From assembly GCA_009379955.1 (NCBI GenBank), contig WHST01000012.1, positions 1-64,000 of the forward strand: a DNA stretch of 64,000 nt. Direction: 5' to 3'. The notes beneath the pieces are model-generated. The model was not told where the DNA came from and ran no database searches. It saw nothing but the letters and a program-made list of their open reading frames with translations. Shown here in pieces: positions 1 through 64,000 of this stretch (positions are counted from its first letter, which is position 1; every line of letters starts with the position of its first letter). This DNA comes from Streptosporangiales bacterium. GTDB taxonomy: Bacteria; Actinomycetota; Actinomycetes; Streptosporangiales; WHST01. The position numbers and the translations under genes are program-made.

Positions 1-69
1 CCCGCCGAGCATCTCCGCAGCGAACGCCACCAGCCGCGGCCTGACCTGGTCCATCTCCTCCGGGGTCAC
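1..69 (-). CDS. IS701-family-like transposase, 5' end only
   Basis: Read leftward from a GTG at 69, the frame gives MTPEEMDQVRPRLVAFAAEM and runs off the window edge. From memory this resembles the N-terminus of IS701/DDE-type transposases of actinomycetes (an arginine-leucine helix followed by an AAEM segment). Only 23 residues are visible, so no catalytic residue can be checked. An internal ATG at 54 is an alternative start. If correct, an insertion sequence abuts the flavoprotein gene to the right, and its terminal repeat should lie within about 70-200. No clear repeat can be defined with one end missing. Confidence 0.4.
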   Translation of the reverse strand, partial: MTPEEMDQVRPRLVAFAAEMLGG

Positions 70-287
70 GGATCAGAACACGACCACATCACGAGCCGGA
101 TCAGCGGTAGCGACACACGTAACAAAGTACTACTAGGCGCGTACGCCGCCCGAGGTACGCCGGGTGTCGTCAGCGGGCGGACGTCAGCCGGCCCGATCCG
201 GCGGAGCATGAGGCTCACGTTCCCGTCGAGCGATGAGTTTCGGGCTCCCGCCCGGTCTCCCTCGGCAAGCCCCGGAGGAGAGCCGCC

Positions 288-1595
288 ATGACCGCCCAGA
301 CATTGCCCCTGACCACCCCCGCCGACGCGCTGCGTGCGCTGCGCGCCCGCCTCGCAGGCTCGGTGTACGTGCCCGGCGACGCCGAGTACGCAGGCAAGGA
401 GAGTTACCGCGGCGCGCCCGCGTTCGTGGTCGAGGCGGCCACGCCCGCCGAGGTACGCAGCGCCCTGGGTGTCGCGCGCGAGTACGGCCTGCCGCTCACC
501 GTCCAGTCCACCGGTCACGGCACCATCGTCGCGCCGACCGGCGGGCTGCTGCTGCGGACGTCCCGGATGGCACGGGTGCTCGTCGATCCCGACCGGCGGA
601 TCGCCCGTGTCGGGGCCGGTGCCCGGTGGAGTGAGGTCATCGCCGCGGCCGAGCCGTTCGGCCTGGCACCGCTGTCCGGTGACACCCCGTCCGTCGGCGT
701 CGTGGGGTACACGCTGGGCGGCGGGCTGAGCTGGCTGTCCCGCAGGTACGGCTTCGCCGCCGACAGCCTGCTGCGCATCGACCTGGTGACGGCGGACGGC
801 CGGTACGTCACCGCGACCGAGCACCGGAATCCCGACCTGTTCTGGGCCGTCCGGGGCGGCGGAGGCAACTTCGGCGTCGTGACGTCACTGGAGTTCCGGC
901 TCTACCACGTGCCCGAGGTGTACGGCGGCAGCGCGGTCTTCCCGATCGAACGGGCCGCGGCCGCGCTGACCTTCCTCGCCGAGCACGGCGAGGAGCTGCC
1001 GGACGCGCTGTCCCTCTCGCTGGTCGTCGCCAGGAACGCCGGCGAGGACGGCCCCGGCCTGATCGTGCGCGCCGTCCACGCGGACGGGGCGGACGCCGGG
1101 GAGCGCGCCCTGCGACCACTGCTCGACATCGTCGGCGCTCCCGTCTCCGGCGGCTTCCGGCCGATGCGGTACTCCGAGGTCAGTGGTATCGGAGGCACGC
1201 CGCCGCGAGGTTTCGCGATGTACGACCGCCTGTCGCCCGAGCTCGTGGAGCGGGTGGTCGGCTCGGTGACACGTCCCGACTCCGGCGTCTCGGCCCTGGA
1301 GATCAAGCACTGGGGCGGCGCCATCGCCTGGCCCACCGACCCGGCACCGGGACCGGTGAGCCACCGCGACGTCCCGTTCGTGATGAAGCTGGACGCATCG
1401 CCGCACGCCGTCGCCGACCTCACCAGGTACGCCACCGGCCACTCGTACCTCAACTTCCTCAGCGACACGACGCGGACCGCCAGGGCCTACACCGAGGACA
1501 ACTACCGGAGGCTGCGCGGCGTGAAGGCGGCCTACGACCCCGACAACATGTTCCACCGCAACCACAACATCCCGCCGGTGCTCAGGGCAGGGTGA
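288..1595 (+). CDS. FAD-linked oxidoreductase, berberine-bridge-enzyme type
   Basis: Secreted or cytosolic flavoprotein oxidase of the FAD_binding_4 plus BBE family; the substrate is unknown (family members oxidise sugars, alkaloids and antibiotic intermediates). The FAD-binding half contains STGHG at residues 74-78, whose His77 is the likely covalent flavin attachment site. The loop around residues 145-160 reads GYTLGGGLSW without the second cysteine of bicovalent enzymes. The C-terminal BBE segment YDPDNMFHRNHNIPP is intact, and 435 residues is a normal length. A strong GGAGGAG ribosome site lies about 9 bases before the ATG. It stands alone and converges on the MobA-like gene with a 14-base tail overlap. 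No signal peptide is evident. Confidence 0.88.
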   Translation: MTAQTLPLTTPADALRALRARLAGSVYVPGDAEYAGKESYRGAPAFVVEAATPAEVRSALGVAREYGLPLTVQSTGHGTIVAPTGGLLLRTSRMARVLVDPDRRIARVGAGARWSEVIAAAEPFGLAPLSGDTPSVGVVGYTLGGGLSWLSRRYGFAADSLLRIDLVTADGRYVTATEHRNPDLFWAVRGGGGNFGVVTSLEFRLYHVPEVYGGSAVFPIERAAAALTFLAEHGEELPDALSLSLVVARNAGEDGPGLIVRAVHADGADAGERALRPLLDIVGAPVSGGFRPMRYSEVSGIGGTPPRGFAMYDRLSPELVERVVGSVTRPDSGVSALEIKHWGGAIAWPTDPAPGPVSHRDVPFVMKLDASPHAVADLTRYATGHSYLNFLSDTTRTARAYTEDNYRRLRGVKAAYDPDNMFHRNHNIPPVLRAG

Positions 1596-2154
1596 TCGCC
1601 GGCGTCGGCTCGTCGACGTCGGTGGGATCAGCGAGGCCGGTGCAGTCGACCTCGAGCACGTCGCCCGGATGCGTACGCATCCAGGCCCGCGCGCCCGCGT
1701 CGCCCTCCGCCTCGTCGGCGACGCCCGCCCACACGTCCCGCGCGAGCAGCACCGGGTGCCCGCGGTGTCCCTCGTACGTCGCCACTGCGACGCCGGGACG
1801 TCCGTCCGCCGCCCAGGCGTCGACCACGCGCCGGATACACGCCTCGGTCAGCCACGGTGTGTCGACGAGGAACATGACGCACCCGTCGGCCTCGTCCGGC
1901 AGGGCGGCCAGACCGGCGCGCAGGGACGCGCCCATCCCGTCGCGCCATGCGGCGGCGAACACCGTCGTCGCGCCCTCGACCCGGCCGAGCGTCGCGGCGC
2001 CCTCCACCACGACGACCGGGTCGCACCCGGCCGCACGCACCGTCGCCGCGGCGCGGTCGACGAGCCGTTCGCCGTCGAGCCGCGCGAGCGCCTTGGGCCC
2101 GCCGAACCTGCGACCCTCCCCCGCGGCCAGCACCAGCCCCGCGATGGTGCTCAC
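1582..2154 (-). CDS. MobA-like nucleotidyltransferase (molybdenum cofactor)
   Basis: 190-residue NTP-transferase of the MobA/MocA type, expected to attach CMP or GMP to molybdopterin. The N-terminus VSTIAGLVLAAGEGRRFGGP holds the GxGxRFGxPK nucleotide-binding loop, and the metal-binding aspartate is in FLVDTPWLT. The GTG start is chosen because its GTGA overlaps the stop of the upstream xdhC-like gene by 4 bases. The frame is open further upstream but there overlies the coding XdhC. Together the pair would mature a molybdenum hydroxylase of the xanthine or CO dehydrogenase family, none of which is in the window. Nicotine-blue-reductase-like relatives share the fold, so substrate identity is uncertain. 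Confidence 0.85.
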   Translation of the reverse strand: MSTIAGLVLAAGEGRRFGGPKALARLDGERLVDRAAATVRAAGCDPVVVVEGAATLGRVEGATTVFAAAWRDGMGASLRAGLAALPDEADGCVMFLVDTPWLTEACIRRVVDAWAADGRPGVAVATYEGHRGHPVLLARDVWAGVADEAEGDAGARAWMRTHPGDVLEVDCTGLADPTDVDEPTPAITLP

Positions 2155-3335
2155 GGGTCGGTGCGAACGGTGAGCCCGGCCGACTCGCGGTGAATCGGGC
2201 CGCTCAGCACGCCCAGCCGAGCACCGGTGCCGCCCCACCGGATCTGCACGATCTCGGCCGCGATCGAGACGGCCGTCTCCTCGGGCGTACGTGCGCCGAT
2301 GTCGAGGCCGGTCGGCGACGAGATGCGCGACAGGTCGTCGTCGCCGAGACCGGCCTCGCGCAGCCGCTCCATCCGGTCGTCGTGGGTGCGCCTGGAACCC
2401 ATCGCGCCGATGTACGCCGCCGGCGTACGCAGCGCGGCCTGCAGCAGCGGGACGTCGAACTTCGGGTCGTGGGTGAGGACGCACAGCACGGTGCGCCCGT
2501 CGATGGTGCCGGCCTCGAGCTCCCTGTCGAGGTAACGGTGCGGCCAGTCGACGACCACCTCGTCGACGTCGGGGAAGCGGCGCTTGGTCGCGAAGATCGG
2601 GCGGGCGTCGCACACCGTCACCCGGAATCCCAGGAAGGTGCCCATCCGCGCCATGCTCGCGGCGAAGTCGATCGCGCCGAACACGATCATCCGCGGCTTC
2701 GGCGCGAGTGACTGCACGAACAGCGCGAGGTCGTCTGCCCTGCGCTCGCCGTGCCTGCCCAGTCGCAGCACCTCGGTCGTGCCGGCGGCGAGCATGCCGC
2801 GCACGTCGTCGGCAACGGCGTCATCGAGGCGCGTGGAGCCGAGCGTGCCCGACCGGCGATCGGGCCAGACCACCAACCGGCGGCCGAGCTCGGGTGGCGA
2901 CCCGTCACTCGACTCGCCCTCGACCGTGGCGCCGGAGCCGTCGACCTCGATGACCGTGACCACCGCGACGGGCTCGCCCTCACGCACTGAGGTGAGGACG
3001 TCGCCGAGCTCGGGGAACACCTGGTGGTCGACCGGCTCGACGAGGATGTCGATCACACCGCCGCAGGTCAGACCCACCGCGCCGGCGTCGTCGTCGCTGA
3101 TGCCGTAGCGCTGCAGGACCGGCCGGCCGGACTCCGTCACCTCGCGCGCGAGCTCGTACACCGCGCCCTCGACGCAGCCGCCCGACACGCTGCCGAACGC
3201 CGCGCCGTCGGCGCCGACGGCCATGGCGGCGCCCGGTGCGCGGGGCGCGCTGCGCCAGGTGCGCACCACCCGCGCCATGCCGAACGGGCGTCCCTCCGCC
3301 CACAGCGTCGACAGCTCGTCGAGCACGTCCCGCAT
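2151..3335 (-). CDS. XdhC/CoxI family molybdenum-hydroxylase maturation factor
   Basis: 394-residue XdhC/CoxI protein. The N-terminal domain has the GSVSGGCVEGAV segment and LTCGGVIDILVEP, the conserved cysteine region of the family. The C-terminal Rossmann-like domain begins MIVFGAIDFAASMARMG and ends with the YIGAMGSRRTHDDR signature. XdhC proteins bind molybdenum cofactor, promote its sulfuration and hand it to xanthine dehydrogenase-type enzymes in the cytoplasm. The ATG at 3335 has a GGAGGTGC ribosome site just upstream; a longer frame to 3380 lacks one. It is translationally coupled to the MobA-like gene. No hydroxylase subunit lies nearby, so the client must be encoded elsewhere. Confidence 0.88.
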   Translation of the reverse strand: MRDVLDELSTLWAEGRPFGMARVVRTWRSAPRAPGAAMAVGADGAAFGSVSGGCVEGAVYELAREVTESGRPVLQRYGISDDDAGAVGLTCGGVIDILVEPVDHQVFPELGDVLTSVREGEPVAVVTVIEVDGSGATVEGESSDGSPPELGRRLVVWPDRRSGTLGSTRLDDAVADDVRGMLAAGTTEVLRLGRHGERRADDLALFVQSLAPKPRMIVFGAIDFAASMARMGTFLGFRVTVCDARPIFATKRRFPDVDEVVVDWPHRYLDRELEAGTIDGRTVLCVLTHDPKFDVPLLQAALRTPAAYIGAMGSRRTHDDRMERLREAGLGDDDLSRISSPTGLDIGARTPEETAVSIAAEIVQIRWGGTGARLGVLSGPIHRESAGLTVRTDP

Positions 3336-3376
3336 GCAGCACCTCCGGTATCCCGCATCTATCAGAGTACGGCGCC

Positions 3377-3730
3377 TCACGCCCAGCCGAGCTTGTGCAG
3401 TTGTTCGTCGTCGATGCCGAAGTGGTGGGCGATCTCGTGCACGATCGTGACCTTGACCTCCTCGGCGACCTCCTCAGGGGACGAGCTGATCGCGCAGATC
3501 GGGCGGCGGTAGATCGAGATCCGGTCCGGCAGGACGCCCGCATACCAGTCGCCACGCTCGGTGAGCGGCACGCCCTGGTAGAGGCCGAGCAGGCCGTCCT
3601 GCGGAGGGTCATCTTCGACCACGACGGCGACGTTGTCCATCATCTCGGCGAACTCCTGCGGGATGCCGTCGAGGGCGTCGCGCACCAGCTCCTCGAACTC
3701 CTCGCGCGTCAGGTCGATCACGAGTGTCAT
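3377..3730 (-). CDS. Small zinc metallopeptidase family protein (MPN-like zincin, DUF1025 type)
   Basis: 117-residue protein with HEIAHHFGIDD at residues 98-108, i.e. HExxHxxGxxD, with His98, His102 and Asp108 as probable zinc ligands and Glu99 as the base. Length and layout (acidic N-terminus, then one zincin domain) match the minimal actinobacterial metallopeptidase family whose substrates are unknown. No signal peptide is present, so it is presumably cytoplasmic. The ATG at 3730 is the first start consistent with family length; the frame continues upstream over the 5' part of the divergent phosphoesterase and is not used there. It ends 41 bases from the start of xdhC. Confidence 0.85.
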   Translation of the reverse strand: MTLVIDLTREEFEELVRDALDGIPQEFAEMMDNVAVVVEDDPPQDGLLGLYQGVPLTERGDWYAGVLPDRISIYRRPICAISSSPEEVAEEVKVTIVHEIAHHFGIDDEQLHKLGWA

Positions 3731-3779
3731 TGTCGCGGGGCTGCCCGCGGAAGGCGTCACCGGATGAGAGTCTGGGCCG

Positions 3780-5366
3780 ATGCGCGTGGTCAAGGCGGTG
3801 TGGCAGCGGGTGCGGCGGCTGTTCGGGCCGCGCACCAGGCGACGCCTCGCCGTCACCGCGGTCGCCCTGGTCGGCGGCTGGTTCGGGCTCCTCGTCGGCG
3901 GCTCGGTCACCGCGCCCGTCGGCCCGGTCGAGGCGCAGCTGTCGCTCCGCCCGTCCATCACCGGCAACACCTTCGTCGACGTCGCGCCGCTCGGCACGCT
4001 CGAGCTCGACACCACCGACGCGCCACTGGCGATCAAGGCGTCCGTCGCCGAGATCAGGGTCGAGGCGGCCCGCGAGATCTTCGACGACCCCCGCAGTCTC
4101 AACGGCATCCAGGACCGGATCGTGTCCGACCTGCAGCGAGCGCTGGTACGCCTGGCCCTGCAGTCGCTCGGCTTCGGCGTGCTCGGTGCGGCGGCGTTCA
4201 CGGCGGCGGTGTTCCGCACCTGGCGACGCGTCCTGAAGGGCTCGCTCGTGACGCTGGGCCTGATGCTGATCACGTACGCGGCCGCGGCCGCCACGTGGAA
4301 CGAGCAGGCCGTCGAGCAGCCGCGCTACACCGGCCTGCTCGCCAGCGCGCCGAGCCTCGTCGGCAGCGCCGAGAGCATCGCGAGCGACTTCGGCCGCTAC
4401 CGCATCCAGCTGGCGAAGCTCGTGACCAACGTGTCCAAGCTGTACGACGCGACCTCGGCGCTGCCGACGGACGAGCCCGACCCCAACACCATCCGGGTGC
4501 TGCACGTGTCCGACATCCACCTCAACCCGGCCGCGTGGAACGTCATCACGTCGGTGAAGGAGCAGTTCGGGGTGTCGATGATCATCGACACCGGCGACCT
4601 CACCGACCACGGCAGCAGCGCGGAGAGCCAGTTCGTCGACGAGATCGAGAAGCTCGACGTCCCGTACGTCTTCGTCAAGGGCAACCACGACTCCGAGGCG
4701 ACGGTGCAGGCGGTCGAGCGTCAGGACAACGCGATCGTGCTGTCCGGCAGGTCGCGCACGGTCGACGGCATCAGGCTGTGGGGCATCGGCGACCCGCGGT
4801 TCACACCGGACAAGGACGTGCACACCGACGAGGACACCGTGCCACTGGGGGCGTACGGCCAGCAGCTCCGTTCGCGGATCGAGGCCGCGGGCACGATCGA
4901 CATCGCGCTGACCCACGACCCGACGGTGACGAAGGAGTGGCAGGGCATCGTCCCACTCACCCTCGCCGGGCACACCCACAAGCGGGAGACGCGGCTCACC
5001 GCCGGCGGCACCAGGGAGATGATCGTGGGCTCGACGGGTGGCGCGGGCCTGCGCGCCCTCGACCACGAGGAGCCGACCCCGATCGAGCTGAACGTCCTGT
5101 ACCTCGACAAGCGCACCAAGCGGCTGCAGGCGTGGGACGAGATCACGCTCGGCGGCCTGGGCCTCACCTCCGCGCAGATCGACCGGCACACCGAGGAGAA
5201 GCCCAACCGCCCGCTGAACCGCCTCGCCGGCGAGTCACCCACCCCCGTGCCGACGCCGACTCCGTCGGGCAGCCAGACCCCGTTCACCGTCCCGGCCACC
5301 ACCCCACCGCCGGCCGGCTCGACCACCGGCCGCCGGCGCAGACCCGGTGGCCCACCCGCGCCGTAG
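3780..5366 (+). CDS. Membrane-anchored calcineurin-like metallophosphoesterase
   Basis: 528-residue protein. An N-terminal transmembrane segment (about 24-45) is followed by an extracytoplasmic domain, then one or two further membrane segments (about 125-170). The catalytic domain lies in the second half, with the full metal-site series: SDIH near 242, GDLTDHG near 271, KGNHDS near 299, THDP near 378 and GHTHKR near 396. The tail after residue 480 is a low-complexity proline/threonine stretch, probably a wall-spanning linker. Substrate unknown; relatives act on phosphodiesters or phospholipid head groups. Monocistronic, divergent from the zincin gene with 49 bases between starts. Confidence 0.85.
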   Translation: MRVVKAVWQRVRRLFGPRTRRRLAVTAVALVGGWFGLLVGGSVTAPVGPVEAQLSLRPSITGNTFVDVAPLGTLELDTTDAPLAIKASVAEIRVEAAREIFDDPRSLNGIQDRIVSDLQRALVRLALQSLGFGVLGAAAFTAAVFRTWRRVLKGSLVTLGLMLITYAAAAATWNEQAVEQPRYTGLLASAPSLVGSAESIASDFGRYRIQLAKLVTNVSKLYDATSALPTDEPDPNTIRVLHVSDIHLNPAAWNVITSVKEQFGVSMIIDTGDLTDHGSSAESQFVDEIEKLDVPYVFVKGNHDSEATVQAVERQDNAIVLSGRSRTVDGIRLWGIGDPRFTPDKDVHTDEDTVPLGAYGQQLRSRIEAAGTIDIALTHDPTVTKEWQGIVPLTLAGHTHKRETRLTAGGTREMIVGSTGGAGLRALDHEEPTPIELNVLYLDKRTKRLQAWDEITLGGLGLTSAQIDRHTEEKPNRPLNRLAGESPTPVPTPTPSGSQTPFTVPATTPPPAGSTTGRRRRPGGPPAP

Positions 5367-5380
5367 CGGCGGTATCCGCG

Positions 5381-5410
5381 TTGGCGGGCGAGACGCCGGC
5401 GTCCTATCCT
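5381..5410 (+). promoter_or_regulatory. Probable promoter of tRNA-Glu
   Basis: TTGGCG at 5381-5386 and TATCCT at 5405-5410 are separated by 18 bases. Transcription would begin about 5417, 15 bases before the mature tRNA. Spacing fits a housekeeping sigma-70-type promoter; the -10 hexamer matches TAnnnT. Confidence 0.5.
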
Positions 5411-5431
5411 TGAGCCGTCTCAGTCGTCGAC

Positions 5432-5504
5432 GTCCCCATCGTCTAGCGGCCTAGGACTCCGCCCTTTCAAGGCGGCAGCGCGGGTTCGAATCCCGTTGGG
5501 GGCA
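5432..5504 (+). tRNA. tRNA-Glu (anticodon TTC)
   Basis: 73-base cloverleaf. Acceptor arms GTCCCCA and TGGGGGC pair with one G-T wobble. The anticodon stem CCGCC/GGCGG encloses loop CTTTCAA with anticodon TTC, and the T arm carries the canonical TTCGAAT loop. The discriminator base is A; CCA is not encoded (only C follows). The tRNA sits between the phosphoesterase and the convergent liv-type operon. Confidence 0.97.
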
Positions 5505-5525
5505 CGTACAGCATCTGTTCTTCGC

Positions 5526-6779
5526 TTACCCGAAGGTCTTCGCCGTGGCGTAGCCCTTTCCGTCGTACTTCTGCACGATGACCGACGACACGGCCGGCTG
5601 GCCGTCCTTCGTGGTGTCGACTGCGGTGCCGTCCAGCATGAGCGGCGCCTGGAAGTCCGAGATGCCACGCAGCGCTTCCATGAAGCTGGCGCGTGTCGGA
5701 TCGGTCGTCTTCTCGAACGCCTGCTCCAGCGTGGCGCCTACCATGTAGCTCCACATGCAGTGCGGGAAGGCGGGCGTGTCGGGGTAGTCCGCGTACTCCT
5801 CGAGGTCCGACAGGAACGTCACGACGTCGTCGTCCTTGGCGAACGCCGGGCTCTGCGGTGCTTTCGCGAACGACACGGAGTAGACCCCGGGGAAGGCCTT
5901 GGCACCGCCGGGCTCGAGAATCGCGGACGGACTCGAGGTGTTCGACGGGAGGAACCAGCTTGGTTTCCAGCCGGTCTGCCGGGTCTTCTCCAGGGACGAG
6001 ATCACGAGCGGCGTGATCGACATCGCGTTGAAGAAGACATCCGCGTCGGTCGCGGCGAGCTCGGTGAGCTGCGCGTCGACCGACGTGTCGGTGGCCTCGT
6101 AGGTGAGCTCCTTGACGACCTCGATGTTGTCGGCACTGGCGATCGCCTTCTTGAAGCCCTCGACGTAACCTTTGCCGTAGTCGTCGTTCTGCGACAAGAT
6201 CGCCACCTTGTGGTCGTCGTCCGAAGCGGCGAGCAGGTCACCGAACGCGGCGCCCTCATTCTGGTAGATCGGGACGAACCCGAGTTGCCAGGGGCTCTTC
6301 TTCCGGTTGCTGAACAGCGGGTCGCCCGTCATGACGAGCACCTGCGGGAACTCCTCGTCGACGGCCGCCTCCCGGTAGGCGCGGTTGGTCGGCGTGCCGA
6401 GCCCTGACGTGACGGCGAACACGCCGTCCGAGCCCATCTGCTGGAAGTTGGCCAGGGCCTTCTGCGGGTCGTACGCATCGTCGTAGCTCTTGATCTCGAC
6501 GGTGCGTGTCTTGCCGTCGCCGAACTTGACGCCACCCGCCTCGTTGACCGCGCCGAAGTACGCCTTGATTCCTGCGACCGTGCAGGTGCCGGGGCCGGCC
6601 GTCGGGCCGCTGAGGGGGGTCGTGATCCCGAGCGTGATCGTCTTGTCCGTGATGCCAGGGCTCGTGGATCCCGCGCTCCCCCGAGGCCCGCCGCGAGCGC
6701 AGCCCGACACCGCGAGAGCGACGATCGACGCCATCGCGATGATGCGGACGAAGGTCCCGGCTCTCATTCGAATGTTCAT
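5526..6779 (-). CDS. Branched-chain-amino-acid-type ABC substrate-binding lipoprotein
   Basis: 417-residue periplasmic-binding protein of the LivJ/LivK (peripla_BP_6) type. The signal peptide is followed by lipobox AVSGC with the lipidated cysteine at residue 27, and the mature protein begins a glycine/serine-rich linker then ITLGITTPLSGPTAG, the typical first strand. It would capture a ligand outside the membrane and deliver it to the two permeases encoded upstream. The ligand may be a branched amino acid, amide, urea or an aromatic acid; sequence does not decide. The ATG at 6779 is 29 bases after the preceding permease gene. It is the last gene of a five-gene minus-strand operon. Confidence 0.9.
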   Translation of the reverse strand: MNIRMRAGTFVRIIAMASIVALAVSGCARGGPRGSAGSTSPGITDKTITLGITTPLSGPTAGPGTCTVAGIKAYFGAVNEAGGVKFGDGKTRTVEIKSYDDAYDPQKALANFQQMGSDGVFAVTSGLGTPTNRAYREAAVDEEFPQVLVMTGDPLFSNRKKSPWQLGFVPIYQNEGAAFGDLLAASDDDHKVAILSQNDDYGKGYVEGFKKAIASADNIEVVKELTYEATDTSVDAQLTELAATDADVFFNAMSITPLVISSLEKTRQTGWKPSWFLPSNTSSPSAILEPGGAKAFPGVYSVSFAKAPQSPAFAKDDDVVTFLSDLEEYADYPDTPAFPHCMWSYMVGATLEQAFEKTTDPTRASFMEALRGISDFQAPLMLDGTAVDTTKDGQPAVSSVIVQKYDGKGYATAKTFG

Positions 6780-6808
6780 TCCTGACCTGGCCTCTCTGTC
6801 TCTCCGGG

Positions 6809-7849
6809 TCATGCCTGCGCGCTGTCCGTGGACGGATGCTGCGCGGGCGGGGTTTGCGGGGAATCTTCCTGCGATGGTCGGGCACTGGGCCGCCGCGTGA
6901 GCCGACCGATCACTCGCGGGAGGCTCACGAGTCCTCCCGGCAGCAGGAACAGCACCGCCAGGAGGATCAAGCCCTGGCTGACGGCCGTCAGGTTCGGGTC
7001 GATCGCGTTGGTGAGCTGCGGGACGAACACGTAGTACGCGCCACCGAGCAGCGAGCCGGTGATGCGGCCGGCGCCGCCGATCACCATCGCGGCGACGAGG
7101 GCGATCGAATGGCCGAAGCTCAGGGTCTCGGGCGACGTGTACTGCACCGCGACGAGGTAGAGGAAGCCGCTCACACCGCCGAGGATCGATGCGATGGTGA
7201 AAGCAAGGACCTTGTAGCGATAGGGCGAGACGCCCATCGACGCGGCCACCGCCTCGTTCTTGCGCACCGCTACGAGGGCGCGGCCGAACTTGCCGCGCAC
7301 GAGGTTGCGGGCCAGCAGGAAGGCTGCGGCGGCCACGACCAGCACGATGTAGAACTGCCACTGGTCGTTGTAGAGGCCGGTCCAGTCCGGTGCGCTGGAG
7401 AACCGGGCCGAGGTGCCCTGCGACCCCCCGGTGAGGCCGGACAGCCGCTTCGCCAGTGGAACGCCGACGATGGGAAGGGCGATGGTGACCATCGCGATGG
7501 CGAGGCCGCCCAGCCGGGCAGCGGCCAGCGCGACGAGCAGGCCCACGACGCCAGGGATGACGCAGGCCGCCACGAACACCAGCACGACGTTCCAGTCGTG
7601 GGTGACGCCGTAGGCGGCGGCGTACGCGCCGAGCCCGAGGAAGAAGATCTGCCCGAGATTGACCTGCCCGGTGTATCCCATCACGATGTTCAGCCCCAGG
7701 ACGGCCACGGCGTAGACGCCGATGCGGATGAGCGTCTGGTTGGCGAACACCGGGAGGAAGAGCGGGGCGGCGAGCAGCAGGATCGCGACCACGATCACGA
7801 GCGCACGCCACACCCACCGGTTGCGAAGCCGAGCCGACATCGTGTTCAT
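6809..7849 (-). CDS. LivM-type ABC transporter permease
   Basis: 346-residue integral membrane permease with about eight to ten hydrophobic segments. GLNIVMGYTGQVNLGQIFFLGLGAYAAAY is the signature of LivM-type proteins (given here in part: residues about 52-80), with the EAA-like loop around KNEAVAASMG. It starts with ATG at 7849, sharing a single base with the stop of the LivH gene (TGATG), so the two are translationally coupled. A second ATG three codons on is possible. The C-terminus is an extended proline/serine/glutamine-rich cytoplasmic tail of about 40 residues beyond the usual end. Confidence 0.9.
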   Translation of the reverse strand: MNTMSARLRNRWVWRALVIVVAILLLAAPLFLPVFANQTLIRIGVYAVAVLGLNIVMGYTGQVNLGQIFFLGLGAYAAAYGVTHDWNVVLVFVAACVIPGVVGLLVALAAARLGGLAIAMVTIALPIVGVPLAKRLSGLTGGSQGTSARFSSAPDWTGLYNDQWQFYIVLVVAAAAFLLARNLVRGKFGRALVAVRKNEAVAASMGVSPYRYKVLAFTIASILGGVSGFLYLVAVQYTSPETLSFGHSIALVAAMVIGGAGRITGSLLGGAYYVFVPQLTNAIDPNLTAVSQGLILLAVLFLLPGGLVSLPRVIGRLTRRPSARPSQEDSPQTPPAQHPSTDSAQA

Positions 7850-8730
7850 CAGACCCGCACCACGACCTTCCGCCCGAACAGGCCCTGGGGACGGACGACG
7901 AGGATCACGAAGATCAGGATGAACGGCACGGCGATCTTCAGGTCGTGGCCGATGAAGGGCACGTAGACGGCAACCAGGCTCTCGAGGACGCCGATCGCCC
8001 AGGCAGCGACCACGGCGCCGATCGGGCTGCTCAGTCCGCCGAGGATGACCGCGGCGAGCGCGTACACCAGCGGGGTGTCCAGCATCCCGGGGGTGAGGCT
8101 GAGCTGCGGGGCGACCAGCGAGCCGGCGATCGCACCGAGAGCGGCCGCGAGGCCCCAGCCGACCATGAGGAGACGGCCGACGGGAAGGCCCGAGAAGGCC
8201 GCGGATGCGGGGTTGACGGCAACGGCGCGCAGGGCGAGTCCGAGCTTCGTGCCGAAGAAGAGGAGCTGCAGCACGACCATGATCGCGATGATCGCGAGCG
8301 TCGTGCCGACCGAGCGGACGCTGACGACTACGCCGAACATGTCGACACTCGTGAGCGGGAACAGCGAGGGGAACGGGCGGTTGTCGTAGCTCCAGATCCA
8401 CGCGCAGACACCGGTGAGGAGGGTCAGCAGTCCGATCGTCACGACGATGGCGGTATCGGGATCGCCCCGCTCGAAGCGCCGGATGAGGAAGCGCTCGACC
8501 ACCGCACCGATGAAGAACGAGACGACCACGGCGGCGAGGATGCCGAGGAGTACGGGAAGCCCCAGCCGCACGAAGCTGTACGCGATGTACGCCGACAGTA
8601 CGGCCATACCTCCTTGGGCGAAGTTGATGAGTCCGGTCGCCTGGTTCACGAGCACGATCGCGAGCGCGAGCGCGGCATAGATCGAGCCTGTCGAGAGTCC
8701 GTCGACCACGAGCTGGATGAACGTTCCCAC
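7849..8730 (-). CDS. LivH-type ABC transporter permease
   Basis: 293-residue inner-membrane permease. The N-terminus MGTFIQLVVDGLSTGSIYAA and the ATGLINFAQGGMAVLSAYIA stretch are diagnostic of LivH. Eight or so membrane helices are visible. It partners LivM to form the translocation pore. It starts 4 bases after the LivF stop and ends overlapping the LivM start, so the order is livG-livF-livH-livM-binding protein. Confidence 0.92.
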   Translation of the reverse strand: MGTFIQLVVDGLSTGSIYAALALAIVLVNQATGLINFAQGGMAVLSAYIAYSFVRLGLPVLLGILAAVVVSFFIGAVVERFLIRRFERGDPDTAIVVTIGLLTLLTGVCAWIWSYDNRPFPSLFPLTSVDMFGVVVSVRSVGTTLAIIAIMVVLQLLFFGTKLGLALRAVAVNPASAAFSGLPVGRLLMVGWGLAAALGAIAGSLVAPQLSLTPGMLDTPLVYALAAVILGGLSSPIGAVVAAWAIGVLESLVAVYVPFIGHDLKIAVPFILIFVILVVRPQGLFGRKVVVRV

Positions 8731-8734
8731 GCTC

Positions 8735-9445
8735 TCAACCCCCCAGGTAGGCGCGTCGGATCTCGTCCATGCCCTCGAGCTCGGCCGAGGGGCCGGTGAG
8801 GACGTTGCGCCCCGTCTCGAGGACGGTCGCCGTGTCGACGAGGCGGAAGGCGAGGTTGGCGTTCTGCTCGACGACGACCATCGCGATGCCCGACTCCCGC
8901 CGCAGTCGGCCGATCGCCTCGTACACGGCCTTCGCCGTGCTCGGCGCGAGCCCGAGGGACGCCTCGTCGAGCAGCAGCAGCCGGGGCCCGGCCATGAACG
9001 CGCGCGCGATGGCGAGCATCTGCTGTTCTCCGCCGGAGAGCGCGGCCGCGCTGGCCGCGAGGCGATCCTTCAGCTGCGGGAACAGCGTCAGGCAGTAGTC
9101 GAGGTCGGCCGAGATCGCCCTGCGATCCTTGCGCAGGTAAGCACCGACCCGGAGGTTGTCCCTGACGCTCAGCTGGGCGAGCGTCCCCCGGCCCTCCGGC
9201 ACGTGGGCGATGCCGAGTGCTGCCACCCGGTCGGGGCGGAGTCCCCGGATGTCGCGTCCGTCGAAGGTGATGCGTCCGGAGGTGCGGACCGTGCCGCTGA
9301 TCGCGCGCAGAGTCGTCGTCTTCCCCGCGCCGTTCGCGCCGAGGATGCCGACGGCACCGCCGTCCGGCACGCTGAGCGAGACGCCTTCGAGCACCCGCAC
9401 GGGACCGTAGGACGCTGTGACGTCGGTGAGCTCAAGCAGCGTCAT
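8735..9445 (-). CDS. LivF-type ABC transporter ATP-binding protein
   Basis: 236-residue ATPase. Walker A GANGAGKT lies near residue 36, Q-loop region downstream, signature LSGGEQQ near 140 and Walker B LLLLDEASLGLAP near 160, with the LivF-type C-terminus ending in AYLGG. It hydrolyses ATP at the cytoplasmic face to drive import through LivHM. Its start overlaps the end of livG by 14 bases, indicating coupled translation. Confidence 0.92.
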   Translation of the reverse strand: MTLLELTDVTASYGPVRVLEGVSLSVPDGGAVGILGANGAGKTTTLRAISGTVRTSGRITFDGRDIRGLRPDRVAALGIAHVPEGRGTLAQLSVRDNLRVGAYLRKDRRAISADLDYCLTLFPQLKDRLAASAAALSGGEQQMLAIARAFMAGPRLLLLDEASLGLAPSTAKAVYEAIGRLRRESGIAMVVVEQNANLAFRLVDTATVLETGRNVLTGPSAELEGMDEIRRAYLGG

Positions 9446-10214
9446 CCGCGGCGTCCTTCCCGAGGTACGCCTCGACGACGCGCGGATCGGACTGCGCCTC
9501 GGCCGCGGTGCCCTCCATGAGCTTGCTCCCGTGGTCGAGCACGACGACCCGGTCGGTCAGTGCCGAGATGAGGCCCATGTGATGTTCGACGATGACGACG
9601 GTGATGTCCTCCTCGGTACGGATCCGCCTGACGGTGTCGATGAGCTGCGTCACCTCGCCGTGCGAGAGGCCTGCCGCCGGCTCGTCGAGCAGGAGCAGCG
9701 CGGGCTTCGACAGCAGCGCGCGGCAGAGCTCGATGCCCTTGTGCAGGCCGTGCGACAGCTCGTCCGCGCGAAGGTCCGCTGCCCAGCCCAGACTCACGCG
9801 ATCGAGGAGCTCGAGCGCCTCCGCGCGGATCGCACGCTCGGCGCGCGTGGTATGCGGCAGGCGCAGTGACCACGACACCGGTCCGCCGCGAAGGCGGATG
9901 TGCCCACCGAGCAGCACGTTCTGCAGCACCGTGGCGTCGAGGTGGAGGGCGGGCTGCTGGAACGTGCGGGCCAGCCCGAGGCGCGCGAGCCTCGACGGCG
10001 ACGTGCCGACCACCTCGGTGCCGTCGATCGTGACGGACCCCGAGCTGGGCTCGTAGTGACCGCTGATGCAGTTGAAGAGCGACGTCTTCCCCGCACCGTT
10101 CGGGCCGACGAGCCCGAAGATCACGCCCGGCTCGACATCGAAGGTGACGTCCTGGAGAACCTTGACACCACCGAAGTGGAGGGTCACGTCCTGGAGACTC
10201 AGGCGTGCGGCCAC
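9432..10214 (-). CDS. LivG-type ABC transporter ATP-binding protein
   Basis: 260-residue ATPase and first gene of the importer operon. Walker A GPNGAGKTS lies near residue 38 and Walker B LLLLDEPAAGLSHGE near 165. The signature is unusual: LSHGLHKGIELCRAL where most LivG proteins have LxxGxQRxLEIARAL, so the canonical SGG is degenerate. The C-terminus has the LivG hallmark VVEAYLG. GTG at 10214 is preceded by GAGGTG. The promoter region is shared with the divergent MetE-like gene at 10455. Confidence 0.9.
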   Translation of the reverse strand: MAARLSLQDVTLHFGGVKVLQDVTFDVEPGVIFGLVGPNGAGKTSLFNCISGHYEPSSGSVTIDGTEVVGTSPSRLARLGLARTFQQPALHLDATVLQNVLLGGHIRLRGGPVSWSLRLPHTTRAERAIRAEALELLDRVSLGWAADLRADELSHGLHKGIELCRALLSKPALLLLDEPAAGLSHGEVTQLIDTVRRIRTEEDITVVIVEHHMGLISALTDRVVVLDHGSKLMEGTAAEAQSDPRVVEAYLGKDAADDAA

Positions 10215-10349
10215 ACCGCACCTCGCCTAGTGGTTGCTATCGGCAAGAGGTCGAGCCTGTGCAATCTTCGCTCCCTCGCCACTACGACGCAAGGACATCG
10301 TCATCGCGTCAGCTTTGTCGTGCGGGGAGAGTATGTCGCCTGCCATCGA

Positions 10350-10383
10350 CGTTCCGCAGTGTGAACTTCCGCTAGACGGAACG
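10350..10383. promoter_or_regulatory. Inverted repeat in divergent promoter region
   Basis: CGTTCCG (10350-10356) and CGGAACG (10377-10383) form perfect 7-base arms 20 bases apart, in the 240-base gap between the liv-type operon and the MetE-like gene. The position suits an operator shared by both transcription units. No regulator gene lies beside it. The rest of the gap shows nothing else definite. Confidence 0.35.
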
Positions 10384-10454
10384 ATTGATTGAATGCTGCG
10401 GCGACTGCGGAGTAGCCTGCATCGTTCTCCGACCACCGCGACGAGGAGGTAGTC

Positions 10455-11513
10455 ATGGCAGGTCGGGTGAAGAGTGAGCTGCTGCTCGTGGGCAGCCTGC
10501 CGGCGGCGACGACGGAAGCGGCACTGCGCAGCGGCGTGGAGTTCTTCGGAGACCTGGTGTTCGCGCTGCCCGACGGGGAGACCGGGCCTCGCGTCGCGTG
10601 GGCCGGGTACGAGCGTGAACACCTGGTGCGACCGCATCCCGACATCGAGACCGTCGAGGAAACCGCGTCGCCGACGGGGATCCCGCGCCATGCGTACGAG
10701 ACGCCGATATTCCGGCTGCGTCCAGGTGTGCGCGAGCTGCGGTTCGAGTCCTGGCCGCGCATCGACGACGCCGTCATCTCCTACCGTCGATTCCGCGCCT
10801 TGCGTGACGAAGGCGTGATCCCGGCGCATCTGCGCTTCCAGGTGGGGTTGCCGTTCCCGCTGAGTGGGTTGTCCGGGTTCAAGGCGAACTTCGCCGCCGA
10901 CTATCCGACCGCCTCGCGCGGCTACGAGGACATGGTCACCCGCGAGCTGGCGCGGCTGACGACGGAGGTGCCGCCAGAGGACCTCGCGATCCAGTGGGAC
11001 GTGTGCTACGAGGTGCTCGACATCGAGGGCATGTTCAAGTGGACGTCCGGCGACGCGTGGGAGCGGTTCACCGGACCGGTCGAGCGGTTGACGCGGCTGA
11101 TCCCCGAGCAGGTACTCGTCGGCTACCACCTCTGCTACGGCACATTCCCCGAGTGGCCGATGTACGAGGCCAGGGACATGGGCCTGCTCGTGCGCATGGC
11201 CAACTTCGCGGTCGCGAACTCAGGCCGCACCGTGGACTGGCTGCATCTGGCCGGGCCGCGCTACCTGCGCAGCGAGGACGACCGGTTCTTCCGCCCGCTG
11301 CACGGTCTCGACGTCGGCGATGCCCGGGTGTTCCTCGGCATCGTGCTGCCCCTCGACGGGGTGTCAGGACTGCAGCGCAGGAAGACGACCGCGGCTCAGC
11401 ACCTCGCCGACTTCGGCGTCGCGATGTACTGCGGGTTCGGCCGTCAGCCGGGCAAGGACGGCGAGGAGACCATGCGCGAACACCGGACGGCAGCACTGGC
11501 CGCACGCGGCTAG
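10455..11513 (+). CDS. MetE-like (UROD/MetE superfamily) protein, function unknown
   Basis: 352-residue protein with no signal peptide. Several features recall the C-terminal catalytic barrel of cobalamin-independent methionine synthase. These are GYHLCYGTF at 223-231 (His225-x-Cys227, matching the HMCYxxF zinc segment), YCGFGR at 325-330 (Cys326, matching the last zinc ligand) and IQWDVCYE at 179-186 (the substrate-binding acidic position). It lacks the long MetE N-terminal domain. By family it would bind zinc and a thiol methyl acceptor, but no donor site can be assigned; it could be a methyltransferase for an unusual substrate. An AGGAGGTAG ribosome site precedes the ATG. It is divergent from the liv-type importer. 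Confidence 0.6.
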   Translation: MAGRVKSELLLVGSLPAATTEAALRSGVEFFGDLVFALPDGETGPRVAWAGYEREHLVRPHPDIETVEETASPTGIPRHAYETPIFRLRPGVRELRFESWPRIDDAVISYRRFRALRDEGVIPAHLRFQVGLPFPLSGLSGFKANFAADYPTASRGYEDMVTRELARLTTEVPPEDLAIQWDVCYEVLDIEGMFKWTSGDAWERFTGPVERLTRLIPEQVLVGYHLCYGTFPEWPMYEARDMGLLVRMANFAVANSGRTVDWLHLAGPRYLRSEDDRFFRPLHGLDVGDARVFLGIVLPLDGVSGLQRRKTTAAQHLADFGVAMYCGFGRQPGKDGEETMREHRTAALAARG

Positions 11514-11543
11514 TGTCCTGCGTCCTCGTTCTGCCAGTAGGTC

Positions 11544-12359
11544 TCAGGTCAGGTGGTCGAAGTCGCCGCGAACCCAACCGATGTGGCGGTCGGCGGAGCG
11601 TCGCACGACCTGTCGCGCGTCGGTGTCGATGACATTCTGGAAATTGCCGTAGAGGCGGTCGAACGCGAACTGCTCGACGTGCTCGGTGACCCGCTCGACC
11701 ACCGCGGCGGACAAGGGGATGCGGTTAGGGAAGCTGCGCATGAAGCTGACCGACCTGCGGTCGGGGTTCGCGAAGACGGTGTCACCGCTGAGCAGCACAC
11801 CCCTGCCCTCGGCGCCGGCGGCCCAGTGGACGACCGCGCTGCCGGGGAAGTGACCACCGGGCTGGGTCAGCGTGACACCCGGCAGCAGGTCCAACGTGCC
11901 CGACCAGGGCCGGATCATCGGATCGGGCCGCGCAACCCAGGACAGGTCCGCTTCGGCGACGAACACCGGCACCCCACCCAGGGCACGACCCCACTCCACC
12001 TGGAGGCCGAACATGTGTGGATGGCTCGCCGCGATCGCGACGACATCCCCGAGCTCACGCACCCGCCTGACCGCCTCCTCGTCGAGGAAGCCGATGGGAT
12101 CCCAGAGCAGGCCGCCAGCCGGGGTACGGAGCAGCTTCGCCTGCTGCCCGATGCCGACCCCTGGCTCGCTGGTGATGCCGAACAGATCCGGCTCCAGCTC
12201 GACGACCTTGCTGCGGCGGCCGGACGCCGCCAGCTCCGCCAGCGTCGTCCACTGCTGTCCCTCGGCCGGCACCCACTGCCGCTCGTCCACGCAGATCGCG
12301 CACACGTCGACCTTCTCCCCGTGCTCGACGGCGCACGTCGCGCAGATCCAGAAGTCCAC
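11544..12359 (-). CDS. MBL-fold hydrolase with N-terminal zinc ribbon
   Basis: 271-residue protein from a GTG start at 12359. The first 25 residues hold two CxxC pairs (Cys6/9 and Cys20/23), a small zinc ribbon. The rest is a metallo-beta-lactamase fold: ASHPHMFG takes the place of the usual HxHxDH, followed by QPGGHFPGSAVVHW and SGDTVF. So His-x-His, a later His and the bridging Asp are kept, while Asp-His of the first motif is replaced by Phe-Gly. I recall a hydrolase family with such HPHxY/F motifs, so this is probably not decay. The substrate is unknown. It ends 30 bases from the MetE-like gene, convergent with it. The 272 bases upstream hold no gene I can support. Confidence 0.75.
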   Translation of the reverse strand: MDFWICATCAVEHGEKVDVCAICVDERQWVPAEGQQWTTLAELAASGRRSKVVELEPDLFGITSEPGVGIGQQAKLLRTPAGGLLWDPIGFLDEEAVRRVRELGDVVAIAASHPHMFGLQVEWGRALGGVPVFVAEADLSWVARPDPMIRPWSGTLDLLPGVTLTQPGGHFPGSAVVHWAAGAEGRGVLLSGDTVFANPDRRSVSFMRSFPNRIPLSAAVVERVTEHVEQFAFDRLYGNFQNVIDTDARQVVRRSADRHIGWVRGDFDHLT

Positions 12360-12631
12360 TGCCCATCCTCGCTCTCTGCATGCACCTGCTCGTCGGCGAA
12401 GCCCTTGGATCATGGCATCGATCTCATCCGCTCGACGGGGGTACCGACAGATCACTGTGCCTACGTCGACCCCACACTCTCGGTGAGGACCAGACCTTCG
12501 CTGTCGCTTGCCATGACATCAGCCCACCTGCACGGAGAGCTCGGACCCGTCCTCGAGGAGTGGGTCACCGAGCGGTCCTTCGCGCACGCCTACCCGCCGC
12601 TCACCTGAGCAGCGGATGCCGCGGTCCTCGC

Positions 12632-13795
12632 TCATCCGGGTCGTTCCGGACCGTCGCAGCTGCCCGGCTCCAGGGCGAGCCGGTAGCCACGCTTGACGAC
12701 GGTCTGGACGAGCCGGGGCGTGCCGAGCGCCGAGCGCAGCCGTGCGACGGCCATCTCCACGGCGTGCTCGTCGTCACCGCCACCGGGTAGTGCGGCGAGC
12801 AGTCGCGACCGCGACACGACCTCGCCGGGCCGCCTGGCCAGCTCGCGCAGCAACGCGACGGCTGCGGGCGCCAGTGGCCTGACGGTGCCGTCGACGATCA
12901 CCGCGCGCCGGCGTAGCTCGATCGTGTATCCGGCGACGGGCAGCACCCGCGCGCGAGCCGGCAGCTCCTCGGCGAGCCGGCGGACGAGCGCGCCGAGCCG
13001 CGCCCTGGCAGGCCAGACGGTGGGTATCTCCCGCTTCTCCAGTGGCCCGGCAGTGACCGGGCCGACGCACATGGCGAGGACGTCGTGCCGCAGCGCGGCG
13101 CACACCTCCCAGCCGAGGCCGAGGCCGTGGGCGTGGGCGAGCAGGCTCGCGGCGGCGGGTGCGCTGGTGAAGGTGACCGCGTCGAGCCCGCGCCGGACGA
13201 TGGCGTCGACCAGCCGGTCGAGCGGGCCCGTGTCGGCGGGGGTCACCCACCGGTAGACCGGCACGGTGACCACCTCGGCGCCGGCGAGGCGCAGCGCGGC
13301 GCAGAAGTCGGGCAGCGGCTCGCCGTGCAGCTGGACGGCGACGCGCTTGCCCGCCACGCCTTCGGCGAGCAGGTGGTCGAGCACCTCGGCGGACGACTCC
13401 GACGGCGGGGACCACGCCTCGGTGATTCCGGCGGCGCGGACCGCGCCCTTGGCCTTGGGTCCGCGTGCGAGCACGGCCGCTCCGCGGAGAACGTCGAGCA
13501 ACGGGTCGGTCAACCCCCACGCCTCGACGGCCTCGATCCAGCCGCGGAACCCGATGCCGGTCGTGGCGACGACGACGCTCGGCGGGTGGGCGATCACGTC
13601 GCGGCTGGCGGCGAGCAGCTCGGTGTCGTCGGCGAGCGGAACGATGCGGATGGCGGCGGCGTGCAGGACCGTCGCGCCGCGGCGTTCCAGCATCGTGCAC
13701 AGCTCATCCGCACGTCGCGCGGCCGTCACCGCCACAGAGAACCCGGCGAGCGGCTCCGGGCCCGGTTCCGTGGCCTGGACGGTCACCGCGCTCAC
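12632..13795 (-). CDS. Uroporphyrinogen-III synthase fused to a winged-helix DNA-binding domain
   Basis: 387-residue fusion. Residues about 10-265 are a HemD fold (two alternating lobes, with the TFTSAPAAASLL and PVYRWVTP regions). Residues about 290-380 are an OmpR-type winged helix (LAPAAVALLRELARRPGEVV ... VEMAVARLRSAL ... TVVKRGYRL). HemD cyclises hydroxymethylbilane to uroporphyrinogen III, the precursor of siroheme needed by NirB. The added domain suggests DNA binding, and such fusions are known from actinobacterial nitrite reductase operons. Its GTG start overlaps the nirD stop (GTGA), making it the last gene of the six-gene operon. The longer upstream reading lies inside nirD. Confidence 0.85.
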   Translation of the reverse strand: MSAVTVQATEPGPEPLAGFSVAVTAARRADELCTMLERRGATVLHAAAIRIVPLADDTELLAASRDVIAHPPSVVVATTGIGFRGWIEAVEAWGLTDPLLDVLRGAAVLARGPKAKGAVRAAGITEAWSPPSESSAEVLDHLLAEGVAGKRVAVQLHGEPLPDFCAALRLAGAEVVTVPVYRWVTPADTGPLDRLVDAIVRRGLDAVTFTSAPAAASLLAHAHGLGLGWEVCAALRHDVLAMCVGPVTAGPLEKREIPTVWPARARLGALVRRLAEELPARARVLPVAGYTIELRRRAVIVDGTVRPLAPAAVALLRELARRPGEVVSRSRLLAALPGGGDDEHAVEMAVARLRSALGTPRLVQTVVKRGYRLALEPGSCDGPERPG

Positions 13796-14169
13796 GGAGA
13801 ACCACCCTGGCGCACTTCCACCGCCCCGTCGCGGACGCGGACGTCGTACCTCGCCACCGCGAACCGTGGATCGGTCAGGCACTCCCCGGTCGGCAACGCG
13901 TAGACGTGCTTGTGCATCGGCGAGGCGATGGTGGGAACTCCGGCGCGGTCACCCACGATGCCGCGCGACAGCACAGCCGCGCCGCAGGCAGGATCGACGT
14001 TCGCGACGGCGTAGAGGTCGCCGTCGTAGGTGCGGAACACGGCGACCTGGGTGCCGTCGCGCAGCAGCGCGGCCACGCCACGTTCGGGTTGCAGCCGCGC
14101 CAGGGGCCAGACCCTGGCCCAGTCGCCTCGCCGCTGGTCGACGCGACGTCTCTCGGTCGTGACGGTCAT
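13792..14169 (-). CDS. nirD: Nitrite reductase (NADH) small subunit
   Basis: 125-residue NirD with a Rieske-like fold. The VLSRGIVGDRAG and ASPMHKHVYALPTGECL motifs are typical of the family. As in other NirD proteins the Cys-His ligands of true Rieske centres are absent, so it holds no iron-sulfur cluster. It associates with NirB in the cytoplasm to reduce nitrite to ammonium with NADH. The ATG lies 4 bases after the nirB stop, and its stop overlaps the hemD start. Confidence 0.93.
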   Translation of the reverse strand: MTVTTERRRVDQRRGDWARVWPLARLQPERGVAALLRDGTQVAVFRTYDGDLYAVANVDPACGAAVLSRGIVGDRAGVPTIASPMHKHVYALPTGECLTDPRFAVARYDVRVRDGAVEVRQGGSP

Positions 14170-14173
14170 CGGG

Positions 14174-16687
14174 TCACCTCCGGTTCGCGTTCGGCATGCC
14201 GAGATCGACCGATACCGGTGCTGGGACGCGCTGATCGCGTTCGACGCTGAACGTGATCGACGGGTCGGGAGTGTCGGGCGCGTTGACGAACGAGACGAAC
14301 CGCGCCAGCTTGTCCTGGTCGTCGAGCACCGCCCGCCACTCGTCGGCGTACGACGAGACGTGGCGCGCCATCGCCGCGTCGAGCTCGGCGCAGATGCCGA
14401 GGCTGTCGTCGACGATGACGGCGCGGAGGTGGTCGAGACCACCGTCCATCGCCTCGATCCAGGACGCGGTGCGCTGCATCCGGTCGGCGGTCCTGACGTA
14501 GAACAAGAGGTACCTGTCGATGAGCCGCACGAGCGTGTCGCGGTCGACGTCGTTCACGAACAGTTCCGCGTGGCGGGGACGGAACCCGCCGTTGCCGCCC
14601 ACGTACAGGCTCCAGCCCTGCTCGGTGGCGATGACCCCGACGTCCTTGGCCTGGGCCTCGGCGCACTCCCTGGCACAGCCCGACACGCCCGCCTTGATCT
14701 TGTGGGGTGCGCGCAACCCGCGATAGCGCAGCTCGAGCTCGATCGCCAGCGTTACCGAGTCCTGCACGCCGTACCGGCACCAGGTCGAGCCGACACACGA
14801 CTTCACGGTCCGCATCGCCTTGCCGTAGGCATGACCCGACTCGAAGCCGGCGTCGACGAGCCGGCGCCAGATCTCCGGCAGCTGTTCGACCCGCGCACCG
14901 AACATGTCGATGCGCTGACCGCCGGTGATCTTCGTGTAGAGGCCGAAGTCCTCCGCGACCTGCCCGATGACCATCAGCTTCCGCGGGCTGATCTCGCCGC
15001 CGGGAATCCGCGGCACCACCGAGTACGTGCCGTTGCGCTGGAGGTTGGCGAGGAAGTGGTCGTTGGTGTCCTGCAGCGTCGCCTGCTCGCCGGCCAGGAC
15101 GTGGCCGTTGCCCTGGGACGCGAGGATGGACGCCACCGCCGGCTTGCAGATGTCGCACCCGCGCCCGCGGCCGTGCCGGGCGACCAGGTCGGAGAAGGTC
15201 CGTACCCCCGTCACGGCGACGATCTCGAACAGCTCCGCCCTGGACTGGTCGAAGTGCTCGCACAGCGCCTTCGACTGCTCGACTCCGGCGGTCGCGAGGA
15301 GCTGACCGAGCGACGGGACACAGCTGCCGCAGCTGGTGCCCGCCCGGGTGCACGCCTTGATCGCCGGGACGTCCGTGCACCCCTCGTCGGTGATCGCCGT
15401 CAGGATCGCGCCCTTGGTGACGACGTTGCAGGTGCAGATCTGCGCGTCGTCGGGCAGCGAGCCGACGCCGACTCCCACGGCGTCGCCGGGGGCCGGGGCG
15501 ATGAGCACGGCAGGATCGGCGGGCAGCGGTCGCCCGACCAGCGGACGCAGTGTCGCGTACCGGGTCGCGTCTCCGACGAGCACGCCGCCGAGCAGCGTGC
15601 GCGCGTCGTCGGAGACGACGACCTTGGCGTAGGTGCGGGCGACGGGGTCGTTCAGCACGACCTCCAGCGCGCCGTCGGTACGGGCGTGCGCATCGCCGAA
15701 GCTGGCCACGTCGACGCCGAGCAGTTTCAGCTTGGTCGCCGTGTCGGCGCCGGGGAACGCGGCGCTGCCGCCCAACAGCCGGTCGGCGACCACCTCGGCC
15801 ATCGCGTAACCCGGTGCCACCAGTCCGTACACGCTGCCCTCGAGACACGCGCACTCCCCGACCGCGAAGATGGACGGGTCGGCCGTACGGCAGGCCGCGT
15901 CGACGACGACGCCGCCGCGCTCGCCGACGGGCAGTCCGGCATTCCTGGCCAGCTCGTCGCGGGGGCGCACTCCTGCGGAGAAGACGACGAGGTCGGTGTC
16001 GATCGCCTCGCCGTCGGACAGCACCAGCCGCCGCACCCGCCCGTCCGAGCCGCTCTCGACGGATCGACCGGAAACGTCGCAGTGCACGGTGACGCCCAAC
16101 TCCGTGACCAACTGGCCAAGCAGGGCACCGCCGCCCTCGTCGACCTGCGCCGGCATCAACCGCGCGGCGAACTCGACGACGTGAGTGTCGAGGCGAAGCG
16201 ACGTGAGTGCGTTCGCCGCCTCGAGCCCGAGCAGACCGCCGCCGACGACGACACCGGTGCGTGCTCCCTCGGCGGCGGCCCGGATCGCGTCGAGGTCGTC
16301 GATCGTCCGGTAGACGAAGCAGCCAGGAGCATCCGCGCCCTCGACCGGCGGGACGAACGGCCGCGAGCCGGTGGCGAGCACGACCGCGTCGTAGGCGTGC
16401 GTCGCACCCGACGCGGTCGTGACCGTCCGCGCCACGCGGTCGATGTCATGGACAGGTTCATCCAGCCGCAGGTCGAACAGCCCGTCGCCGTCGGGCACGG
16501 GCTCAAGGCGGAGGTCGTCCTCGGTGGCGCCGTCGAAATACGACGACAGCGCGACCCGGTCGTACGCGGGCCGCGGTTCCTCGGCGAGCGCGGTGATCCG
16601 CCACCGGCCCGCGGTGTCACGGGCACGCAGGGCCTCGACCAGCCGGTGACCGACCATCCCCTGCCCGACGACGACGAGCTCCGCCAT
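14174..16687 (-). CDS. nirB: Nitrite reductase (NADH) large subunit
   Basis: 837-residue cytoplasmic enzyme reducing nitrite to ammonium. Order: FAD/NADH module (VVVGQGMVGHRLVEAL at the start, a second GGGLLGLEAA motif near 145); BFD-like 2Fe-2S domain around 415-455 (ICTCNVV ... GTSCGSC); ferredoxin-like half-domains; siroheme/4Fe-4S site with SCVGSTWC near 627-633 and GCARECAEAQ near 668-677. All four cluster cysteines are present. The start shares one base with the stop of the upstream reductase gene (TGATG). The siroheme it needs ties it to the hemD fusion at the end of the operon. Confidence 0.95.
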   Translation of the reverse strand: MAELVVVGQGMVGHRLVEALRARDTAGRWRITALAEEPRPAYDRVALSSYFDGATEDDLRLEPVPDGDGLFDLRLDEPVHDIDRVARTVTTASGATHAYDAVVLATGSRPFVPPVEGADAPGCFVYRTIDDLDAIRAAAEGARTGVVVGGGLLGLEAANALTSLRLDTHVVEFAARLMPAQVDEGGGALLGQLVTELGVTVHCDVSGRSVESGSDGRVRRLVLSDGEAIDTDLVVFSAGVRPRDELARNAGLPVGERGGVVVDAACRTADPSIFAVGECACLEGSVYGLVAPGYAMAEVVADRLLGGSAAFPGADTATKLKLLGVDVASFGDAHARTDGALEVVLNDPVARTYAKVVVSDDARTLLGGVLVGDATRYATLRPLVGRPLPADPAVLIAPAPGDAVGVGVGSLPDDAQICTCNVVTKGAILTAITDEGCTDVPAIKACTRAGTSCGSCVPSLGQLLATAGVEQSKALCEHFDQSRAELFEIVAVTGVRTFSDLVARHGRGRGCDICKPAVASILASQGNGHVLAGEQATLQDTNDHFLANLQRNGTYSVVPRIPGGEISPRKLMVIGQVAEDFGLYTKITGGQRIDMFGARVEQLPEIWRRLVDAGFESGHAYGKAMRTVKSCVGSTWCRYGVQDSVTLAIELELRYRGLRAPHKIKAGVSGCARECAEAQAKDVGVIATEQGWSLYVGGNGGFRPRHAELFVNDVDRDTLVRLIDRYLLFYVRTADRMQRTASWIEAMDGGLDHLRAVIVDDSLGICAELDAAMARHVSSYADEWRAVLDDQDKLARFVSFVNAPDTPDPSITFSVERDQRVPAPVSVDLGMPNANRR

Positions 16688-18144
16688 CACGCGACCTCCC
16701 CTTCCGTCGCCGTCCGCTCCGCGTCGGCCAGCCGGTGCACGACGGTCTCGAGGTCGCGGTGGCAACCACCGCACCCGGTGGTGGCGCGGGTCGCCGCGGC
16801 GAGCCCGGTCGTCGACCGCGCGCCCGCGTGCCAGGCACGGCGGATCGCACCCACGGTCACCGTGTTGCACCGGCACACGACGTCGGTCTCGGCAGGTTCG
16901 GCGGGGGACGCGTCGCCGGCGGGGAACGCGCGCCCGAGCAGCAGCGCGAGGCGGTCGGCGGGAGCCGGGTCACCGGTGTCGAAGAGGCGCAGGACGGTGG
17001 CGGCGGCATCCGGCAGGCCGAGCATGATCGCGCCGACGACCCGATCGTCGCGAAGCACGAGCTTCGCGTACCGGCCTCGTCGCGGGTCCTCCACGCGCAC
17101 CGCCTCGGTCGTTCCGTCGTCCTCGGCGTGCGCGTCGCCAGCGGAGGCGAGGTCGAGGTCGGCGGCCTTGAGCCGGGTCACCGGCCGGGTCCCGCCGTAC
17201 CGCGCGCTCGGGTCGGCGCCGGTGAGCAGGTCGGCGAGCACCGCCGCCTGCTCCCATGCCGGCTGGACGAGGCCGCCGACGACGCCGCGGTGCTGGGCGC
17301 AGTCGCCGACGGCGTACACGCGCGGATCGGACGTCGCCAGCCGGTCGTCGACGACGACACCGCGGTCGACGGCCAGACCCGAACGGTCGGCGAGCGCCGT
17401 CGCCGGCCGCACCCCGGCGGCCACCACGACGGCGGCGCAGTCGAGCCGACTGCCGTCGTCGAGGGCGAGCCCACGCCCCGGGATCCACCGCGCTGCGGTC
17501 GCGTTCAGCCGGACGGTGACGCCCAGACCCGCCATGCCGTCCCGCAGGACGCCCCCTGCCGCCGCGTCGAGCTGGCGTTCCATCAGGTGGCCCACCGGGT
17601 GGACGACCGTCACGCGGCAGCCGGTCGCGGCGAGTCCGCGGGCCGCCTCGAGGCCGAGGAGACCGCCGCCGAGGACCGCCACGGCGTCACCCGGCTCGAC
17701 CAGCTCGCGGATGCGGCGGCAGTCGTCGAGCTCGCGGAACACCGACACACCGGCGGCGAGCCCGCCGTCCGGTGACGCGAGCCCGTCGATCGGCGGCAAC
17801 CACGGCCGGCTCCCGGTCGCGAGGACGAGGCCTTCGTAACCCACCGCGGTCCCGTCACCCAGCCACACCCGTCGCCGCGCGCGGTCGATCGCGGCGACCG
17901 CAGTGCCCGTGCGGACGTCCACGCGGGACGTCCGCGCCCAGTCGGGACCGTGTGTCTCGACCGCGGCGAGGTCGAGCCCGCCGGCCAGCGCGCTCGACAG
18001 CAGCACCCGGTTGTAGGCGCGGTACGGTTCCGCGCCCAGCACGGTGAGGCGCACGCGGCCGGCATCCGGGTCGCGACGCCGCACCTCCTCGGCGAACCGG
18101 GCACCCGCCATCCCGTACCCGACGACGACCACGTGCCGCGTCAC
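16687..18144 (-). CDS. FAD-dependent NAD(P)H reductase subunit of assimilatory nitrate reductase (NasB-like)
   Basis: 485-residue protein resembling the N-terminal half of NirB. FAD motif VVVGYGMAGARFAEEV begins the protein, with the NADH motif GGGLLGLEAARGLAA in the middle. A BFD-like 2Fe-2S domain closes it (VVCRCNTVTVGAIRRA ... TGCGGC, about residues 425-460). It probably passes electrons from NADH to the molybdopterin nitrate reductase encoded immediately upstream, whose stop it overlaps by 4 bases. The siroheme region of NirB is absent, so it is not a second nitrite reductase. Confidence 0.85.
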   Translation of the reverse strand: MTRHVVVVGYGMAGARFAEEVRRRDPDAGRVRLTVLGAEPYRAYNRVLLSSALAGGLDLAAVETHGPDWARTSRVDVRTGTAVAAIDRARRRVWLGDGTAVGYEGLVLATGSRPWLPPIDGLASPDGGLAAGVSVFRELDDCRRIRELVEPGDAVAVLGGGLLGLEAARGLAATGCRVTVVHPVGHLMERQLDAAAGGVLRDGMAGLGVTVRLNATAARWIPGRGLALDDGSRLDCAAVVVAAGVRPATALADRSGLAVDRGVVVDDRLATSDPRVYAVGDCAQHRGVVGGLVQPAWEQAAVLADLLTGADPSARYGGTRPVTRLKAADLDLASAGDAHAEDDGTTEAVRVEDPRRGRYAKLVLRDDRVVGAIMLGLPDAAATVLRLFDTGDPAPADRLALLLGRAFPAGDASPAEPAETDVVCRCNTVTVGAIRRAWHAGARSTTGLAAATRATTGCGGCHRDLETVVHRLADAERTATEGEVA

Positions 18145-20228
18145 GACGACCGCTCCAGGCGGACGGCACAGGCCTTGAACTCCGGCATGCGGCTGATCGG
18201 GTCGAGCGCCGGGTTGGTCACGGCGTTCGCCGCCTGCAGCCCTGGGAAGTGGAACGGGAGGAAGACCGTGTCCAACCGCAGCCCCGGCGCGTACCGCACC
18301 CGCGCGTGCGTCGTCCCGCGACGGGACACCACGCGTGCCCAGACCCCGTCGACCAGCCCGGCGCGTCCTGCGGTGTCCGGGTGCACCTCGACGAACGCCT
18401 CGGGAACCGCCTCGGCCAGCTCGGCGACCCGCCGGGTCTGCGCGCCCGACTGGTAGTGCTGCAGCGCCCGGCCGGTCGTGGCGCGCAACGGGTACGCCGC
18501 ATCCGGCATCTCCGCGGGGTCACGGTGGTCGACCGTGACGAACCGTGCCCGTCCGTTGGGCCGGGCGAACCGGTGACCCAGCGGCCGAGGTGTGCCCGGG
18601 TGACCGGCGTCGGGACACGGCCAGTGCACCGCGTCGGGCTGGTCGAGCCGCGGGTAGGTGATCCCGCCGTAGTCGGCGGTGCCGCCCGCCGACGCGGCCG
18701 CGAGCTCGGCGAAGACGCGCTCCGGGTCGGTGGGGAACCGTTCCGCGGGCTGGCCGAGCCGTACCGCGAGGCCGTGCAGCACCTCGAGATCGGTCCGCAC
18801 GCCCGCAGGCGGCGCGACGGCACGGCGGCGGCGCAGCACCCGACCCTCGAGGCTCGTCATCGTGCCGTCCTCCTCCGCCCACTGCGTCACGGGCAGGACG
18901 ACGTCGGCGCGTGCGGCCGTCTCGGACGGCACGAAGTCCGCGACCACCAGCAGGTCGAGCGCCGCGAGCCGATCCGCCACCGCTGCCGAGTCAGGAGCCG
19001 ACACCAGCGGGTTGGAGCCGAAGAGCAGCAGCGCCCGGGGGCCGTCGTCCCTGCCGAGTGCGAGCAGCAGTTCGTACGCGCTGCGCCCTGGTCCCGGGAG
19101 GGTGTCGGGCTCGACCCCCCACACCCGCGCGACGTGGCGCCGCGCGTCCGGGTCGGTGATCATCCGGTAGCCGGGCAGCTGGTCGGCCTTCTGCCCGTGC
19201 TCCCGGCCGCCTTGCCCGTTGCCCTGCCCGGTCAGGCACCCGTAGCCCGACCCGAGGCGCCCGGGCAGGCCGAGGGCGAGGGCCAGGTTGATCCAGCCGG
19301 CGACCGTGTCCGTGCCGTTGGCGTGCTGCTCGGTGCCGCGCCCGGTGAGCACGAACGCCCTCTCGGCGGCGGCGAGCACCCGGACGACCTCCCGCATGTC
19401 CGAGGCAGCGACCCCCGTGACCCGCTCGGCACGTTCCGGCCACCACTGCGCGGCGATCCGCCACGCGTCCGCGAACCCCTCGGTCCGGTCGGCGAGGTAT
19501 GCCTCGTCGTGCAGGCCTTCGGCGACCGCGACGTGCAGCAGTCCCAGCGCCAGCGCGAGATCCGTGCCGGGTAACGGCTGCAGGTGCATCCCACCGGCCG
19601 CGACCGCGTCCGCGGCCGTCGCCGTCCGCCGCGGGTCGACCACCACCAGCCGCGCGCCGCGCAGGTGACCCATCAACGGCGGCATCGTCTCCGCCACGTT
19701 CGCGCCGACGAGCATGATCACGTCCGCCCCGCCGAGATCGGTCACCGGGAACGGCAGCCCTCGGTCGACACCGAAGGCCGCCATGCCCGCCGCCGCGGCC
19801 GACGACATGCAGAACCGGCCGTTGTAGTCGACCTGCGACGTACCCAGCGCGACCCGGGCGAACTTGCCGAGCAGGTACGCCTTCTCGTTGGTGAGACCAC
19901 CGCCGCCGAACACCGCGACAGAGTGCGGCCCGTACCGCTCACGCAGCTCGGCGAGGCGACCCGCGACGTGGTCCAGCGCGGTGTCCCAGCCCACCGGCCG
20001 CGGCGGCGCGCCTCGATCGTCGCGCACCAGCGGCGTCGTCAGCCGGTCCTCGACAGCGAGCAGCTCGGCCGACGTCCACCCCTTCTGACACAGCCCGCCT
20101 CGGTTCGTCGGGAAGTCTCGCGCCGTGACCACGACCGGCGCACGCGGATCGTCGACCGGGGTGAGGGTCATCGCGCACTGCAGCGCGCAGTACGGGCAGT
20201 GCGTCGCGACAGCGGCAGTCCCGGTCAC
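18141..20228 (-). CDS. Assimilatory nitrate reductase catalytic subunit (molybdopterin oxidoreductase)
   Basis: 695-residue cytoplasmic nitrate reductase of the NasC/NarB type; it reduces nitrate to nitrite. 4Fe-4S ligands Cys11, Cys14, Cys18 and Cys47 lie in HCPYCALQC and GGLCQKG. The molybdenum ligand is probably the cysteine in NGRFCMSSA near residue 140. Guanine-dinucleotide contacts follow (GTEQHANGTDTVAGW, GSNPLVSAPD), with a C-terminal molydopterin-binding domain. The GTG at 20228 overlaps the narK stop (GTGA); the frame is open for much longer upstream, but that part is the antisense-free overlap with narK and is not real. No Tat signal, consistent with an assimilatory role. Confidence 0.92.
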   Translation of the reverse strand: MTGTAAVATHCPYCALQCAMTLTPVDDPRAPVVVTARDFPTNRGGLCQKGWTSAELLAVEDRLTTPLVRDDRGAPPRPVGWDTALDHVAGRLAELRERYGPHSVAVFGGGGLTNEKAYLLGKFARVALGTSQVDYNGRFCMSSAAAAGMAAFGVDRGLPFPVTDLGGADVIMLVGANVAETMPPLMGHLRGARLVVVDPRRTATAADAVAAGGMHLQPLPGTDLALALGLLHVAVAEGLHDEAYLADRTEGFADAWRIAAQWWPERAERVTGVAASDMREVVRVLAAAERAFVLTGRGTEQHANGTDTVAGWINLALALGLPGRLGSGYGCLTGQGNGQGGREHGQKADQLPGYRMITDPDARRHVARVWGVEPDTLPGPGRSAYELLLALGRDDGPRALLLFGSNPLVSAPDSAAVADRLAALDLLVVADFVPSETAARADVVLPVTQWAEEDGTMTSLEGRVLRRRRAVAPPAGVRTDLEVLHGLAVRLGQPAERFPTDPERVFAELAAASAGGTADYGGITYPRLDQPDAVHWPCPDAGHPGTPRPLGHRFARPNGRARFVTVDHRDPAEMPDAAYPLRATTGRALQHYQSGAQTRRVAELAEAVPEAFVEVHPDTAGRAGLVDGVWARVVSRRGTTHARVRYAPGLRLDTVFLPFHFPGLQAANAVTNPALDPISRMPEFKACAVRLERSS

Positions 20229-21583
20229 ACGCGTGCCCGTATCGGCCGGCGCACGTAGACGGCGAACGTGACGACCATGCAGACCACGTAGAAGACGAGG
20301 AAGGCGACGAAGGCCGGTGACCCGGACGCGAAGCTGAGGAACGACTGGCGGAACGCCAGGTTGATGAGCACGCCGCCGACCGCGCCTATCGCACCGCACA
20401 GACCGATCAGCGAGCCGGCGGCGAGGCGGGCCCACCTCCTCGCGTCCTCGGGATCGACGCCGGCCGCGATCCGGTCCTGCGCCTTGGCCGCGAAGATCGA
20501 CGGGATCATCTTGTACGTCGAGCCGTTGCCGATGCCCGTGAGGACGAACAGCACGATGAACCCGACGGTGAACACGGTCAGCGAGTCCCGCGCCGACCCG
20601 ACCAGGATCACCGCGACGCCGCCGATCATCAGACCGAAGTTCCAGAACGTCACCCGGGCGCCGCCTGCCCGGTCCGACAGCCAACCGCCGAACGGCCGGG
20701 ACAGCGACCCGAGCAGCGGCCCGAGGAAGGTGACGGCGGCCGCCTCGAGCGGAGTGCGGTCGAACTGGTTCTGCAGGACCAGCCCGAACGCGAAGCTGTA
20801 GCCGATGAACGAGCCGAACGTCCCGATGTACAGCAACGACATGACCCAGCTGTGGCTGTCCTTCATCACGCCGAACTGCGCGCGCACGTCGGACCTGACG
20901 CCCGCGATGTTGTCCATGAAGCGTGCTGCCGCGAGGCCCGCCAGCACGATCAGCGGCAGGTAGATCATCGGCAGGTACTCGGGGTGGCTCGTTCCCGCCA
21001 CCGCGACGACGACCAGCCCGACGATCTGAATCATCGCCACGCCGAGGTTGCCGCCCCCCGCGTTCAGCCCGAGCGCCCACCCCTTGCGCCGCTCGGGGAA
21101 GAACATGTTGATGTTCGTCATGGACGACGAGAAGTTCCCGCCGCCGCAGCCGGCGGCGACCGCGACGAGCAGGAACACCCAGTACGGCGCGTCCGGCCGC
21201 GACACGACGAGCGCGGCCAGCGCCAGGGGCACCAGCAACAGGAACGAGTTGACGATCGTCCAGTTCCGTCCACCGAACCGCGGCACGGCAAGCGTGTACG
21301 GCACGCGCAGGACGGCTCCGACGAGTGCCACCATCGAGGTGAGCAGGAACTTCTGCGCCACGTCGAGCCCGAACCCGTTCTCCGGGGTCATGAAGAGCAC
21401 GAGCATCGACCACATCGTCCACGTGGAGAAGCCGAGATGCTCGGAGAATATCGACGCCCAGAGATTGCGGTTGGCGATCCTGCGTCCGGTGACCTCCCAG
21501 AACCGCGCGTCCTCGGGGTTCCAGTCGGCGAGCCAACGACCACGGCGTCGTCGTTCCTGTGTCGACACGACGTCAGCGGTCAT
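20225..21583 (-). CDS. narK: NarK-type nitrate/nitrite transporter (MFS)
   Basis: 452-residue membrane protein with about twelve helices and first gene of the nitrate operon. Both nitrate signatures are clear: the GGGNFSSSMTNINMFFPE stretch in helix 5, followed by GWALGLNAGGGNLGV, and GIGNGSTYKMIPSIF in helix 11. It imports nitrate and/or exchanges nitrite across the membrane. The ATG has a weak GGAGG-like site just upstream (revcomp of cctcct at 21590s). Regulation is probably by nitrogen status through the GlnR-type box about 85-98 bases upstream of the start. Confidence 0.93.
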   Translation of the reverse strand: MTADVVSTQERRRRGRWLADWNPEDARFWEVTGRRIANRNLWASIFSEHLGFSTWTMWSMLVLFMTPENGFGLDVAQKFLLTSMVALVGAVLRVPYTLAVPRFGGRNWTIVNSFLLLVPLALAALVVSRPDAPYWVFLLVAVAAGCGGGNFSSSMTNINMFFPERRKGWALGLNAGGGNLGVAMIQIVGLVVVAVAGTSHPEYLPMIYLPLIVLAGLAAARFMDNIAGVRSDVRAQFGVMKDSHSWVMSLLYIGTFGSFIGYSFAFGLVLQNQFDRTPLEAAAVTFLGPLLGSLSRPFGGWLSDRAGGARVTFWNFGLMIGGVAVILVGSARDSLTVFTVGFIVLFVLTGIGNGSTYKMIPSIFAAKAQDRIAAGVDPEDARRWARLAAGSLIGLCGAIGAVGGVLINLAFRQSFLSFASGSPAFVAFLVFYVVCMVVTFAVYVRRPIRARV

Positions 21584-21665
21584 CCCGCCTCCTCACACGA
21601 CTTCGGTCACTCGACCTCGGGTCTCACGACCGTAGGAGGCGCGTGTTGCGTGCCCGTGATCCCAC

Positions 21666-21681
21666 GTAACTTCTGTGAAAC
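21666..21681 (-). promoter_or_regulatory. GlnR-type binding box upstream of narK
   Basis: On the plus strand GTAAC (21666-21670), six bases, GAAAC (21677-21681) match the actinobacterial GlnR consensus gTnAC-n6-GaAAC exactly. A degenerate second copy in phase follows (cTcAC at 21688-21692, n6, GAcct at 21699-21703). It lies 83-98 bases upstream of narK, inside the 315-base gap between narK and the divergent gntR gene. GlnR is the usual activator of nitrate assimilation in these bacteria. Nothing else definite was seen in the gap beyond the gntR ribosome site. Confidence 0.65.
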
Positions 21682-21898
21682 ACCGCGCTCACACCCGGGA
21701 CCTAGCGCGGCGTGAGGCCGGCTCCCCACCACGTCCCGCAGGACCGACAGGGCGGCACGGGTAGGTCGTCTCCGTCGGCGCTCAGAGCAGTTTCCTGCTC
21801 AGGGGTGACGGCGCTGCGTTGCCGGCTGGACGCGGCGTCACACGTGGTCTGGCCGTCGGGCTATCATACGATCGCATCCATACCGTCCAGGAGGCCTC

Positions 21899-22612
21899 AT
21901 GGCGACCCGGAAGTCTCTCAGGGTCGAGCGCGTCCCGGCGCCCATCCGGTCCAGGGTCACCGACAACCTGCGCCGCGCGATCATCTCCCGCGAGTTCCAG
22001 CCCGGTGAGCGCCTGATCGAGCGTGAGCTGGTCGAGATGACCGGCGTCTCCCGCACGAGTATCCGTGAGGCTCTGCGAGAGTTGGCCGCCGAGGGCCTGG
22101 TCAGCACGACTCCGAACAAGGGCACCGCGGTGACGACGCTCAGTGCCAAGGAGGCCTCTGAGTTGTACCAGATGCGCTCCGTGCTCGAAGGGCTCGCCGG
22201 GCGGCTGTTCGTGGAGAACGCCACGGAGGCGCAGAAGAGGGCGCTGGCCAAGCAGGTGACCAAGCTCGAGAGGCTGGCGAAGAAGGGGGCGCGAATCCTC
22301 GACGCCAAGGACGAGTTCTATCGGATCCTGTTCGAGGGCGCCGGGAACGACACCCTGCGCGCGACCGTGTCCAGCCTGCACGCTCGCGTGACGTACCTGC
22401 GGTCACTGTCGTTGTCGACCAGCGGGCGGCCGCAGGACAGCGTCGTGGAGCTGCATGCGATCGCGGATGCGGTCATGTCCAACGACGCCGGCGGTGCCGA
22501 GAAGGGCTGCTCCGAGCATGTCGAACAGGCCCGCCTGGCCGCGATGCTCGCGCTGGAGTCGTTGGAGCCGACGGCAGACGGGCGCAAGGCCGGCAGGTCG
22601 TCGAAACGCTGA
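21899..22612 (+). CDS. GntR family regulator, FadR/FCD subfamily
   Basis: 237-residue regulator. The winged helix (about 12-75; GERLIERELVEMTGVSRTSI ... LRELAAEGLVSTTPNKG) is followed by an all-helical FCD ligand domain (about 90-215) that normally binds a metal and an organic acid. GGAGGCC lies just before the ATG. The overlapping region 21863-21877 holds a partial palindrome around TATCATACGATCG that may be an autoregulatory site. A consensus FadR-type operator also precedes the TPP enzyme gene 2.9 kb away, so this protein likely controlled the partly decayed island to its right. Confidence 0.9.
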   Translation: MATRKSLRVERVPAPIRSRVTDNLRRAIISREFQPGERLIERELVEMTGVSRTSIREALRELAAEGLVSTTPNKGTAVTTLSAKEASELYQMRSVLEGLAGRLFVENATEAQKRALAKQVTKLERLAKKGARILDAKDEFYRILFEGAGNDTLRATVSSLHARVTYLRSLSLSTSGRPQDSVVELHAIADAVMSNDAGGAEKGCSEHVEQARLAAMLALESLEPTADGRKAGRSSKR

Positions 22613-22616
22613 ACGG

Positions 22617-23053
22617 CGTGAGTTCAGCGTACGGAGAACGATGCCGGCGTGGTCGATCTCGGACAACGCGGTCACGTCGGCCGGAGCCTTGGTCGTGTGC
22701 GCGAACGATCCCACGTTGAGGAAGCAGATCACCCGCGTGGCCGCGTGCGGCAGGATGTGCACGGGAAAGACGCCGACGTCGGCGATGCCGACCGACCCGG
22801 CGTCGACCACCGTGGTGACCCCTGACTGGACGCCGACCTCGTCCGGAGGACAGCACCCCATGCCGACGCTGGCGGTCGCGGCGCCGTGCGCTACATGCGC
22901 GTGCACGTCGACCAGGCCGGGCACGACGGAGCGACCCGGTCCCGACGCGTCGATCACCTGGCCGGCTTGGCTCGGGTCGACGGCGGGAGCGATCGTCGCG
23001 ATCCGACCACCAGCGATCCCGATGTCCATGGGAGTGCGGCCGTCTCCCGTCAA
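22617..23053 (-). pseudogene. Truncated amidohydrolase/deacetylase (dihydroorotase-like)
   Basis: The minus frame from about 23053 gives TPMDIGIAGGRIATIAP, then VVPGLVDVHAHVAHG with the metal-binding HxH of the amidohydrolase fold, then SGVTTVVDAGSVG and NVGSFAHTTKAPADV. Homology then stops near 22617, after about 140 residues, where the family needs about 380-400. The remaining open frame runs antisense into gntR and looks random. The usual RGGRVID-type N-terminus is also missing, and only a TTG start is available. The lysine and later histidine metal ligands are gone. It lies 11 bases after the TPP enzyme, so it was once its operon partner. Confidence 0.75.
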
Positions 23054-23063
23054 CGGTCGCGCC

Positions 23064-24758
23064 TCAGGCGCCGGCGAGTGGAGCCTCCGCGGCGATGTCG
23101 GTGTGCACGTCGATCACCACGGGCCTGTCGGCCTGCATGGCCCGTTCGAACGCCAGGGGCAGCTCGGCGGGCTTGTCGACGCGGATGCCGACCGCGCCCA
23201 GGTTCTCGGCGACCTTGGCGAAGTCCACCGGTTCGAAGGTCCACATCTCGCGCGACCGCGGCGTCGCCTGACCGTCGTACGCCCGGTCGAACCCGCGCTT
23301 GCTCTGGTTCCCCGAGTCGTTGTTGTTGACCACGGTGATGCTGTTGATCCGCCAGCGCACCGCGGTCTCGATCTCGGCGAGGTGGTAGTAGATCCCCGAG
23401 TCGCCCGTGAACACGAAGGTCGGACGCTCGGGTGCCGCTGCCTTCGCGCCGATCCCGGCGGGGAACGCCCAGCCGAGATGACCGGCACTGCGGAGGTAGT
23501 CCTGCTCGGTCGAGGTGACGTCGTGGAACTCGGCCATCCACATGCCTGCGTGCCCGGTATCCACGACGACCACGGCGTCGGCGGGCAGGGACGTGGTCAG
23601 CTCGCCGCAGAGCCGTTCCGGTCGGACCGGCACGTCGCTGCTCGTGAGCACCTCACGGTACTGGGCCGCCCAGTCCGACATGAGCGTGTCCACCCGCGCC
23701 AGCCAGCCCGACCGAGCGGGCCGGTCCATCCCGTCGAGCAACTCCAGCATCCGCCGCAACGCCGTGCGGGCATCGGCGAGCACAGCGACCTCCACCGGAT
23801 AGTTGCGCCCGATGTGCTGCGGCTCGATGTCCAGCTGGACCGCCTTGCTGCCGAGCGGCGGGACCGTCCAGAAGTGCGTGGTCATGCCGCCCGTCTTGGT
23901 GCCGACGAAGAACACGAGATCGGCGGCGGTGACCGCGTCGTTCGCGCACTGGCGTGAGTACGTGCCGCAGACCCCCACCGACAGTGGATGGGTGCCGGGA
24001 ATGACGTCCTTGCCATTGGCGGACGTGGCGACGGGGACGGACAGTGCCTCGGCCAGTGCCACCAGCTCGGCGCCCGCCCGCGACGAGCGCACGCCACCGC
24101 CGGCCACGATGATCGGGCGTTCCGCGGCCGCCAGCGCGTGCAACAGCGCGAGCAACGACTCGTCGTCGGCTACCGGGCGATACGCCGGCACTTCGGCGAA
24201 CGACGGCTCGACCACCGCCTGCAGCTCGCCCGTGCGGCCGTCCAGCTGACCTTCGTTGCCCTGGACCTGCAGGTGCACCGGACCTGGGTGCCCGGTGGTG
24301 GCCACCCGGAACGCGTGCCGGAACATGTCGCTGAACCGGGACACGTCGTCGATCGACCCGTTGAACTTGGTCACCTGGTCGAACGCGGGCAGGTCGTCGA
24401 CCTCTTGGTAGACGTGGCGGAACTTGGTGGCCGGATCGCGGCCCCCGGTGATGGCGATGACCGGAGAACCGGCGAGGAACGGTTCGCGCAGGCCGGCGCA
24501 GAGGTTGAGCGCGCCGATGACCTGCGCAGCGCACACGCCGGGACGATGTGCGACCCGCGCGTACCCGTCCGCCATGTAGGCGGCCGACTTCTCTCCGTGT
24601 GTCGTGATCCGGGAGATCTGCGGTTGCCGGCGCTCCATCTCCGCGAAGCTCCGCCGAATCACGGCAGGGACCTGGAAGATGTGGGTGACTCCGTAACCGC
24701 CGAGAGTGTCGGCCACTACCGAGGCACCGGTACGGGAGCTCGCCGTGCTTTCGGACAT
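23064..24758 (-). CDS. Thiamine-diphosphate enzyme, acetolactate-synthase-like
   Basis: 564-residue TPP-dependent enzyme with the three-domain pyruvate oxidase/acetolactate synthase layout. The catalytic glutamate is Glu56 in THGEKSAAYMADGYAR. A central domain starts near 195 (IIVAGGGVRSS), and the pyrophosphate motif TGDSGIYYHL ... VVNNND lies around 449-478 (GDS instead of GDG). It appears full-length. Such enzymes carboligate or decarboxylate 2-oxo acids; here the substrate is unknown, and the neighbours (amidohydrolase, lactonase, hydroxyacid dehydrogenase, flavin monooxygenase remnants) suggest catabolism. Control by the GntR protein is likely through the operator 61 bases upstream. Confidence 0.88.
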   Translation of the reverse strand: MSESTASSRTGASVVADTLGGYGVTHIFQVPAVIRRSFAEMERRQPQISRITTHGEKSAAYMADGYARVAHRPGVCAAQVIGALNLCAGLREPFLAGSPVIAITGGRDPATKFRHVYQEVDDLPAFDQVTKFNGSIDDVSRFSDMFRHAFRVATTGHPGPVHLQVQGNEGQLDGRTGELQAVVEPSFAEVPAYRPVADDESLLALLHALAAAERPIIVAGGGVRSSRAGAELVALAEALSVPVATSANGKDVIPGTHPLSVGVCGTYSRQCANDAVTAADLVFFVGTKTGGMTTHFWTVPPLGSKAVQLDIEPQHIGRNYPVEVAVLADARTALRRMLELLDGMDRPARSGWLARVDTLMSDWAAQYREVLTSSDVPVRPERLCGELTTSLPADAVVVVDTGHAGMWMAEFHDVTSTEQDYLRSAGHLGWAFPAGIGAKAAAPERPTFVFTGDSGIYYHLAEIETAVRWRINSITVVNNNDSGNQSKRGFDRAYDGQATPRSREMWTFEPVDFAKVAENLGAVGIRVDKPAELPLAFERAMQADRPVVIDVHTDIAAEAPLAGA

Positions 24759-24818
24759 CGCGTGGTCCTCTCGACGACATGTGGCACCGACGGTGCCAAG
24801 CGCGAAACATCGACCAAA

Positions 24819-24829
24819 TTGTACGACGA
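24819..24829. promoter_or_regulatory. FadR-type GntR operator
   Basis: TTGTACGACGA is an exact match to TNGTNNNACNA, the core operator of FadR-subfamily GntR proteins. It lies between the TPP gene (start 24758) and the divergent lactonase remnant (start 24884), where one site would serve both directions. The nearby GntR gene at 21899 is the obvious binder. Confidence 0.55.
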
Positions 24830-24883
24830 GCCTACCATCAGCCGACCGGACGCGAGGCGTCTCGGAGCACGACGGGAGCGGCC

Positions 24884-25180
24884 GTGTACGAGGTCATCGC
24901 CTTGCGATACGGGACCCGCCGGACGATGAAGAGCGATGTCTACCTGAACTACGACATCTACGCCGAGCAGTCCGACATCGCCGAGCTTCGCCGTGCGGCG
25001 GAATAGGACTGGATCGAGCTGTTCGCGGACTCGTACGAGCTGGCGCCGGGCATCGCCGTGATCGAGGTCGGCGGGCACACACCAGGGCAGCCGGTGCTGC
25101 AGGTAGCGACCCCGTCCGGCCCGGTGCTCGTGGCGTCGGACGCGGTGCACTACTACGAGGAGCTGAACCTGGGCCGGGCC
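24884..25180 (+). pseudogene. MBL-fold N-acyl-homoserine-lactonase-like remnant
   Basis: From GTG 24884 the frame reads VYEVIALRYGTRRTMKSDVY, the N-terminus of AttM/AhlD-type lactonases. After NYDIYAEQ it jumps to SDIAELRRAAE, skipping the region that carries HxHxDH. It then meets an in-frame TAG at 25004-25006. The same frame resumes with DWIELFADSYELAPGI ... GGHTPGQ ... LVASDAVHYYEEL, the C-terminal half, before joining unrelated sequence near 25180. The internal deletion, stop and lost end make it non-functional. An AGGAGG-like site is absent before the GTG. Confidence 0.75.
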
Positions 25181-25333
25181 AGGAGGCGGCCGACGAGCTC
25201 GCCTGGATATTCGCGCCGTTCGCCACCAAGGTCGTCCCGATGGGCCGGGTGGGTGTCGGGCACACCATGAAGCTGCTGAACAACCTCCTCAACGCGATCG
25301 CCCTCTCGGCCACCGCGGAGGTGATGGTCACCT
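25181..25333 (+). pseudogene. 3-hydroxyisobutyrate/beta-hydroxyacid dehydrogenase fragment
   Basis: A 50-residue stretch reads QEAADELAWIFAPFATKVVP then GRVGVGHTMKLLNNLLNAIA, with the catalytic lysine of the beta-hydroxyacid dehydrogenase family in GHTMKLLNN. Both the NAD-binding N-terminus and the C-terminal helical domain are missing. It is joined directly to lactonase sequence on the left and flavin monooxygenase sequence on the right, as expected from serial deletions in a former gene row. Confidence 0.7.
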
Positions 25334-25520
25334 GCGCAGCTACTACGCCTTCGCCGGCGCGCAGGTGGCGACGGCGAACGCCGAGGCGGCGGTGTACTCG
25401 CCCGACGCGATCCGTCGCGCCGTCGCCGACTACGCAGCGATCGGCATGACCGAGCTCACCTTCGCCCCGACCCGGCCGGACCTGGCGGAGATCGACAGGC
25501 TGGCCGACCTCATCCTGTGA
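25332..25520 (+). pseudogene. LLM-class flavin-dependent oxidoreductase, C-terminal fragment
   Basis: The frame LRSYYAFAGAQVATANAEAA followed by PDAIRRAVADYAAIGMTELT and a TGA at 25518-25520 matches the end of luciferase-like monooxygenases (YYAFxG, then the helix and the strand before the last loop). About 60 residues remain of an expected 300 or more, with no start. It is in a different frame from the dehydrogenase fragment. Confidence 0.65.
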
Positions 25521-25627
25521 ACTCGTCACCGCGCCAGGGGGTGGAGAGGTCGTCCGATTCGCGGTGACTCGGGGTTCTTCTCCCGATCGCGTCGGCGCGG
25601 TACCGTGAACGCATCGGCTGAAGGGTC

Positions 25628-27532
25628 GTGACGGTTGCCGTGAACGTCCATGTCGATGCCGACCGCGACACCGAGGACACCCGCGTACGCGTGCGCCGGA
25701 TGTTCTCCGAGAACGTCGTCGTGTGCGACGGCGCGATGGGCACGATGCTCCACTCCACCGGGGTCCCTCTCGACCGTGCGCTGTGCGAGCTGAACATCTC
25801 CCAGCCGCGGCTGGTACGCGACCTGCACGCCGCGTACGTCGCCGCCGGCGCCGAGATCATCCAGACCAACACCTTCAACGCCAACCGGATGCGACTGGTC
25901 CGAGTCGGCCTGGAGGACAGTGTCGTCGAGATCAACATCGCCGGCGCGCGGTGCGCGAGGGAGGCCGTCGAAGACAGCGGTCGCCCCGTACTCGTCGCCG
26001 GGTCGGTCGGGCCGGCACTGAGCGCGACCTGGGTGCCCCGTCCCCCTGGCGACGCGCGCGCGTCCACGCTCCGCGAGCAGATCGCCGCGCTGGCCGACTG
26101 GGTCGACCTCGTCGTGCTGGAGACGTTCGGCGACATCGAGTCGCTGGCCCAGGCCGTCGACATCGCCCTCGACGAGTGCGACCTGCCGATCGTCGCCCAG
26201 CTCACCTTCGGCGACGACGGCCGCACGTTGCGCGGTGAGGATGCCGTCGCCGTGGCCGAGGCGCTCGGCGGGCTCGACCTCGCGGCGCTCGGCGCCAACT
26301 GCGGTGTCGGCCCCGGGGCGCTGCAGCCGGTCGTCGCCGACCTCGCGCGGCTGGCCACGCTGCCGATCTCGGTCCAGCCCAACGCAGGCGTCCCGCGACG
26401 GCTGGGACGTCAGGTCCGCTACGTCCACGACACCGAGTACTTCGCCGAAGCCGCGCGCCAGTTCGTCGCGGCGGGCGCCACCGTCGTCGGCGGCTGCTGC
26501 GGCACGACGCCGGCACACGTCCGCGCGATCGCCAAGGCGGTCGCGTCGCTGACGCCCACCCGCACGCTGCCACCGATCCAGCAGCCGACGACCGCGACGG
26601 TTCGGCCGGAGATCGTGGCCGCGGAGGTCGACCACCCGAACCGAGCGAGCTGGCCACCGGCCGACCAGTTCGTCGTGATCGCGGGCATGCAGCCACCACG
26701 AGGCGAGGACATCGCCGGCTTCGTCGAGTACGCGCGCGAGCTGGAGGCAGCGGGCGTCAACGCACTCGCCATCACCGAACCCGCGCCGCCGATGGCGCGG
26801 ATCAACCCCGTCGGCGTGTGCGTGGTCCTGCAACAGAGCGCCCAGGTCGACGTCCTGCTCCCGGTCGAGACCGCGGACCACAGCCTCGCGGCGCTGCAGG
26901 CGGACCTCCTCGGGGCCCACGCCCTCGGCCTGCGCACCGTGGTGTGCCGCACGGGCTCGCCGCGCGGTGTCGGCGACTACCCCGACCCCGGCCCGTTGTG
27001 GGACGTCGACTCGGTGCGGCTGATCGCGGCGCTGTCCGGGCTCAACGAGGGGATCGACTGGCGTGGCGTCCCGATCCCCGACTGCACCGAGTTCGTCATC
27101 GGTGCCTCGGTCAACACCTCGGCGGCCGAGCTGGACAACGAGCTCGACCGCGCCGAGGAGAAGGTACGCGCGGGCGCGCACTTCCTCGTGACCGACCCGA
27201 TCTTCGACCCCGAGGAGGCGCAGGAGGCGTTGTCCGCCCTGCGCCAGCGCGGGGTACGTATCCCGGTGATCGCGACCCTGGCGCCGTTCGAGGACGCACG
27301 GACGATCGAGCGGCTGCGGCACGAGCTGCCGGAGGTGGCACAGCGCACCACGCCGCTCGCCGTGGTGACGAACGATGGCGCCGGACCCCGGTCGGAGCTC
27401 GATGTCGCGGTCGAGATCGGGGACAAACTGCGCACCCTCGTCTCCGGCGTCACGATCCACCTGCCCACACCACCCGACCCCCGCGCGATCCGGCTCATCA
27501 GGCGCCTCGTCGGGCCCGGGAGCGGAGCATGA
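25628..27532 (+). CDS. Bifunctional homocysteine S-methyltransferase / methylenetetrahydrofolate reductase
   Basis: 634-residue fusion like Bacillus YitJ. The N-terminal half is a homocysteine methyltransferase barrel (CDGAMGTML at the start, GANCGVGPGAL near 225, GGCCGTTPAH near 288 with the paired zinc cysteines). The C-terminal half (about 340-634) is a MTHFR-like FAD barrel (VIAGMQPPRG, ALAITEPAP, CRTG, HFLVTDPIF). It would reduce methylene-THF and methylate homocysteine to methionine, or salvage S-methyl compounds. A GTG start is used. It overlaps the PucR-type regulator gene by 4 bases, an unusual partner. Confidence 0.9.
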   Translation: MTVAVNVHVDADRDTEDTRVRVRRMFSENVVVCDGAMGTMLHSTGVPLDRALCELNISQPRLVRDLHAAYVAAGAEIIQTNTFNANRMRLVRVGLEDSVVEINIAGARCAREAVEDSGRPVLVAGSVGPALSATWVPRPPGDARASTLREQIAALADWVDLVVLETFGDIESLAQAVDIALDECDLPIVAQLTFGDDGRTLRGEDAVAVAEALGGLDLAALGANCGVGPGALQPVVADLARLATLPISVQPNAGVPRRLGRQVRYVHDTEYFAEAARQFVAAGATVVGGCCGTTPAHVRAIAKAVASLTPTRTLPPIQQPTTATVRPEIVAAEVDHPNRASWPPADQFVVIAGMQPPRGEDIAGFVEYARELEAAGVNALAITEPAPPMARINPVGVCVVLQQSAQVDVLLPVETADHSLAALQADLLGAHALGLRTVVCRTGSPRGVGDYPDPGPLWDVDSVRLIAALSGLNEGIDWRGVPIPDCTEFVIGASVNTSAAELDNELDRAEEKVRAGAHFLVTDPIFDPEEAQEALSALRQRGVRIPVIATLAPFEDARTIERLRHELPEVAQRTTPLAVVTNDGAGPRSELDVAVEIGDKLRTLVSGVTIHLPTPPDPRAIRLIRRLVGPGSGA

Positions 27533-28881
27533 GCAAGAGCCGCGTCGAACGAGCCAGGGACCCGGCGGAGGAGCCGGGCAACGGCCACCAGGAGCCACCC
27601 GAGCTCTCCGACATGGTCACCGGCCTGTCGCGCCAGAACACCGTCTACCGCCGCACCCTCGAGGTCTGCGACGAGCTCGCCGACGCCGTGCTCGACGGCG
27701 TCGACCCCGTCGAGCTGACCCGCGTCCTCGCCGACCTGGTGGACAAGCGGATCGTGTTGATGGATCCGGCGTTCGTTCCCCGCGCCGAGGCCGGGGCCGA
27801 CGACGACAGCGCCGCGCTGCGCTGGGACCGGTCGGACCCGAGCATCGACCGCCTGCTGCGGGCGCTCGTCGTGAAGCGCCGGCCGCTGCGGGTGCCGTCG
27901 GTGCCCGGTTCGCTGCTCGAGCAGGGTTGTCTGATCACGCCGATCGTCGTCGGTGACGAGCCGCTCGGCTACCTCCTCGTCCTCGACCGGGCCGGCGACT
28001 CCGAGCCCGACGACGTCGACCTGCTGACGGCCACGTACGCCGCCACCCTCTTCGCGCTGACGCTCGCCCACGAACGCACCAGCACCGAGCTCGGCCTCCG
28101 CTATCAGCGCGCGATCGTCGACGCCCTCACCTCGGGCCACTTCCTCGACGCCGACGACGCACGGCAGAAGGCCCGCGCGCTCGGCCTCGACGAGGCGGTC
28201 GGCTGCCGCATCGGCGTCGTCCACGTCGACCGGCCCGAGTCACCGCGTGACGTCGACGCGGTCGCTCGACGCCTGTCGGCGGCCCTGCCGCGAGCGGTCG
28301 TCACGACGCACGAGTCGCGCATCGTGCTGATCCTGCCCGACCAGGCTCCACGCATGGGCGAGGGCCCGTCGCCGACACCGACCGCGTCGCTGTCGCGACT
28401 GTGGGAGCGGCTCGCCAACGCGACGAACGCCACCGTGACCTGCGGCCTGAGCGAGCACCTGACACACCCGGAGCACGCCCCGCACGGTCTCCGCCAGGCC
28501 GAGCAGGCGGTCGACCTCGGCATGCGGCTCGGCCGGGTCGGCCAGCTCGTCCGCTACGACGACCTCGGCATCTACCGCCTGCTGCTGCGCATCGGCGACA
28601 TGAGTGAGCTCTGGCGGTTCGCCGACGACGTGCTCGGACCGGTCATCGAGTACGACACCACCCACAAGCTCGACCTCGTCAAGACGCTCTCGGAGTACCT
28701 GCGCCACCAGGGCAGCCTCAAGCAGGTCTCCCGCAGCCTGCACGTCCACCCGAACACGGTCGCGTACCGCGCCCAGCGCATCGAGAAGCTGACCGGCCTC
28801 GACCTCGCCGACCCCGACGACCGCCTGCTCGCGCACGCCGCGGTCAAGATCGTCGAGGCCCAGCGCGCCGTCGACACCTGA
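27529..28881 (+). CDS. PucR/CdaR-type helix-turn-helix regulator
   Basis: 450-residue cytoplasmic regulator. A GAF-like domain occupies roughly 60-190, a GGDEF-related region 215-340 and the C-terminal HTH_30 domain 385-440 (LSEYLRHQGSLKQVSRSLHV, HPNTVAYRAQRIEKLTGLDL). These proteins usually sense a metabolite and activate purine, proline or diacid genes. ATGA overlap with the methyltransferase/MTHFR gene places both on one transcript, so it may report on methionine or one-carbon status; the ligand is unknown. Confidence 0.88.
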   Translation: MSKSRVERARDPAEEPGNGHQEPPELSDMVTGLSRQNTVYRRTLEVCDELADAVLDGVDPVELTRVLADLVDKRIVLMDPAFVPRAEAGADDDSAALRWDRSDPSIDRLLRALVVKRRPLRVPSVPGSLLEQGCLITPIVVGDEPLGYLLVLDRAGDSEPDDVDLLTATYAATLFALTLAHERTSTELGLRYQRAIVDALTSGHFLDADDARQKARALGLDEAVGCRIGVVHVDRPESPRDVDAVARRLSAALPRAVVTTHESRIVLILPDQAPRMGEGPSPTPTASLSRLWERLANATNATVTCGLSEHLTHPEHAPHGLRQAEQAVDLGMRLGRVGQLVRYDDLGIYRLLLRIGDMSELWRFADDVLGPVIEYDTTHKLDLVKTLSEYLRHQGSLKQVSRSLHVHPNTVAYRAQRIEKLTGLDLADPDDRLLAHAAVKIVEAQRAVDT

Positions 28882-28933
28882 GGAGCGTCCGTTCACCCCT
28901 GGCTCAGCAGCCGCCATGACGATCAAAAAAAAG

Positions 28934-28969
28934 TCAGTCTTGACTGATTTGATTTCTGCGACTTACGGT
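28934..28969 (+). promoter_or_regulatory. tetR promoter with overlapping operator (leaderless)
   Basis: TCAGTC-TT-GACTGA (28934-28947) is a perfect 6-2-6 inverted repeat of TetR-operator size. It overlaps the -35 hexamer TTGACT (28940-28945). TACGGT (28964-28969) follows after 18 bases, and the ATG at 28976 begins 7 bases later, so the mRNA probably starts at the start codon without a leader. Binding at the repeat would block the polymerase, implying autorepression of the regulator and its downstream operon. Confidence 0.6.
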
Positions 28970-28975
28970 GCTGCC

Positions 28976-29671
28976 ATGGCCAGTGAGGAAGCGCGCCAGC
29001 CGAAGCAGGCTCGCAGCGTCGCCACCCGGGAGCGGTTGTTGGACGCCGCCGTGGAGTGCCTGATCGAGTACGGGTACGCCGGTACGTCCACACCGCTGGT
29101 CTGCAAGCGCGCCAACCTCTCCAGGGGTGCACAACTGCATCACTTCGCCACCAAGGACGAGCTGCTGCTCGCCGCGATGGAGCACCTGGCGAGGCGCCGC
29201 TTCCAGGAGCTCAGCACCCGGGCACGGAAGATCCGCAAGACGATGTCGGACGACCCGGCCACGCGGATGCGCACGGCGATCGACCTGCTCTGGACGACCT
29301 TCTCCGCGGACCTGTACTTCGGCGCTCTCGAGCTGTGGGTGGCCGCACGCACCAACCCGACGCTGCGCGCCGAGGTGCATCGGATCGAACGGCACCTGGG
29401 TAAGGAGGTCCAGGCGCTCTTCCACGACCTCTTCCCGAGTGAGATCACGGACTCGCGCGAGGGAACCGAGGCGCTCCGCGCACAGACGTACCTGCTCCGC
29501 GGCCTCGCGCTCACTCGCCTGCTCCGGGACGGGCCGGGCGACGAGGAGAAGATGCTCGACGTCGCGGCGAAGCTGCTGACAGATGTGGCCGCCCCGTCGG
29601 CCGCCACCACGACGCGAACCGGAAAGACCAAGCCGCCCAAGAAGACACAAGCCCGGACGGGCACGAGCTAA
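28976..29671 (+). CDS. TetR family regulator
   Basis: 231-residue repressor. The N-terminal helix-turn-helix (about 10-60; RERLLDAAVECLIEYGYAGT, LSRGAQLHHFATKDELLLAA) is canonical; the ligand domain (80-205) has the TetR_C arrangement, and the last 25 residues are lysine/threonine-rich. ATG 28976 is preferred over an upstream ATG at 28916, which would translate through the operator and promoter. It is followed 50 bases later by the importer lipoprotein gene in the same direction, with no terminator seen between them, so it heads the putative degradation operon. Confidence 0.9.
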   Translation: MASEEARQPKQARSVATRERLLDAAVECLIEYGYAGTSTPLVCKRANLSRGAQLHHFATKDELLLAAMEHLARRRFQELSTRARKIRKTMSDDPATRMRTAIDLLWTTFSADLYFGALELWVAARTNPTLRAEVHRIERHLGKEVQALFHDLFPSEITDSREGTEALRAQTYLLRGLALTRLLRDGPGDEEKMLDVAAKLLTDVAAPSAATTTRTGKTKPPKKTQARTGTS

Positions 29672-29721
29672 CAGCCGAGCCACACTGCTGCCCACCAGCG
29701 GAGTTCGAAGGAGAACCGACG

Positions 29722-30909
29722 ATGGTGTCTACCAACCATGCCTCCGACAGGTCAGAACGGGGAATCAGTAGGCGCAGTCTCTTCGGCGGCGCCGGAGCGC
29801 TCGCCCTGGGTGGGGTGGTCACCGCATGCGGCGGACCGGCAGCGCAGTCCACATCGAAGTCGAAGGTGACGAACTCTGACGGCAAGAAGCTGCGCCGCAT
29901 CACCTTGAGCTACGGGGTGCCGACCCTCGACACGACCACCGCGTGGTTCGGTGCGATCCCGCGCGCTCTCGGGTTCTACGAGCAACACGGGCTCAGCGTC
30001 GAGATCGAGGGCCTGCAAGGTGGCACGGCATCGGTCGCGGCGCTGACGACGAACCGTTCGCAGCTCGCGACGCAGAGCACGCAGGTCATCTTCACCTCGG
30101 TCGACCGCGGGGTGGAGCTCAAGGGCGTCATGTGCCAGATTCCCGGCGACTTCATCGGTATCGCCGTGAGCGACTCGAGCCCGATCACCGAGGAGTCACA
30201 GCTCGCCGACTACCTGCGCGGCAAGACGATAGGCACCAACGCGATCGGCGGCAGCCCGGACATCGAGGTCCGTGCGGTCGTCAAGCACATGGGTCTCGAA
30301 CCGGACAAGGACGTCAAGTTCCTCGCCGTCGGCACCGGAACCCCGGCCCTGCACGCGCTGCAGAAGGGGCGCGTCACCGCCCTCGGGCTGTGGGCGATGA
30401 TCTACGCGAACTTCGAAGCGCAGGGCACGAAGCTGCGGATCTTCCGCCCCGATCCGCTGTCCAAGCTGGGATTCCAGCACGCGACAGTAGCGACGCAGGC
30501 AATGGTGGACGACGACCCCGAGCTGGTCCTCTCGTACTGCAAGGCGGTCGCCAAGTCGCTGGCCTTCCTCAGCGCCGCGGATCCAACCGAGATCGTCAAG
30601 CTGCACTACCGCCTGTACCCGGCCGCGAAACCGCAGGGCATGTCGTCCGCACGTGCCGTGGAGATCGGGACCAAGGTGCTGAAGAGCGTCATGCCGTACC
30701 TCGAGCTCGACAAGCGGATGCAAGAGGGTCAGCTGCTCGGGGACATGGAGGACTCGAAGATCACGGCCGTCGGGGAACTGCTGCGCGGTGCCGACACGAT
30801 CAAGAAGGTCGAGACGCCGAGCGCCTACTTCACCCGCCAGTTCCTCGAGGAGGCCAACGACTTCGACCGCGACGCGATCGTCGCGCAGGCGAAGAAGTTC
30901 TCGGCGTGA
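29722..30909 (+). CDS. NMT1/SsuA-type ABC substrate-binding lipoprotein
   Basis: 395-residue binding protein. The N-terminus has a twin-arginine-like SRRSLFGGAG followed by lipobox VVTAC, so it is likely exported and anchored. The mature part is a periplasmic-binding type 2 fold related to NMT1/TauA/SsuA: FGAIPRALGFYEQHGLSVEI, then GGTASVAALTTNRSQLA. Relatives bind sulfonates, pyrimidine precursors, riboflavin or aromatic acids. Its ATPase and permease lie 5.7 kb downstream, at 35467-37126, with six metabolic genes in between. GGAGA precedes the ATG. It is the first structural gene of the operon. Confidence 0.88.
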   Translation: MVSTNHASDRSERGISRRSLFGGAGALALGGVVTACGGPAAQSTSKSKVTNSDGKKLRRITLSYGVPTLDTTTAWFGAIPRALGFYEQHGLSVEIEGLQGGTASVAALTTNRSQLATQSTQVIFTSVDRGVELKGVMCQIPGDFIGIAVSDSSPITEESQLADYLRGKTIGTNAIGGSPDIEVRAVVKHMGLEPDKDVKFLAVGTGTPALHALQKGRVTALGLWAMIYANFEAQGTKLRIFRPDPLSKLGFQHATVATQAMVDDDPELVLSYCKAVAKSLAFLSAADPTEIVKLHYRLYPAAKPQGMSSARAVEIGTKVLKSVMPYLELDKRMQEGQLLGDMEDSKITAVGELLRGADTIKKVETPSAYFTRQFLEEANDFDRDAIVAQAKKFSA

Positions 30910-30929
30910 GACGTGAGGGTGGAGGCGTG

Positions 30930-31430
30930 ATGCGACAGCGACACTTCGAGGACGTCGAGGTGGGCATGGAGCTGACCCCGGTGACCAAGGGCCCGATGAC
31001 CAGCATGCACCTCATGCGGTGGTCCTCGGCGATCGAGAACTGGCACCGCATCCACTACGACCGCCCGTTCGCCACCGACCACGACGGCCTGCCCGACGTG
31101 CTGGTCAACGGTTCGTGGAAACAGCACGTGCTGGCTCAGCTGATCAAGGACTTCGCAGGCCCGTCGGGCTGGCCGTTGAACATCTCGTTCAGCTACCGCG
31201 GCATGGACGTGCGCGGCGCGACCATCACCGCGTACGGAGAGGTCAGCGGGCGTCGCGAACTGGCCCGATGGGGGGTCGTGGAGTGCACCATCGGCATGCG
31301 CAACGAGAACGGTGATGTGACCACGACGGGAACGGCGCACGCGCTGCTGCCGCGCCGCGACGGTCCGCCGGTGCCGTATCCGCTGCCCCCGTCGCTGATC
31401 GAGCAGGCCACGGACGGTGCGGCAGCGTGA
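30930..31430 (+). CDS. MaoC/HTD2-like hot-dog hydratase subunit
   Basis: 166-residue single hot-dog domain. The active-site segment reads ENWHRIHYDRPFA, the HRIHYD type found in HTD2- and mesaconyl-CoA-hydratase-like proteins, followed by PDVLVNGSWKQ. The position of the usual catalytic Asp (five before the His) is Asn, so catalysis may rely on a partner. A second, N-terminal-type hot-dog protein is encoded at 32419; the two probably form one hydratase acting on an alpha,beta-unsaturated acyl-CoA. An upstream GTG one codon earlier is an alternative start. GGAGG is 3-8 bases before. Confidence 0.8.
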   Translation: MRQRHFEDVEVGMELTPVTKGPMTSMHLMRWSSAIENWHRIHYDRPFATDHDGLPDVLVNGSWKQHVLAQLIKDFAGPSGWPLNISFSYRGMDVRGATITAYGEVSGRRELARWGVVECTIGMRNENGDVTTTGTAHALLPRRDGPPVPYPLPPSLIEQATDGAAA

Positions 31431-32416
31431 GTCGAACGAACGACAACCGATCCGAGCCGGGAGCTGAGAGGTGGGCACAGATGAACGTGGACCGTGTCGA
31501 GCTGCATGAGGTCGGGCCGCGGGAAGGTTTCCAGTTCGAAGGGATCGGGCAGCCGGACAAGATCTCCACGGCGCAGAAGGTGGAGCTGGTGGAGGCGCTG
31601 GCGCAGACCGGGCTACGCAAGATCCAGGTGACCAGCTTCGTCAGTCCCAAGCACGTGCCGCAGATGGCCGACGCGGACGACGTGTCGACGCAGGTACGCA
31701 GCTTCCCCGGGGTCGCGTACGACGCCGTCTACCTGAACGACAAGGGCCTCGAACGTGCCATTGCTGCCGGCATCTACGAGATCGACGGGCACGTGAGCCT
31801 GACGGCGAGCGAGACGTTCTCCAAGCAGAACCAGCGGCGTGACATGGCCGCGGACATCGAGATGCAGCGCAAGCAGCTCACGCTCTACCGGGACCACGGC
31901 ATCCCGGTGCGGTCCGGCACCTTGATGGCGGCGTTCGGTTGCAACTACGAGGGCGACATCTCCGTCGAGCGGGTGCTGGAGTGCGTCGGGATCATGCACG
32001 ACCTGGCAGCTGAGTTCGACACCCAGATCGACGACGCGCTGCTCGCCGACACCATGGGCTGGGCCGACCCCGACCAGATCAAGCGGGTCATCGGCGCGGT
32101 ACGCGAACGCTGGCCGGCGATGTCGGTCTCCCTGCACCTGCACGACACCCGAGGCACAGGGATCGCCAACGTGTACGCGGCGCTCGAGACCGGTGTCACG
32201 GCGTTCGACTCGTCCGTCGGCGGCCTGGGCGGGTGCCCGTTCGCGAAGACGGTCGCCGGCAACGTCGCGACCGAGGACATCGTCTTCATGTGCGAGCGGA
32301 TGGGCATCGAGACCGGGGTCGACCTGGGCAGGCTCGTCGAGGTCGTCAAGCTTGCCGAGGAGATCGTGGGCCATCCGTTGCCCGGCAAGCTCGGCCACGT
32401 CTACGCGGCAGCGTGA
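31427..32416 (+). CDS. Hydroxymethylglutaryl-CoA lyase-like enzyme
   Basis: 329-residue HMGL-like TIM barrel. Metal and substrate motifs are present: VGPREGFQ near 30, KIQVTSFVSPKHVPQMADAD, LADTMGWADP near 205, HLHDTRGTGIANVYAA near 235 and the glycine-rich lid SSVGGLGGCPFA with its reactive cysteine near 268, then GNVATEDIVF. By family it retro-aldol-cleaves a 3-hydroxy(-3-methyl)acyl-CoA into acetyl-CoA and a keto product. GTG 31427 overlaps the previous stop by 4 bases; ATG at 31481 (MNVDRVELHEVGPREG) is an equally plausible start giving 311 residues. Confidence 0.88.
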   Translation: MSRTNDNRSEPGAERWAQMNVDRVELHEVGPREGFQFEGIGQPDKISTAQKVELVEALAQTGLRKIQVTSFVSPKHVPQMADADDVSTQVRSFPGVAYDAVYLNDKGLERAIAAGIYEIDGHVSLTASETFSKQNQRRDMAADIEMQRKQLTLYRDHGIPVRSGTLMAAFGCNYEGDISVERVLECVGIMHDLAAEFDTQIDDALLADTMGWADPDQIKRVIGAVRERWPAMSVSLHLHDTRGTGIANVYAALETGVTAFDSSVGGLGGCPFAKTVAGNVATEDIVFMCERMGIETGVDLGRLVEVVKLAEEIVGHPLPGKLGHVYAAA

Positions 32417-32418
32417 CC

Positions 32419-32973
32419 ATGGTCGCCGAACAGGTAGCCGTCACGGACTACATCACCGCCGAGGTGCGTTCGCTGATCGGGCGCAAGGGCGAGACGATGG
32501 TCGCGTCCGATCCCGTCGACCGCAGCTCCGTACGGCGGTTCGCGCAGGCGATCATGGACGACGACCCGCTCTACTGGGACGAGGACCATGCGGCGAAGTC
32601 GCAGTACGGCCGGATCATGGCGCCGCCGCTGTTCCCACTCCACGCCCTGCGCAGACCAGGCGGGACATCGGATCCGCTCGACCGGTCGTTCGAGGACTCC
32701 GACTACGACGGCGCCGGCGACGTGCTCGGCCGGATGGGTCTGCCTGACGTCCCCATCCCACAGCAGCGGTTGCTCAACGGCGGCAACGACGTCCGGATCC
32801 TCGGCCTCGCCGGAGTCGGCGATGTCATCGTCACGCAGAGCGCCTACGAGGACATCTACCAGAAGAACGGGCGCAGCGGCGCACTGATCTTCGTCGACAT
32901 CGTCACCGACTACTGGGTGCAGCAGGATGGCACCGCACTGCTGCGCAGCCGCCAGGTCTTCATCTGGCGGTAG
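32419..32973 (+). CDS. FAS1-like (MaoC N-terminal) dehydratase subunit
   Basis: 184-residue hot-dog protein with the FAS1_DH segment VRRFAQAIMDDDPLYWDED then YGRIMAPPLFPLHAL, typical of the non-catalytic or N-terminal half of two-part hydratases such as HadA or the steroid ChsH pair. Likely pairs with the HTD2-like protein at 30930. ATG 32419 sits 2 bases after the lyase stop; GTG 32413 in the same frame would overlap that stop and is possible. Confidence 0.78.
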   Translation: MVAEQVAVTDYITAEVRSLIGRKGETMVASDPVDRSSVRRFAQAIMDDDPLYWDEDHAAKSQYGRIMAPPLFPLHALRRPGGTSDPLDRSFEDSDYDGAGDVLGRMGLPDVPIPQQRLLNGGNDVRILGLAGVGDVIVTQSAYEDIYQKNGRSGALIFVDIVTDYWVQQDGTALLRSRQVFIWR

Positions 32974-32999
32974 ACCGACGGGCTCTGGCAGGTGAGAAG

Positions 33000-33824
33000 A
33001 TGCGATTCATCGCGTACTCGAACGCAGGCACGCCGACCATGGGCGTGGCGGTGGACGACCGGGTCGTACCCCTGTGTGAGGTCGCTGAGTTCTACGCCGA
33101 CCTGCCGAGCTACCGTGCGGCAGCCGCGACGAAGACCGCTGCCGCTGCCGACGGGCTGGCGCTCACGGACGTCGAGCCCGCGATACCCGTACCGGCGACG
33201 GCGCACGTGCTGTGCGCGGGCCTGAACTACCGCGACCATGCCGCCGAGGCAACCGCGGACCTGCCGACGGTGCCCGACGTGTTCGGCCGGTGGGCGTCGA
33301 CGCTCAACCGGGACGGCGGTGAGGTGCCCCTGCCACCGCGGGAGCACGGCCTGGACTGGGAAGGTGAGCTCGCCGCCGTCGTCGGCGCGCCCCTGCGAGA
33401 CGTGGACGAGGCGGAGGCGGAGGAGGCGATCCTCGGTTATGTGTGCTTCAACGACCTGAGCGCACGGGGGTTCCAGTTCGCCGGCAAGCAGGTGACCGTC
33501 GGGAAGAACGCCGACGGTTCGGCGCCGATCGGCGCGCAGATCGTCGAGCCCGACGACCTCGGGCGAGCACGCGACCTCCGTATCCGCACCACGGTCAACG
33601 GCCGGCCGAAGCAGGAAGGCTCCACGGCTCAGCTCGTCTTCACGGCCGCGCAGATCATCGCGTACGTGTCCGGCTGCATGTCGCTGCGGCCAGGGGACCT
33701 GGTAGCCACGGGCACGCCCGCCGGCGTCGGCTTCAGCCGTGCACCCGCCGAGCTGCTCGGCAGCGGGGATGTGGTGACCGTGTCGATCGAGGGGATCGGC
33801 GAACTGACCAACACGATCGCGTGA
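33000..33824 (+). CDS. Fumarylacetoacetate hydrolase family protein
   Basis: 274-residue FAH-family enzyme. The N-terminal cap (1-65) is followed by the FAH core, with LCAGLNYRDHAAEA near 72, metal ligands in DWEGELAAVVG (Glu-x-Glu) near 120, the KQVTVGKNADG region and GDLVATGTPAGVG near 240. Members hydrolyse C-C bonds of acylpyruvates or decarboxylate/tautomerise oxaloacetate-like acids. In this operon it would process a dioxo intermediate or the product of the lyase. It begins 26 bases after the preceding stop with GGTGAG ahead of its ATG. Confidence 0.9.
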   Translation: MRFIAYSNAGTPTMGVAVDDRVVPLCEVAEFYADLPSYRAAAATKTAAAADGLALTDVEPAIPVPATAHVLCAGLNYRDHAAEATADLPTVPDVFGRWASTLNRDGGEVPLPPREHGLDWEGELAAVVGAPLRDVDEAEAEEAILGYVCFNDLSARGFQFAGKQVTVGKNADGSAPIGAQIVEPDDLGRARDLRIRTTVNGRPKQEGSTAQLVFTAAQIIAYVSGCMSLRPGDLVATGTPAGVGFSRAPAELLGSGDVVTVSIEGIGELTNTIA

Positions 33825-33869
33825 CCGGACACGAGCTGCCGCGCTGTGCAGGCATGGGAGGGCAACGCC

Positions 33870-35477
33870 ATGGCCATAGACGTCGAGTCCCTCGCACTCG
33901 ATCAACCAGCGGAGCTCCCCGGTGACGCGTTCCAGGCATTACGCCGTGCTGCGGACCTCTGGGGCGCTCGCGACTTCATCGTCGTCGACCACCGGGCACA
34001 GGTGGTGTCGTTCGCGGAGCTCCTCGAGCATGCGACCACCTTCGGCGAGCTGCTCCGCCACCGTGGGGTCAAGCCCGGTGATCGGGTCGGCCTGGCGCTC
34101 GCCAACTCGGTGGAGTGGGCCGCCGCGGCGTTCGCCGTCTTCGCCGTAGGTGGCGTCGTCGTACCGTTGAGCACCAGGCTGGTCGACCGGGAGGTACGGC
34201 ACTGTCTCGAGGTGACCCGCCCGGCCGCGGTGGTGCTGCACCAGTCCGTCCGCACGCGCGACCTGCTGAGCGAGTGGCCGAGCCTGCGCGAGGTGGAGCG
34301 AGATGACGGTGCACCGATCGACGTGTGGGTGCACCGGACGTCCGGGCAGCAGTGGACTGCGCCGGAACCACAAGGGGAGGCGGTCGGGTCGCCGACAACC
34401 ACCGCGCTCGACGACCTCGACGGGGCTGCGGTGATCCTGTTCACCTCAGGCACGACATCGGCACCCAAGGGCGTTGTCCTGACGCATCACGGCCTGCTGA
34501 GGCTCGCGTACGAGGTCGGTCGCCGTCAGGGACTCGGCCCGGACGACAGGTTCTTCTCGATCGCACCGTTCTTCCACTGCAGCGGACTCATGCATGCGAT
34601 GCTGACGACGCTACTGACCGGCGCGACGCTGTTCACGGCGACGAGGTACCGGGCGCAGGACGTTCTGGGCGTGCTGCGCGACGAGTCGATCACCGTCTCG
34701 CACGGCCCGCTGCCGGCCGCCGACGACGTGCGTGCACACCCGGATCCGCGCGGCTTCCCGCAGTTCACGCGCGGGTGGGCCGGTGGCACCAGCGACGACC
34801 TCGCCGACCTGGAGAGCGCGATGGGCACCCGGCTGTGCTCGCTGTGGGGCATGACCGAGACCGGCGGCTGCTTCGCACTCACCACCGCGGACGACCCGCG
34901 CGACGTCCGGCACGGCACCGCCGGATTTCCACTGCCTGGCCTGGAGTTCCGCATCGCCGGTGCCGACGGGTCGCCCGTCGACGGCGCGGAGCCCGGCGAG
35001 CTGTGTGTGCGCGGCTGGAACGTGACACCCGGGTACTTCCGTGACCCGGCCGCCTCCGCGTCCGCCATCCGGGACGGCTGGCTGCACACGGGTGACCGCG
35101 CCGCACGACTGCCGGACGGTCGGTTGCGGTTCCTGGGTCGACAGAAGGACATCATCCGGGTCGGTGGCGAGAACGTCGCGCCGACGGAGATCGAGTCGGT
35201 GCTCACCGAGCTCGACGCGGTCACCGACGCTGCGGTGATCGCCGCGCCGGACGCACGCCTCGGTGAGGTGCCGGTCGGCATCGTCGTGCTCACGCCGGGA
35301 GGTCAGGTGACGGCGAGCGGACTCACCGAGCACTGCCGCACGCGACTGGCGAGCTTCAAGGTGCCGCGCGACTTCTTCCTGGTCGACGGCATTCCGCGAA
35401 CACACGCCACGAACAGGATCCAGCGCACCAAGCTGCACGCCGATGTGCGGGATGGGAAGGCCACACATGTCAGGTGA
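33870..35477 (+). CDS. AMP-forming acyl-CoA ligase
   Basis: 535-residue ANL-superfamily ligase. Core motifs: A3 LFTSGTTSAPKG near 195, A5 GMTETGG near 330, A7 DGWLHTGDRAARL near 405, A8 RKDIIRVGGENV-like near 425. The C-terminal A10 motif reads IPRTHATNRIQRTKL, with Asn-Arg where most ligases have Gly-Lys; the last lysine may substitute. It would activate the imported carboxylic acid to its CoA thioester with ATP. The start at 33870 has GGGAGGG upstream. Its end overlaps the ATPase gene by 11 bases. Confidence 0.88.
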   Translation: MAIDVESLALDQPAELPGDAFQALRRAADLWGARDFIVVDHRAQVVSFAELLEHATTFGELLRHRGVKPGDRVGLALANSVEWAAAAFAVFAVGGVVVPLSTRLVDREVRHCLEVTRPAAVVLHQSVRTRDLLSEWPSLREVERDDGAPIDVWVHRTSGQQWTAPEPQGEAVGSPTTTALDDLDGAAVILFTSGTTSAPKGVVLTHHGLLRLAYEVGRRQGLGPDDRFFSIAPFFHCSGLMHAMLTTLLTGATLFTATRYRAQDVLGVLRDESITVSHGPLPAADDVRAHPDPRGFPQFTRGWAGGTSDDLADLESAMGTRLCSLWGMTETGGCFALTTADDPRDVRHGTAGFPLPGLEFRIAGADGSPVDGAEPGELCVRGWNVTPGYFRDPAASASAIRDGWLHTGDRAARLPDGRLRFLGRQKDIIRVGGENVAPTEIESVLTELDAVTDAAVIAAPDARLGEVPVGIVVLTPGGQVTASGLTEHCRTRLASFKVPRDFFLVDGIPRTHATNRIQRTKLHADVRDGKATHVR

Positions 35478-36282
35478 CCTGATTGACGTCACGTCCGTCA
35501 GCAAGACGTATGAGACGGCCAAGGGCGGACTGGTCCACGCACTGCAGGATGTCTCCCTCACCATCGGGCGTGGCGAGTTCGTCAGCATCGTCGGGCCGAG
35601 CGGATGCGGGAAGTCCACCCTGCTCAGCATCATCGCGGGCCTGGACGAAGCCAGCCACGGCGCGGTCGGAGTCGCGGGCGTGCACGTGCGCAGGCCCAGC
35701 AGAGACGTCAGCATCGTGTTCCAGAACCCGGTGCTCCTGCCATGGCGCAAGGTCGTGGACAACGTCCTGCTGCCGATCGAGCTCAGCTCGAGACGCATCT
35801 CGCAACAGCATCGGAGCAAGGCTGGCCAGGTGATCGAGATGGTCGGTCTCACCGGATTCGAGAACTCTTACCCGCGAGAGCTGTCCGGTGGCATGCAGCA
35901 GCGTTGCGCGATAGCGCGGGCCCTCATGCTCGACGCTCCCGTGCTGCTGATGGACGAGCCATTCGGCTCGCTCGACGCGCTGACCCGCGAACAGCTCAAC
36001 CTCGAGATCCAGGACATCTGGATGCAGACCGGCACCACCGTCATGCTCATCACGCACGACATCGACGAGGCTGTGCTGCTCAGCGACCGCGTCATCGTCA
36101 TGTCGAGGAGACCGGGATCGATCGTGCGCGTGTTCGACATCGACGCGCCACGGCCGCGTGGGCACGGTGTCGGCGACGAGCTCGAGACGGCTCGCGTCCG
36201 CGCCGCCATCCGCGAGGAGCTGGGTGTGGCGGGGCCCGTGCGGTCCCAACAAGACGTCAAGGAGCCGACCGATGTCCACTAG
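35467..36282 (+). CDS. SsuB/TauB-type ABC transporter ATP-binding protein
   Basis: 271-residue ATPase. Walker A GPSGCGKST near 42, the Q-loop FQNPVLLPWRKVVDNV characteristic of nitrate/sulfonate/taurine importers, LSGGMQQRCAIARAL signature near 142 and Walker B VLLMDEPFGSLDALTRE. It energises the importer whose binding protein is at 29722. It overlaps the ligase gene by 11 bases and the permease gene by 11. Confidence 0.92.
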   Translation: MSGDLIDVTSVSKTYETAKGGLVHALQDVSLTIGRGEFVSIVGPSGCGKSTLLSIIAGLDEASHGAVGVAGVHVRRPSRDVSIVFQNPVLLPWRKVVDNVLLPIELSSRRISQQHRSKAGQVIEMVGLTGFENSYPRELSGGMQQRCAIARALMLDAPVLLMDEPFGSLDALTREQLNLEIQDIWMQTGTTVMLITHDIDEAVLLSDRVIVMSRRPGSIVRVFDIDAPRPRGHGVGDELETARVRAAIREELGVAGPVRSQQDVKEPTDVH

Positions 36283-37126
36283 CCAGGGAGTGCCGACCCA
36301 CTCCGACGTGGAGAGCTCAGCCGGCGGGCTACCGACCGCGGCAGCCGGCCGTCGAGGGCTTCGCCGGTGGAGGGCGGTGTCCGGCCAGATCAGCAAGGTG
36401 CTCTACGTCGTGGCCACGTTCATCCTCGTCACCGTGGTCTGGCAAGCGGTAGTCACCCTGTTCCACGTGCCGTCGGTGATCCTGCCGGGGCCGATCGAGA
36501 TAGCGGGCGCGCTCTCCACGGCGAAGACGATCATCCCGGTGCAGCTCGGCTGGACGATGTACTCCGCGATCATCGGATTCGGGATCGCGGTCGTGAGCGG
36601 AGTGGTCTGCGCGCTCCTGGTAACCGAGATCTCGTTGCTCCGTAAGACGTTCTACCCGCTCATCATCAGCTTCCAGTCGATGCCACACATCGGCATCGCG
36701 CCACTGATGGTCGTCTGGTTCGGGTTCGGCACCACGTCGCACGCGGCGATGTCGGCGGTGGTCGCGTTCTTCCCGATCTTCACGAACATGGCGCACGGCC
36801 TCGACACCGTGCGCGGAGAGCGCCTGCGGCTGTTCCGCTCGTACGGTGCGTCAAGCCTCCAGACGATGCGGAAGCTCAAGCTGCCGATGTCGCTGCCGTT
36901 CCTGTTCGCGGGCGCCAACGTCGGCATCATCTTGTCGATGCTCGCCACCATCGTGTCGGAGTTCCTCGGCTCGAACCAGGGGATGGGCTTCATGCTCGTG
37001 CAGCAGAGCAACAACCTGAACACCCCCGGTGTGTTCGCGGTGCTCATCGTGCTCGCGGTCGTCGGCCTGCTCCTGCACGCGATCGTCACCGGCCTGCGCC
37101 GGATCGCCTTGCGCTGGAGCCTGTGA
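36272..37126 (+). CDS. SsuC/TauC-type ABC transporter permease
   Basis: 284-residue membrane permease. A hydrophilic N-terminal extension of about 40 residues precedes six helices. The BPD loop region is ERLRLFRSYGASSLQTMRKLKLPMSLPFLFAGANVG, the EAA motif type of the sulfonate/NMT1 group (residues about 185-220). It forms the pore with the preceding ATPase. ATG 36272 overlaps the ATPase stop. Confidence 0.92.
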   Translation: MSTSQGVPTHSDVESSAGGLPTAAAGRRGLRRWRAVSGQISKVLYVVATFILVTVVWQAVVTLFHVPSVILPGPIEIAGALSTAKTIIPVQLGWTMYSAIIGFGIAVVSGVVCALLVTEISLLRKTFYPLIISFQSMPHIGIAPLMVVWFGFGTTSHAAMSAVVAFFPIFTNMAHGLDTVRGERLRLFRSYGASSLQTMRKLKLPMSLPFLFAGANVGIILSMLATIVSEFLGSNQGMGFMLVQQSNNLNTPGVFAVLIVLAVVGLLLHAIVTGLRRIALRWSL

Positions 37127-37138
37127 ACAAGGAGAGCG

Positions 37139-37954
37139 ATGACCGACCTGCGACTGTGGCATCAGAGCCTCACCGACCTCGGCCTGCTGGACGCCTACCA
37201 GCGAGGTCTCACCGAACACCTGACGGACGTCGTGACGGACGACGTCGTGGTCGACGTGCACGGGATGAGCTCCGGGACCTACACCACCCCGTACCCGGGT
37301 AGCCGGATCCACCAGGTGTACCTGCAGAGCCTGCACAAGGAGCAGTTCGTCTCCGCCGCGCTGACCGCGGAGTCCGCCGGCTACGACGGGATGATCATCG
37401 CGACCATCCCCGACCTGGCGCTGGAGGAGTGCCGGTCGTTGGTCGACATCCCGGTCGTGGGGTTCGGTGAGGCGAGCTTCAAGGTGGCGTCGATGCTCGG
37501 CGGCGTCATCGGTGTGGTCTCGTTCGACATCGAGCCCCTGGAGCCGCAGCTGCGCCGCAATGCCGAGCGCTACGGGGTCGGCTCCCTGCTCGGGCCGATG
37601 ACCGACGCGAAGGCGTCCTTCGACGACGTCGTGGACGGACTCGCCGGCGGCGATGCCGGCAAGGTGGTCCGGGCCGTCACCGAGGCAGGACGGGAGCTGA
37701 TCGCCCGGGGGGCACAGGTGATCGTCCCCGGGCCTGGACCGATGAACCTGTTGGTGGCCAGGCAGCGACTCACCCGCATCGACGACGTTCCGGTGATCGA
37801 CTCGCTGCGGGCGAGTGCCGAGATGTGCGCCATGCTCGCCAGGATGCGACGTGCCGGCGTCTACCCGAGCCGCCGCGGCTTCTACTGGGCCAAGCCCGAG
37901 CGGGCACAGGTCGCCGCGGCGCGTGAGGTCTACGGCCTGGCCACGCCTCGCTGA
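37139..37954 (+). CDS. Asp/Glu/hydantoin racemase-fold protein lacking the catalytic cysteines
   Basis: 271-residue protein of the aspartate/glutamate/hydantoin racemase superfamily by pattern: GYDGMIIATIPDLALEECRS then VDIPVVGFGEASFKVASMLG, and GRELIARGAQVIVPGPGPMN. The first catalytic cysteine position is Thr89 and the second region is PGPGP (197-201); both active-site cysteines are absent. So it is unlikely to be a two-base racemase. It may be an isomerase or decarboxylase variant of the fold, or a binding protein. GGAGAG precedes the ATG 12 bases after the permease. Confidence 0.75.
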   Translation: MTDLRLWHQSLTDLGLLDAYQRGLTEHLTDVVTDDVVVDVHGMSSGTYTTPYPGSRIHQVYLQSLHKEQFVSAALTAESAGYDGMIIATIPDLALEECRSLVDIPVVGFGEASFKVASMLGGVIGVVSFDIEPLEPQLRRNAERYGVGSLLGPMTDAKASFDDVVDGLAGGDAGKVVRAVTEAGRELIARGAQVIVPGPGPMNLLVARQRLTRIDDVPVIDSLRASAEMCAMLARMRRAGVYPSRRGFYWAKPERAQVAAAREVYGLATPR

Positions 37955-37971
37955 CCGGGAAGCGATTCAGC

Positions 37972-40299
37972 ATGACGAGCACGATGGATGCGACCTCGCC
38001 CGACCGCGACGTCCCGCCGGCGGTCTTGCGTGAGATCGAGCGACGGGTGCTGTGGCTGTCGACGGCGATGGTCCACCACGCCAACAGCGTGCGCCCGAAG
38101 ACCGCAGGCCCGAAGGTCGGCGGCCACCAGGCGTCGTCGGCGTCGATGGTGTCGCTGATGACGTCGCTGTGGTTCCGGCACCTCCGACCGGACGACCGAG
38201 TGTCGGTCAAACCGCATGCCTCGCCGGTCCTGCATGCGATCAACTACCTGCTGGGTAGGCTGGAAGAGCAGTACCTGACGACGCTGCGTTCGATCGGCGG
38301 TCTGCAGAGCTACCCGAGTCGCGCGAAGGATCCCGACCCCGTCGACTACTCGACCGGGTCCGTCGGCATCGGGGCGACGGCCACCATCTGGGGCGCGGTC
38401 GCGCGGCGTTACCTGCAGAGCAGGGCGGAAGAGTCGACACACGGCCGGCAGTACGCGCTCGTCGGTGACGCGGAGCTGGACGAGGGCGCCGTGTGGGAGG
38501 CCGTGCTCGATCCGGGTGTGGTCGAGCTGGGCGAGCTGGTGTGGATCGTCGACCTCAACCGGCAGTCGCTCGACCGGGTGGTGCCGAACATCGCGGTCGA
38601 TCGGTTGCACGGGATGTTCGCCGCCGCCGGGTGGCAGGTGCTCACCGTGAAGTACGGCGGGCTGCTCGAGGACCTGTTCACCCGCCCCGGCGGTGACGCG
38701 TTGCGCACCCGTATCGACGAGATGAGCAACCCCGAGTACCAGCGGCTGCTGCGTTGTCCGCCCGCCGAGATGCGGCGTCGACTGCCGGGCAGCGGCCATG
38801 GAGCCGCAGCACTCGAGCAGCTGGTCGCCGACCTGGACGACGCGACCCTCACGGCGGCGATGGGCAACCTCGGCGGACACGACCTGGGCTCGCTCGACCG
38901 TGCGTTCCAGGCCATCGACGACACCCGCCCCACCGTGATGATCGCCTACACCGTCAAGGGATACTGCCTGCCGATCCAGGGGCACCCGCAGAACCACTCC
39001 GCGTTGCTCACCGACGAGCAGATGGAACGGCTCGCCGCCGACCTCGGCGCCGATCACGCCGACCCGTGGGCGCGGTTCCGCGATGGCAGCCGGCCCGCGC
39101 TGCTGTGCGCCGAGACCGCGCGTCGGCTACGGCGCGACGACACGGCTGTGGGCGGACCACCGGAGGTGCCGGTCGACTTCGGGCGTACGCCGACGAACAC
39201 GGGCACCACCCAGGAGGCGCTCGGCCGGGCGCTGCTCGACCTGACTCGGCAGGCGCCACACGCGGCGGGCCGGGTCGTCACGGTGAGCCCCGACGTCAGC
39301 TCGTCGACCAACCTCGGCGGTTGGGTGAACAAGGTCGGTGTGTGGTCGGTACGTGAACGCGTCGACTGGTTCGCCGACGATCCCGACACGATCCTGCACT
39401 GGCAGGAGCAGCCGACGGGGCAGCACATCGAGCTCGGCATCGCGGAGACGAACCTGGTGGGGTTGCTCGGTGAGCTCGGCGCGACCTGGAGCCGGTGGGG
39501 GCAACCGCTGCTGCCGATCGGCGTGCTGTACGACCCGTTCGTGACACGTGCGCTGGAGCCGTGGACGTTCGGCATCTACGCCGGTGGCCAGTCGATCCTG
39601 GTCGGCACGCCGTCCGGGGTCAGCCTCGCCCCGGAAGGTGGTGCGCACCAGTCGATCATCACGCCGTCGATCGGGCTGGAACAGCCGGACTGCCTCGCGT
39701 ACGAGCCGGCGTTCGCGATCGACGTCGAGTGGACGCTCCTTGCCAGCCTGGCACGACTCGGGCGCCAGGACGGCACGTCGACGTATCTCCGGTTGTCGAC
39801 CCGACCGGTGGACCAGCGGCTCGCGCGCGTGCCGACGGATCCGACGGCACGCGCCCGCCGGCGGCGGCTCGTCGTCGCCGGCGCCTACCCACTGCGCCGC
39901 GCCGACAGGCCACGTGTCACGGTCGCGGCGCTGGGCGCGGTCGTCACCGAGGCGCTGGCCGCCGCGGACCGGCTCGACGCGATCGGCGTCGGCACGGACG
40001 TCGTCTGTGTCACCAGCCCGGGACTCCTCTTCGACGCGTTACGTGGACGGCAAGGTCGCGGAGCCGGCCAGGACTGGATACTGGAGCAGGCGTTCCCGAG
40101 CAACCGGGCTGTGCCACTGGTCACCGTGCTCGACGGTCACCCGCACACCTTGGCATTCCTCGCCGGTATCAACAATGTCGCGAACATGACGCTCGGCGTC
40201 ACGTCGTTCGGCCAGTCCGGCGCGCTGCAGGACGTCTACCGCTACCACGGCATCGACACCGACGCGATCGTGGCCGCGGCGCTCGATCTCACCGACTGA
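37972..40299 (+). CDS. Pyruvate dehydrogenase E1-like / transketolase-like TPP enzyme
   Basis: 775-residue homodimeric-E1-type enzyme. The TPP pyrophosphate motif GDAELDEGAVWEA lies near 165 with LVWIVDLNRQSLD as the NN-equivalent; the Pyr domain begins near 400 (FGRTPTNTGTTQEALG) with the Glu of GIAETNLVG near 490; the transketolase C-terminal domain is 640-775. It should decarboxylate a 2-oxo acid. AceE proteins are about 890 residues and have an E2-binding N-terminus, which is shorter here. No E2 or E3 gene is near, so it may act on a different 2-oxo acid made by this operon, or work with the cell's general E2. Last gene of the operon, 18 bases after the racemase-fold gene. Confidence 0.82.
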   Translation: MTSTMDATSPDRDVPPAVLREIERRVLWLSTAMVHHANSVRPKTAGPKVGGHQASSASMVSLMTSLWFRHLRPDDRVSVKPHASPVLHAINYLLGRLEEQYLTTLRSIGGLQSYPSRAKDPDPVDYSTGSVGIGATATIWGAVARRYLQSRAEESTHGRQYALVGDAELDEGAVWEAVLDPGVVELGELVWIVDLNRQSLDRVVPNIAVDRLHGMFAAAGWQVLTVKYGGLLEDLFTRPGGDALRTRIDEMSNPEYQRLLRCPPAEMRRRLPGSGHGAAALEQLVADLDDATLTAAMGNLGGHDLGSLDRAFQAIDDTRPTVMIAYTVKGYCLPIQGHPQNHSALLTDEQMERLAADLGADHADPWARFRDGSRPALLCAETARRLRRDDTAVGGPPEVPVDFGRTPTNTGTTQEALGRALLDLTRQAPHAAGRVVTVSPDVSSSTNLGGWVNKVGVWSVRERVDWFADDPDTILHWQEQPTGQHIELGIAETNLVGLLGELGATWSRWGQPLLPIGVLYDPFVTRALEPWTFGIYAGGQSILVGTPSGVSLAPEGGAHQSIITPSIGLEQPDCLAYEPAFAIDVEWTLLASLARLGRQDGTSTYLRLSTRPVDQRLARVPTDPTARARRRRLVVAGAYPLRRADRPRVTVAALGAVVTEALAAADRLDAIGVGTDVVCVTSPGLLFDALRGRQGRGAGQDWILEQAFPSNRAVPLVTVLDGHPHTLAFLAGINNVANMTLGVTSFGQSGALQDVYRYHGIDTDAIVAAALDLTD

Positions 40300-40326
40300 C
40301 CGGTCGGCCGGCGCTACATTGGCACG

Positions 40327-41529
40327 ATGGAAGCGCCGGACGCCGGGCAGCAGTCGCGAGTGCGCTCGCGTCAACAGCCGCGGCTCCTCGCATCGTTACG
40401 CGACGAGGGCCCGATGTCGCGCGTGGCGCTCGGGGAGCGGCTGGAGCTGCCACGCGCGAAGCTCAGCGGTGCGCTGACCCGGCTGGTCGACGCGGGGCTC
40501 GTGCAGATCGGTGGTCCGGCGGCCAGCCGGGGTGGTCGGCGCTCGATGCTCGTGCACCTGGCGGACGACCTCCGCTTCCTTGCCGCGGACGTCGGTGCGA
40601 CATCGGTCAACGTCGCGGTCACCGACGGCAGGTGCGAGGTGCTCGCGAGCCAGAGCGAGGACTGTGACGTGCGGCAAGGGCCCGCGCGGGTGCTCCAGCG
40701 TGTGGTCGACCTGGCGAACCTGGTGCTGGCGAAGACTCCCGGCCGGCTGATGGGCGCCGGCATCGGCCTGCCGGGTCCGGTCAGCTTCCGAGACGGCATG
40801 CCGGTCGCGCCACCGATCATGCCCGGCTGGGACCGCTACCCGGTGCGCGAGGAGCTGGCCGGACGGTGGGGCTGCCCCGTCACGGTGGACAACGACGTGA
40901 ACGTGATGGCGCTCGGCGAACGCCACGCCGGTGTGGCCCGGTCGTTGGACGACCTGATCTTCGTCAAGGTCGGCACCGGCATCGGCTGCGGCATCGTGCT
41001 CGGCGGCGTCGTGTACCGGGGCGTGGCGGGCAGCGCGGGCGACATCGGGCACATCCGGCTGGACGACGACGGACCGGTGTGCGCATGCGGCGAGGCCGGC
41101 TGCCTCGAGGCGTACTTCGGCGGCGCCGCCCTGGCACGAGACGGCCTGACACTCGCGCGCAGCGGCCGGTCACCGATGCTCGCCGAGACGTTGACCGAGC
41201 GCAGCACGCTGACCGCCGAGGACGTCGGTGCCGCCGCCGCGGCCGGCGACTTCGGGGCGACGAACCTCCTGCGGGAGGGCGGCCGACGCCTCGGCCACGT
41301 GATCGCGTCACTGGTCAGCTTCCTGAACCCGGGCATGGTCGTGATCGGAGGCGGCGTGTCGCGCGTCGGCCATCCGCTGCTCGCCGAGGTGCGCGGCTCG
41401 GTCTACCGCCGCTCCCTCCCGCTCGCCACGAGCAACCTGCCCATCGTGCTCTCCGAGCTGGGCGACCTGGCGGGGGTCACCGGCGCCGCCTGGTCCGCCA
41501 CCGAGCACGCCTTCATCCTCGTCGACTGA
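40327..41529 (+). CDS. ROK family transcriptional regulator
   Basis: 400-residue NagC/XylR-type protein. A helix-turn-helix lies at about 15-65 (MSRVALGERLELPRAKLSGA), with a sugar-kinase-like ROK domain from 80 onward. The zinc motif CACGEAGCLEAYFG at about 254-267 is intact, as is GDIGHIRL at about 238. It likely represses the following sugar importer operon until a sugar binds. ATG 40327 has no Shine-Dalgarno; TACATT at 40315-40320 would suit a leaderless transcript, although co-transcription with the E1-like gene 27 bases upstream is also possible. Confidence 0.9.
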   Translation: MEAPDAGQQSRVRSRQQPRLLASLRDEGPMSRVALGERLELPRAKLSGALTRLVDAGLVQIGGPAASRGGRRSMLVHLADDLRFLAADVGATSVNVAVTDGRCEVLASQSEDCDVRQGPARVLQRVVDLANLVLAKTPGRLMGAGIGLPGPVSFRDGMPVAPPIMPGWDRYPVREELAGRWGCPVTVDNDVNVMALGERHAGVARSLDDLIFVKVGTGIGCGIVLGGVVYRGVAGSAGDIGHIRLDDDGPVCACGEAGCLEAYFGGAALARDGLTLARSGRSPMLAETLTERSTLTAEDVGAAAAAGDFGATNLLREGGRRLGHVIASLVSFLNPGMVVIGGGVSRVGHPLLAEVRGSVYRRSLPLATSNLPIVLSELGDLAGVTGAAWSATEHAFILVD

Positions 41530-41542
41530 ACCGCGCTCCGGA

Positions 41543-41565
41543 CTTTCGTCCTGAGTCGTCGAAAG
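41543..41565. promoter_or_regulatory. Inverted repeat, candidate ROK operator
   Basis: CTTTCG (41543-41548) and CGAAAG (41560-41565) form perfect arms 11 bases apart, between the ROK gene and the sugar importer. The size suits a dimer operator. TACGTT at 41592-41597 is a candidate -10 for the importer transcript. A terminator role is unlikely because no T-run follows. Confidence 0.4.
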
Positions 41566-41637
41566 ATCGCACGTCCAGATCTAAAGTGCGCTACGTTGTG
41601 ACCTCGCGCACACCATGCCCCCTCGGGAGACCGGCCC

Positions 41638-43155
41638 ATGACCGATGACGCGCTCCTGACGATGGCCGGCATCGTCAAGACCTTCCCCGGAGTGCGCGCG
41701 CTCGACGGGGTCGACCTGGAGGTCCGCGCCGGCGAGGTGCACTGCCTGCTCGGCCAGAACGGCGCCGGAAAGTCCACACTGATCAAGGTGCTGTCGGGCG
41801 CGCATCAGCCGGACCAGGGCGTGATCAGCTGGCACGGTCGACCCATCACGCTCGGCTCGCCGGTCGACGCACTGCGCCTCGGCATCGCCACCATGTACCA
41901 GGAGCTCGACCTGGTCGACGGGCTGTCGGTGGCGGAGAACGTCTTCCTCGGTCACGAGCCGGCCACGTTCGGCTTCACGCGCTACCGGCACGCCCGGGCC
42001 AGCGCCAGTCGACTGCTGCACCGGCTGGGCCATCCGGAGATCCCGCCGGGCCGAGAGGTCGAGCTGCTGTCGGCCGCCGGCAAGCAGCTGGTGTCGATGG
42101 CACGAGCACTCGCGCACGACGCGCAGCTGATCGTGATGGACGAGCCGACCGCGGCGCTGGCCAACGACGAGGTCGACAACCTGTTCCGCATCGTCGGGGA
42201 GCTGACCGCGGCCGGCGTCGCCGTCGTCTACATCTCCCACCGGCTCGACGAGATCCGCCGCATCGGGCATCGAGTGACCGTGCTCAAGGACGGGCGCACC
42301 GTCGCATCCGGACTCGACGCGGCGAGCACACCGACCGCACAGCTGGTCAACCTGATGTCCGGCCGCACGATGCAAGCCGTCGCGCCGCGCCGCCAGGAGT
42401 CCACGATGGACGAACGGCGCGAGGTGCTGAGGGTCGAAGGGTTGACCAGGGTCGGCGAGTTCGCCGACGTGAGCTTCACCGTGCACGCCGGCGAGATCGT
42501 CGGCCTCGCCGGACTGGTCGGCGCCGGTCGCAGCGAGGTGCTCGAGACCGTGTTCGGCGCGAGGAAGCCGGACGCCGGCACGGTCGCCGTGGGCGGCAGG
42601 CGGCTGCGACCTGGCAGCGTGACCTCCGCGGTGGCCGCCGGCGTGGGGCTCGCTCCGGAGGAGCGCAAGAGCCAGGGCCTGCTGCTGGACCAGTCCGTGG
42701 CCGACAACGTCATGCTGGCCAGCCTGCCTGAGTACAGCCGTGCCGGGTTCCCCGATCGGGCCCGAGAGCTGCGCGACTCCCGCGCCACGCTGGAACGGCT
42801 GGACCTGCGCCCGGCCGACCCGCGCCGGGTGATGCGTACGCTCTCCGGCGGCAACCAGCAGAAGGCGGTCGTGGCGCGCTGGCTGGTGCGCGACTGCAAG
42901 GTACTGCTCCTGGACGAGCCGACCCGCGGGGTGGACATCGGCGCGCGGGTCGAGCTGTACCGGCTGATCCACGAGCTGGCGGCGTCCGGCGTGGCGGTGG
43001 TGCTGGTCTCCAGCGAGGTTCCCGAGGTACTCGGGCTCTCTGACCAGGTACTGGTGATGCGCGAGGGTCGCCTGCTCGCCACGCGGCCTGCGCGGGACCT
43101 CACCGAGGCCGCGGTGCTCGACATGGTGATGACAGGCAGCGAGGTCATGACGTGA
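41638..43155 (+). CDS. Ribose-type sugar ABC transporter ATP-binding protein (RbsA/MglA-like)
   Basis: 505-residue protein with two fused nucleotide-binding domains. The first has Walker A GQNGAGKST near 39 and Walker B LIVMDEPTAAL near 165; the second has the usual degenerate P-loop GLVGAGRSE near 300, then LSGGNQQKAVVARWL and LLLDEPTRGVDIG. It energises import of a sugar or polyol through the permease encoded next, which it overlaps by 4 bases. Confidence 0.93.
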   Translation: MTDDALLTMAGIVKTFPGVRALDGVDLEVRAGEVHCLLGQNGAGKSTLIKVLSGAHQPDQGVISWHGRPITLGSPVDALRLGIATMYQELDLVDGLSVAENVFLGHEPATFGFTRYRHARASASRLLHRLGHPEIPPGREVELLSAAGKQLVSMARALAHDAQLIVMDEPTAALANDEVDNLFRIVGELTAAGVAVVYISHRLDEIRRIGHRVTVLKDGRTVASGLDAASTPTAQLVNLMSGRTMQAVAPRRQESTMDERREVLRVEGLTRVGEFADVSFTVHAGEIVGLAGLVGAGRSEVLETVFGARKPDAGTVAVGGRRLRPGSVTSAVAAGVGLAPEERKSQGLLLDQSVADNVMLASLPEYSRAGFPDRARELRDSRATLERLDLRPADPRRVMRTLSGGNQQKAVVARWLVRDCKVLLLDEPTRGVDIGARVELYRLIHELAASGVAVVLVSSEVPEVLGLSDQVLVMREGRLLATRPARDLTEAAVLDMVMTGSEVMT

Positions 43156-44201
43156 GCGATGGAGCTGACGTGAGCGCGCGGTCGTCCCCGACCGCACCGG
43201 AGTCCGAGGCGACGTCGGAGCCGGACCGCACGGAACCACCGGCGAGAACGCGTGTCCCGAGCGGTCTACGGCTGGACGTCCGCATGATGATCCTGCTCGG
43301 CGTGCTGGTCGTGCTCTGCGTGGTCGGCTACGTCACCAAGCCGGACGCGTTCCTCTCCGAAAGCAACATCTCCACGATGCTCCGGCTCGCCGCGGCGATC
43401 GGCGTCGTGAGTGTCGGCATGACCTTCGTGATCATCTCCGGGGGCATCGACCTGTCCGTCGGGTCGCTGGTCGCACTGGCCAGCGTCTGGATGACCACGG
43501 TGGCGACTCAGTCCTACGGCCCGTTCGTGATGGTGCTGTGCGCGTGTGCCGTCGGGCTGGGTGCCGGACTGATCAACGGGTTGCTCATCGCGTACGGCCG
43601 GCTGGTGCCGTTCATCGCCACGCTCGCGATGTACGCGTCCGCGCGCGGGCTGGCCGAGAGGCTGTCCGGACGGCGCACGCAGGTAGTCACCGAGCTGGGG
43701 TTCCTCGACGTCTTCCGCGGTGACCTGCTCGGCATCCCGGTGCTCATCTGGATGCTCGCCGCGGTCTTCGGCGTCGGTTGGGTCGTGCTCAACCGCACGA
43801 CCTTCGGTCGGCGCACGTTCGCCGTCGGCGGCAACGCCGAGGCGGCTCGACTGGCCGGCATCAACGTCAAGCGACACCTCGCGGTGGTGTACGGCATCGC
43901 CGGGCTCTGCTGCGGCATCGCCGCGGTGATGGTGGTCGCCCGTGCCACCTCGGGCGCCTCCACCAACGGCATGTTCTACGAGCTCGACGCGATCGCCGCC
44001 GTCGTGATCGGCGGCACCCTGCTGTCGGGCGGTCGCGGCACGCTGATCGGCACGCTCATCGGCGTGCTGATCTTCACCGTCGTGAACAGCATCTTCGCGC
44101 AGAACAATCTCGAGACCGACATCCAGAACATCGCCAAGGGCGCGATCATCGTCGCCGCCGTTCTGCTGCAGTACGGCACCACCAGAACCAGCAAGACCTG
44201 A
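43152..44201 (+). CDS. Ribose-type sugar ABC transporter permease
   Basis: 349-residue permease with 8-10 helices. A long hydrophilic N-terminus (about 45 residues, Pro/Glu/Ser-rich) precedes the membrane domain. The RbsC signatures [15 protein letters not shown] near 100, [16 protein letters not shown] near 225 and the final [20 protein letters not shown] are present. GTGA overlap with the ATPase gene. Confidence 0.93.
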
Positions 44202-44242
44202 TGCCACCAACCATGCACGACAGATGATTCGAGGGAGTACCC

Positions 44243-45298
44243 GTGTCTCACAATCCAACGCTGGCTCGCCGCCGGTTACTGCTGGGCGCTTCCGCACTGG
44301 GCGCAGGCGCGCTCCTGGTCGGCTGTACCTCCAACGAGCCGACCGACGAGAGTACGGAGCCGGTCGCCGGTGGTGGCGGTGAGAACGCGTCACCGGGCAA
44401 GGAGATCACCGTCGGCTTCTCCGCGCCGGCCGCCGACCACGGCTGGATGGCGGCGATCACCAAGAACGCGCAGGCGCAGGCGAAGACGTTCTCCGACGTC
44501 ACGCTCAACGCCACCGAGGGCACCAACGACGTCAACCGCCAGATCGCCCAGGTCGAGACGCTGATCAACGCCGAGGTCGACGTGCTGGTGATCCTGCCGT
44601 TCGACGGCAAGGCGTTGACCGCGGTCGCCAGGCAGGCGATGGACGCCGACATCCCGGTGGTCAACCTGGACCGGGTGTTCGACACCGCGCTCGCCTACCG
44701 GACCTGGGTGGGCGGCGACAACTACCGGATGGGCGTCAACGCCGGCGACTACCTCGGCGAGCAGCTCAAGGCGAAGAAGGTGTCCGATCCGGTCATCGGC
44801 GAGGTCGCCGGGATCGACTCGCTGCCGCTGACACGGGACCGCAGCAGGGGATTCAAGGACGCCCTGGCACGCCACGGGTTCAAGGTCGGTCCACGGGTGG
44901 CCGCGGAGTTCACCTCGGAGTCCGGTGAGCGGCAGACCGCGAACCTGCTCCAGGGCGCAGGCAAGCTCGACGCGCTGTGGAACCACGACGACGACCAGGG
45001 CGTCGGCGTGCTCGCCGCGATCGAGTCGGCGGACCGGAGCGAGTTCATCATGGCCGGCGGTGCCGGGTCGCGGAACATGATGGACCGGATCAAGTCAGAC
45101 AGCTCGGTCATCAAGGCCACCGTCCTGTACAGCCCGGCGATGGCGTCCTCGGCGATCTCGCTCGCCCGCCTGCTCGGTCAGGACAAGGGCATGGCCGATC
45201 TCGCCGAGCACGAGATTCCCGCGAGCATCACCGCCTACTCGGCGGTCGTGACCAAGGAGAACGTCGACCAGTACCTGGACATCGGCTTCGCGTCGTAG
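44243..45298 (+). CDS. Sugar ABC transporter substrate-binding lipoprotein
   Basis: 351-residue ribose-binding-type protein (peripla_BP_4). An ARRRLLLGAS leader (Tat-like arginines) is followed by lipobox LLVGC with Cys28, then a Gly/Glu linker. The mature fold begins EITVGFSAPAADHGW. It delivers ligand to the RbsA/RbsC-type pair. GTG 44243 is preceded by GAGGGAG. The gap to the permease is 41 bases. Ligand not identifiable. Confidence 0.9.
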   Translation: MSHNPTLARRRLLLGASALGAGALLVGCTSNEPTDESTEPVAGGGGENASPGKEITVGFSAPAADHGWMAAITKNAQAQAKTFSDVTLNATEGTNDVNRQIAQVETLINAEVDVLVILPFDGKALTAVARQAMDADIPVVNLDRVFDTALAYRTWVGGDNYRMGVNAGDYLGEQLKAKKVSDPVIGEVAGIDSLPLTRDRSRGFKDALARHGFKVGPRVAAEFTSESGERQTANLLQGAGKLDALWNHDDDQGVGVLAAIESADRSEFIMAGGAGSRNMMDRIKSDSSVIKATVLYSPAMASSAISLARLLGQDKGMADLAEHEIPASITAYSAVVTKENVDQYLDIGFAS

Positions 45299-45343
45299 GC
45301 GCGGCGTGGGAACGGGCGGACACATAGACGACGAGGGGTGATC

Positions 45344-46516
45344 ATGACGGTGGGCAGCCGGGGACGGATCGGGATCGGCATGGTCGGCCACGCGTTCATG
45401 GGCGCGGCGCACTCGCACGCATGGCGGACAGCGCACCGGTTCTTCGATCTGCCGGTGGTGCCCCACCTTGCCGTCCTCGGCGGTCGCGACGTCGCCAGGA
45501 CCAAGGCCGCGGCGGCGAAGCTCGGTTGGGCGGACGTGCAGACCGACTGGCGTGAGCTGGTGGCCTCCGCCGACGTGCAGTTGGTCGACATCTGTACGCC
45601 GAGCGACTCGCATGCGGAGATCGCCGTCGCGGCCCTGGCCGCCGGGAAGCACGTGCTGTGCGAGAAGCCCCTCGCCAACACCGTCGCCGAGGCCGAACAG
45701 ATGGCCGCTGCCGCGGCCGAGGCGGCAACCCGTGGCGTGCGATCGATGGTGGCGTACAACTACCGCCGGGTCCCCGCGGTCGCCTATGCACGCCGGCTCG
45801 TCGAGGCCGGCCGGCTCGGCACGATCCGCCACGTGCGCGCCCTCTACCTACAGGACTGGCTGTCCGACGAGCATGCCCCCATGACCTGGCGGTTGCGTAA
45901 GGAACGGGCAGGCTCCGGCGCTCTCGGCGATCTCGGCGCGCACATCGTCGACACCACCCAGTACCTGCTGGGCGACGTGCTCACGGGAGTCGCCGCGCTC
46001 ACCGACACGTTCGTCCACAGGCGGCCGGAGGAGAACGGCTCGGGCGAGCTCGACGACGTCACCGTCGACGACGCGACGGTGTTCCTCGGCCGGTTCGCCG
46101 GCGGCGCGCTTGCGACGTACGAGGCCACCAGGTTCGCGCTCGGCCGCAAGAACGGCATGTCGGTGGAGATCAACGGGTCGCGCGGCAGCCTGCGCTTCGA
46201 CTTCGAGTCGATGAACGAGCTGTGGTTCTTCGACGGCACGGGCGACGCCGCGGAGGCGGGGTTCCGGCGCATCCTCGTCACCGAGCCGACCCACCCGTAC
46301 GTCGGCGCGTGGTGGCCGCCGGGGCACCTGCTCGGCTACGAGCACACGTTCACCCATGAGGTGGTCGACCTGGTGCGGGCGATCGTCGACGGCACCGACC
46401 CCGCACCGTCGTTCGCGGACGGGCTGCGGGTGCAGCGGGTGCTCGACGCCGTCGGCAGAAGCGCTGCGGCAGGATCGGCGTGGACCGAGGTCGCAGCAGT
46501 GGGGAGCAGACGATGA
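45344..46516 (+). CDS. Gfo/Idh/MocA family NAD(P)-dependent sugar dehydrogenase
   Basis: 390-residue oxidoreductase. Dinucleotide motif [18 protein letters not shown] lies near the N-terminus, the catalytic lysine is in EKPLA near 107, and the [17 protein letters not shown] histidine-containing motif near 185 completes the active site. It probably oxidises the imported sugar or a cyclitol. ATG 45344 has GAGGGG 6 bases before; an in-frame GTG at 45338 overlies that site and is rejected. It overlaps the isomerase gene by ATGA. Confidence 0.92.
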
Positions 46517-47517
46517 GTCGACCAGTGACGCTGTTCACCGGCCAGTGGGCGGATCTTCCGTTCGAGGAGGTGTGCGAGCTCGCCGCACGCTGGGGATACG
46601 ACGGTCTGGAGATCGCCTGTTCCGGCGATCACTTCGAAGTCGACCGAGCGCTGGCAGAGGACGACTACGTCGCGGGCAAGCTGCGGCAGCTCGCTTCACA
46701 CGGACTCGGGGTGTGGGCGATCTCCAACCATCTCGTCGGCCAGGCGGTGTGCGACGACCCGATCGACGACCGGCACCGCAACATCCTGCCGTCCCGGATC
46801 TGGGGTGACGGCGACGCAGAGGGTGTGCGCGCCCGCGCGGCGCAGGAGATGGCCGACACCGCACGTGCCGCCGCGAAGCTGGGTGTCTCCACCGTCGTCG
46901 GCTTCACCGGGTCGAAGATCTGGAAGTACGTCGCGATGTTCCCGCCGGTGTCGCAGGAGGTCGTCGACGACGGCTACGCCGACTTCGCCGAGCGATGGAA
47001 CCCGATCCTCGACGTGTTCGACGAGCAGGGCGTCCGCTTCGCACACGAGGTGCACCCGTCGGAGATCGCCTACGACTACTGGACCACCAGGCGCACGCTG
47101 ACCGCCGTGGACGACCGTCCGGCGTTCGGTCTGAACTGGGACCCGTCGCATTTCATCTGGCAGGACCTGGACCCTGTCGGGTTCATCCTGGACTTCGCCG
47201 ACCGCATCTACCACGTCGACTGCAAGGACACCAAGAAGCGCTTCGACGGCCGCAACGGCCGGCTGGGCTCGCACCTGCCGTGGGCCGATCCGCGGCGCGG
47301 CTGGGACTTCGTGTCGACCGGCCACGGCGACGTGCCGTGGGAGGAGTCGTTCCGCGCGCTCAACGCGATCGGCTACACCGGCCCCCTCTCCGTGGAATGG
47401 GAGGACGCGGGCATGGACCGGCTGCGCGGCGCGGCGGAAGCGGTGACGTTCGTCCGCAACCTCAGCTTCGACAAGCCGGCCGCTGCGTTCGACGCGGCGT
47501 TCAGCACACGGGATTGA
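46513..47517 (+). CDS. Sugar phosphate isomerase/epimerase (xylose-isomerase-like TIM barrel)
   Basis: 334-residue AP-endonuclease-2-like barrel. Metal ligands are visible in [11 protein letters not shown] near 185 (Glu), [10 protein letters not shown] near 215 (Asp, His), HVDCKD near 240 and [11 protein letters not shown] near 300. It likely isomerises the keto sugar made by the preceding dehydrogenase. Coupled to that gene by a 4-base overlap and ends the sugar operon. Confidence 0.92.
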
Positions 47518-47533
47518 CCCATACTGAACAGTC

Positions 47534-48055
47534 ATGACCGATGATGCGCACAAGCCCAGCCGTGAGCTCTCCGACTCGGAGGAGGTGCTGCTCGGCTTCC
47601 TCGACTACTACCGGTCGGTGATCACCCGAAAGATCGACGGCCTCGGTGAGGAGGAGCTGCGGTCGAGCCGGCTGCCGTCGGGCTGGACCCCGTTGCAGCT
47701 GCTCAAGCATCTCGCGTGCATGGAACAGCGGTGGTTCCGCTGGGGCTTCACCGCCGAGCAACTGCCGGACCCGCACGGGGACGAGGACGACTCCGGGCGT
47801 TGGCGGGTCGGCGCCGACGAGACCGCCGCCGAGCTCGTCACCGCTCTGCACGCCGCGGGCGCGTCCACCCGGTCGATCGTCACTGCCGCCGACCTGACCG
47901 ACGTCGCCGCGGCCGGCGGACGGTTCCCCGAGGACGACCCGCGCCCTCGTCCCACGCTGGCGTGGATCCTGGTCTACGTGCTCCAGGAGTACGCCCGTCA
48001 CGCCGGCCACCTCGACACCGCCAGGGAGCTCATCGACGGTGCCACCGGCGAGTAG
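47534..48055 (+). CDS. DinB-like, mycothiol-dependent enzyme family protein (DUF664 type)
   Basis: 173-residue four-helix-bundle protein. Metal-binding histidines are expected in LLKHLACME near 62 and in YARHAGHLD near 155, the DinB triad positions. Such proteins act as mycothiol-dependent transferases or isomerases, with unknown substrates. It starts 16 bases after the isomerase gene; CATACT at 47520-47525 lies where a leaderless -10 would be, so it could have its own promoter. Confidence 0.82.
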   Translation: MTDDAHKPSRELSDSEEVLLGFLDYYRSVITRKIDGLGEEELRSSRLPSGWTPLQLLKHLACMEQRWFRWGFTAEQLPDPHGDEDDSGRWRVGADETAAELVTALHAAGASTRSIVTAADLTDVAAAGGRFPEDDPRPRPTLAWILVYVLQEYARHAGHLDTARELIDGATGE

Positions 48056-48114
48056 CGCCGGATCCGGTCTCACTCGCCCGGGTCGAACCGAACGACCGTG
48101 CCTAGACTGAACCG

Positions 48115-51100
48115 GTGTCGTCCGCCCTGACCCTTCTCGACGGCGTGCGCTGGTGCGGCAGGCTCGTTGCCGGCGACCGGCCGCAGGCGTTGCTGGCGGC
48201 GCTCACTGCCGGAAGCGGCCGCGCGGTGAGCAACGAGCGGCTGATCGAGGCGGTGTGGGGCGAGGACGTCCCGGCCAACACGGGCAAGGCGTTGCAGGTA
48301 CTGGTGTCGCGAACCCGTACCCTGTGCGGCCCGGACGCGGTGGTCCACGACGGTCGCGGCTACCGGCTCGGCGTGTCACCGGACCAGGTCGATGTGCTCC
48401 GACTCGGCGAGCTGACCAGGCGAGCCCGTCGCGCCCTGGCAGACGATGACGCGGTCGCCGCGCGTGAGGCTGCCTTCGAGGCGGTCGGACTGACCAGGTC
48501 GCTGGTGGTTCCCGACGACGACCACGACGGTCCGCTGGCCGAGCTGCGCAGGGTCGCCGCGCGGCACGCGGCCGAGCTCACCGGACTGCTCGGTCGCGCG
48601 CTGAGCGCGACCGGCGACCACTCCGCCGCACTGCCCCGTCTCGAGGAGACGTTGCACCGAGACCCGTCGGACGAGGCCGTACTCGCCTGCCTGCTCCGCA
48701 GCGAGGCGACCGTACGGGGTACGGGTGCGGCACTCGATCGCTACGAGAAGTACCGCAGCGAGCTGCGCGACCGGCTCGGCACCGACCCGGGTGACGATCT
48801 CCAGCGGGTCCACCGGTACCTGCTCGCGCTCGACAGGCCGGTGCGCGAGGGGTTGCGCTACGACACGAGCAGCCTGCTGGGCCGCGAGGACGACATCCGG
48901 CGACTGCGCGCTCTGGTGGAGACCGTCCGTGTGGTCTCGATCGTCGGACCCGGCGGCCTGGGCAAGACCCGGCTGGCGCACGTGCTCGGGCGCGACGCCG
49001 GACAACCGGTGGTCCACTTCGTCGAGCTGGTCGGCGTCACCGTGCCGGAGGACGTGGTCGGCGAGGTCGGCTCGGCACTGGGTGTGCGCGACTCGGTCAG
49101 CGGCCGCCGCACGCTGACACCTGAGCAGCGATCCGACGTTCGTGCCCGGATCGCCCAACACCTCGTCTCGGCCCCCAGCCTGCTGATCCTGGACAACTGC
49201 GAGCACGTGGTGGAGGCCGTGGCCGACCTGATCGCGTTCCTGGTGGCCACGACCCAGGACCTCCGGGTGGTCACCACGACCCGTGCCCCGCTGGCGATCG
49301 CCGCCGAGCACGTCTACCCGCTCGGTGAGCTCGGTACACCGGATGCCGTCGAGCTGTTCCGCCAGCGTGCCGTCGCCGCGCGCCCAGGCGTCAGGCTCCC
49401 CCACGACGCCGTGACCGACATCGTCGTCCGGCTGGACGGGCTCCCCCTGGCGATCGAGCTGGCCGCGGCCAAGGTGCGGGTGATGTCGGTCGACGACATC
49501 CGTCGACGCCTGGAGAACCGCTTCGCCCTGCTACGCGGCGGTGCCCGTGGCACCCCCGATCGACACCAGACCCTGATCGCGGTCATCGACTGGTCCTGGA
49601 ACCTGCTCGGGGAGCCGGAGCGCCGGGTTCTTCGCCGGCTCTCGGTCTTCCACGACGGCTTCACCCTCGATGCCGCCGAGGCGGTTCTCGCCGGCGATGC
49701 CCTCGACGCCGTGCAGTCGCTGGTGGACCAGTCCCTGTTGGGCGTGACCGAGTCAGGGGCGGGCGTTCGCTACCGGATGCTGGAGACCGTCCGCGAGTTC
49801 GGTCGGATGCAGCTGGTCGACGCCGGCGAGGACGAACCGGCTCACGCCGCTCAACGCGCCTGGGCAACGACGTACGGTCGCGACCACGGGAAACGGCTGT
49901 TCGGGCCCGACCAGTTCACGGCGATGGACGCCATGGCCGCGGAGGAGAGCAACCTCGCCGACGTGCTCCGTCAGGCGCTCGCCGCACCCGACCCGGACAC
50001 GGTCGTCCAGCTGCTCGCCACGCTGGGCTCGTTCTGGTCCATCCGTGGTGACCACGCGAGAGTGATCGTCCTGGCGGGTGCCATCGTCGATGCGATGGCG
50101 GGCTGGCACCCGCCCGCTCGGCTGGAGGATGTCACCCGGCAGGCCATGGTGGTCGCACTGAACAACCTGCTGATCGCGGCCGACGAGCGGACCAGGTCGA
50201 TCCGCGACCTGCTCATCCGGCTCGGGGACGGTGGCGCCGAGCCCCGGGTGCGTGCCATGACCAGGGTGCTGCTCTCCCTCGACCCCGCCGACGGCGCGGT
50301 GCTCCAGGTGAGGCTCCGAGAGCTCGCCGACGACCCCGACCGTCACGTAGCCGTCGTGGCGTCGCAATGGCTCAGTCACACACTCGAGAACAACGGCGAC
50401 CCCGCCGGTGCCGTCGAGGCGGCCGAGCACGCCCTGGGCCTGACCGAGGAGTCGGACGGCCCCTGGACCTCGGCGATCCTGCACACCCAGCTGGCCCAGC
50501 TCGACATGCAGCTCGGCCGTCGCGAGGCGGCGACGGTCCACGCCCACGCGGCGCTTCCCGTGCTCGACCGGCTCGGGGCGGCCGACGACCTCGTCCAGCT
50601 CCGGACGCTGCTGGCGCTCTGCGCCGTGGCCGACGGGCGTCTGGAGGAGGCTGCCTCCCAACTCCGGCGCATCGACCAGAGGGGGGAGCCGGAGGCCATG
50701 TTCGGCGGGCCGATCCTGGTGCTGACCGGGGAGGCGGAGCTCGCCCTGGCCCGTGGGGATCACGCCACCGGCCTGAGGATGTACCGGGAGGCGGTGCCCC
50801 GGATGCATGCGGTCAGGTTCCCCGGCCTGGAGCAGACCGGCCTGGAACCGTGGGTGCTGCAGGGCGAGTCGACCGCGTTGACGGCGTACGCCCTGTACGG
50901 CGGCGCCGAGGACGAGGCGGCGGGAGCGGAGCTGTTCCGCACCTGCCTCGACCGGGCGCCACGGGCGCTGGACCTCGGCCACCCCGATCTGGACTACCCG
51001 GTGTCCGGCGTCCTGCTGTTCGCGCTCGGGGCCTGGGGCCTGATGCGTCAGGTCATGCCGGCGGAGGACGCCGTGCGGTTGCTGGTCTTGGCCGAGCGGT

Positions 51101-51264
51101 TCGCGTACAACCGCTCGACGCCGACCCTGGCCTGGGAGAACGTCGAGTCGCATGCGGATGCAGGGGCGCCCGGCCTGATCACCGCGCTCCGTGGGGAGTT
51201 CGGGAACCGGCGAGGCCCCGAGCTCCTCGACGAGGCCCGCAGGTGCGTCGAGAAGATCGGGTGA
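48115..51264 (+). CDS. AfsR/SARP-family regulator with NB-ARC ATPase and TPR-like tail
   Basis: 1049-residue regulator. An OmpR-type winged helix covers about 1-85 (ALLAALTAGSGRAVSNERLI), the BTAD domain about 95-240 (GDHSAALPRLEETLHRDPSD, LRDRLGTDPGDDLQRVH). The NB-ARC ATPase from 255 has P-loop GPGGLGKT near 279, LLILDNCEHV near 358 and TTTRAPL near 385. Helical repeats fill 640-1049. AfsR-like proteins activate secondary-metabolism or stress genes after ATP binding. TAGACT at 48103-48108 sits 6 bases before the GTG, suggesting a leaderless mRNA. It converges on the drrAB genes with 10 bases between stops. Confidence 0.9.
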   Translation: MSSALTLLDGVRWCGRLVAGDRPQALLAALTAGSGRAVSNERLIEAVWGEDVPANTGKALQVLVSRTRTLCGPDAVVHDGRGYRLGVSPDQVDVLRLGELTRRARRALADDDAVAAREAAFEAVGLTRSLVVPDDDHDGPLAELRRVAARHAAELTGLLGRALSATGDHSAALPRLEETLHRDPSDEAVLACLLRSEATVRGTGAALDRYEKYRSELRDRLGTDPGDDLQRVHRYLLALDRPVREGLRYDTSSLLGREDDIRRLRALVETVRVVSIVGPGGLGKTRLAHVLGRDAGQPVVHFVELVGVTVPEDVVGEVGSALGVRDSVSGRRTLTPEQRSDVRARIAQHLVSAPSLLILDNCEHVVEAVADLIAFLVATTQDLRVVTTTRAPLAIAAEHVYPLGELGTPDAVELFRQRAVAARPGVRLPHDAVTDIVVRLDGLPLAIELAAAKVRVMSVDDIRRRLENRFALLRGGARGTPDRHQTLIAVIDWSWNLLGEPERRVLRRLSVFHDGFTLDAAEAVLAGDALDAVQSLVDQSLLGVTESGAGVRYRMLETVREFGRMQLVDAGEDEPAHAAQRAWATTYGRDHGKRLFGPDQFTAMDAMAAEESNLADVLRQALAAPDPDTVVQLLATLGSFWSIRGDHARVIVLAGAIVDAMAGWHPPARLEDVTRQAMVVALNNLLIAADERTRSIRDLLIRLGDGGAEPRVRAMTRVLLSLDPADGAVLQVRLRELADDPDRHVAVVASQWLSHTLENNGDPAGAVEAAEHALGLTEESDGPWTSAILHTQLAQLDMQLGRREAATVHAHAALPVLDRLGAADDLVQLRTLLALCAVADGRLEEAASQLRRIDQRGEPEAMFGGPILVLTGEAELALARGDHATGLRMYREAVPRMHAVRFPGLEQTGLEPWVLQGESTALTAYALYGGAEDEAAGAELFRTCLDRAPRALDLGHPDLDYPVSGVLLFALGAWGLMRQVMPAEDAVRLLVLAERFAYNRSTPTLAWENVESHADAGAPGLITALRGEFGNRRGPELLDEARRCVEKIG

Positions 51265-51274
51265 CCCGGTGCGC

Positions 51275-52093
51275 CTACAGGTGGCGCTTGTAGCTCCAGA
51301 CGGACAGCGGGGCGAAGATCGCGATCACCACCACGCTCGCGACCAGCGTCCAGCCCACCTCCGCGGTCAGGTCCGCGTTGTTGGCCAGGTCGCGTGCGGC
51401 GGAGACCAGGTGTGAGACCGGGTTGATCCGCACGAACGTGGCCAGCCAACTGGGCAGCGTGTCGACCGGGACGAACGCGTTGGACAGGAACGTCAGCGGG
51501 AACAGGATCATCATCGAGATGCCCTGCACGCTCTGGGCGCTGCGGGCGATCGTGCCCACCCAGGTGAACACCCAGGCCAGTGACCACCCGGTGAAGATCG
51601 ACAGCAGGATCGCGGCGAGCACGCCGAGCGCGCCACCGTCGGGGCGGTAGCCGATGAGAATGCCCATCGCGAAGGTCAGCGTCGCCGCGATCGTGTAGCG
51701 GAGCAGGTCGGCGACCATCGGTCCCGCCAGTGGGGCGATCCTGGCCATCGGCAACGACTTGAACCGGTCGAAGACGCCCTTGTCCATGTCCTCGCGCAGC
51801 TGCACACCGGTCGCCATGCACGTGGTCAGTACGGTCTGCGCGAGGATGCCCGGGATCATCAGCGGCAGGTAGCTCTTCACGTCACCGGAGATGGCGCCGC
51901 CGAAGATGTACGCGAACATCACCGTGAACAGGATCGGCTGCAGGGTCACGTCGAAGAACTGCTCCGGGTTCCGGCGCATCTTCTTGGTGGCCCGCCAGGC
52001 CATGCTCATGGTCTGGCTGAGCGTCTCCGCCAGGGTGTTGCGGGGCCGGGTCCGTGCGACCGCGACCTTCGGGTCGAGTGTGACCGTGGTCAT
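51275..52093 (-). CDS. DrrB-type ABC-2 transporter permease
   Basis: 272-residue membrane protein with six helices and the ABC-2 arrangement (TLQPILFTVMFAYIFGGAI near 50, LTFLSNAFVPVDTLPSWL near 185). It exports a hydrophobic compound with the DrrA-type ATPase, whose stop it overlaps (ATGA). Relatives confer daunorubicin-type or lipid export. A hydrophilic N-terminus of about 30 residues is normal. Confidence 0.92.
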   Translation of the reverse strand: MTTVTLDPKVAVARTRPRNTLAETLSQTMSMAWRATKKMRRNPEQFFDVTLQPILFTVMFAYIFGGAISGDVKSYLPLMIPGILAQTVLTTCMATGVQLREDMDKGVFDRFKSLPMARIAPLAGPMVADLLRYTIAATLTFAMGILIGYRPDGGALGVLAAILLSIFTGWSLAWVFTWVGTIARSAQSVQGISMMILFPLTFLSNAFVPVDTLPSWLATFVRINPVSHLVSAARDLANNADLTAEVGWTLVASVVVIAIFAPLSVWSYKRHL

Positions 52094-53100
52094 CTGGCCA
52101 CCTCCTGATACGGCTCGTGGGGTGCGTTCTGGTCGTCGACCGAGGCGTCGCGCTGACCGTCGCCACCGGCGTCGTGTCCGGTCAGGGCGAGGAAGACCTC
52201 GTCGAGCGTGGGCTTGTCGACGCTCACCGACGTGATGCCGATGCCCGCCTGGCGGAGCCCGATGAGCACGTCGGCCGCCCGGTCGGCGGTGTCGAGCGCG
52301 ACGTTCATCCGGCCCGACTCGGGAGCGAGCACGGGCTCCTCGCCGAGCAGCCGGCGGACCACGTCGACGGCGAGGCCCTGGTCGGCGCCCTCCGCGAGGC
52401 GTAGCTGCAGCGTCGAGTCGCCGACCGAGGTCTTCAGCTCGTCGGGGGTGCCTTCGGCGACCTTGCGGCCCCGGTCGATGACCGCGATCCGGTCGGCGAG
52501 CTGGTCCGCCTCGTCGAGGTACTGCGTGGTCAGCAGGACGGTGCAGCCGTCGGCCACCAGGCCACGGATGGTGTCCCACATCTGTCCACGGGTACGCGGG
52601 TCGAGACCGGTGGTCGGCTCGTCGAGGAAGATCAGCGGCGGACGGGTGATCAGGCTGGCGGCCAGGTCGAGGCGCCGCCGCATGCCGCCGGAGAACTGCG
52701 AGATCCTCTTGTTCGCCGCGTCCTCGAGACCGAACTGGCCGAGCAGTCGCTTCGCCGTCTCCCTGGACCTGCGCGAGCTGATCCCCTGGAGGCGGCCGAA
52801 CAGCCAGAGGTTCTCGGTGGCGGTCAGGTTCTCGTCGACCGAGGCGTACTGCCCGGTGACACCGAGCAGTTGCCGGATCCGATGCGGCTCGCGACGTACG
52901 TCGACGCCGAAGATCTCCGCCTCGCCCTCGTCGATGCCGAGCAGTGTGGCGAGCATCTTCAGCATCGTGGTCTTGCCGGCGCCGTTGGGACCGAGCACGC
53001 CGAAGACCTCGCCCTGACGGACGTCGAGGTCGATGCTGTCGACGGCCCGGACGGCACCGAACGCCTTGACCAGACCGTGTGTGCTGACAGCGCTTGTCAT
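52090..53100 (-). CDS. DrrA-type daunorubicin-resistance-like ABC ATPase
   Basis: 336-residue ATPase. Walker A GPNGAGKTT near 38, the DrrA-type Q-loop GVTGQYASVDENLTATENL near 85, signature FSGGMRRRLDLAASL near 140 and Walker B LIFLDEPTTGLDPRTR; the C-terminal DUF4162 extension (SVSVDKPTLDEVFLALTGHD) is present. It pairs with the DrrB-type permease. Its ribosome site AAGGAG is in the 3' arm of a hairpin directly before the ATG, which suggests translational control. Confidence 0.92.
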   Translation of the reverse strand: MTSAVSTHGLVKAFGAVRAVDSIDLDVRQGEVFGVLGPNGAGKTTMLKMLATLLGIDEGEAEIFGVDVRREPHRIRQLLGVTGQYASVDENLTATENLWLFGRLQGISSRRSRETAKRLLGQFGLEDAANKRISQFSGGMRRRLDLAASLITRPPLIFLDEPTTGLDPRTRGQMWDTIRGLVADGCTVLLTTQYLDEADQLADRIAVIDRGRKVAEGTPDELKTSVGDSTLQLRLAEGADQGLAVDVVRRLLGEEPVLAPESGRMNVALDTADRAADVLIGLRQAGIGITSVSVDKPTLDEVFLALTGHDAGGDGQRDASVDDQNAPHEPYQEVAR

Positions 53101-53183
53101 GGTGTTGCTCCTTCACGGCCGGGTTCGGGTTGACCGGCCTGACGGAGCAACTCTGCGGGCGGATGGATACACGGCGCCCTCAC
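53097..53183 (-). CDS. Possible 28-residue leader peptide before drrA
   Basis: A GTG at 53183 opens a minus-strand frame, beginning VRAPCIHPPAE and ending REGATP, whose TGA (53097-53099) overlaps the drrA ATG (53098-53100). It reads straight through the hairpin that hides the drrA ribosome site, so ribosomes on it would unfold that site. No good ribosome binding site precedes the GTG, and a frame this short can arise by chance in high-GC DNA. Confidence 0.3.
   Translation of the reverse strand: MRAPCIHPPAELLRQAGQPEPGREGATP
53104..53151 (-). promoter_or_regulatory. Hairpin sequestering the drrA ribosome binding site
   Basis: Read on the mRNA strand: GTTGCTCC (53151-53144), GGCCGG (53134-53139 in plus coordinates), an 11-base loop, CCGGCC (53122-53117) and GGAGCAAC (53111-53104). 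Outer 8-base and inner 6-base stems are both perfect, separated by a 4/5-base internal loop. The 3' outer arm contains the GGAG Shine-Dalgarno 8 bases before drrA, so pairing would suppress its translation. It lies between marR and drrA on the same transcript. Confidence 0.55.
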
Positions 53184-53214
53184 GCCGGTTTCACTCGTTC
53201 ATGCGACGGGGCGG

Positions 53215-53685
53215 TCAGTCGTCCGGGTCGGCGATCTCCTGGTACGGGAGCGCGTGCAACGCCTGCAGGGCGCGCAACAACGCCCGGCGGTCGGCCGCGG
53301 GGAGCCGGGCGAGGAGGCGTTCCTCGCGGCGCTGGATCGCCGACTGCACCGAGTCGCGTGTTCGTTGCCCTTCCTGCGTCAATGCGAGGAGGCGGGCGCG
53401 CCGGTCGGCGGGGTCGGGGTGACGCTCGATCAGGCCGCGGTCCTGCAGGTCGTCGAGCACGGCGATGATGCGCGTCTTGTCCGCGCCGATGGCCTGGGCG
53501 AGTGCGGCCTGGGTGCGGACCGGCTCGGCGTCGAGCCCGAGCAGCACGACATAGCCCCACATGGTCAGGTCGTGGGCGTCGAGCACCGGCTGCTCCGCCG
53601 CGGTCAGTGCGCGCCCGAGGGGCACCATCATCGCCGCGAGGTCCGGGCGGCTGGTGTCGCGCCGCGATCGTGACTGCCTGGTCAT
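53215..53685 (-). CDS. MarR family regulator
   Basis: 156-residue winged-helix protein. DNA-binding region about 55-105 (AALAQAIGADKTRIIAVLDD, then LIERHPDPADRRARLLALT wing). It lies upstream of and in the same direction as drrA-drrB, so it likely represses the exporter in response to a small molecule. Divergent from the mycothiol-type gene at 53760, with a perfect inverted repeat between them. A CGGG-rich N-terminus with an Arg/Ser run is normal for the family. Confidence 0.9.
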   Translation of the reverse strand: MTRQSRSRRDTSRPDLAAMMVPLGRALTAAEQPVLDAHDLTMWGYVVLLGLDAEPVRTQAALAQAIGADKTRIIAVLDDLQDRGLIERHPDPADRRARLLALTQEGQRTRDSVQSAIQRREERLLARLPAADRRALLRALQALHALPYQEIADPDD

Positions 53686-53706
53686 CGCGGCAATGGTACG
53701 CCTTGT

Positions 53707-53734
53707 CAGATCGTATGCGAATGCTTACGATCTG
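53707..53734. promoter_or_regulatory. Inverted repeat operator between marR and the mycothiol-type gene
   Basis: CAGATCGTA (53707-53715) and TACGATCTG (53726-53734) are perfect 9-base arms with a 10-base spacer. The site is 22 bases upstream of marR and 26 bases upstream of the divergent gene at 53760, the expected place for a MarR dimer pair to control both. Confidence 0.55.
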
Positions 53735-53759
53735 CTTACGCACATCGACGGGAGTGGTC

Positions 53760-54365
53760 ATGCGGACGGTCGACACGGACGTACGAGAGTTGGACCGGCG
53801 CGCGGTGCTGGCGAGCATGGAGATCGTCTCGCTGGTGCAGGTGTCCGACCTCGACCGACCAACGCCGTGCGCGGAGTGGACGCTCGGCGAGCTGCTCGCC
53901 CACATGACCGCCCAGCATCACGGCTTCGTCGCGGCGGCGTCGGGCGAGGGCGGCGATCTCGCGCGATGGCAGGTCACGCCCGGCGTCTCGGATCCCGTCT
54001 CCGCGTACACGCTCGCCACCGCTCGCGTGGTCTCGGCGTTCGCGGCGGTCGGCGTGCTCGACCGGGACTTCTCGCTGCCGGAGCTGAGCACCCAGCTGAC
54101 CTTCCCCGGCAGGCAGGCCATCGGCTTCCACTTCCTCGACTACGTCGTGCACGCGTGGGACGTCACGCGGACACTTGACGTACCGCTCGACCTGGACGAC
54201 GACGTGCTCGCCACCGCACTCGCGATGGCACAGGACGTCCCCGACGGGAACCTGAGACTCCGGCCTGGTGCGGTCTTCGGACCCGGCGTCCCGGTGGCGG
54301 TCGACGCGTCGACCCTGGACACGACCGTGGCCATGCTCGGCCGCTCACCGTCCTGGCCGGACTGA
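53760..54365 (+). CDS. TIGR03086-type metal-binding protein (mycothiol-dependent isomerase fold)
   Basis: 201-residue protein of the maleylpyruvate-isomerase N-terminal/DinB type. CAEWTLGELLAHMTAQH near 40 and GFHFLDYVVHAWDVTRTLD near 122 hold the histidines expected to bind metal. Likely a mycothiol-dependent enzyme of unknown substrate, possibly detoxifying the compound that the neighbouring DrrAB exporter removes. The ATG has GGAG upstream; earlier GTG codons in frame are possible. Confidence 0.85.
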   Translation: MRTVDTDVRELDRRAVLASMEIVSLVQVSDLDRPTPCAEWTLGELLAHMTAQHHGFVAAASGEGGDLARWQVTPGVSDPVSAYTLATARVVSAFAAVGVLDRDFSLPELSTQLTFPGRQAIGFHFLDYVVHAWDVTRTLDVPLDLDDDVLATALAMAQDVPDGNLRLRPGAVFGPGVPVAVDASTLDTTVAMLGRSPSWPD

Positions 54366-54554
<189 letters not shown>

Positions 54555-54661
54555 ACGACCGGGCGCCGCAGCCGCCGCCCGTGGTGTTGTAGAGTGGCGT
54601 CGGCCTTCGCGGAGACGAGCACCAGCGTTCGACCGGGGCGCCGTCGCATCATCGCAACATG

Positions 54662-54736
54662 GTCCTGTGGAGCAGCTAGGAGTGCTCGCCACCCTGTCAA
54701 GGTGGAGGCCGCGGGTTCAAATCCCGTCAGGACCGC
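54662..54736 (+). tRNA. tRNA-Asp (anticodon GTC)
   Basis: 75-base cloverleaf. Acceptor GGTCCTG pairs perfectly with CAGGACC; the anticodon stem CCACC/GGTGG closes loop CTGTCAA with anticodon GTC at 54697-54699; the T loop is TTCAAAT. Discriminator G, as expected for tRNA-Asp; CCA not encoded. TAGAGT about 70 bases upstream could be part of its promoter. Confidence 0.97.
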
Positions 54737-54758
54737 CCAACGTTCTCGCAGGTCACAG

Positions 54759-54789
54759 GGCCGCCACCCCGGCAGAGGGTGACGGCCCT
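54759..54789 (+). terminator. Hairpin downstream of tRNA-Asp
   Basis: GGGCCG-C-CACCC (54759-54770) pairs with GGGTG-A-CGGCCC (54778-54789), one mismatch and a 7-base loop. Only a short T/C tail follows, so termination is likely but not certain. Confidence 0.5.
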
Positions 54790-54846
54790 TCACTCGTTCC
54801 CGGCTCCGGGTCCTCACCGCTGCCGGTACTGGTCGACCGGGCCGGC

Positions 54847-55407
54847 TCAGGTCTGGAGCACCTCGCGGGCTTCCGGCCACGCGTACCGCAAACATGCGGG
54901 TGAGCCGTTGAGTCGAGCCGGAACACCTCCGGGAGGTGGCACGTCGGCGCGCTGGATGCACCTTCCCCCGAGTGCTCGGTAGAAGGACTGGGCTGGCCGG
55001 TTCTGCTCCAGGACCCACAGGTAGAACCCCGATCCCGGTGTACGTTCCGCGACCACCTCGGCGCTCAGCCGTAGCAGGCGACCGCCGATGCCACGTCGCT
55101 GGAAGCCGTCACTGACGTGGAGGTTGTCGAGCAACGCACCCCAGGTCGGGTGTTCGTCGAGGATCGTGTGAGCAAAGCCGACGACCACATCGTCCTCCTC
55201 GGCGAGGAGCGTGTACTGCCTGTCCGAGGGTTCGCGAAGTCGGTCGTTCCAAAGGGCGACGCGATCGTCGATGACGTCACCATCGAGGTACGTATCCGAG
55301 TAGGCACCTCGATAATGACGTCGCCAGCTGGCCGCGTGCAGCGCGGCCACCATCGGAGCATCCGGCTCTCGGGCAGGACGGAATCGCATCAGGTCAAGGT
55401 GGCGCAC
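54847..55407 (-). CDS. GNAT family N-acetyltransferase
   Basis: 186-residue GNAT. Acetyl-CoA motif near 106-117 is FQRRGIGGRLL (Q/RxxGxG/A), with LDNLHVSD before it and QNRPAQSFYRALGG after it. The GTG at 55407 is preferred because GAGGAGGA lies 8 bases before it; an internal ATG six codons later lacks a site. Substrate unknown. Stands alone, convergent with tRNA-Asp. Confidence 0.88.
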   Translation of the reverse strand: MRHLDLMRFRPAREPDAPMVAALHAASWRRHYRGAYSDTYLDGDVIDDRVALWNDRLREPSDRQYTLLAEEDDVVVGFAHTILDEHPTWGALLDNLHVSDGFQRRGIGGRLLRLSAEVVAERTPGSGFYLWVLEQNRPAQSFYRALGGRCIQRADVPPPGGVPARLNGSPACLRYAWPEAREVLQT

Positions 55408-55639
55408 TACTGGTCCTCCTCATCGATCCTGGCAGTAGCACCGCGCCGAAGCCGGGTGCCGGACCGTCACAGGGCCAGGTCCCTCAGGTCACTCTGGATG
55501 AGTCGGCAGCAGCATAGATCACGGGATCCGTTCAGACTCATCCGGCAGATTCATGGCGAATATCCAGTCGAAGCCGTCGAAGCCGTGGGTCCGGCTCCGA
55601 CCTCTGCGGTGAAAGCACCCGACGAAGAAGGAGAGATCC

Positions 55640-56029
55640 ATGGGGCATCCTGTCGTGCACTTCGAGATCATCGGGACCGACCCGGCCAAGCTCCGCGGCT
55701 ACTACGGTGACCTGTTCGGATGGGAGTTCGCCATGGGCGACGCGTCCACCGAAGCGGTCTCCGAGCCCGGCAACTACGGCTTCGTGGACGGGAGCACCCA
55801 CGGTGAAGGGGGCATCAACGGCGGTGTCGCCGGCGGCAAGGGCTTCGAGGCCCGCGTCCTGTTCTACGTAGGCGTCCCTGACGTCGAGGCCGCACTCCGG
55901 AAGGCCGAGAGCCTCGGCGGGACACGCGCGATGGGTCCCGAACCCGCGCAGGCTCGCGCGGGAGACCTCGTCGTGGGGCACTTCACCGATCCCGCGGGCA
56001 ACGTGATCGGCGTCGCCGCGCTGTCGTAA
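55640..56029 (+). CDS. VOC family (glyoxalase/bleomycin-resistance-like) protein
   Basis: 129-residue single-unit VOC protein: HFEIIGTDPAKLRGYYGDLF at the start, GWEFAMGD, and the C-terminal half ending FTDPAGNVIGVAAL. The betaalphabetabetabeta repeat suits a metal-dependent lyase or a ligand-binding protein. AAGGAGAG precedes the ATG. Followed 37 bases later by the DGPF protein, which suggests a shared transcript with the sigma factor. Confidence 0.88.
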   Translation: MGHPVVHFEIIGTDPAKLRGYYGDLFGWEFAMGDASTEAVSEPGNYGFVDGSTHGEGGINGGVAGGKGFEARVLFYVGVPDVEAALRKAESLGGTRAMGPEPAQARAGDLVVGHFTDPAGNVIGVAALS

Positions 56030-56066
56030 CCGTCGTCGGACCCGAATCGAACCCGAGGAGTGGAAG

Positions 56067-56462
56067 ATGAAGTACCTCGTCATGATCTACAGCAACCCCG
56101 AGACCTGGGGGCACCCGATCTTCCTGCGGACCGCGGAGGCTCTGGCGATGTCCGATGAAGAGCGTGCCGAGATGACCAGGCAGTCCGAGGAGCTGTTCGC
56201 GGAGATCGCCGGGTCCGGGGAGCTCGTGGCCGGCGAAGCGCTCGCCGACCCGGTCACCGTCAGGACCGCGCGGGTACGCGACGGTGCACCGGTGATCACG
56301 GACGGGCCGTACCTCGAGGCCAAGGAGCAGCTGGCCGGGTACTTCGTGGTCGACTGCGAGAGCGCCGAACGGGCGACCGAGATCGCGGCGCGGTTCCCCG
56401 ACGCGCGGTTCGCCGCGGTGGAGGTGCGCCCGATCATGGACATGTCCGGCCAGGAGATGTGA
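56067..56462 (+). CDS. YCII-related (DGPF) domain protein
   Basis: 131-residue protein with MKYLVMIYSNPETW at the start and ITDGPYLEAKEQLAGYFVVD, the DGPF-type motif with Tyr for Phe, near 72-92, plus VEVRPIMDM at the end. DGPF proteins accompany ECF sigma factors of one family and are thought to act in their signalling, mechanism unknown. Overlaps the sigma gene by GTGA. Confidence 0.88.
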   Translation: MKYLVMIYSNPETWGHPIFLRTAEALAMSDEERAEMTRQSEELFAEIAGSGELVAGEALADPVTVRTARVRDGAPVITDGPYLEAKEQLAGYFVVDCESAERATEIAARFPDARFAAVEVRPIMDMSGQEM

Positions 56463-57709
56463 GCGTCGACACCGGCATGGAGGACCTGCTGCGCCGGCTG
56501 GCGCCGCGGGTCCTCGCCGCGGTCGTACGGCGGTACGGGCACTTCGACGCCGCCGAGGACGCGGTGCAGGAGGCGTTGTTGGCCGCGGCGACGCAGTGGC
56601 CGGAAGGCGGGACGCCCGACAGCCCGCAGGGATGGCTGATCACGGTAGCCGCGCGCCGGCTGACCGACCTGCTCCGCAGCGAGCAGGCCGGCCGGCGCAG
56701 GGAGGAGAAGGTGGCCTCGCTGACCCCGCCGGACGAGCTGCTCTCGCCGGCTGCCGACGTCGGGGGATCGTCGAGCCAGGACGACACGCTGACCCTGCTG
56801 TTGTTGTGCTGCCATCCCGGCCTCACCGCGCCGTCCCAGATCGCGCTCACCCTGCGCGCCGTCGGCGGTCTCACCACGGCGCAGATCGCCCGGGCGTTCC
56901 TGGTGCCCGAGACGACCATGGGCCAGCGCATCAGCCGCGCCAAGCAGAGCATCAAGGCGGCGGGCGCCCGGTTCCGACCGCCGTCCGAGGACGAGCTGGC
57001 GGACCGTCTCGGTGCCGTCCTGCACGTGCTCTACCTGATCTTCAACGAGGGGTACACCGCCACCTCCGGCCCCGACCTGCACCGCGGCGAGCTGAGCGGT
57101 GAGGCGATCCGGCTCACCCGGGTCGTCCACGCGCTGCTTCCCGACGACGGCGAGGTTGCCGGACTCCTCGCGCTCATGCTGCTCACCGACGCGCGCCGGC
57201 CTGCACGCACGCGGCCCGACGGCAGCCTCGTCCCGCTCGCCGAACAAGACCGCGGCCGGTGGGACAGGGAGTCGATCGACGAAGGCATTGCGCTCATCAG
57301 CGAGACCCTGCCCCGGACGGTGCCCGGCCCGTACCAGATCCAGGCGGCCATCGGCGCGGTGCACGCGGAGACACCGCACGCGGAGGACACCGACTGGCCG
57401 CAGATCGTCGTGCTGTACCGGCTACTCGAAGAGCTGGCGCCCAACCCCATGGTCACCCTCAACCACGCCGTCGCGGTCGCCATGGTGCACGGCCCGCAGG
57501 CCGGCCTCGACCTGCTCGCGCCCCTGGACGACGACGACCGGCTCGCCGGGCACCACCGCCTCCACGCGGTCCGCGCACACCTGCTGGAGATGGCGGGGGA
57601 CCACCAGCGCGCCCGATCCTGCTACCTCGCGGCCGCACGCCTGACCACCAGCCTCCCCGAGCAGAACTACCTGCAGGCCCGAGCGGCCCGGCTGGCCGAG
57701 GACGGTTAG
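56459..57709 (+). CDS. ECF sigma factor with C-terminal TPR-like extension (ECF42-like)
   Basis: 416-residue RNA polymerase sigma factor. Region 2 covers about 8-75 (YGHFDAAEDAVQEALLAAAT), region 4 about 115-165 (LRAVGGLTTAQIARAFLVPETTMGQRI). DUF6596 follows near 180-280 and a TPR-like tail to 416 has the conserved NPMVTLNHAVAVAMVHGP. This layout with an adjacent DGPF gene is typical of ECF42, in which the extension controls activity and no anti-sigma factor is used. Target promoters unknown. Confidence 0.88.
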   Translation: MSVDTGMEDLLRRLAPRVLAAVVRRYGHFDAAEDAVQEALLAAATQWPEGGTPDSPQGWLITVAARRLTDLLRSEQAGRRREEKVASLTPPDELLSPAADVGGSSSQDDTLTLLLLCCHPGLTAPSQIALTLRAVGGLTTAQIARAFLVPETTMGQRISRAKQSIKAAGARFRPPSEDELADRLGAVLHVLYLIFNEGYTATSGPDLHRGELSGEAIRLTRVVHALLPDDGEVAGLLALMLLTDARRPARTRPDGSLVPLAEQDRGRWDRESIDEGIALISETLPRTVPGPYQIQAAIGAVHAETPHAEDTDWPQIVVLYRLLEELAPNPMVTLNHAVAVAMVHGPQAGLDLLAPLDDDDRLAGHHRLHAVRAHLLEMAGDHQRARSCYLAAARLTTSLPEQNYLQARAARLAEDG

Positions 57710-58245
57710 CCGGGTCGCGCCCCGCGGACGGCGTCCCAGCCGGTGAGCGTGATGACCTCTGCCGCGATGTCGGAGACCTGACGTCCGTCGGTCGCGACCC
57801 TGTGCACCCACGGTTTCGTCGCCTCGTCGAGCTCGGCGGCCATGAGGTCGCTGCGGTGGACGTGCCAGTCGAGGGTGCTGCCGATCTCCCGCCGACCCAG
57901 CCGCTCCCGCGCCGTCGCGTCGCTCGACGTCAGCAGGACGGCGGTCACGCGCGGACGGTCACCCATGACCTCGGTCAGCTCATCGACCACGCGCACGCTC
58001 GCGGTGTTGACGTAGATCATCCGCCGGAAGCCGAGCGAGCGGTAGTTGCCCCACATCGCCGCCAGGTTGCGCTCGGCGAGCCCGTGCTCCCGCGTGGGCG
58101 GGTACGCCATGTCGAGGTTGTCGCCCTCGATCAGCGCATGCCGCACCTCGCGCGCGCTGAGCTGAGCGTGGATCTCGTACGCGACGGTGGTCTTGCCGAC
58201 GCCGGAGCGTCCGCCGATGAACAGGGCTTCGCTCCTCGACTCCAT
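57706..58245 (-). CDS. P-loop kinase-like protein
   Basis: 179-residue protein with Walker A GGRSGVGKTT at about 11-20, IEGDNLDM near 40 and a kinase-like Asp/Arg pattern (RERLGRREIGSTLDWHV), resembling small nucleotide/adenylylsulfate or shikimate-type kinases. Substrate cannot be named. Its 3' end overlaps the sigma gene end by 4 bases, convergent. Divergent from the membrane protein gene at 58290. Confidence 0.8.
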   Translation of the reverse strand: MESRSEALFIGGRSGVGKTTVAYEIHAQLSAREVRHALIEGDNLDMAYPPTREHGLAERNLAAMWGNYRSLGFRRMIYVNTASVRVVDELTEVMGDRPRVTAVLLTSSDATARERLGRREIGSTLDWHVHRSDLMAAELDEATKPWVHRVATDGRQVSDIAAEVITLTGWDAVRGARPG

Positions 58246-58276
58246 TCCGGCAAGTATGGCCGCCGGCCGTCCTCCC

Positions 58277-58282
58277 TATACT
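58277..58282 (+). promoter_or_regulatory. -10 element of a leaderless promoter
   Basis: TATACT, one base from TATAAT, lies 7 bases before the GTG at 58290. This is the spacing of leaderless actinobacterial mRNAs. No clear -35 was seen. Confidence 0.45.
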
Positions 58283-58289
58283 TCCCGGC

Positions 58290-58892
58290 GTGGCGTACGA
58301 CAGGGGGGCGGCCAGGCGGAGCCGCCGGCAGCGGCGGCTCGTGGTCACGGCGGCGGTGGTCGCGCCGGTGCTGTACGTCCTGTCGGTCGTCGGGCTGCTC
58401 GGCGGGTTCGCGCATGCGCCGTACCGCGCGGCCGATGCCCGCGAATGGGTCGACAGTGGCCAGTTCCGGGTCCGCGTGATCGCCGTGACCTGGTCGGACT
58501 CGCCCATCACCAGCCGGGCGGAGCGCGGAGCGCACGAGCTGCAGTTCGACGTCGATATCCACAACACCAGCCGCGAGACCCCCGCCACGCTCGGCACCAT
58601 CATCGTCCTGAGCTACCGGATGGACGGCCGCGAGGAGAGGCTCGGCGGCTACCGGGTGCTCGACCCCACGGACAGCCAGCGCGTCCAGCCCGGCTTCACC
58701 AGGCGAGTCAGGTTCACCGCGAACGTCGAGCCGACCCGGCGCAGCGCGCCGCCGCGTACCGTCGATGTGCTCGTGCTCGGCACCGAACGCACCCTCGGCG
58801 ACACTCCCGACGACTTCCGGCACGGCAACGATCTGCGCTGGTGGCCCACCAGCAAGGTCGTGGCCACCGTGCCGATGGTCGTACGCACATGA
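58290..58892 (+). CDS. Membrane-anchored Ig-like protein (DUF4352-like), unknown function
   Basis: 200 residues: arginine-rich N-terminus, one transmembrane helix (about 17-40), then an extracytoplasmic beta domain (ELQFDVDIHNTSRETPATLG, VQPGFTRRVRFTANVE) of the telokin/DUF4352 sort. First of three tightly linked genes of similar design (ATGA overlaps). No recognised function; no catalytic motif. Probably exposed on the outer face of the membrane. Confidence 0.75.
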   Translation: MAYDRGAARRSRRQRRLVVTAAVVAPVLYVLSVVGLLGGFAHAPYRAADAREWVDSGQFRVRVIAVTWSDSPITSRAERGAHELQFDVDIHNTSRETPATLGTIIVLSYRMDGREERLGGYRVLDPTDSQRVQPGFTRRVRFTANVEPTRRSAPPRTVDVLVLGTERTLGDTPDDFRHGNDLRWWPTSKVVATVPMVVRT

Positions 58893-59467
58893 CGAGCCCC
58901 GCACGCGTCCTGCGTGGTCTGCTCGTCGTCGCGCTGTGCGCCGCGATCGTCGCGCTCGTCCAGATCCGGCCGACCGGCGCGGACAAGGGCGGTCCGCTGA
59001 CCCGGCACGGCGAGCTCGGCGCACAACTCCGAGGGGAGACGCTGCACGCCCTCGCCCACCGCGACCGCACCGCACGCACCATCGCCGTCGCCGCGGGTGA
59101 CGAGTACCGCGCGACCGACGGCGTCCTCCTCGTCGTGCCCGTCACCGTCACCGCCGTCGAGCACTCCCTGATCGTCGACGCCGCGCTCCTCACCGCGGAC
59201 GGGAGCAGGTACCGACCGGTCGAGGTCCCCGACCAGCTCACCGCCGACGTCACCCTCCACCCGGGGATCCCGATGTCGGGAGCCGTGGTCTTCCAGGTGC
59301 CACGCGACCGGCTCGCGGGTGCCGCGCTCGTCCTGCTCGAGGCCGCGAACACGCCGGTTCCCGCGCACGAGGAGCTGCGGATCGACCTCGACGTCGACGC
59401 GGCAGGCGCACGGCGGATGCTCGCGACCGACGGACCGGCCGAGGTCCCCCAGGTGTCGCCCGCATGA
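58889..59467 (+). CDS. Membrane-anchored protein of unknown function, second of trio
   Basis: 192 residues: signal anchor about 7-25 (VLRGLLVVALCAAIVALVQI), then a beta-rich domain (VLLVVPVTVTAVEHSLIVDA, LHPGIPMSGAVVFQVPRDRL). ATGA overlaps join it to both neighbours. Same overall design as the first and third proteins, but low sequence similarity. Unknown role. Confidence 0.75.
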   Translation: MTSPARVLRGLLVVALCAAIVALVQIRPTGADKGGPLTRHGELGAQLRGETLHALAHRDRTARTIAVAAGDEYRATDGVLLVVPVTVTAVEHSLIVDAALLTADGSRYRPVEVPDQLTADVTLHPGIPMSGAVVFQVPRDRLAGAALVLLEAANTPVPAHEELRIDLDVDAAGARRMLATDGPAEVPQVSPA

Positions 59468-60012
59468 GGTCTCGCCCGAAAGTGGCGCGCTGGGCCCGCC
59501 GACACCTGGCGAGTCTCGTCGCCCTGGTCCTCGTCTGCGTCGCGGCCGCGTACCTGGCGGGCACCAGGAACTCCGCGCTCCTCGACCAGTTCGCCGAGTC
59601 CGACCCCGTCGACGTCGCGGCCGGTGAGACCACGCGGATCAAGGGCCACGCCGTCCGGCTGACGCATGTGCGGACGGCCGGGTCGCTGCCGACCTATGCC
59701 GGTGAACCGGCCGAGCACCCCCGCGGCACGAAGTTCGTCGTCGTGGAGCTCGTCGTGACACCGACGCGGCAGGCCGGGAAGCTCACCCTCGCCGAGACCC
59801 GGCTATGCGACGGTGCCGGACGATGCTGGGACGAGGGTTCGCTCGAGGACCTGTCCGACGCCGAGGTCGAGACCGCCGGGTTCGGCGACGGGAAGGGCAC
59901 ACGCCCGTACGTGGTGCGTACGGGCTTCGTCGTCGACGATGGCGCGCGCGACTTCACGGTCGAGGTAGCGGGACTGGGGTTGAACCCTCGGTACTGGCGG
60001 TTCGCGACCTGA
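59464..60012 (+). CDS. Membrane-anchored protein of unknown function, third of trio (DUF4352-like)
   Basis: 182 residues: transmembrane helix about 14-33, then a beta domain with RGTKFVVVELVVTPTRQAGK, a two-cysteine loop LCDGAGRCW (probable disulfide) and the ending NPRYWRFA. Coupled to the second gene by ATGA. Its last 59 bases overlap the 3' end of the convergent membrane protein gene. Unknown function. Confidence 0.75.
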   Translation: MRSRPKVARWARRHLASLVALVLVCVAAAYLAGTRNSALLDQFAESDPVDVAAGETTRIKGHAVRLTHVRTAGSLPTYAGEPAEHPRGTKFVVVELVVTPTRQAGKLTLAETRLCDGAGRCWDEGSLEDLSDAEVETAGFGDGKGTRPYVVRTGFVVDDGARDFTVEVAGLGLNPRYWRFAT

Positions 60013-61252
60013 CCCGACGGACGACGAGCGCGTAGCCCGCGGCGAGCAGCGGGAGCCTGAGCACGTCGGTGAGCACGGACTCGCCGAGTCGCTGCCAGGG
60101 CGCGATCTCGGCCCAGAACCAGTCGGGGTGCGGGCCGATGCCGTAGCGCGCGAGGGCGGTCCATCCCCAGCCGATGGCGACCGCCACAGCGAGGTAGTAG
60201 ACGCAGAAGACGAGGAACGGCACCACGCCGGCCCGGAGCGCCGACCTCGTGGCGGTCGCGAACGCGACGTACTTCTCCCTGATACCTCTGGTCGCCAGCC
60301 TGGCGACAACTGCGCCGGACCCGCCTGACAGCGTGTCGGCGTCCTCGTCCTCCGCGGATCCTTCGATGTGCTGGTAGACGATGAACGCGATCGCGAGCCA
60401 CACGAGTGGCTGGACGACACCGTCCTTGAGGTGACCGAGCACGGCTCCGACCACGTCGGCGTACGCCGACACCATGGCGGGCACCAGATCCCCGAACGGC
60501 GAAGGCAGTGCGGCCACCACCGCGTCGTACCCGTCCAGGGTCGCGCGCCAGACGACGCGGGTCTGCGCCCAGGTGGCCAGCAGGCGCAGTCCGTGGCCGA
60601 TCGCGAAGACACCGAGGAACAGGTACACGGCCTCGCACACCGCGGCCACGAGTCCGAGCGCGGGCTTGCCGAACCTCCTCGTGAGGCCCGTCGTCACGAC
60701 CTTGGCGAGGAAGGCCAGGAGCGCGACGACGAAGAGCCGTACCGCGATACCAGGGACGTCCACCCTGGTGAGGTCGACGGTGAAGTCCTGGCCGAGGAAC
60801 CGGTAGTACGCCTGGTCGGCGTCGAGCAGGCCCCAGCCGGCGTAGAAGCCGAGGAACGGCGCGACGACGAGTGCCAGCGTGTGCTGGACCCGCCGCGCAC
60901 GCGCACCGAAGGTGGGCAGGTACTCGACCGGTCGCAACGGCAGGTCCGCACGCATCGAGGAGAGGACGCCGACGATCATGACGAGCGTGGCGAGTGCGGC
61001 CAGGCCGAGCAGGCCGAACCCCGCGACCCTCGCCCAGACGTCCGGCGTGGTGTCGTACTCCACGTAGTCGGCGAGGACCTTCGCCCTCGGTCGGCCGAGC
61101 GCGATCCAAGCGGCGAAGCGGACGAGAAGTTCGTGCGCGACGTAGCCGCCGACGACCCACGCGACGATCGCGGGCCAGTGCCTGGCCAGCAACCGTGCGG
61201 CGTCGACGAGCAGCCGCACCGCCTCGCGAACGTCCTCCCCCAGTGCCGCCAC
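59954..61252 (-). CDS. Multi-pass membrane protein of unknown function
   Basis: 432 residues with about eight hydrophobic segments (around 24-45, 82-105, 135-160, 185-215, 235-260, 315-335, 360-385, 400-420). No transporter motif was recognised. The start ATG is at 61252. The unusually long 59-base 3' overlap with the convergent gene leaves the last 20 residues (Arg/Ser/Pro-rich) doubtful, but both frames look coding to the end. It may function with the trio at the envelope; that is inference from position only. Confidence 0.7.
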   Translation of the reverse strand: MAALGEDVREAVRLLVDAARLLARHWPAIVAWVVGGYVAHELLVRFAAWIALGRPRAKVLADYVEYDTTPDVWARVAGFGLLGLAALATLVMIVGVLSSMRADLPLRPVEYLPTFGARARRVQHTLALVVAPFLGFYAGWGLLDADQAYYRFLGQDFTVDLTRVDVPGIAVRLFVVALLAFLAKVVTTGLTRRFGKPALGLVAAVCEAVYLFLGVFAIGHGLRLLATWAQTRVVWRATLDGYDAVVAALPSPFGDLVPAMVSAYADVVGAVLGHLKDGVVQPLVWLAIAFIVYQHIEGSAEDEDADTLSGGSGAVVARLATRGIREKYVAFATATRSALRAGVVPFLVFCVYYLAVAVAIGWGWTALARYGIGPHPDWFWAEIAPWQRLGESVLTDVLRLPLLAAGYALVVRRVRSRTASTEGSTPVPLPRP

Positions 61253-61310
61253 GCCCCGAGGATAGTGATCGGTCGATCGCCGACGCGCGCGTGTCAGCTA
61301 TCGGCCATCG

Positions 61311-61763
61311 CTACGGTGCAACGGACTTGCGGAAGAACACGCGCCGGAAGCCGTCCTGCTCGGCGCGATGCGTCTCCTCATACCCACGCCTGAGGTAGTA
61401 GCCAAGGTTCTCGGTCATGGCCTCGTTGGTGTAGAGCCGCACCTCGGCGAGTCCCCTCGATCGCGCCTGCTCCTCGGCGAGGTCGAGCAACCGCGCACCG
61501 ACTCCGCCGCCCTGCTCCGCGGGCAAGACGGCGACGTTGTCGAGCAGGAGGTGGTCCGGCCGCGCGACGAGGACGACGAAGCCGACGAACCTGCCGGCCC
61601 GGACCGCGACCCAGGTCTGCCCGTCGCGGACCGCCGCGGCGTAGTCGGCCTCCATGGGCGCGGGTGGACGGCCGATGCGCGCGACGTAGCGCTCATACGC
61701 GGCGGCGGCCACCGCTCGCAGGTCGGCGACGTCGTCGTCGTCCGCCGGTCGGACATCGATCAC
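61311..61763 (-). CDS. GNAT family N-acetyltransferase
   Basis: 150-residue GNAT. LLLDNVAVLPAEQGGGVGARLLDLAEE holds the acetyl-CoA motif (QGGGVG) in residues about 74-100, with the ENLGYYLRRGYEETHR end motif. GTG 61763 (VIDVRPADDDD) begins the domain; the frame upstream overlies the divergent PPOX gene and is not used. Substrate unknown. Confidence 0.88.
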   Translation of the reverse strand: MIDVRPADDDDVADLRAVAAAAYERYVARIGRPPAPMEADYAAAVRDGQTWVAVRAGRFVGFVVLVARPDHLLLDNVAVLPAEQGGGVGARLLDLAEEQARSRGLAEVRLYTNEAMTENLGYYLRRGYEETHRAEQDGFRRVFFRKSVAP

Positions 61764-61786
61764 GGGCCTAGCGTACGGCGACGGAG

Positions 61787-61806
61787 TTGACATCAACGTT
61801 GGTTGA
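61787..61806 (+). promoter_or_regulatory. Palindromic promoter/operator region before PPOX gene
   Basis: The 20 bases contain TTGACATCAA (perfect TTGA-CA-TCAA palindrome and a consensus TTGACA -35) and CAACGTTG (perfect palindrome), overlapping. A TACC-type -10 is possible near 61809. The site lies between the acetyltransferase and PPOX gene starts (61763 and 61824). Confidence 0.4.
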
Positions 61807-61823
61807 GGTACCAGGGTGAGGAG

Positions 61824-62252
61824 ATGACCTTCACCGACATCGAACGCATCTACCTCCGGCGACAGCCGCTGGGACGTCTCGCCAGCCTGAACCCGGACGG
61901 CGCGCCCCAGAATCATCCCGTCACCTACTGGTTGAACGGCGACACCGGCACGATCGACATCGGTGGGCCCTGGCTGGGCAGCACGCAGAAGTTCCGCAAC
62001 GTCTCCGCCGACCCACGCGTGTCCTTCGTCGTCGACGACATGGCCGCACCCGAGGAGAGCGTCGGTCCCGACGGGCAGACCGGGCGCGGCCTGGAGATCC
62101 GCGGTCGCGCCGAGGTCTTCGTCGCAGAGCGTCCGCTGATGGACGGGTTCACCCACGAGGTCATCCGCATCCATCCGCGCCGCGTCGTCGCCTGGAACCT
62201 CGACGGACCGGGCACGAACGCCCGCGACGTCACCCGCGAGCGGGTCGGCTGA
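61824..62252 (+). CDS. PPOX-class F420/FMN-dependent oxidoreductase
   Basis: 142-residue split-barrel flavin-type protein: FTDIERIYLRRQPLGRLASL at the start, GAPQNHPVTYWL, FRNVSADPRVSFVVDD and IRIHPRRVVAWNLDG, characteristic of the TIGR04023-type F420 family. Likely reduces an unknown substrate with F420 or binds FMN. ATG 61824 begins the domain; a TTG 7 codons upstream is less likely. Confidence 0.85.
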   Translation: MTFTDIERIYLRRQPLGRLASLNPDGAPQNHPVTYWLNGDTGTIDIGGPWLGSTQKFRNVSADPRVSFVVDDMAAPEESVGPDGQTGRGLEIRGRAEVFVAERPLMDGFTHEVIRIHPRRVVAWNLDGPGTNARDVTRERVG

Positions 62253-62279
62253 GGCGCCTTCCCGCTCGCGGGATGGTGG

Positions 62280-62945
62280 TCAGCCGGCCGGCTCGTCTCC
62301 TGCTCCGGGCTCCGGGGCGTAGAACGCGAACGTCTGCTCGGCTGCGGCGGCCGCCTCGGCCGCGGACGCGCCGTTCGCCTCGTGCGCGACCCGCCATGCC
62401 CGACTGCTGGCGCCGATGAACTCGCGGCCCTCGTCCGTCTCGTGCCAGGTCTCGATGTCGCCCTCGAACTCGTTCCCGGCCATGTGCAGACCGAGACCGA
62501 GCAGCATCTGGTCCCAGCCGACGCCGACCGCGCCCGGCCCGAACTGGTCCCACATCTCCGGCGGTGTGACCGCGGCGTGGACGAGCTCGAACGTGGTGGT
62601 GCCGCCCTGCCCCTCGGATAGGCGAACCTCGACCTCGCTGACCCCCTCGGTGTCCGGGTCGAAGCCGTAGTTCCAAGTCACCTTGAGCAGGTGCGGAGAC
62701 TCGCACACCAGGACCTTGCCGCCGGCGTTGCCCTCGATCTGGTAGTGACCGCCGAGGCGGAAATCACCGCTCACCGGCAGGAACCAGCGCTTGAGCCGAT
62801 CGGCGTCGGTGAGGGCGTCCCAGACGTCCTCGATCGTCGCGTCGAACTGCCTGCGCATCACGACGGCCTTGCCCTCGCCCACGGGCATCGTGCGGTCGTG
62901 CAGCTCGCGGTGCATCGCGGTGAGGTGGTCCATGATCTCGCTCAC
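62280..62945 (-). CDS. SRPBCC/AHSA1 domain protein
   Basis: 221-residue AHSA1-type START-like protein: VVMRRQFDATIEDVWDALTD near 28, LKRWFLPVSGDFRLGGHYQI near 52 and the C-terminal helix with an unusual 30-residue Ala/Glu-rich extension. Ligand unknown. Its GTG start overlaps the ArsR-type stop (GTGA), forming the common ArsR-SRPBCC two-gene operon. An ATG at codon 5 is an alternative. Confidence 0.88.
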   Translation of the reverse strand: MSEIMDHLTAMHRELHDRTMPVGEGKAVVMRRQFDATIEDVWDALTDADRLKRWFLPVSGDFRLGGHYQIEGNAGGKVLVCESPHLLKVTWNYGFDPDTEGVSEVEVRLSEGQGGTTTFELVHAAVTPPEMWDQFGPGAVGVGWDQMLLGLGLHMAGNEFEGDIETWHETDEGREFIGASSRAWRVAHEANGASAAEAAAAAEQTFAFYAPEPGAGDEPAG

Positions 62946-63334
62946 GTGTCCTCCTGCTGGTCGGTCTCCGTGGCGCCCGGATCGTTCCGAGCCGCCTGTC
63001 GTCTCTCTCGCCTGCCGCGCGCGAGCTCGGTGGCCAGCGCGTCGAGGTGCTGGTCCCAGAAGACGCGGAACCTGTCCAGCCACATGTCGACCTCCCGCAG
63101 CGGCGCGGACTCGACCGCGTACAACCGGCGGGCACCCTCGGCCCGTACGGTCGCGAAGCCGTTGTCCCGCAACACCTTCAGATGCTGGGACACCGCGGGC
63201 TGGGAGATGCCGAACTCCTGCTGGACGACCGCGCCGAGCGTGCCCGACGCCTGCTCGCCGTCGGCGAGCAGCTCGAGGATCCGGCGCCTGACCGGATCAC
63301 CGAGGACGTCGAACGCGTGCATGCCCGTCATCAT
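62942..63334 (-). CDS. ArsR/SmtB family regulator
   Basis: 130-residue winged-helix protein: FDVLGDPVRRRILELLADGE near 10, ISQPAVSQHLKVLRDNGFAT recognition helix near 45 and VRAEGARRLYAVE wing. It lacks the metal-binding cysteines of ArsR proper, so it likely senses something else. Represses itself and the SRPBCC gene. First gene of the pair. Confidence 0.9.
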   Translation of the reverse strand: MMTGMHAFDVLGDPVRRRILELLADGEQASGTLGAVVQQEFGISQPAVSQHLKVLRDNGFATVRAEGARRLYAVESAPLREVDMWLDRFRVFWDQHLDALATELARGRRERRQAARNDPGATETDQQEDT

Positions 63335-63344
63335 TCACTCAAGG

Positions 63345-63354
63345 CTTATATAAG
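63345..63354. promoter_or_regulatory. Palindrome upstream of the arsR-type gene
   Basis: CTTATATAAG, a perfect 10-base palindrome in otherwise GC-rich DNA, 11 bases before the ATG at 63334. It is a candidate autorepression site and may also contain the -10 element. Confidence 0.45.
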
Positions 63355-63366
63355 TCAACCCTTAGA

Positions 63367-64000
63367 TCAGTCAGACGAGGCTGCCTCGAGGTCCACCTGC
63401 TCCCGCAGGTCGGGGTCCGTGACGTCGGCACCGGCCTCGATCGCCCGCTGGTAGTGCCGAAGAGCGCGGGTATCGACCTCGGTGCTGTCGAGACCCGCCT
63501 TCCAGTAGGCGGCCGCGTGCAGGTCGTCACGGGCGACGCCGAGGTCGTCGGTGACGAACCGTCGCAGGTCACGCACGACGCCCGCCTCGGCCGCCAGCCA
63601 CGCCTGGGTCCTGCCCCCGGGGCGCTCGGCGTCGCGGACGGCCGAAGGGAGCGGCGAACACGGGTCGGCCGGGCCGATCAGCCAGTGCACCGTGACATGC
63701 GGCCGCGCGGCGAGGAGGGTGGTGTCCGAGGCGTGCGCGACGGCGAGGTACACGGTCGTGGGGATCTGGGGCGACAGCGTCTCGACGATCGCGGCCAGCG
63801 CGGGCAGCGCGCTCGAGTCGCCGACCATCAGGTGCCGCTCGACGCCCGTGCCCGCGTGGAACTCGTGCCGCATGCCGGCAAGGCCGATGACGTCGCCGGG
63901 CTCGACGCCACGGACCCAGCGCATGGCGAGCCCGTCCGCGTGGACGGCCACGTCGAAGTCGATCCGCAACCGGACGGGATCGAAGCACCGCACGGTGAAC
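63367..64000 (-). CDS. Siderophore-interacting protein (FAD ferric-siderophore reductase), N-terminus beyond window
   Basis: 211 residues of a SIP-family flavoprotein are visible, ending at a TAG at 63367; the start lies past 64000. LAGMRHEFHAGTGVERHLMVGDSSALPALAAIVETL marks the FAD-to-SIP domain transition, and the C-terminal SIP domain ends ...TDDLGVARDDLHAAAYWKAG. The last 40 residues extend beyond the usual end and are Asp/Glu-rich. It would reduce imported ferric siderophores with NAD(P)H in the cytoplasm. Confidence 0.85.
   Translation of the reverse strand, partial: FTVRCFDPVRLRIDFDVAVHADGLAMRWVRGVEPGDVIGLAGMRHEFHAGTGVERHLMVGDSSALPALAAIVETLSPQIPTTVYLAVAHASDTTLLAARPHVTVHWLIGPADPCSPLPSAVRDAERPGGRTQAWLAAEAGVVRDLRRFVTDDLGVARDDLHAAAYWKAGLDSTEVDTRALRHYQRAIEAGADVTDPDLREQVDLEAASSD

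Follow-up and report, generated by a model that had tools for sequence, protein, structure and literature searches.

Itaconate degradation is a described route in which a branched dicarboxylate is activated with CoA, hydrated and split by retro-aldol cleavage into acetyl-CoA and pyruvate (PMC12290011, PMC12599236). That route and the operon described here would have in common CoA activation, hydration and a retro-aldol cleavage that yields acetyl-CoA and a 2-oxo acid. The operon lies in a window of 64,000 nucleotides (the whole stretch of DNA that was analysed) from a Streptosporangiales bacterium. From its genes, their folds, their conserved clustering and their altered residues, we infer a substrate class, a set of reactions, their order and their regulation. 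The reading that we tentatively favour, at somewhat less than even chances, is a substrate-induced catabolic operon: a 2-substituted (branched) dicarboxylate would enter through the importer, be joined to CoA, take up water and then be split, giving acetyl-CoA and a 2-oxo acid on which a TPP enzyme would act. The acid would most likely be a branched dicarboxylate of the mesaconate, itaconate or alkylmaleate type. Because it is taken as a 2-substituted dicarboxylate, the second product would be a 2-oxo acid, R-CO-COOH.

An earlier note on this DNA had described a TetR gene followed by ten closely spaced plus-strand genes, and all of them are present at 28976-40299 (Table 1), with open frames, coding-type composition and intergenic gaps of at most 50 bp. 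Searches of Pfam and NCBIfam and of protein structures bear out the gene families it had named. With preferred starts, the distances from stop to next start are 50 bp (tetR-sbp), 20 bp (sbp-maoC1), 50 bp (maoC1-hmgl, a 4-bp overlap if hmgl starts at GTG 31427), 2 bp (hmgl-fasdh), 26 bp (fasdh-fah), 21 bp (fah-acs), 12 bp (perm-racemase) and 17 bp (racemase-E1); acs-atp and atp-perm overlap by 35 and 11 bp. The ATPase gene comes six genes after that of the binding protein, not seven as had been counted. With a ROK gene starting only 27 bp beyond E1, the 3′ end of the transcript is provisional; a terminator search gave no signal above chance.

Table 1. Features of the operon and its leader, with positions in the window.
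Feature	Position	Strand	Remarks
Candidate TetR operator, inverted repeat TCAGTC-TT-GACTGA	28934..28947		only match in window; weak
TetR-family repressor gene	28976..29671	+	PF00440 E=1.2e-13; ORF open from 28916
sbp, NMT1/SsuA-like substrate-binding lipoprotein	29722..30909	+	PF09084 E=1.1e-18
maoC1, divergent MaoC-type hot-dog subunit	30930..31430	+	AlphaFold2 + Foldseek fold
hmgl, HMG-CoA-lyase-like TIM-barrel lyase	31481..32416	+	PF00682 E=6e-38
fasdh, FAS1_DH-type hot-dog subunit	32419..32973	+	PF13452 E=1.6e-19
fah, FAH-family hydrolase/isomerase	33000..33824	+	PF01557 E=7.4e-64
acs, acyl-CoA ligase	33846..35477	+	PF00501 + PF13193; GTG start, ATG 33870 possible
atp, ABC importer ATPase	35443..36282	+	PF00005; ATG 35467 possible
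perm, ABC importer permease	36272..37126	+	PF00528 E=2.6e-25
Asp/Glu/hydantoin-racemase-fold protein	37139..37954	+	PF01177 E=3e-22
E1, AceE-like TPP enzyme	37972..40299	+	TIGR00759 aceE 207 bits, under cut-off 860

The TetR gene probably starts at 28976 and not at 28934, the first position of the perfect inverted repeat listed in Table 1. A 6-bp inverted repeat with a spacer of 0-5 arises in 10% of leader shuffles, and we therefore treat this one as a candidate operator. Binding of the acid or of its CoA ester would relieve repression of the operon by TetR.

Gene order in other genomes, a check that the earlier note had called for, shows a conserved core. An alphaproteobacterial MAG (L147) holds eight of the ten families together on one strand within about 9 kb (hmgl-ATPase-permease-SBP-fasdh-maoC1-ligase-racemase-SBP), another MAG (L124) holds seven (maoC1-hmgl-ligase-ATPase-permease-SBP-fasdh), and an Acetobacteraceae MAG (L142) has the order racemase-hmgl-(other importer)-SDR-E1-fasdh-maoC1-ligase. 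Neighbours were counted at 84 maoC1 loci and 37 control loci: fasdh accompanies maoC1 at 80 loci and hmgl at 54, neither occurring at any control. The CaiB CoA-transferase (55/84 vs 0/37) and the ligase (18/84 vs 1/37) therefore look like alternative activators. PrpD is found at 23 of the maoC1 loci and at one control. Because the core recurs across phyla, the clustering goes beyond chance. The recurrence of importer, ligase, hot-dog pair and lyase as a group supports the proposed sequence, in which uptake leads to CoA activation, then hydration and finally retro-aldol cleavage. A FAH step lies outside this core.

An NMT1-type ABC importer would take up a small organic acid, and the ligase would form its CoA thioester. 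The binding protein carries a Tat-type signal (SRRSLF) and a lipobox-like VTAC, and its homologs in the L124 and L147 clusters are 36-40% identical. Among NCBIfam models, SaoA, NtrCD and TauB are nearest to the ATPase.

The alpha,beta-unsaturated thioester would then be hydrated by a two-subunit hot-dog enzyme. Such a two-part hydratase had been proposed in the earlier note; both subunits were found, but the lyase gene separates their genes. No Pfam or NCBIfam model matches maoC1; its AF2 model (pLDDT 85.5) has as best Foldseek match the (R)-hydratase 1iq6 (E=6.7e-7, TMt 0.84), and fasdh, its probable partner, shows the hot-dog fold through the FAS1_DH Pfam match. Foldseek also matched maoC1 to MeaC, a mesaconyl-CoA hydratase, and to the heterodimers ChsH1-ChsH2 and HadAB; the haloarchaeal mesaconyl-CoA hydratase belongs to the same enzyme family (PMC5592240). 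In maoC1 (ENWHRIHYD), N-x4-H replaces D-x4-H, and all 84 maoC1 proteins carry this Asn; the fasdh partners (DDDPLYW in the window) mostly retain Asp, with Tyr or Phe where His would be expected. Neither subunit holds by itself the catalytic D-x4-H dyad of a MaoC-type (R)-enoyl-CoA hydratase.

The HMG-CoA-lyase-like enzyme would cleave the hydroxyacyl-CoA to acetyl-CoA and a keto acid. It scores 282.4 bits against NCBIfam PRK05692.1, above the HMG-CoA lyase cut-off of 246, and retains Arg, HLH and GGCP; Asp42 is Glu (REG, within VGPREGFQFE) in the window protein and most relatives, which leaves the full set of RDG, HxH and Gly-Gly-Cys loop incomplete. In relatives, the loop after GGCP departs from that of HMG-CoA lyase: GGCPFAGHKGAA. 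A search of open-licence papers found none on a D42E variant of human HMG-CoA lyase. The altered catalytic residues of the lyase and the hydratase pair had been overlooked in the earlier note. Given these alterations, it is the folds, not active sites with all the textbook residues, that suggest the reactions named here, and the Glu of the lyase, the Asn of maoC1 and the Tyr or Phe of the fasdh proteins count against the reading that we favour.

The score above the subfamily cut-off and the retained HxH, Cys-loop and Arg would also suit a true HMG-CoA lyase acting on a 3-substituted glutaconate- or glutarate-type substrate and releasing acetyl-CoA and an acetoacetate-like 3-oxo acid; relatives of the other class carry acyl-CoA dehydrogenase and CaiB genes, as branched-acid routes do. 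We regard this as unlikely: the operon encodes neither a thiolase nor a 3-oxo acid CoA transferase, both it and L142 include an E1-type TPP enzyme from a family using 2-oxo acids, and the same Glu and differing loop speak against it. The earlier note had left the product as a 2-oxo or dioxo acid, and the 2-oxo acid is now the better supported, with E1 inside L142 and adjoining L101 and the FAH gene at only two of the 84 loci (L173, L152). Neighbouring genes hint at the same conversion of a dicarboxylate to a 2-oxo acid, namely PrpD, LeuCD, a TcuA-like flavoprotein and TPP enzymes. Rhodococcus USK10 (L171) has LeuC, LeuD, dicarboxylate carrier and 2-oxo acid dehydrogenase genes nearby, at L131 the neighbours are LeuC, a TcuA-like flavoprotein and a PrpB-like lyase, and TPP-enzyme genes adjoin L172 and L174. 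Only PrpD among these neighbours reaches a significant frequency; genes for LeuCD, PrpB/PEP-mutase, isochorismatase and TPP enzymes are rare and not enriched over the 37 controls.

In the dicarboxylate reading, the racemase-fold protein would isomerise the free acid or prepare it in some other way. Its AF2 model (pLDDT 89.8) has allantoin racemase as top Foldseek match (E=4.9e-13). It had been called cysteine-less, which is incorrect, as Cys98 and Cys230 are present; only the two catalytic cysteines are missing, their positions in the alignment to 3qvk and 2eq5 being Thr89 (ATIPD) and Pro199 (PGPGPM). Close relatives also lack both; L090, L010 and the second copies in L131 and L145 form a distant subgroup that keeps the first. 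An order-wide search found paralogs, 46-50% identical, in this and six further genomes; they sit in a different cluster with TcuA-like flavoproteins and were set aside as operon tracers. No relatives were found in viral contigs, and the fungal epimerase OpaE, considered as a lead, was dropped for its unrelated chemistry. The FAH protein carries the FAA_hydrolase domain (PF01557), scores below cut-off with each specific NCBIfam FAH model that it matched and would be an accessory step particular to this version of the operon. The AceE-like enzyme would decarboxylate the 2-oxo acid R-CO-COOH.

E1-like genes, with identities up to 70-75%, are widespread in Actinomycetota as stand-alone genes, so that E1 may be a chance neighbour here; for the same reason it was rejected as an operon tracer. 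Together with the rarity of FAH, this would fit a pathway of importer, ligase, hot-dog pair and lyase alone, with FAH, the racemase-fold protein and E1 as unrelated co-located genes. We consider this quite improbable, because racemase relatives occur at 10 of the 84 loci, mostly ligase-bearing ones, and E1 recurs at the two loci named above. FAH proteins often act after ring cleavage, isochorismatase-type hydrolases adjoin L136 and L172, luciferase-like monooxygenases adjoin L142 and L147, and aromatic-degradation genes adjoin L172 and L174. The operon might thus finish off an acid that stems from an N-heterocyclic, imide or aromatic ring; once opened, this acid would be processed by the racemase-fold and FAH proteins, and the CoA steps would follow. 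This seems quite improbable to us, since the operon in the window has no oxygenase, amidase or ring hydrolase and isochorismatase neighbours do not exceed control frequency.

A search of 396 other Actinomycetota genomes did not find the binding protein, and among 289 genomes of the class of L124 it was found in the L124 genome alone. As the lyase also groups with proteobacterial ones, lateral transfer is likely, and the operon was probably acquired from proteobacteria. The binding protein was discarded as a plasmid tracer, with matches of only 28-29% and unrelated neighbours. Literature searches of open-licence papers found no described pathway with this gene set, in agreement with the earlier note, and those on tricarballylate-linked lyases and the isonicotinate/citrazinate route yielded nothing relevant. 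It is possible, if on the doubtful side, that this is a catabolic pathway not described before and with altered chemistry: a Glu-lyase and an N-x4-H hot-dog heterodimer acting on a branched dicarboxylyl-CoA, a racemase-fold enzyme without the catalytic cysteines upstream, and a module that has moved between Proteobacteria and Actinomycetota and in which importers and CoA activators can be exchanged. Its proteins, annotated only as "hydroxymethylglutaryl-CoA lyase", "acyl dehydratase" or "MaoC family dehydratase N-terminal domain protein", co-occur in many Proteobacteria, some Actinomycetota, Chloroflexota and others. Identifying the substrate would allow many annotations to be put right, could bring to light an HMGL-type equivalent of citramalyl-CoA lyase, and would assign a role to a racemase-fold family that has lost its catalytic cysteines.

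The importer shares the families of its binding protein, ATPase and permease with NMT1/SsuA/TauA-type ABC importers, all three matching their domains (PF09084, PF00005, PF00528), but falls under every specific NCBIfam cut-off matched (sulfonate, taurine, nitrate and others). HadAB, HadBD and ChsH1-ChsH2, the FAS1_DH/MaoC heterodimeric (R)-hydratases/dehydratases, likewise combine two unlike hot-dog subunits; fasdh matches Rv0504c of HadBD (8pwz), and maoC1 resembles ChsH1-ChsH2 and HadAB by fold. Unlike in these systems, maoC1 has Asn at the Asp position, fasdh has Asp without His, and the genes are split by the lyase gene, their products presumably pairing. With the HMG-CoA lyase of leucine breakdown (HMGCL/LiuE), hmgl shares the fold and most catalytic residues but not the RDG Asp or the loop after GGCP, and the operon differs from that system in having no thiolase or CoA transferase and a hydratase from another family. 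E1 is homologous to AceE, the homodimeric pyruvate dehydrogenase E1, over E. coli residues 94-852; as its residue 40 pairs with E. coli residue 94, it is shorter by about 55 N-terminal residues, a segment which we take to be E2-binding. It reaches 207 bits against the curated cut-off of 860 and, unlike AceE systems, the operon has no E2 or E3 gene. The lyase of itaconate degradation is CitE-type. In place of that citramalyl-CoA lyase and of a CoA transferase, neither of which it encodes, the operon has an HMG-CoA-lyase-type enzyme and an AMP-forming CoA ligase, and it adds the FAS1_DH/MaoC pair, an ABC importer, the racemase-fold protein and E1.

The operon is real and its core is conserved. 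Its 11 genes are separated by gaps that are all ≤50 bp, with several overlaps, and the genes and families listed in the earlier note were found as described, save that the ABC ATPase lies six genes (not seven) after the binding protein and that the racemase-fold protein is not cysteine-less: it has Cys98 and Cys230, though neither is a catalytic Cys. A scan for sigma-70-type promoters and terminators gave no signal above chance. The perfect inverted repeat immediately 5′ of the likely TetR start is graded as a candidate TetR operator only, since a comparable repeat is present in 10% of leader shuffles. The downstream end given here is provisional, since the ROK regulator gene of what looks like a separate sugar operon begins 27 bp past the last gene.

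Features of the operon, its surroundings and related loci
Feature	Location	Strand	Content
ThDP enzyme	23064-24758	minus	Acetolactate synthase/oxo acid decarboxylase type (Pfam); near the operon, outside it
Upstream genes	25628-28881	plus	Homocysteine methyltransferase/methylenetetrahydrofolate reductase-like fusion, then PucR-like regulator directly upstream of TetR
Inverted repeat	28934-28947		Candidate operator
Operon	28976-40299	plus	TetR, NMT1-type binding lipoprotein, maoC1 (divergent MaoC-type hot-dog), hmgl (HMG-CoA-lyase-like), fasdh (FAS1_DH hot-dog), FAH, acyl-CoA ligase, ABC ATPase, ABC permease, racemase-fold, AceE-like TPP enzyme (E1)
Sugar-type genes	40327-47517		ROK regulator, then sugar-type ABC importer, oxidoreductase-like and sugar isomerase-like genes
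L147 (alphaproteobacterial MAG) cluster		one strand	hmgl, ATPase, permease, binding protein, fasdh, maoC1, ligase, racemase, binding protein
Luciferase-like FMN monooxygenase, L147	3797-5194		Flanks ligase-type cluster
Luciferase-like FMN monooxygenase, L142 (Acetobacteraceae MAG)	12074-13489		NtaA/DmoA family; flanks ligase-type cluster
Contig C77 of the same genome, L009	15432-19068		Racemase-fold paralog (49%) between two flavoproteins, plus aldehyde dehydrogenase-like gene; likewise L010

The earlier note proposed a search of other genomes for conserved gene order; the core of the set does recur in them as a cluster. A single maoC1 scan of ~85,000 species genomes gave 139 relatives; the best 80, with four plasmid loci, form a set of 84 that are not phylogenetically independent, and the control was a non-random set of 37 loci picked for E1 or racemase genes. 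Against this control, fasdh was found in 80/84 loci (0/37), hmgl in 54 (0/37), CaiB-type CoA transferase in 55 (0/37), acyl-CoA dehydrogenase in 29 (1/37), ligase in 18 (1/37) and PrpD in 23 (1/37; p ~7e-4, with non-random controls). The clusters fall into two classes, one with the CoA transferase, often accompanied by acyl-CoA dehydrogenase and PrpD, and one with an AMP-forming ligase, often accompanied by a racemase-fold protein. Closest in content among the 84 (best 80 of 139 plus four) is L147, with 8/10 operon families; the proteobacterial MAG L124 has 7/10. The monooxygenase genes beside two ligase-type clusters hint at an upstream oxidative step in the L142 and L147 organisms.

What is notable in this operon is that several catalytic motifs deviate together. 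The maoC1 product matches no Pfam or NCBIfam model. Searched with Foldseek against PDB, its AlphaFold2 model (alignment of 42 homologs; mean pLDDT 85.5, pTM 0.82) falls among (R)-specific enoyl-CoA hydratases: it matches 1iq6 (E=6.7e-7, TMt 0.84), the ChsH1-ChsH2 complex, HadAB and the mesaconyl-CoA hydratase MeaC; the motif segment, residues 32-41, is predicted at low confidence (pLDDT <50). The textbook hydratase dyad is D-x4-H. Over the 84 selected loci the maoC1 motif reads E-N-W-H-R-I-H-Y-D. The residue at the catalytic His position never varies, but the Asp is always replaced by Asn, directly preceded by an invariant Glu. In fasdh, the probable partner subunit, Asp is kept in 74/80 and the His position is mostly Tyr or Phe. 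We infer that the hydratase site is either assembled from both proteins together or that the chemistry differs.

Aligned with the Bacillus subtilis and human HMG-CoA lyases, the hmgl product has REG where these have RDG and retains HxHD and GGCP; REG is common to most lyases adjoining maoC1. A maximum-likelihood tree built from 56 sequences groups it with those of L124 and Falsiroseomonas stagni (L144), with support 100/98. REG/RDG changes at most four times on this tree (shuffled mean 15.5), and the true number is below four because L122 and L156, incomplete at the motif and counted as RDG, are in fact REG. This tree, together with the rarity in Actinomycetota of the binding protein (not found in any of the 396 other genomes searched) and of maoC1 (relatives at 1e-15 in 4/396), points to lateral acquisition of the operon. 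Its GC3 is ordinary for the window, so the transfer was not recent or the genes have ameliorated.

The racemase fold was confirmed by an AlphaFold2 model (pLDDT 89.8) and Foldseek. Both catalytic Cys positions of allantoin/hydantoin racemases differ in the alignment (Thr89, Pro199; the reference chain 3qvk carries Ser at both, and 2eq5 shows the Cys). Close relatives have ATLPN or CTLPN, and PGEMPLN, and a distant subgroup retains the first Cys. Classical two-base racemisation is unlikely. Racemase-fold paralogs adjoin flavoproteins, including the one on C77, where one of the two flavoproteins scores 367 bits, just under the cut-off of 369 for tricarballylate dehydrogenase TcuA. Six further genomes, which belong to a single different family of the order, have a similar flavoprotein-racemase cluster, in some cases with an isochorismatase-type gene.

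E1 aligns to residues 94-852 of E. coli PDH E1 but is ~55 residues shorter at the N-terminus, and its score falls well short of the AceE cut-off; besides a 29%-identical AceE-type gene, the genome has no second copy. Its relatives (identity up to 70-75%) are stand-alone genes in Actinomycetota, some adjoining what reads as an Lrp/AsnC-type regulator, and therefore its membership in the pathway rests on its position here and on the L142 and L101 loci, where an E1 gene lies within or next to a related cluster. AceE-like enzymes without the AceE N-terminus are widespread as stand-alone genes in Actinomycetota and Proteobacteria (L048-L067, L178-L186).

Import, CoA activation, hydration and cleavage is probably the right general reading, and safer than any substrate class. 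Among the neighbours that are suggestive of the substrate class is PrpD, with the counts given above, and some single loci add to it. Rhodococcus USK10 (L171) has LeuC and LeuD along with a MatC/CitMHS carrier and genes for 2-oxo acid dehydrogenase, and L131 has LeuC together with a PrpB-like lyase and a TcuA-like flavoprotein. In Diaphorobacter HDW4B (L172) the run is PrpD, TPP enzyme, hmgl, acyl-CoA dehydrogenase, fasdh, maoC1, CoA transferase, isochorismatase, TetR, and Variovorax SRS16 (L174) combines TPP enzymes with PrpD. Enzymes of the LeuCD, PrpD, PrpB and TcuA families have substituted malates, citrates and succinates as substrates. The simplest common chemistry would start from a 2-substituted maleyl-CoA or fumaryl-CoA; addition of water would yield a 2-substituted malyl-CoA, whose cleavage would give acetyl-CoA and a 2-oxo acid as substrate for a TPP enzyme. 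We keep this substrate class as a tentative hypothesis because the LeuCD, PrpB/PEP-mutase, isochorismatase and TPP-enzyme neighbours are rare and not enriched over the 37 control loci. Mesaconyl-CoA hydratases belong to the MaoC family (PMC5592240). The literature searched describes no pathway with this gene set; the proposed route resembles itaconate degradation (PMC12290011), from which the operon differs in its lyase, activation step and importer.
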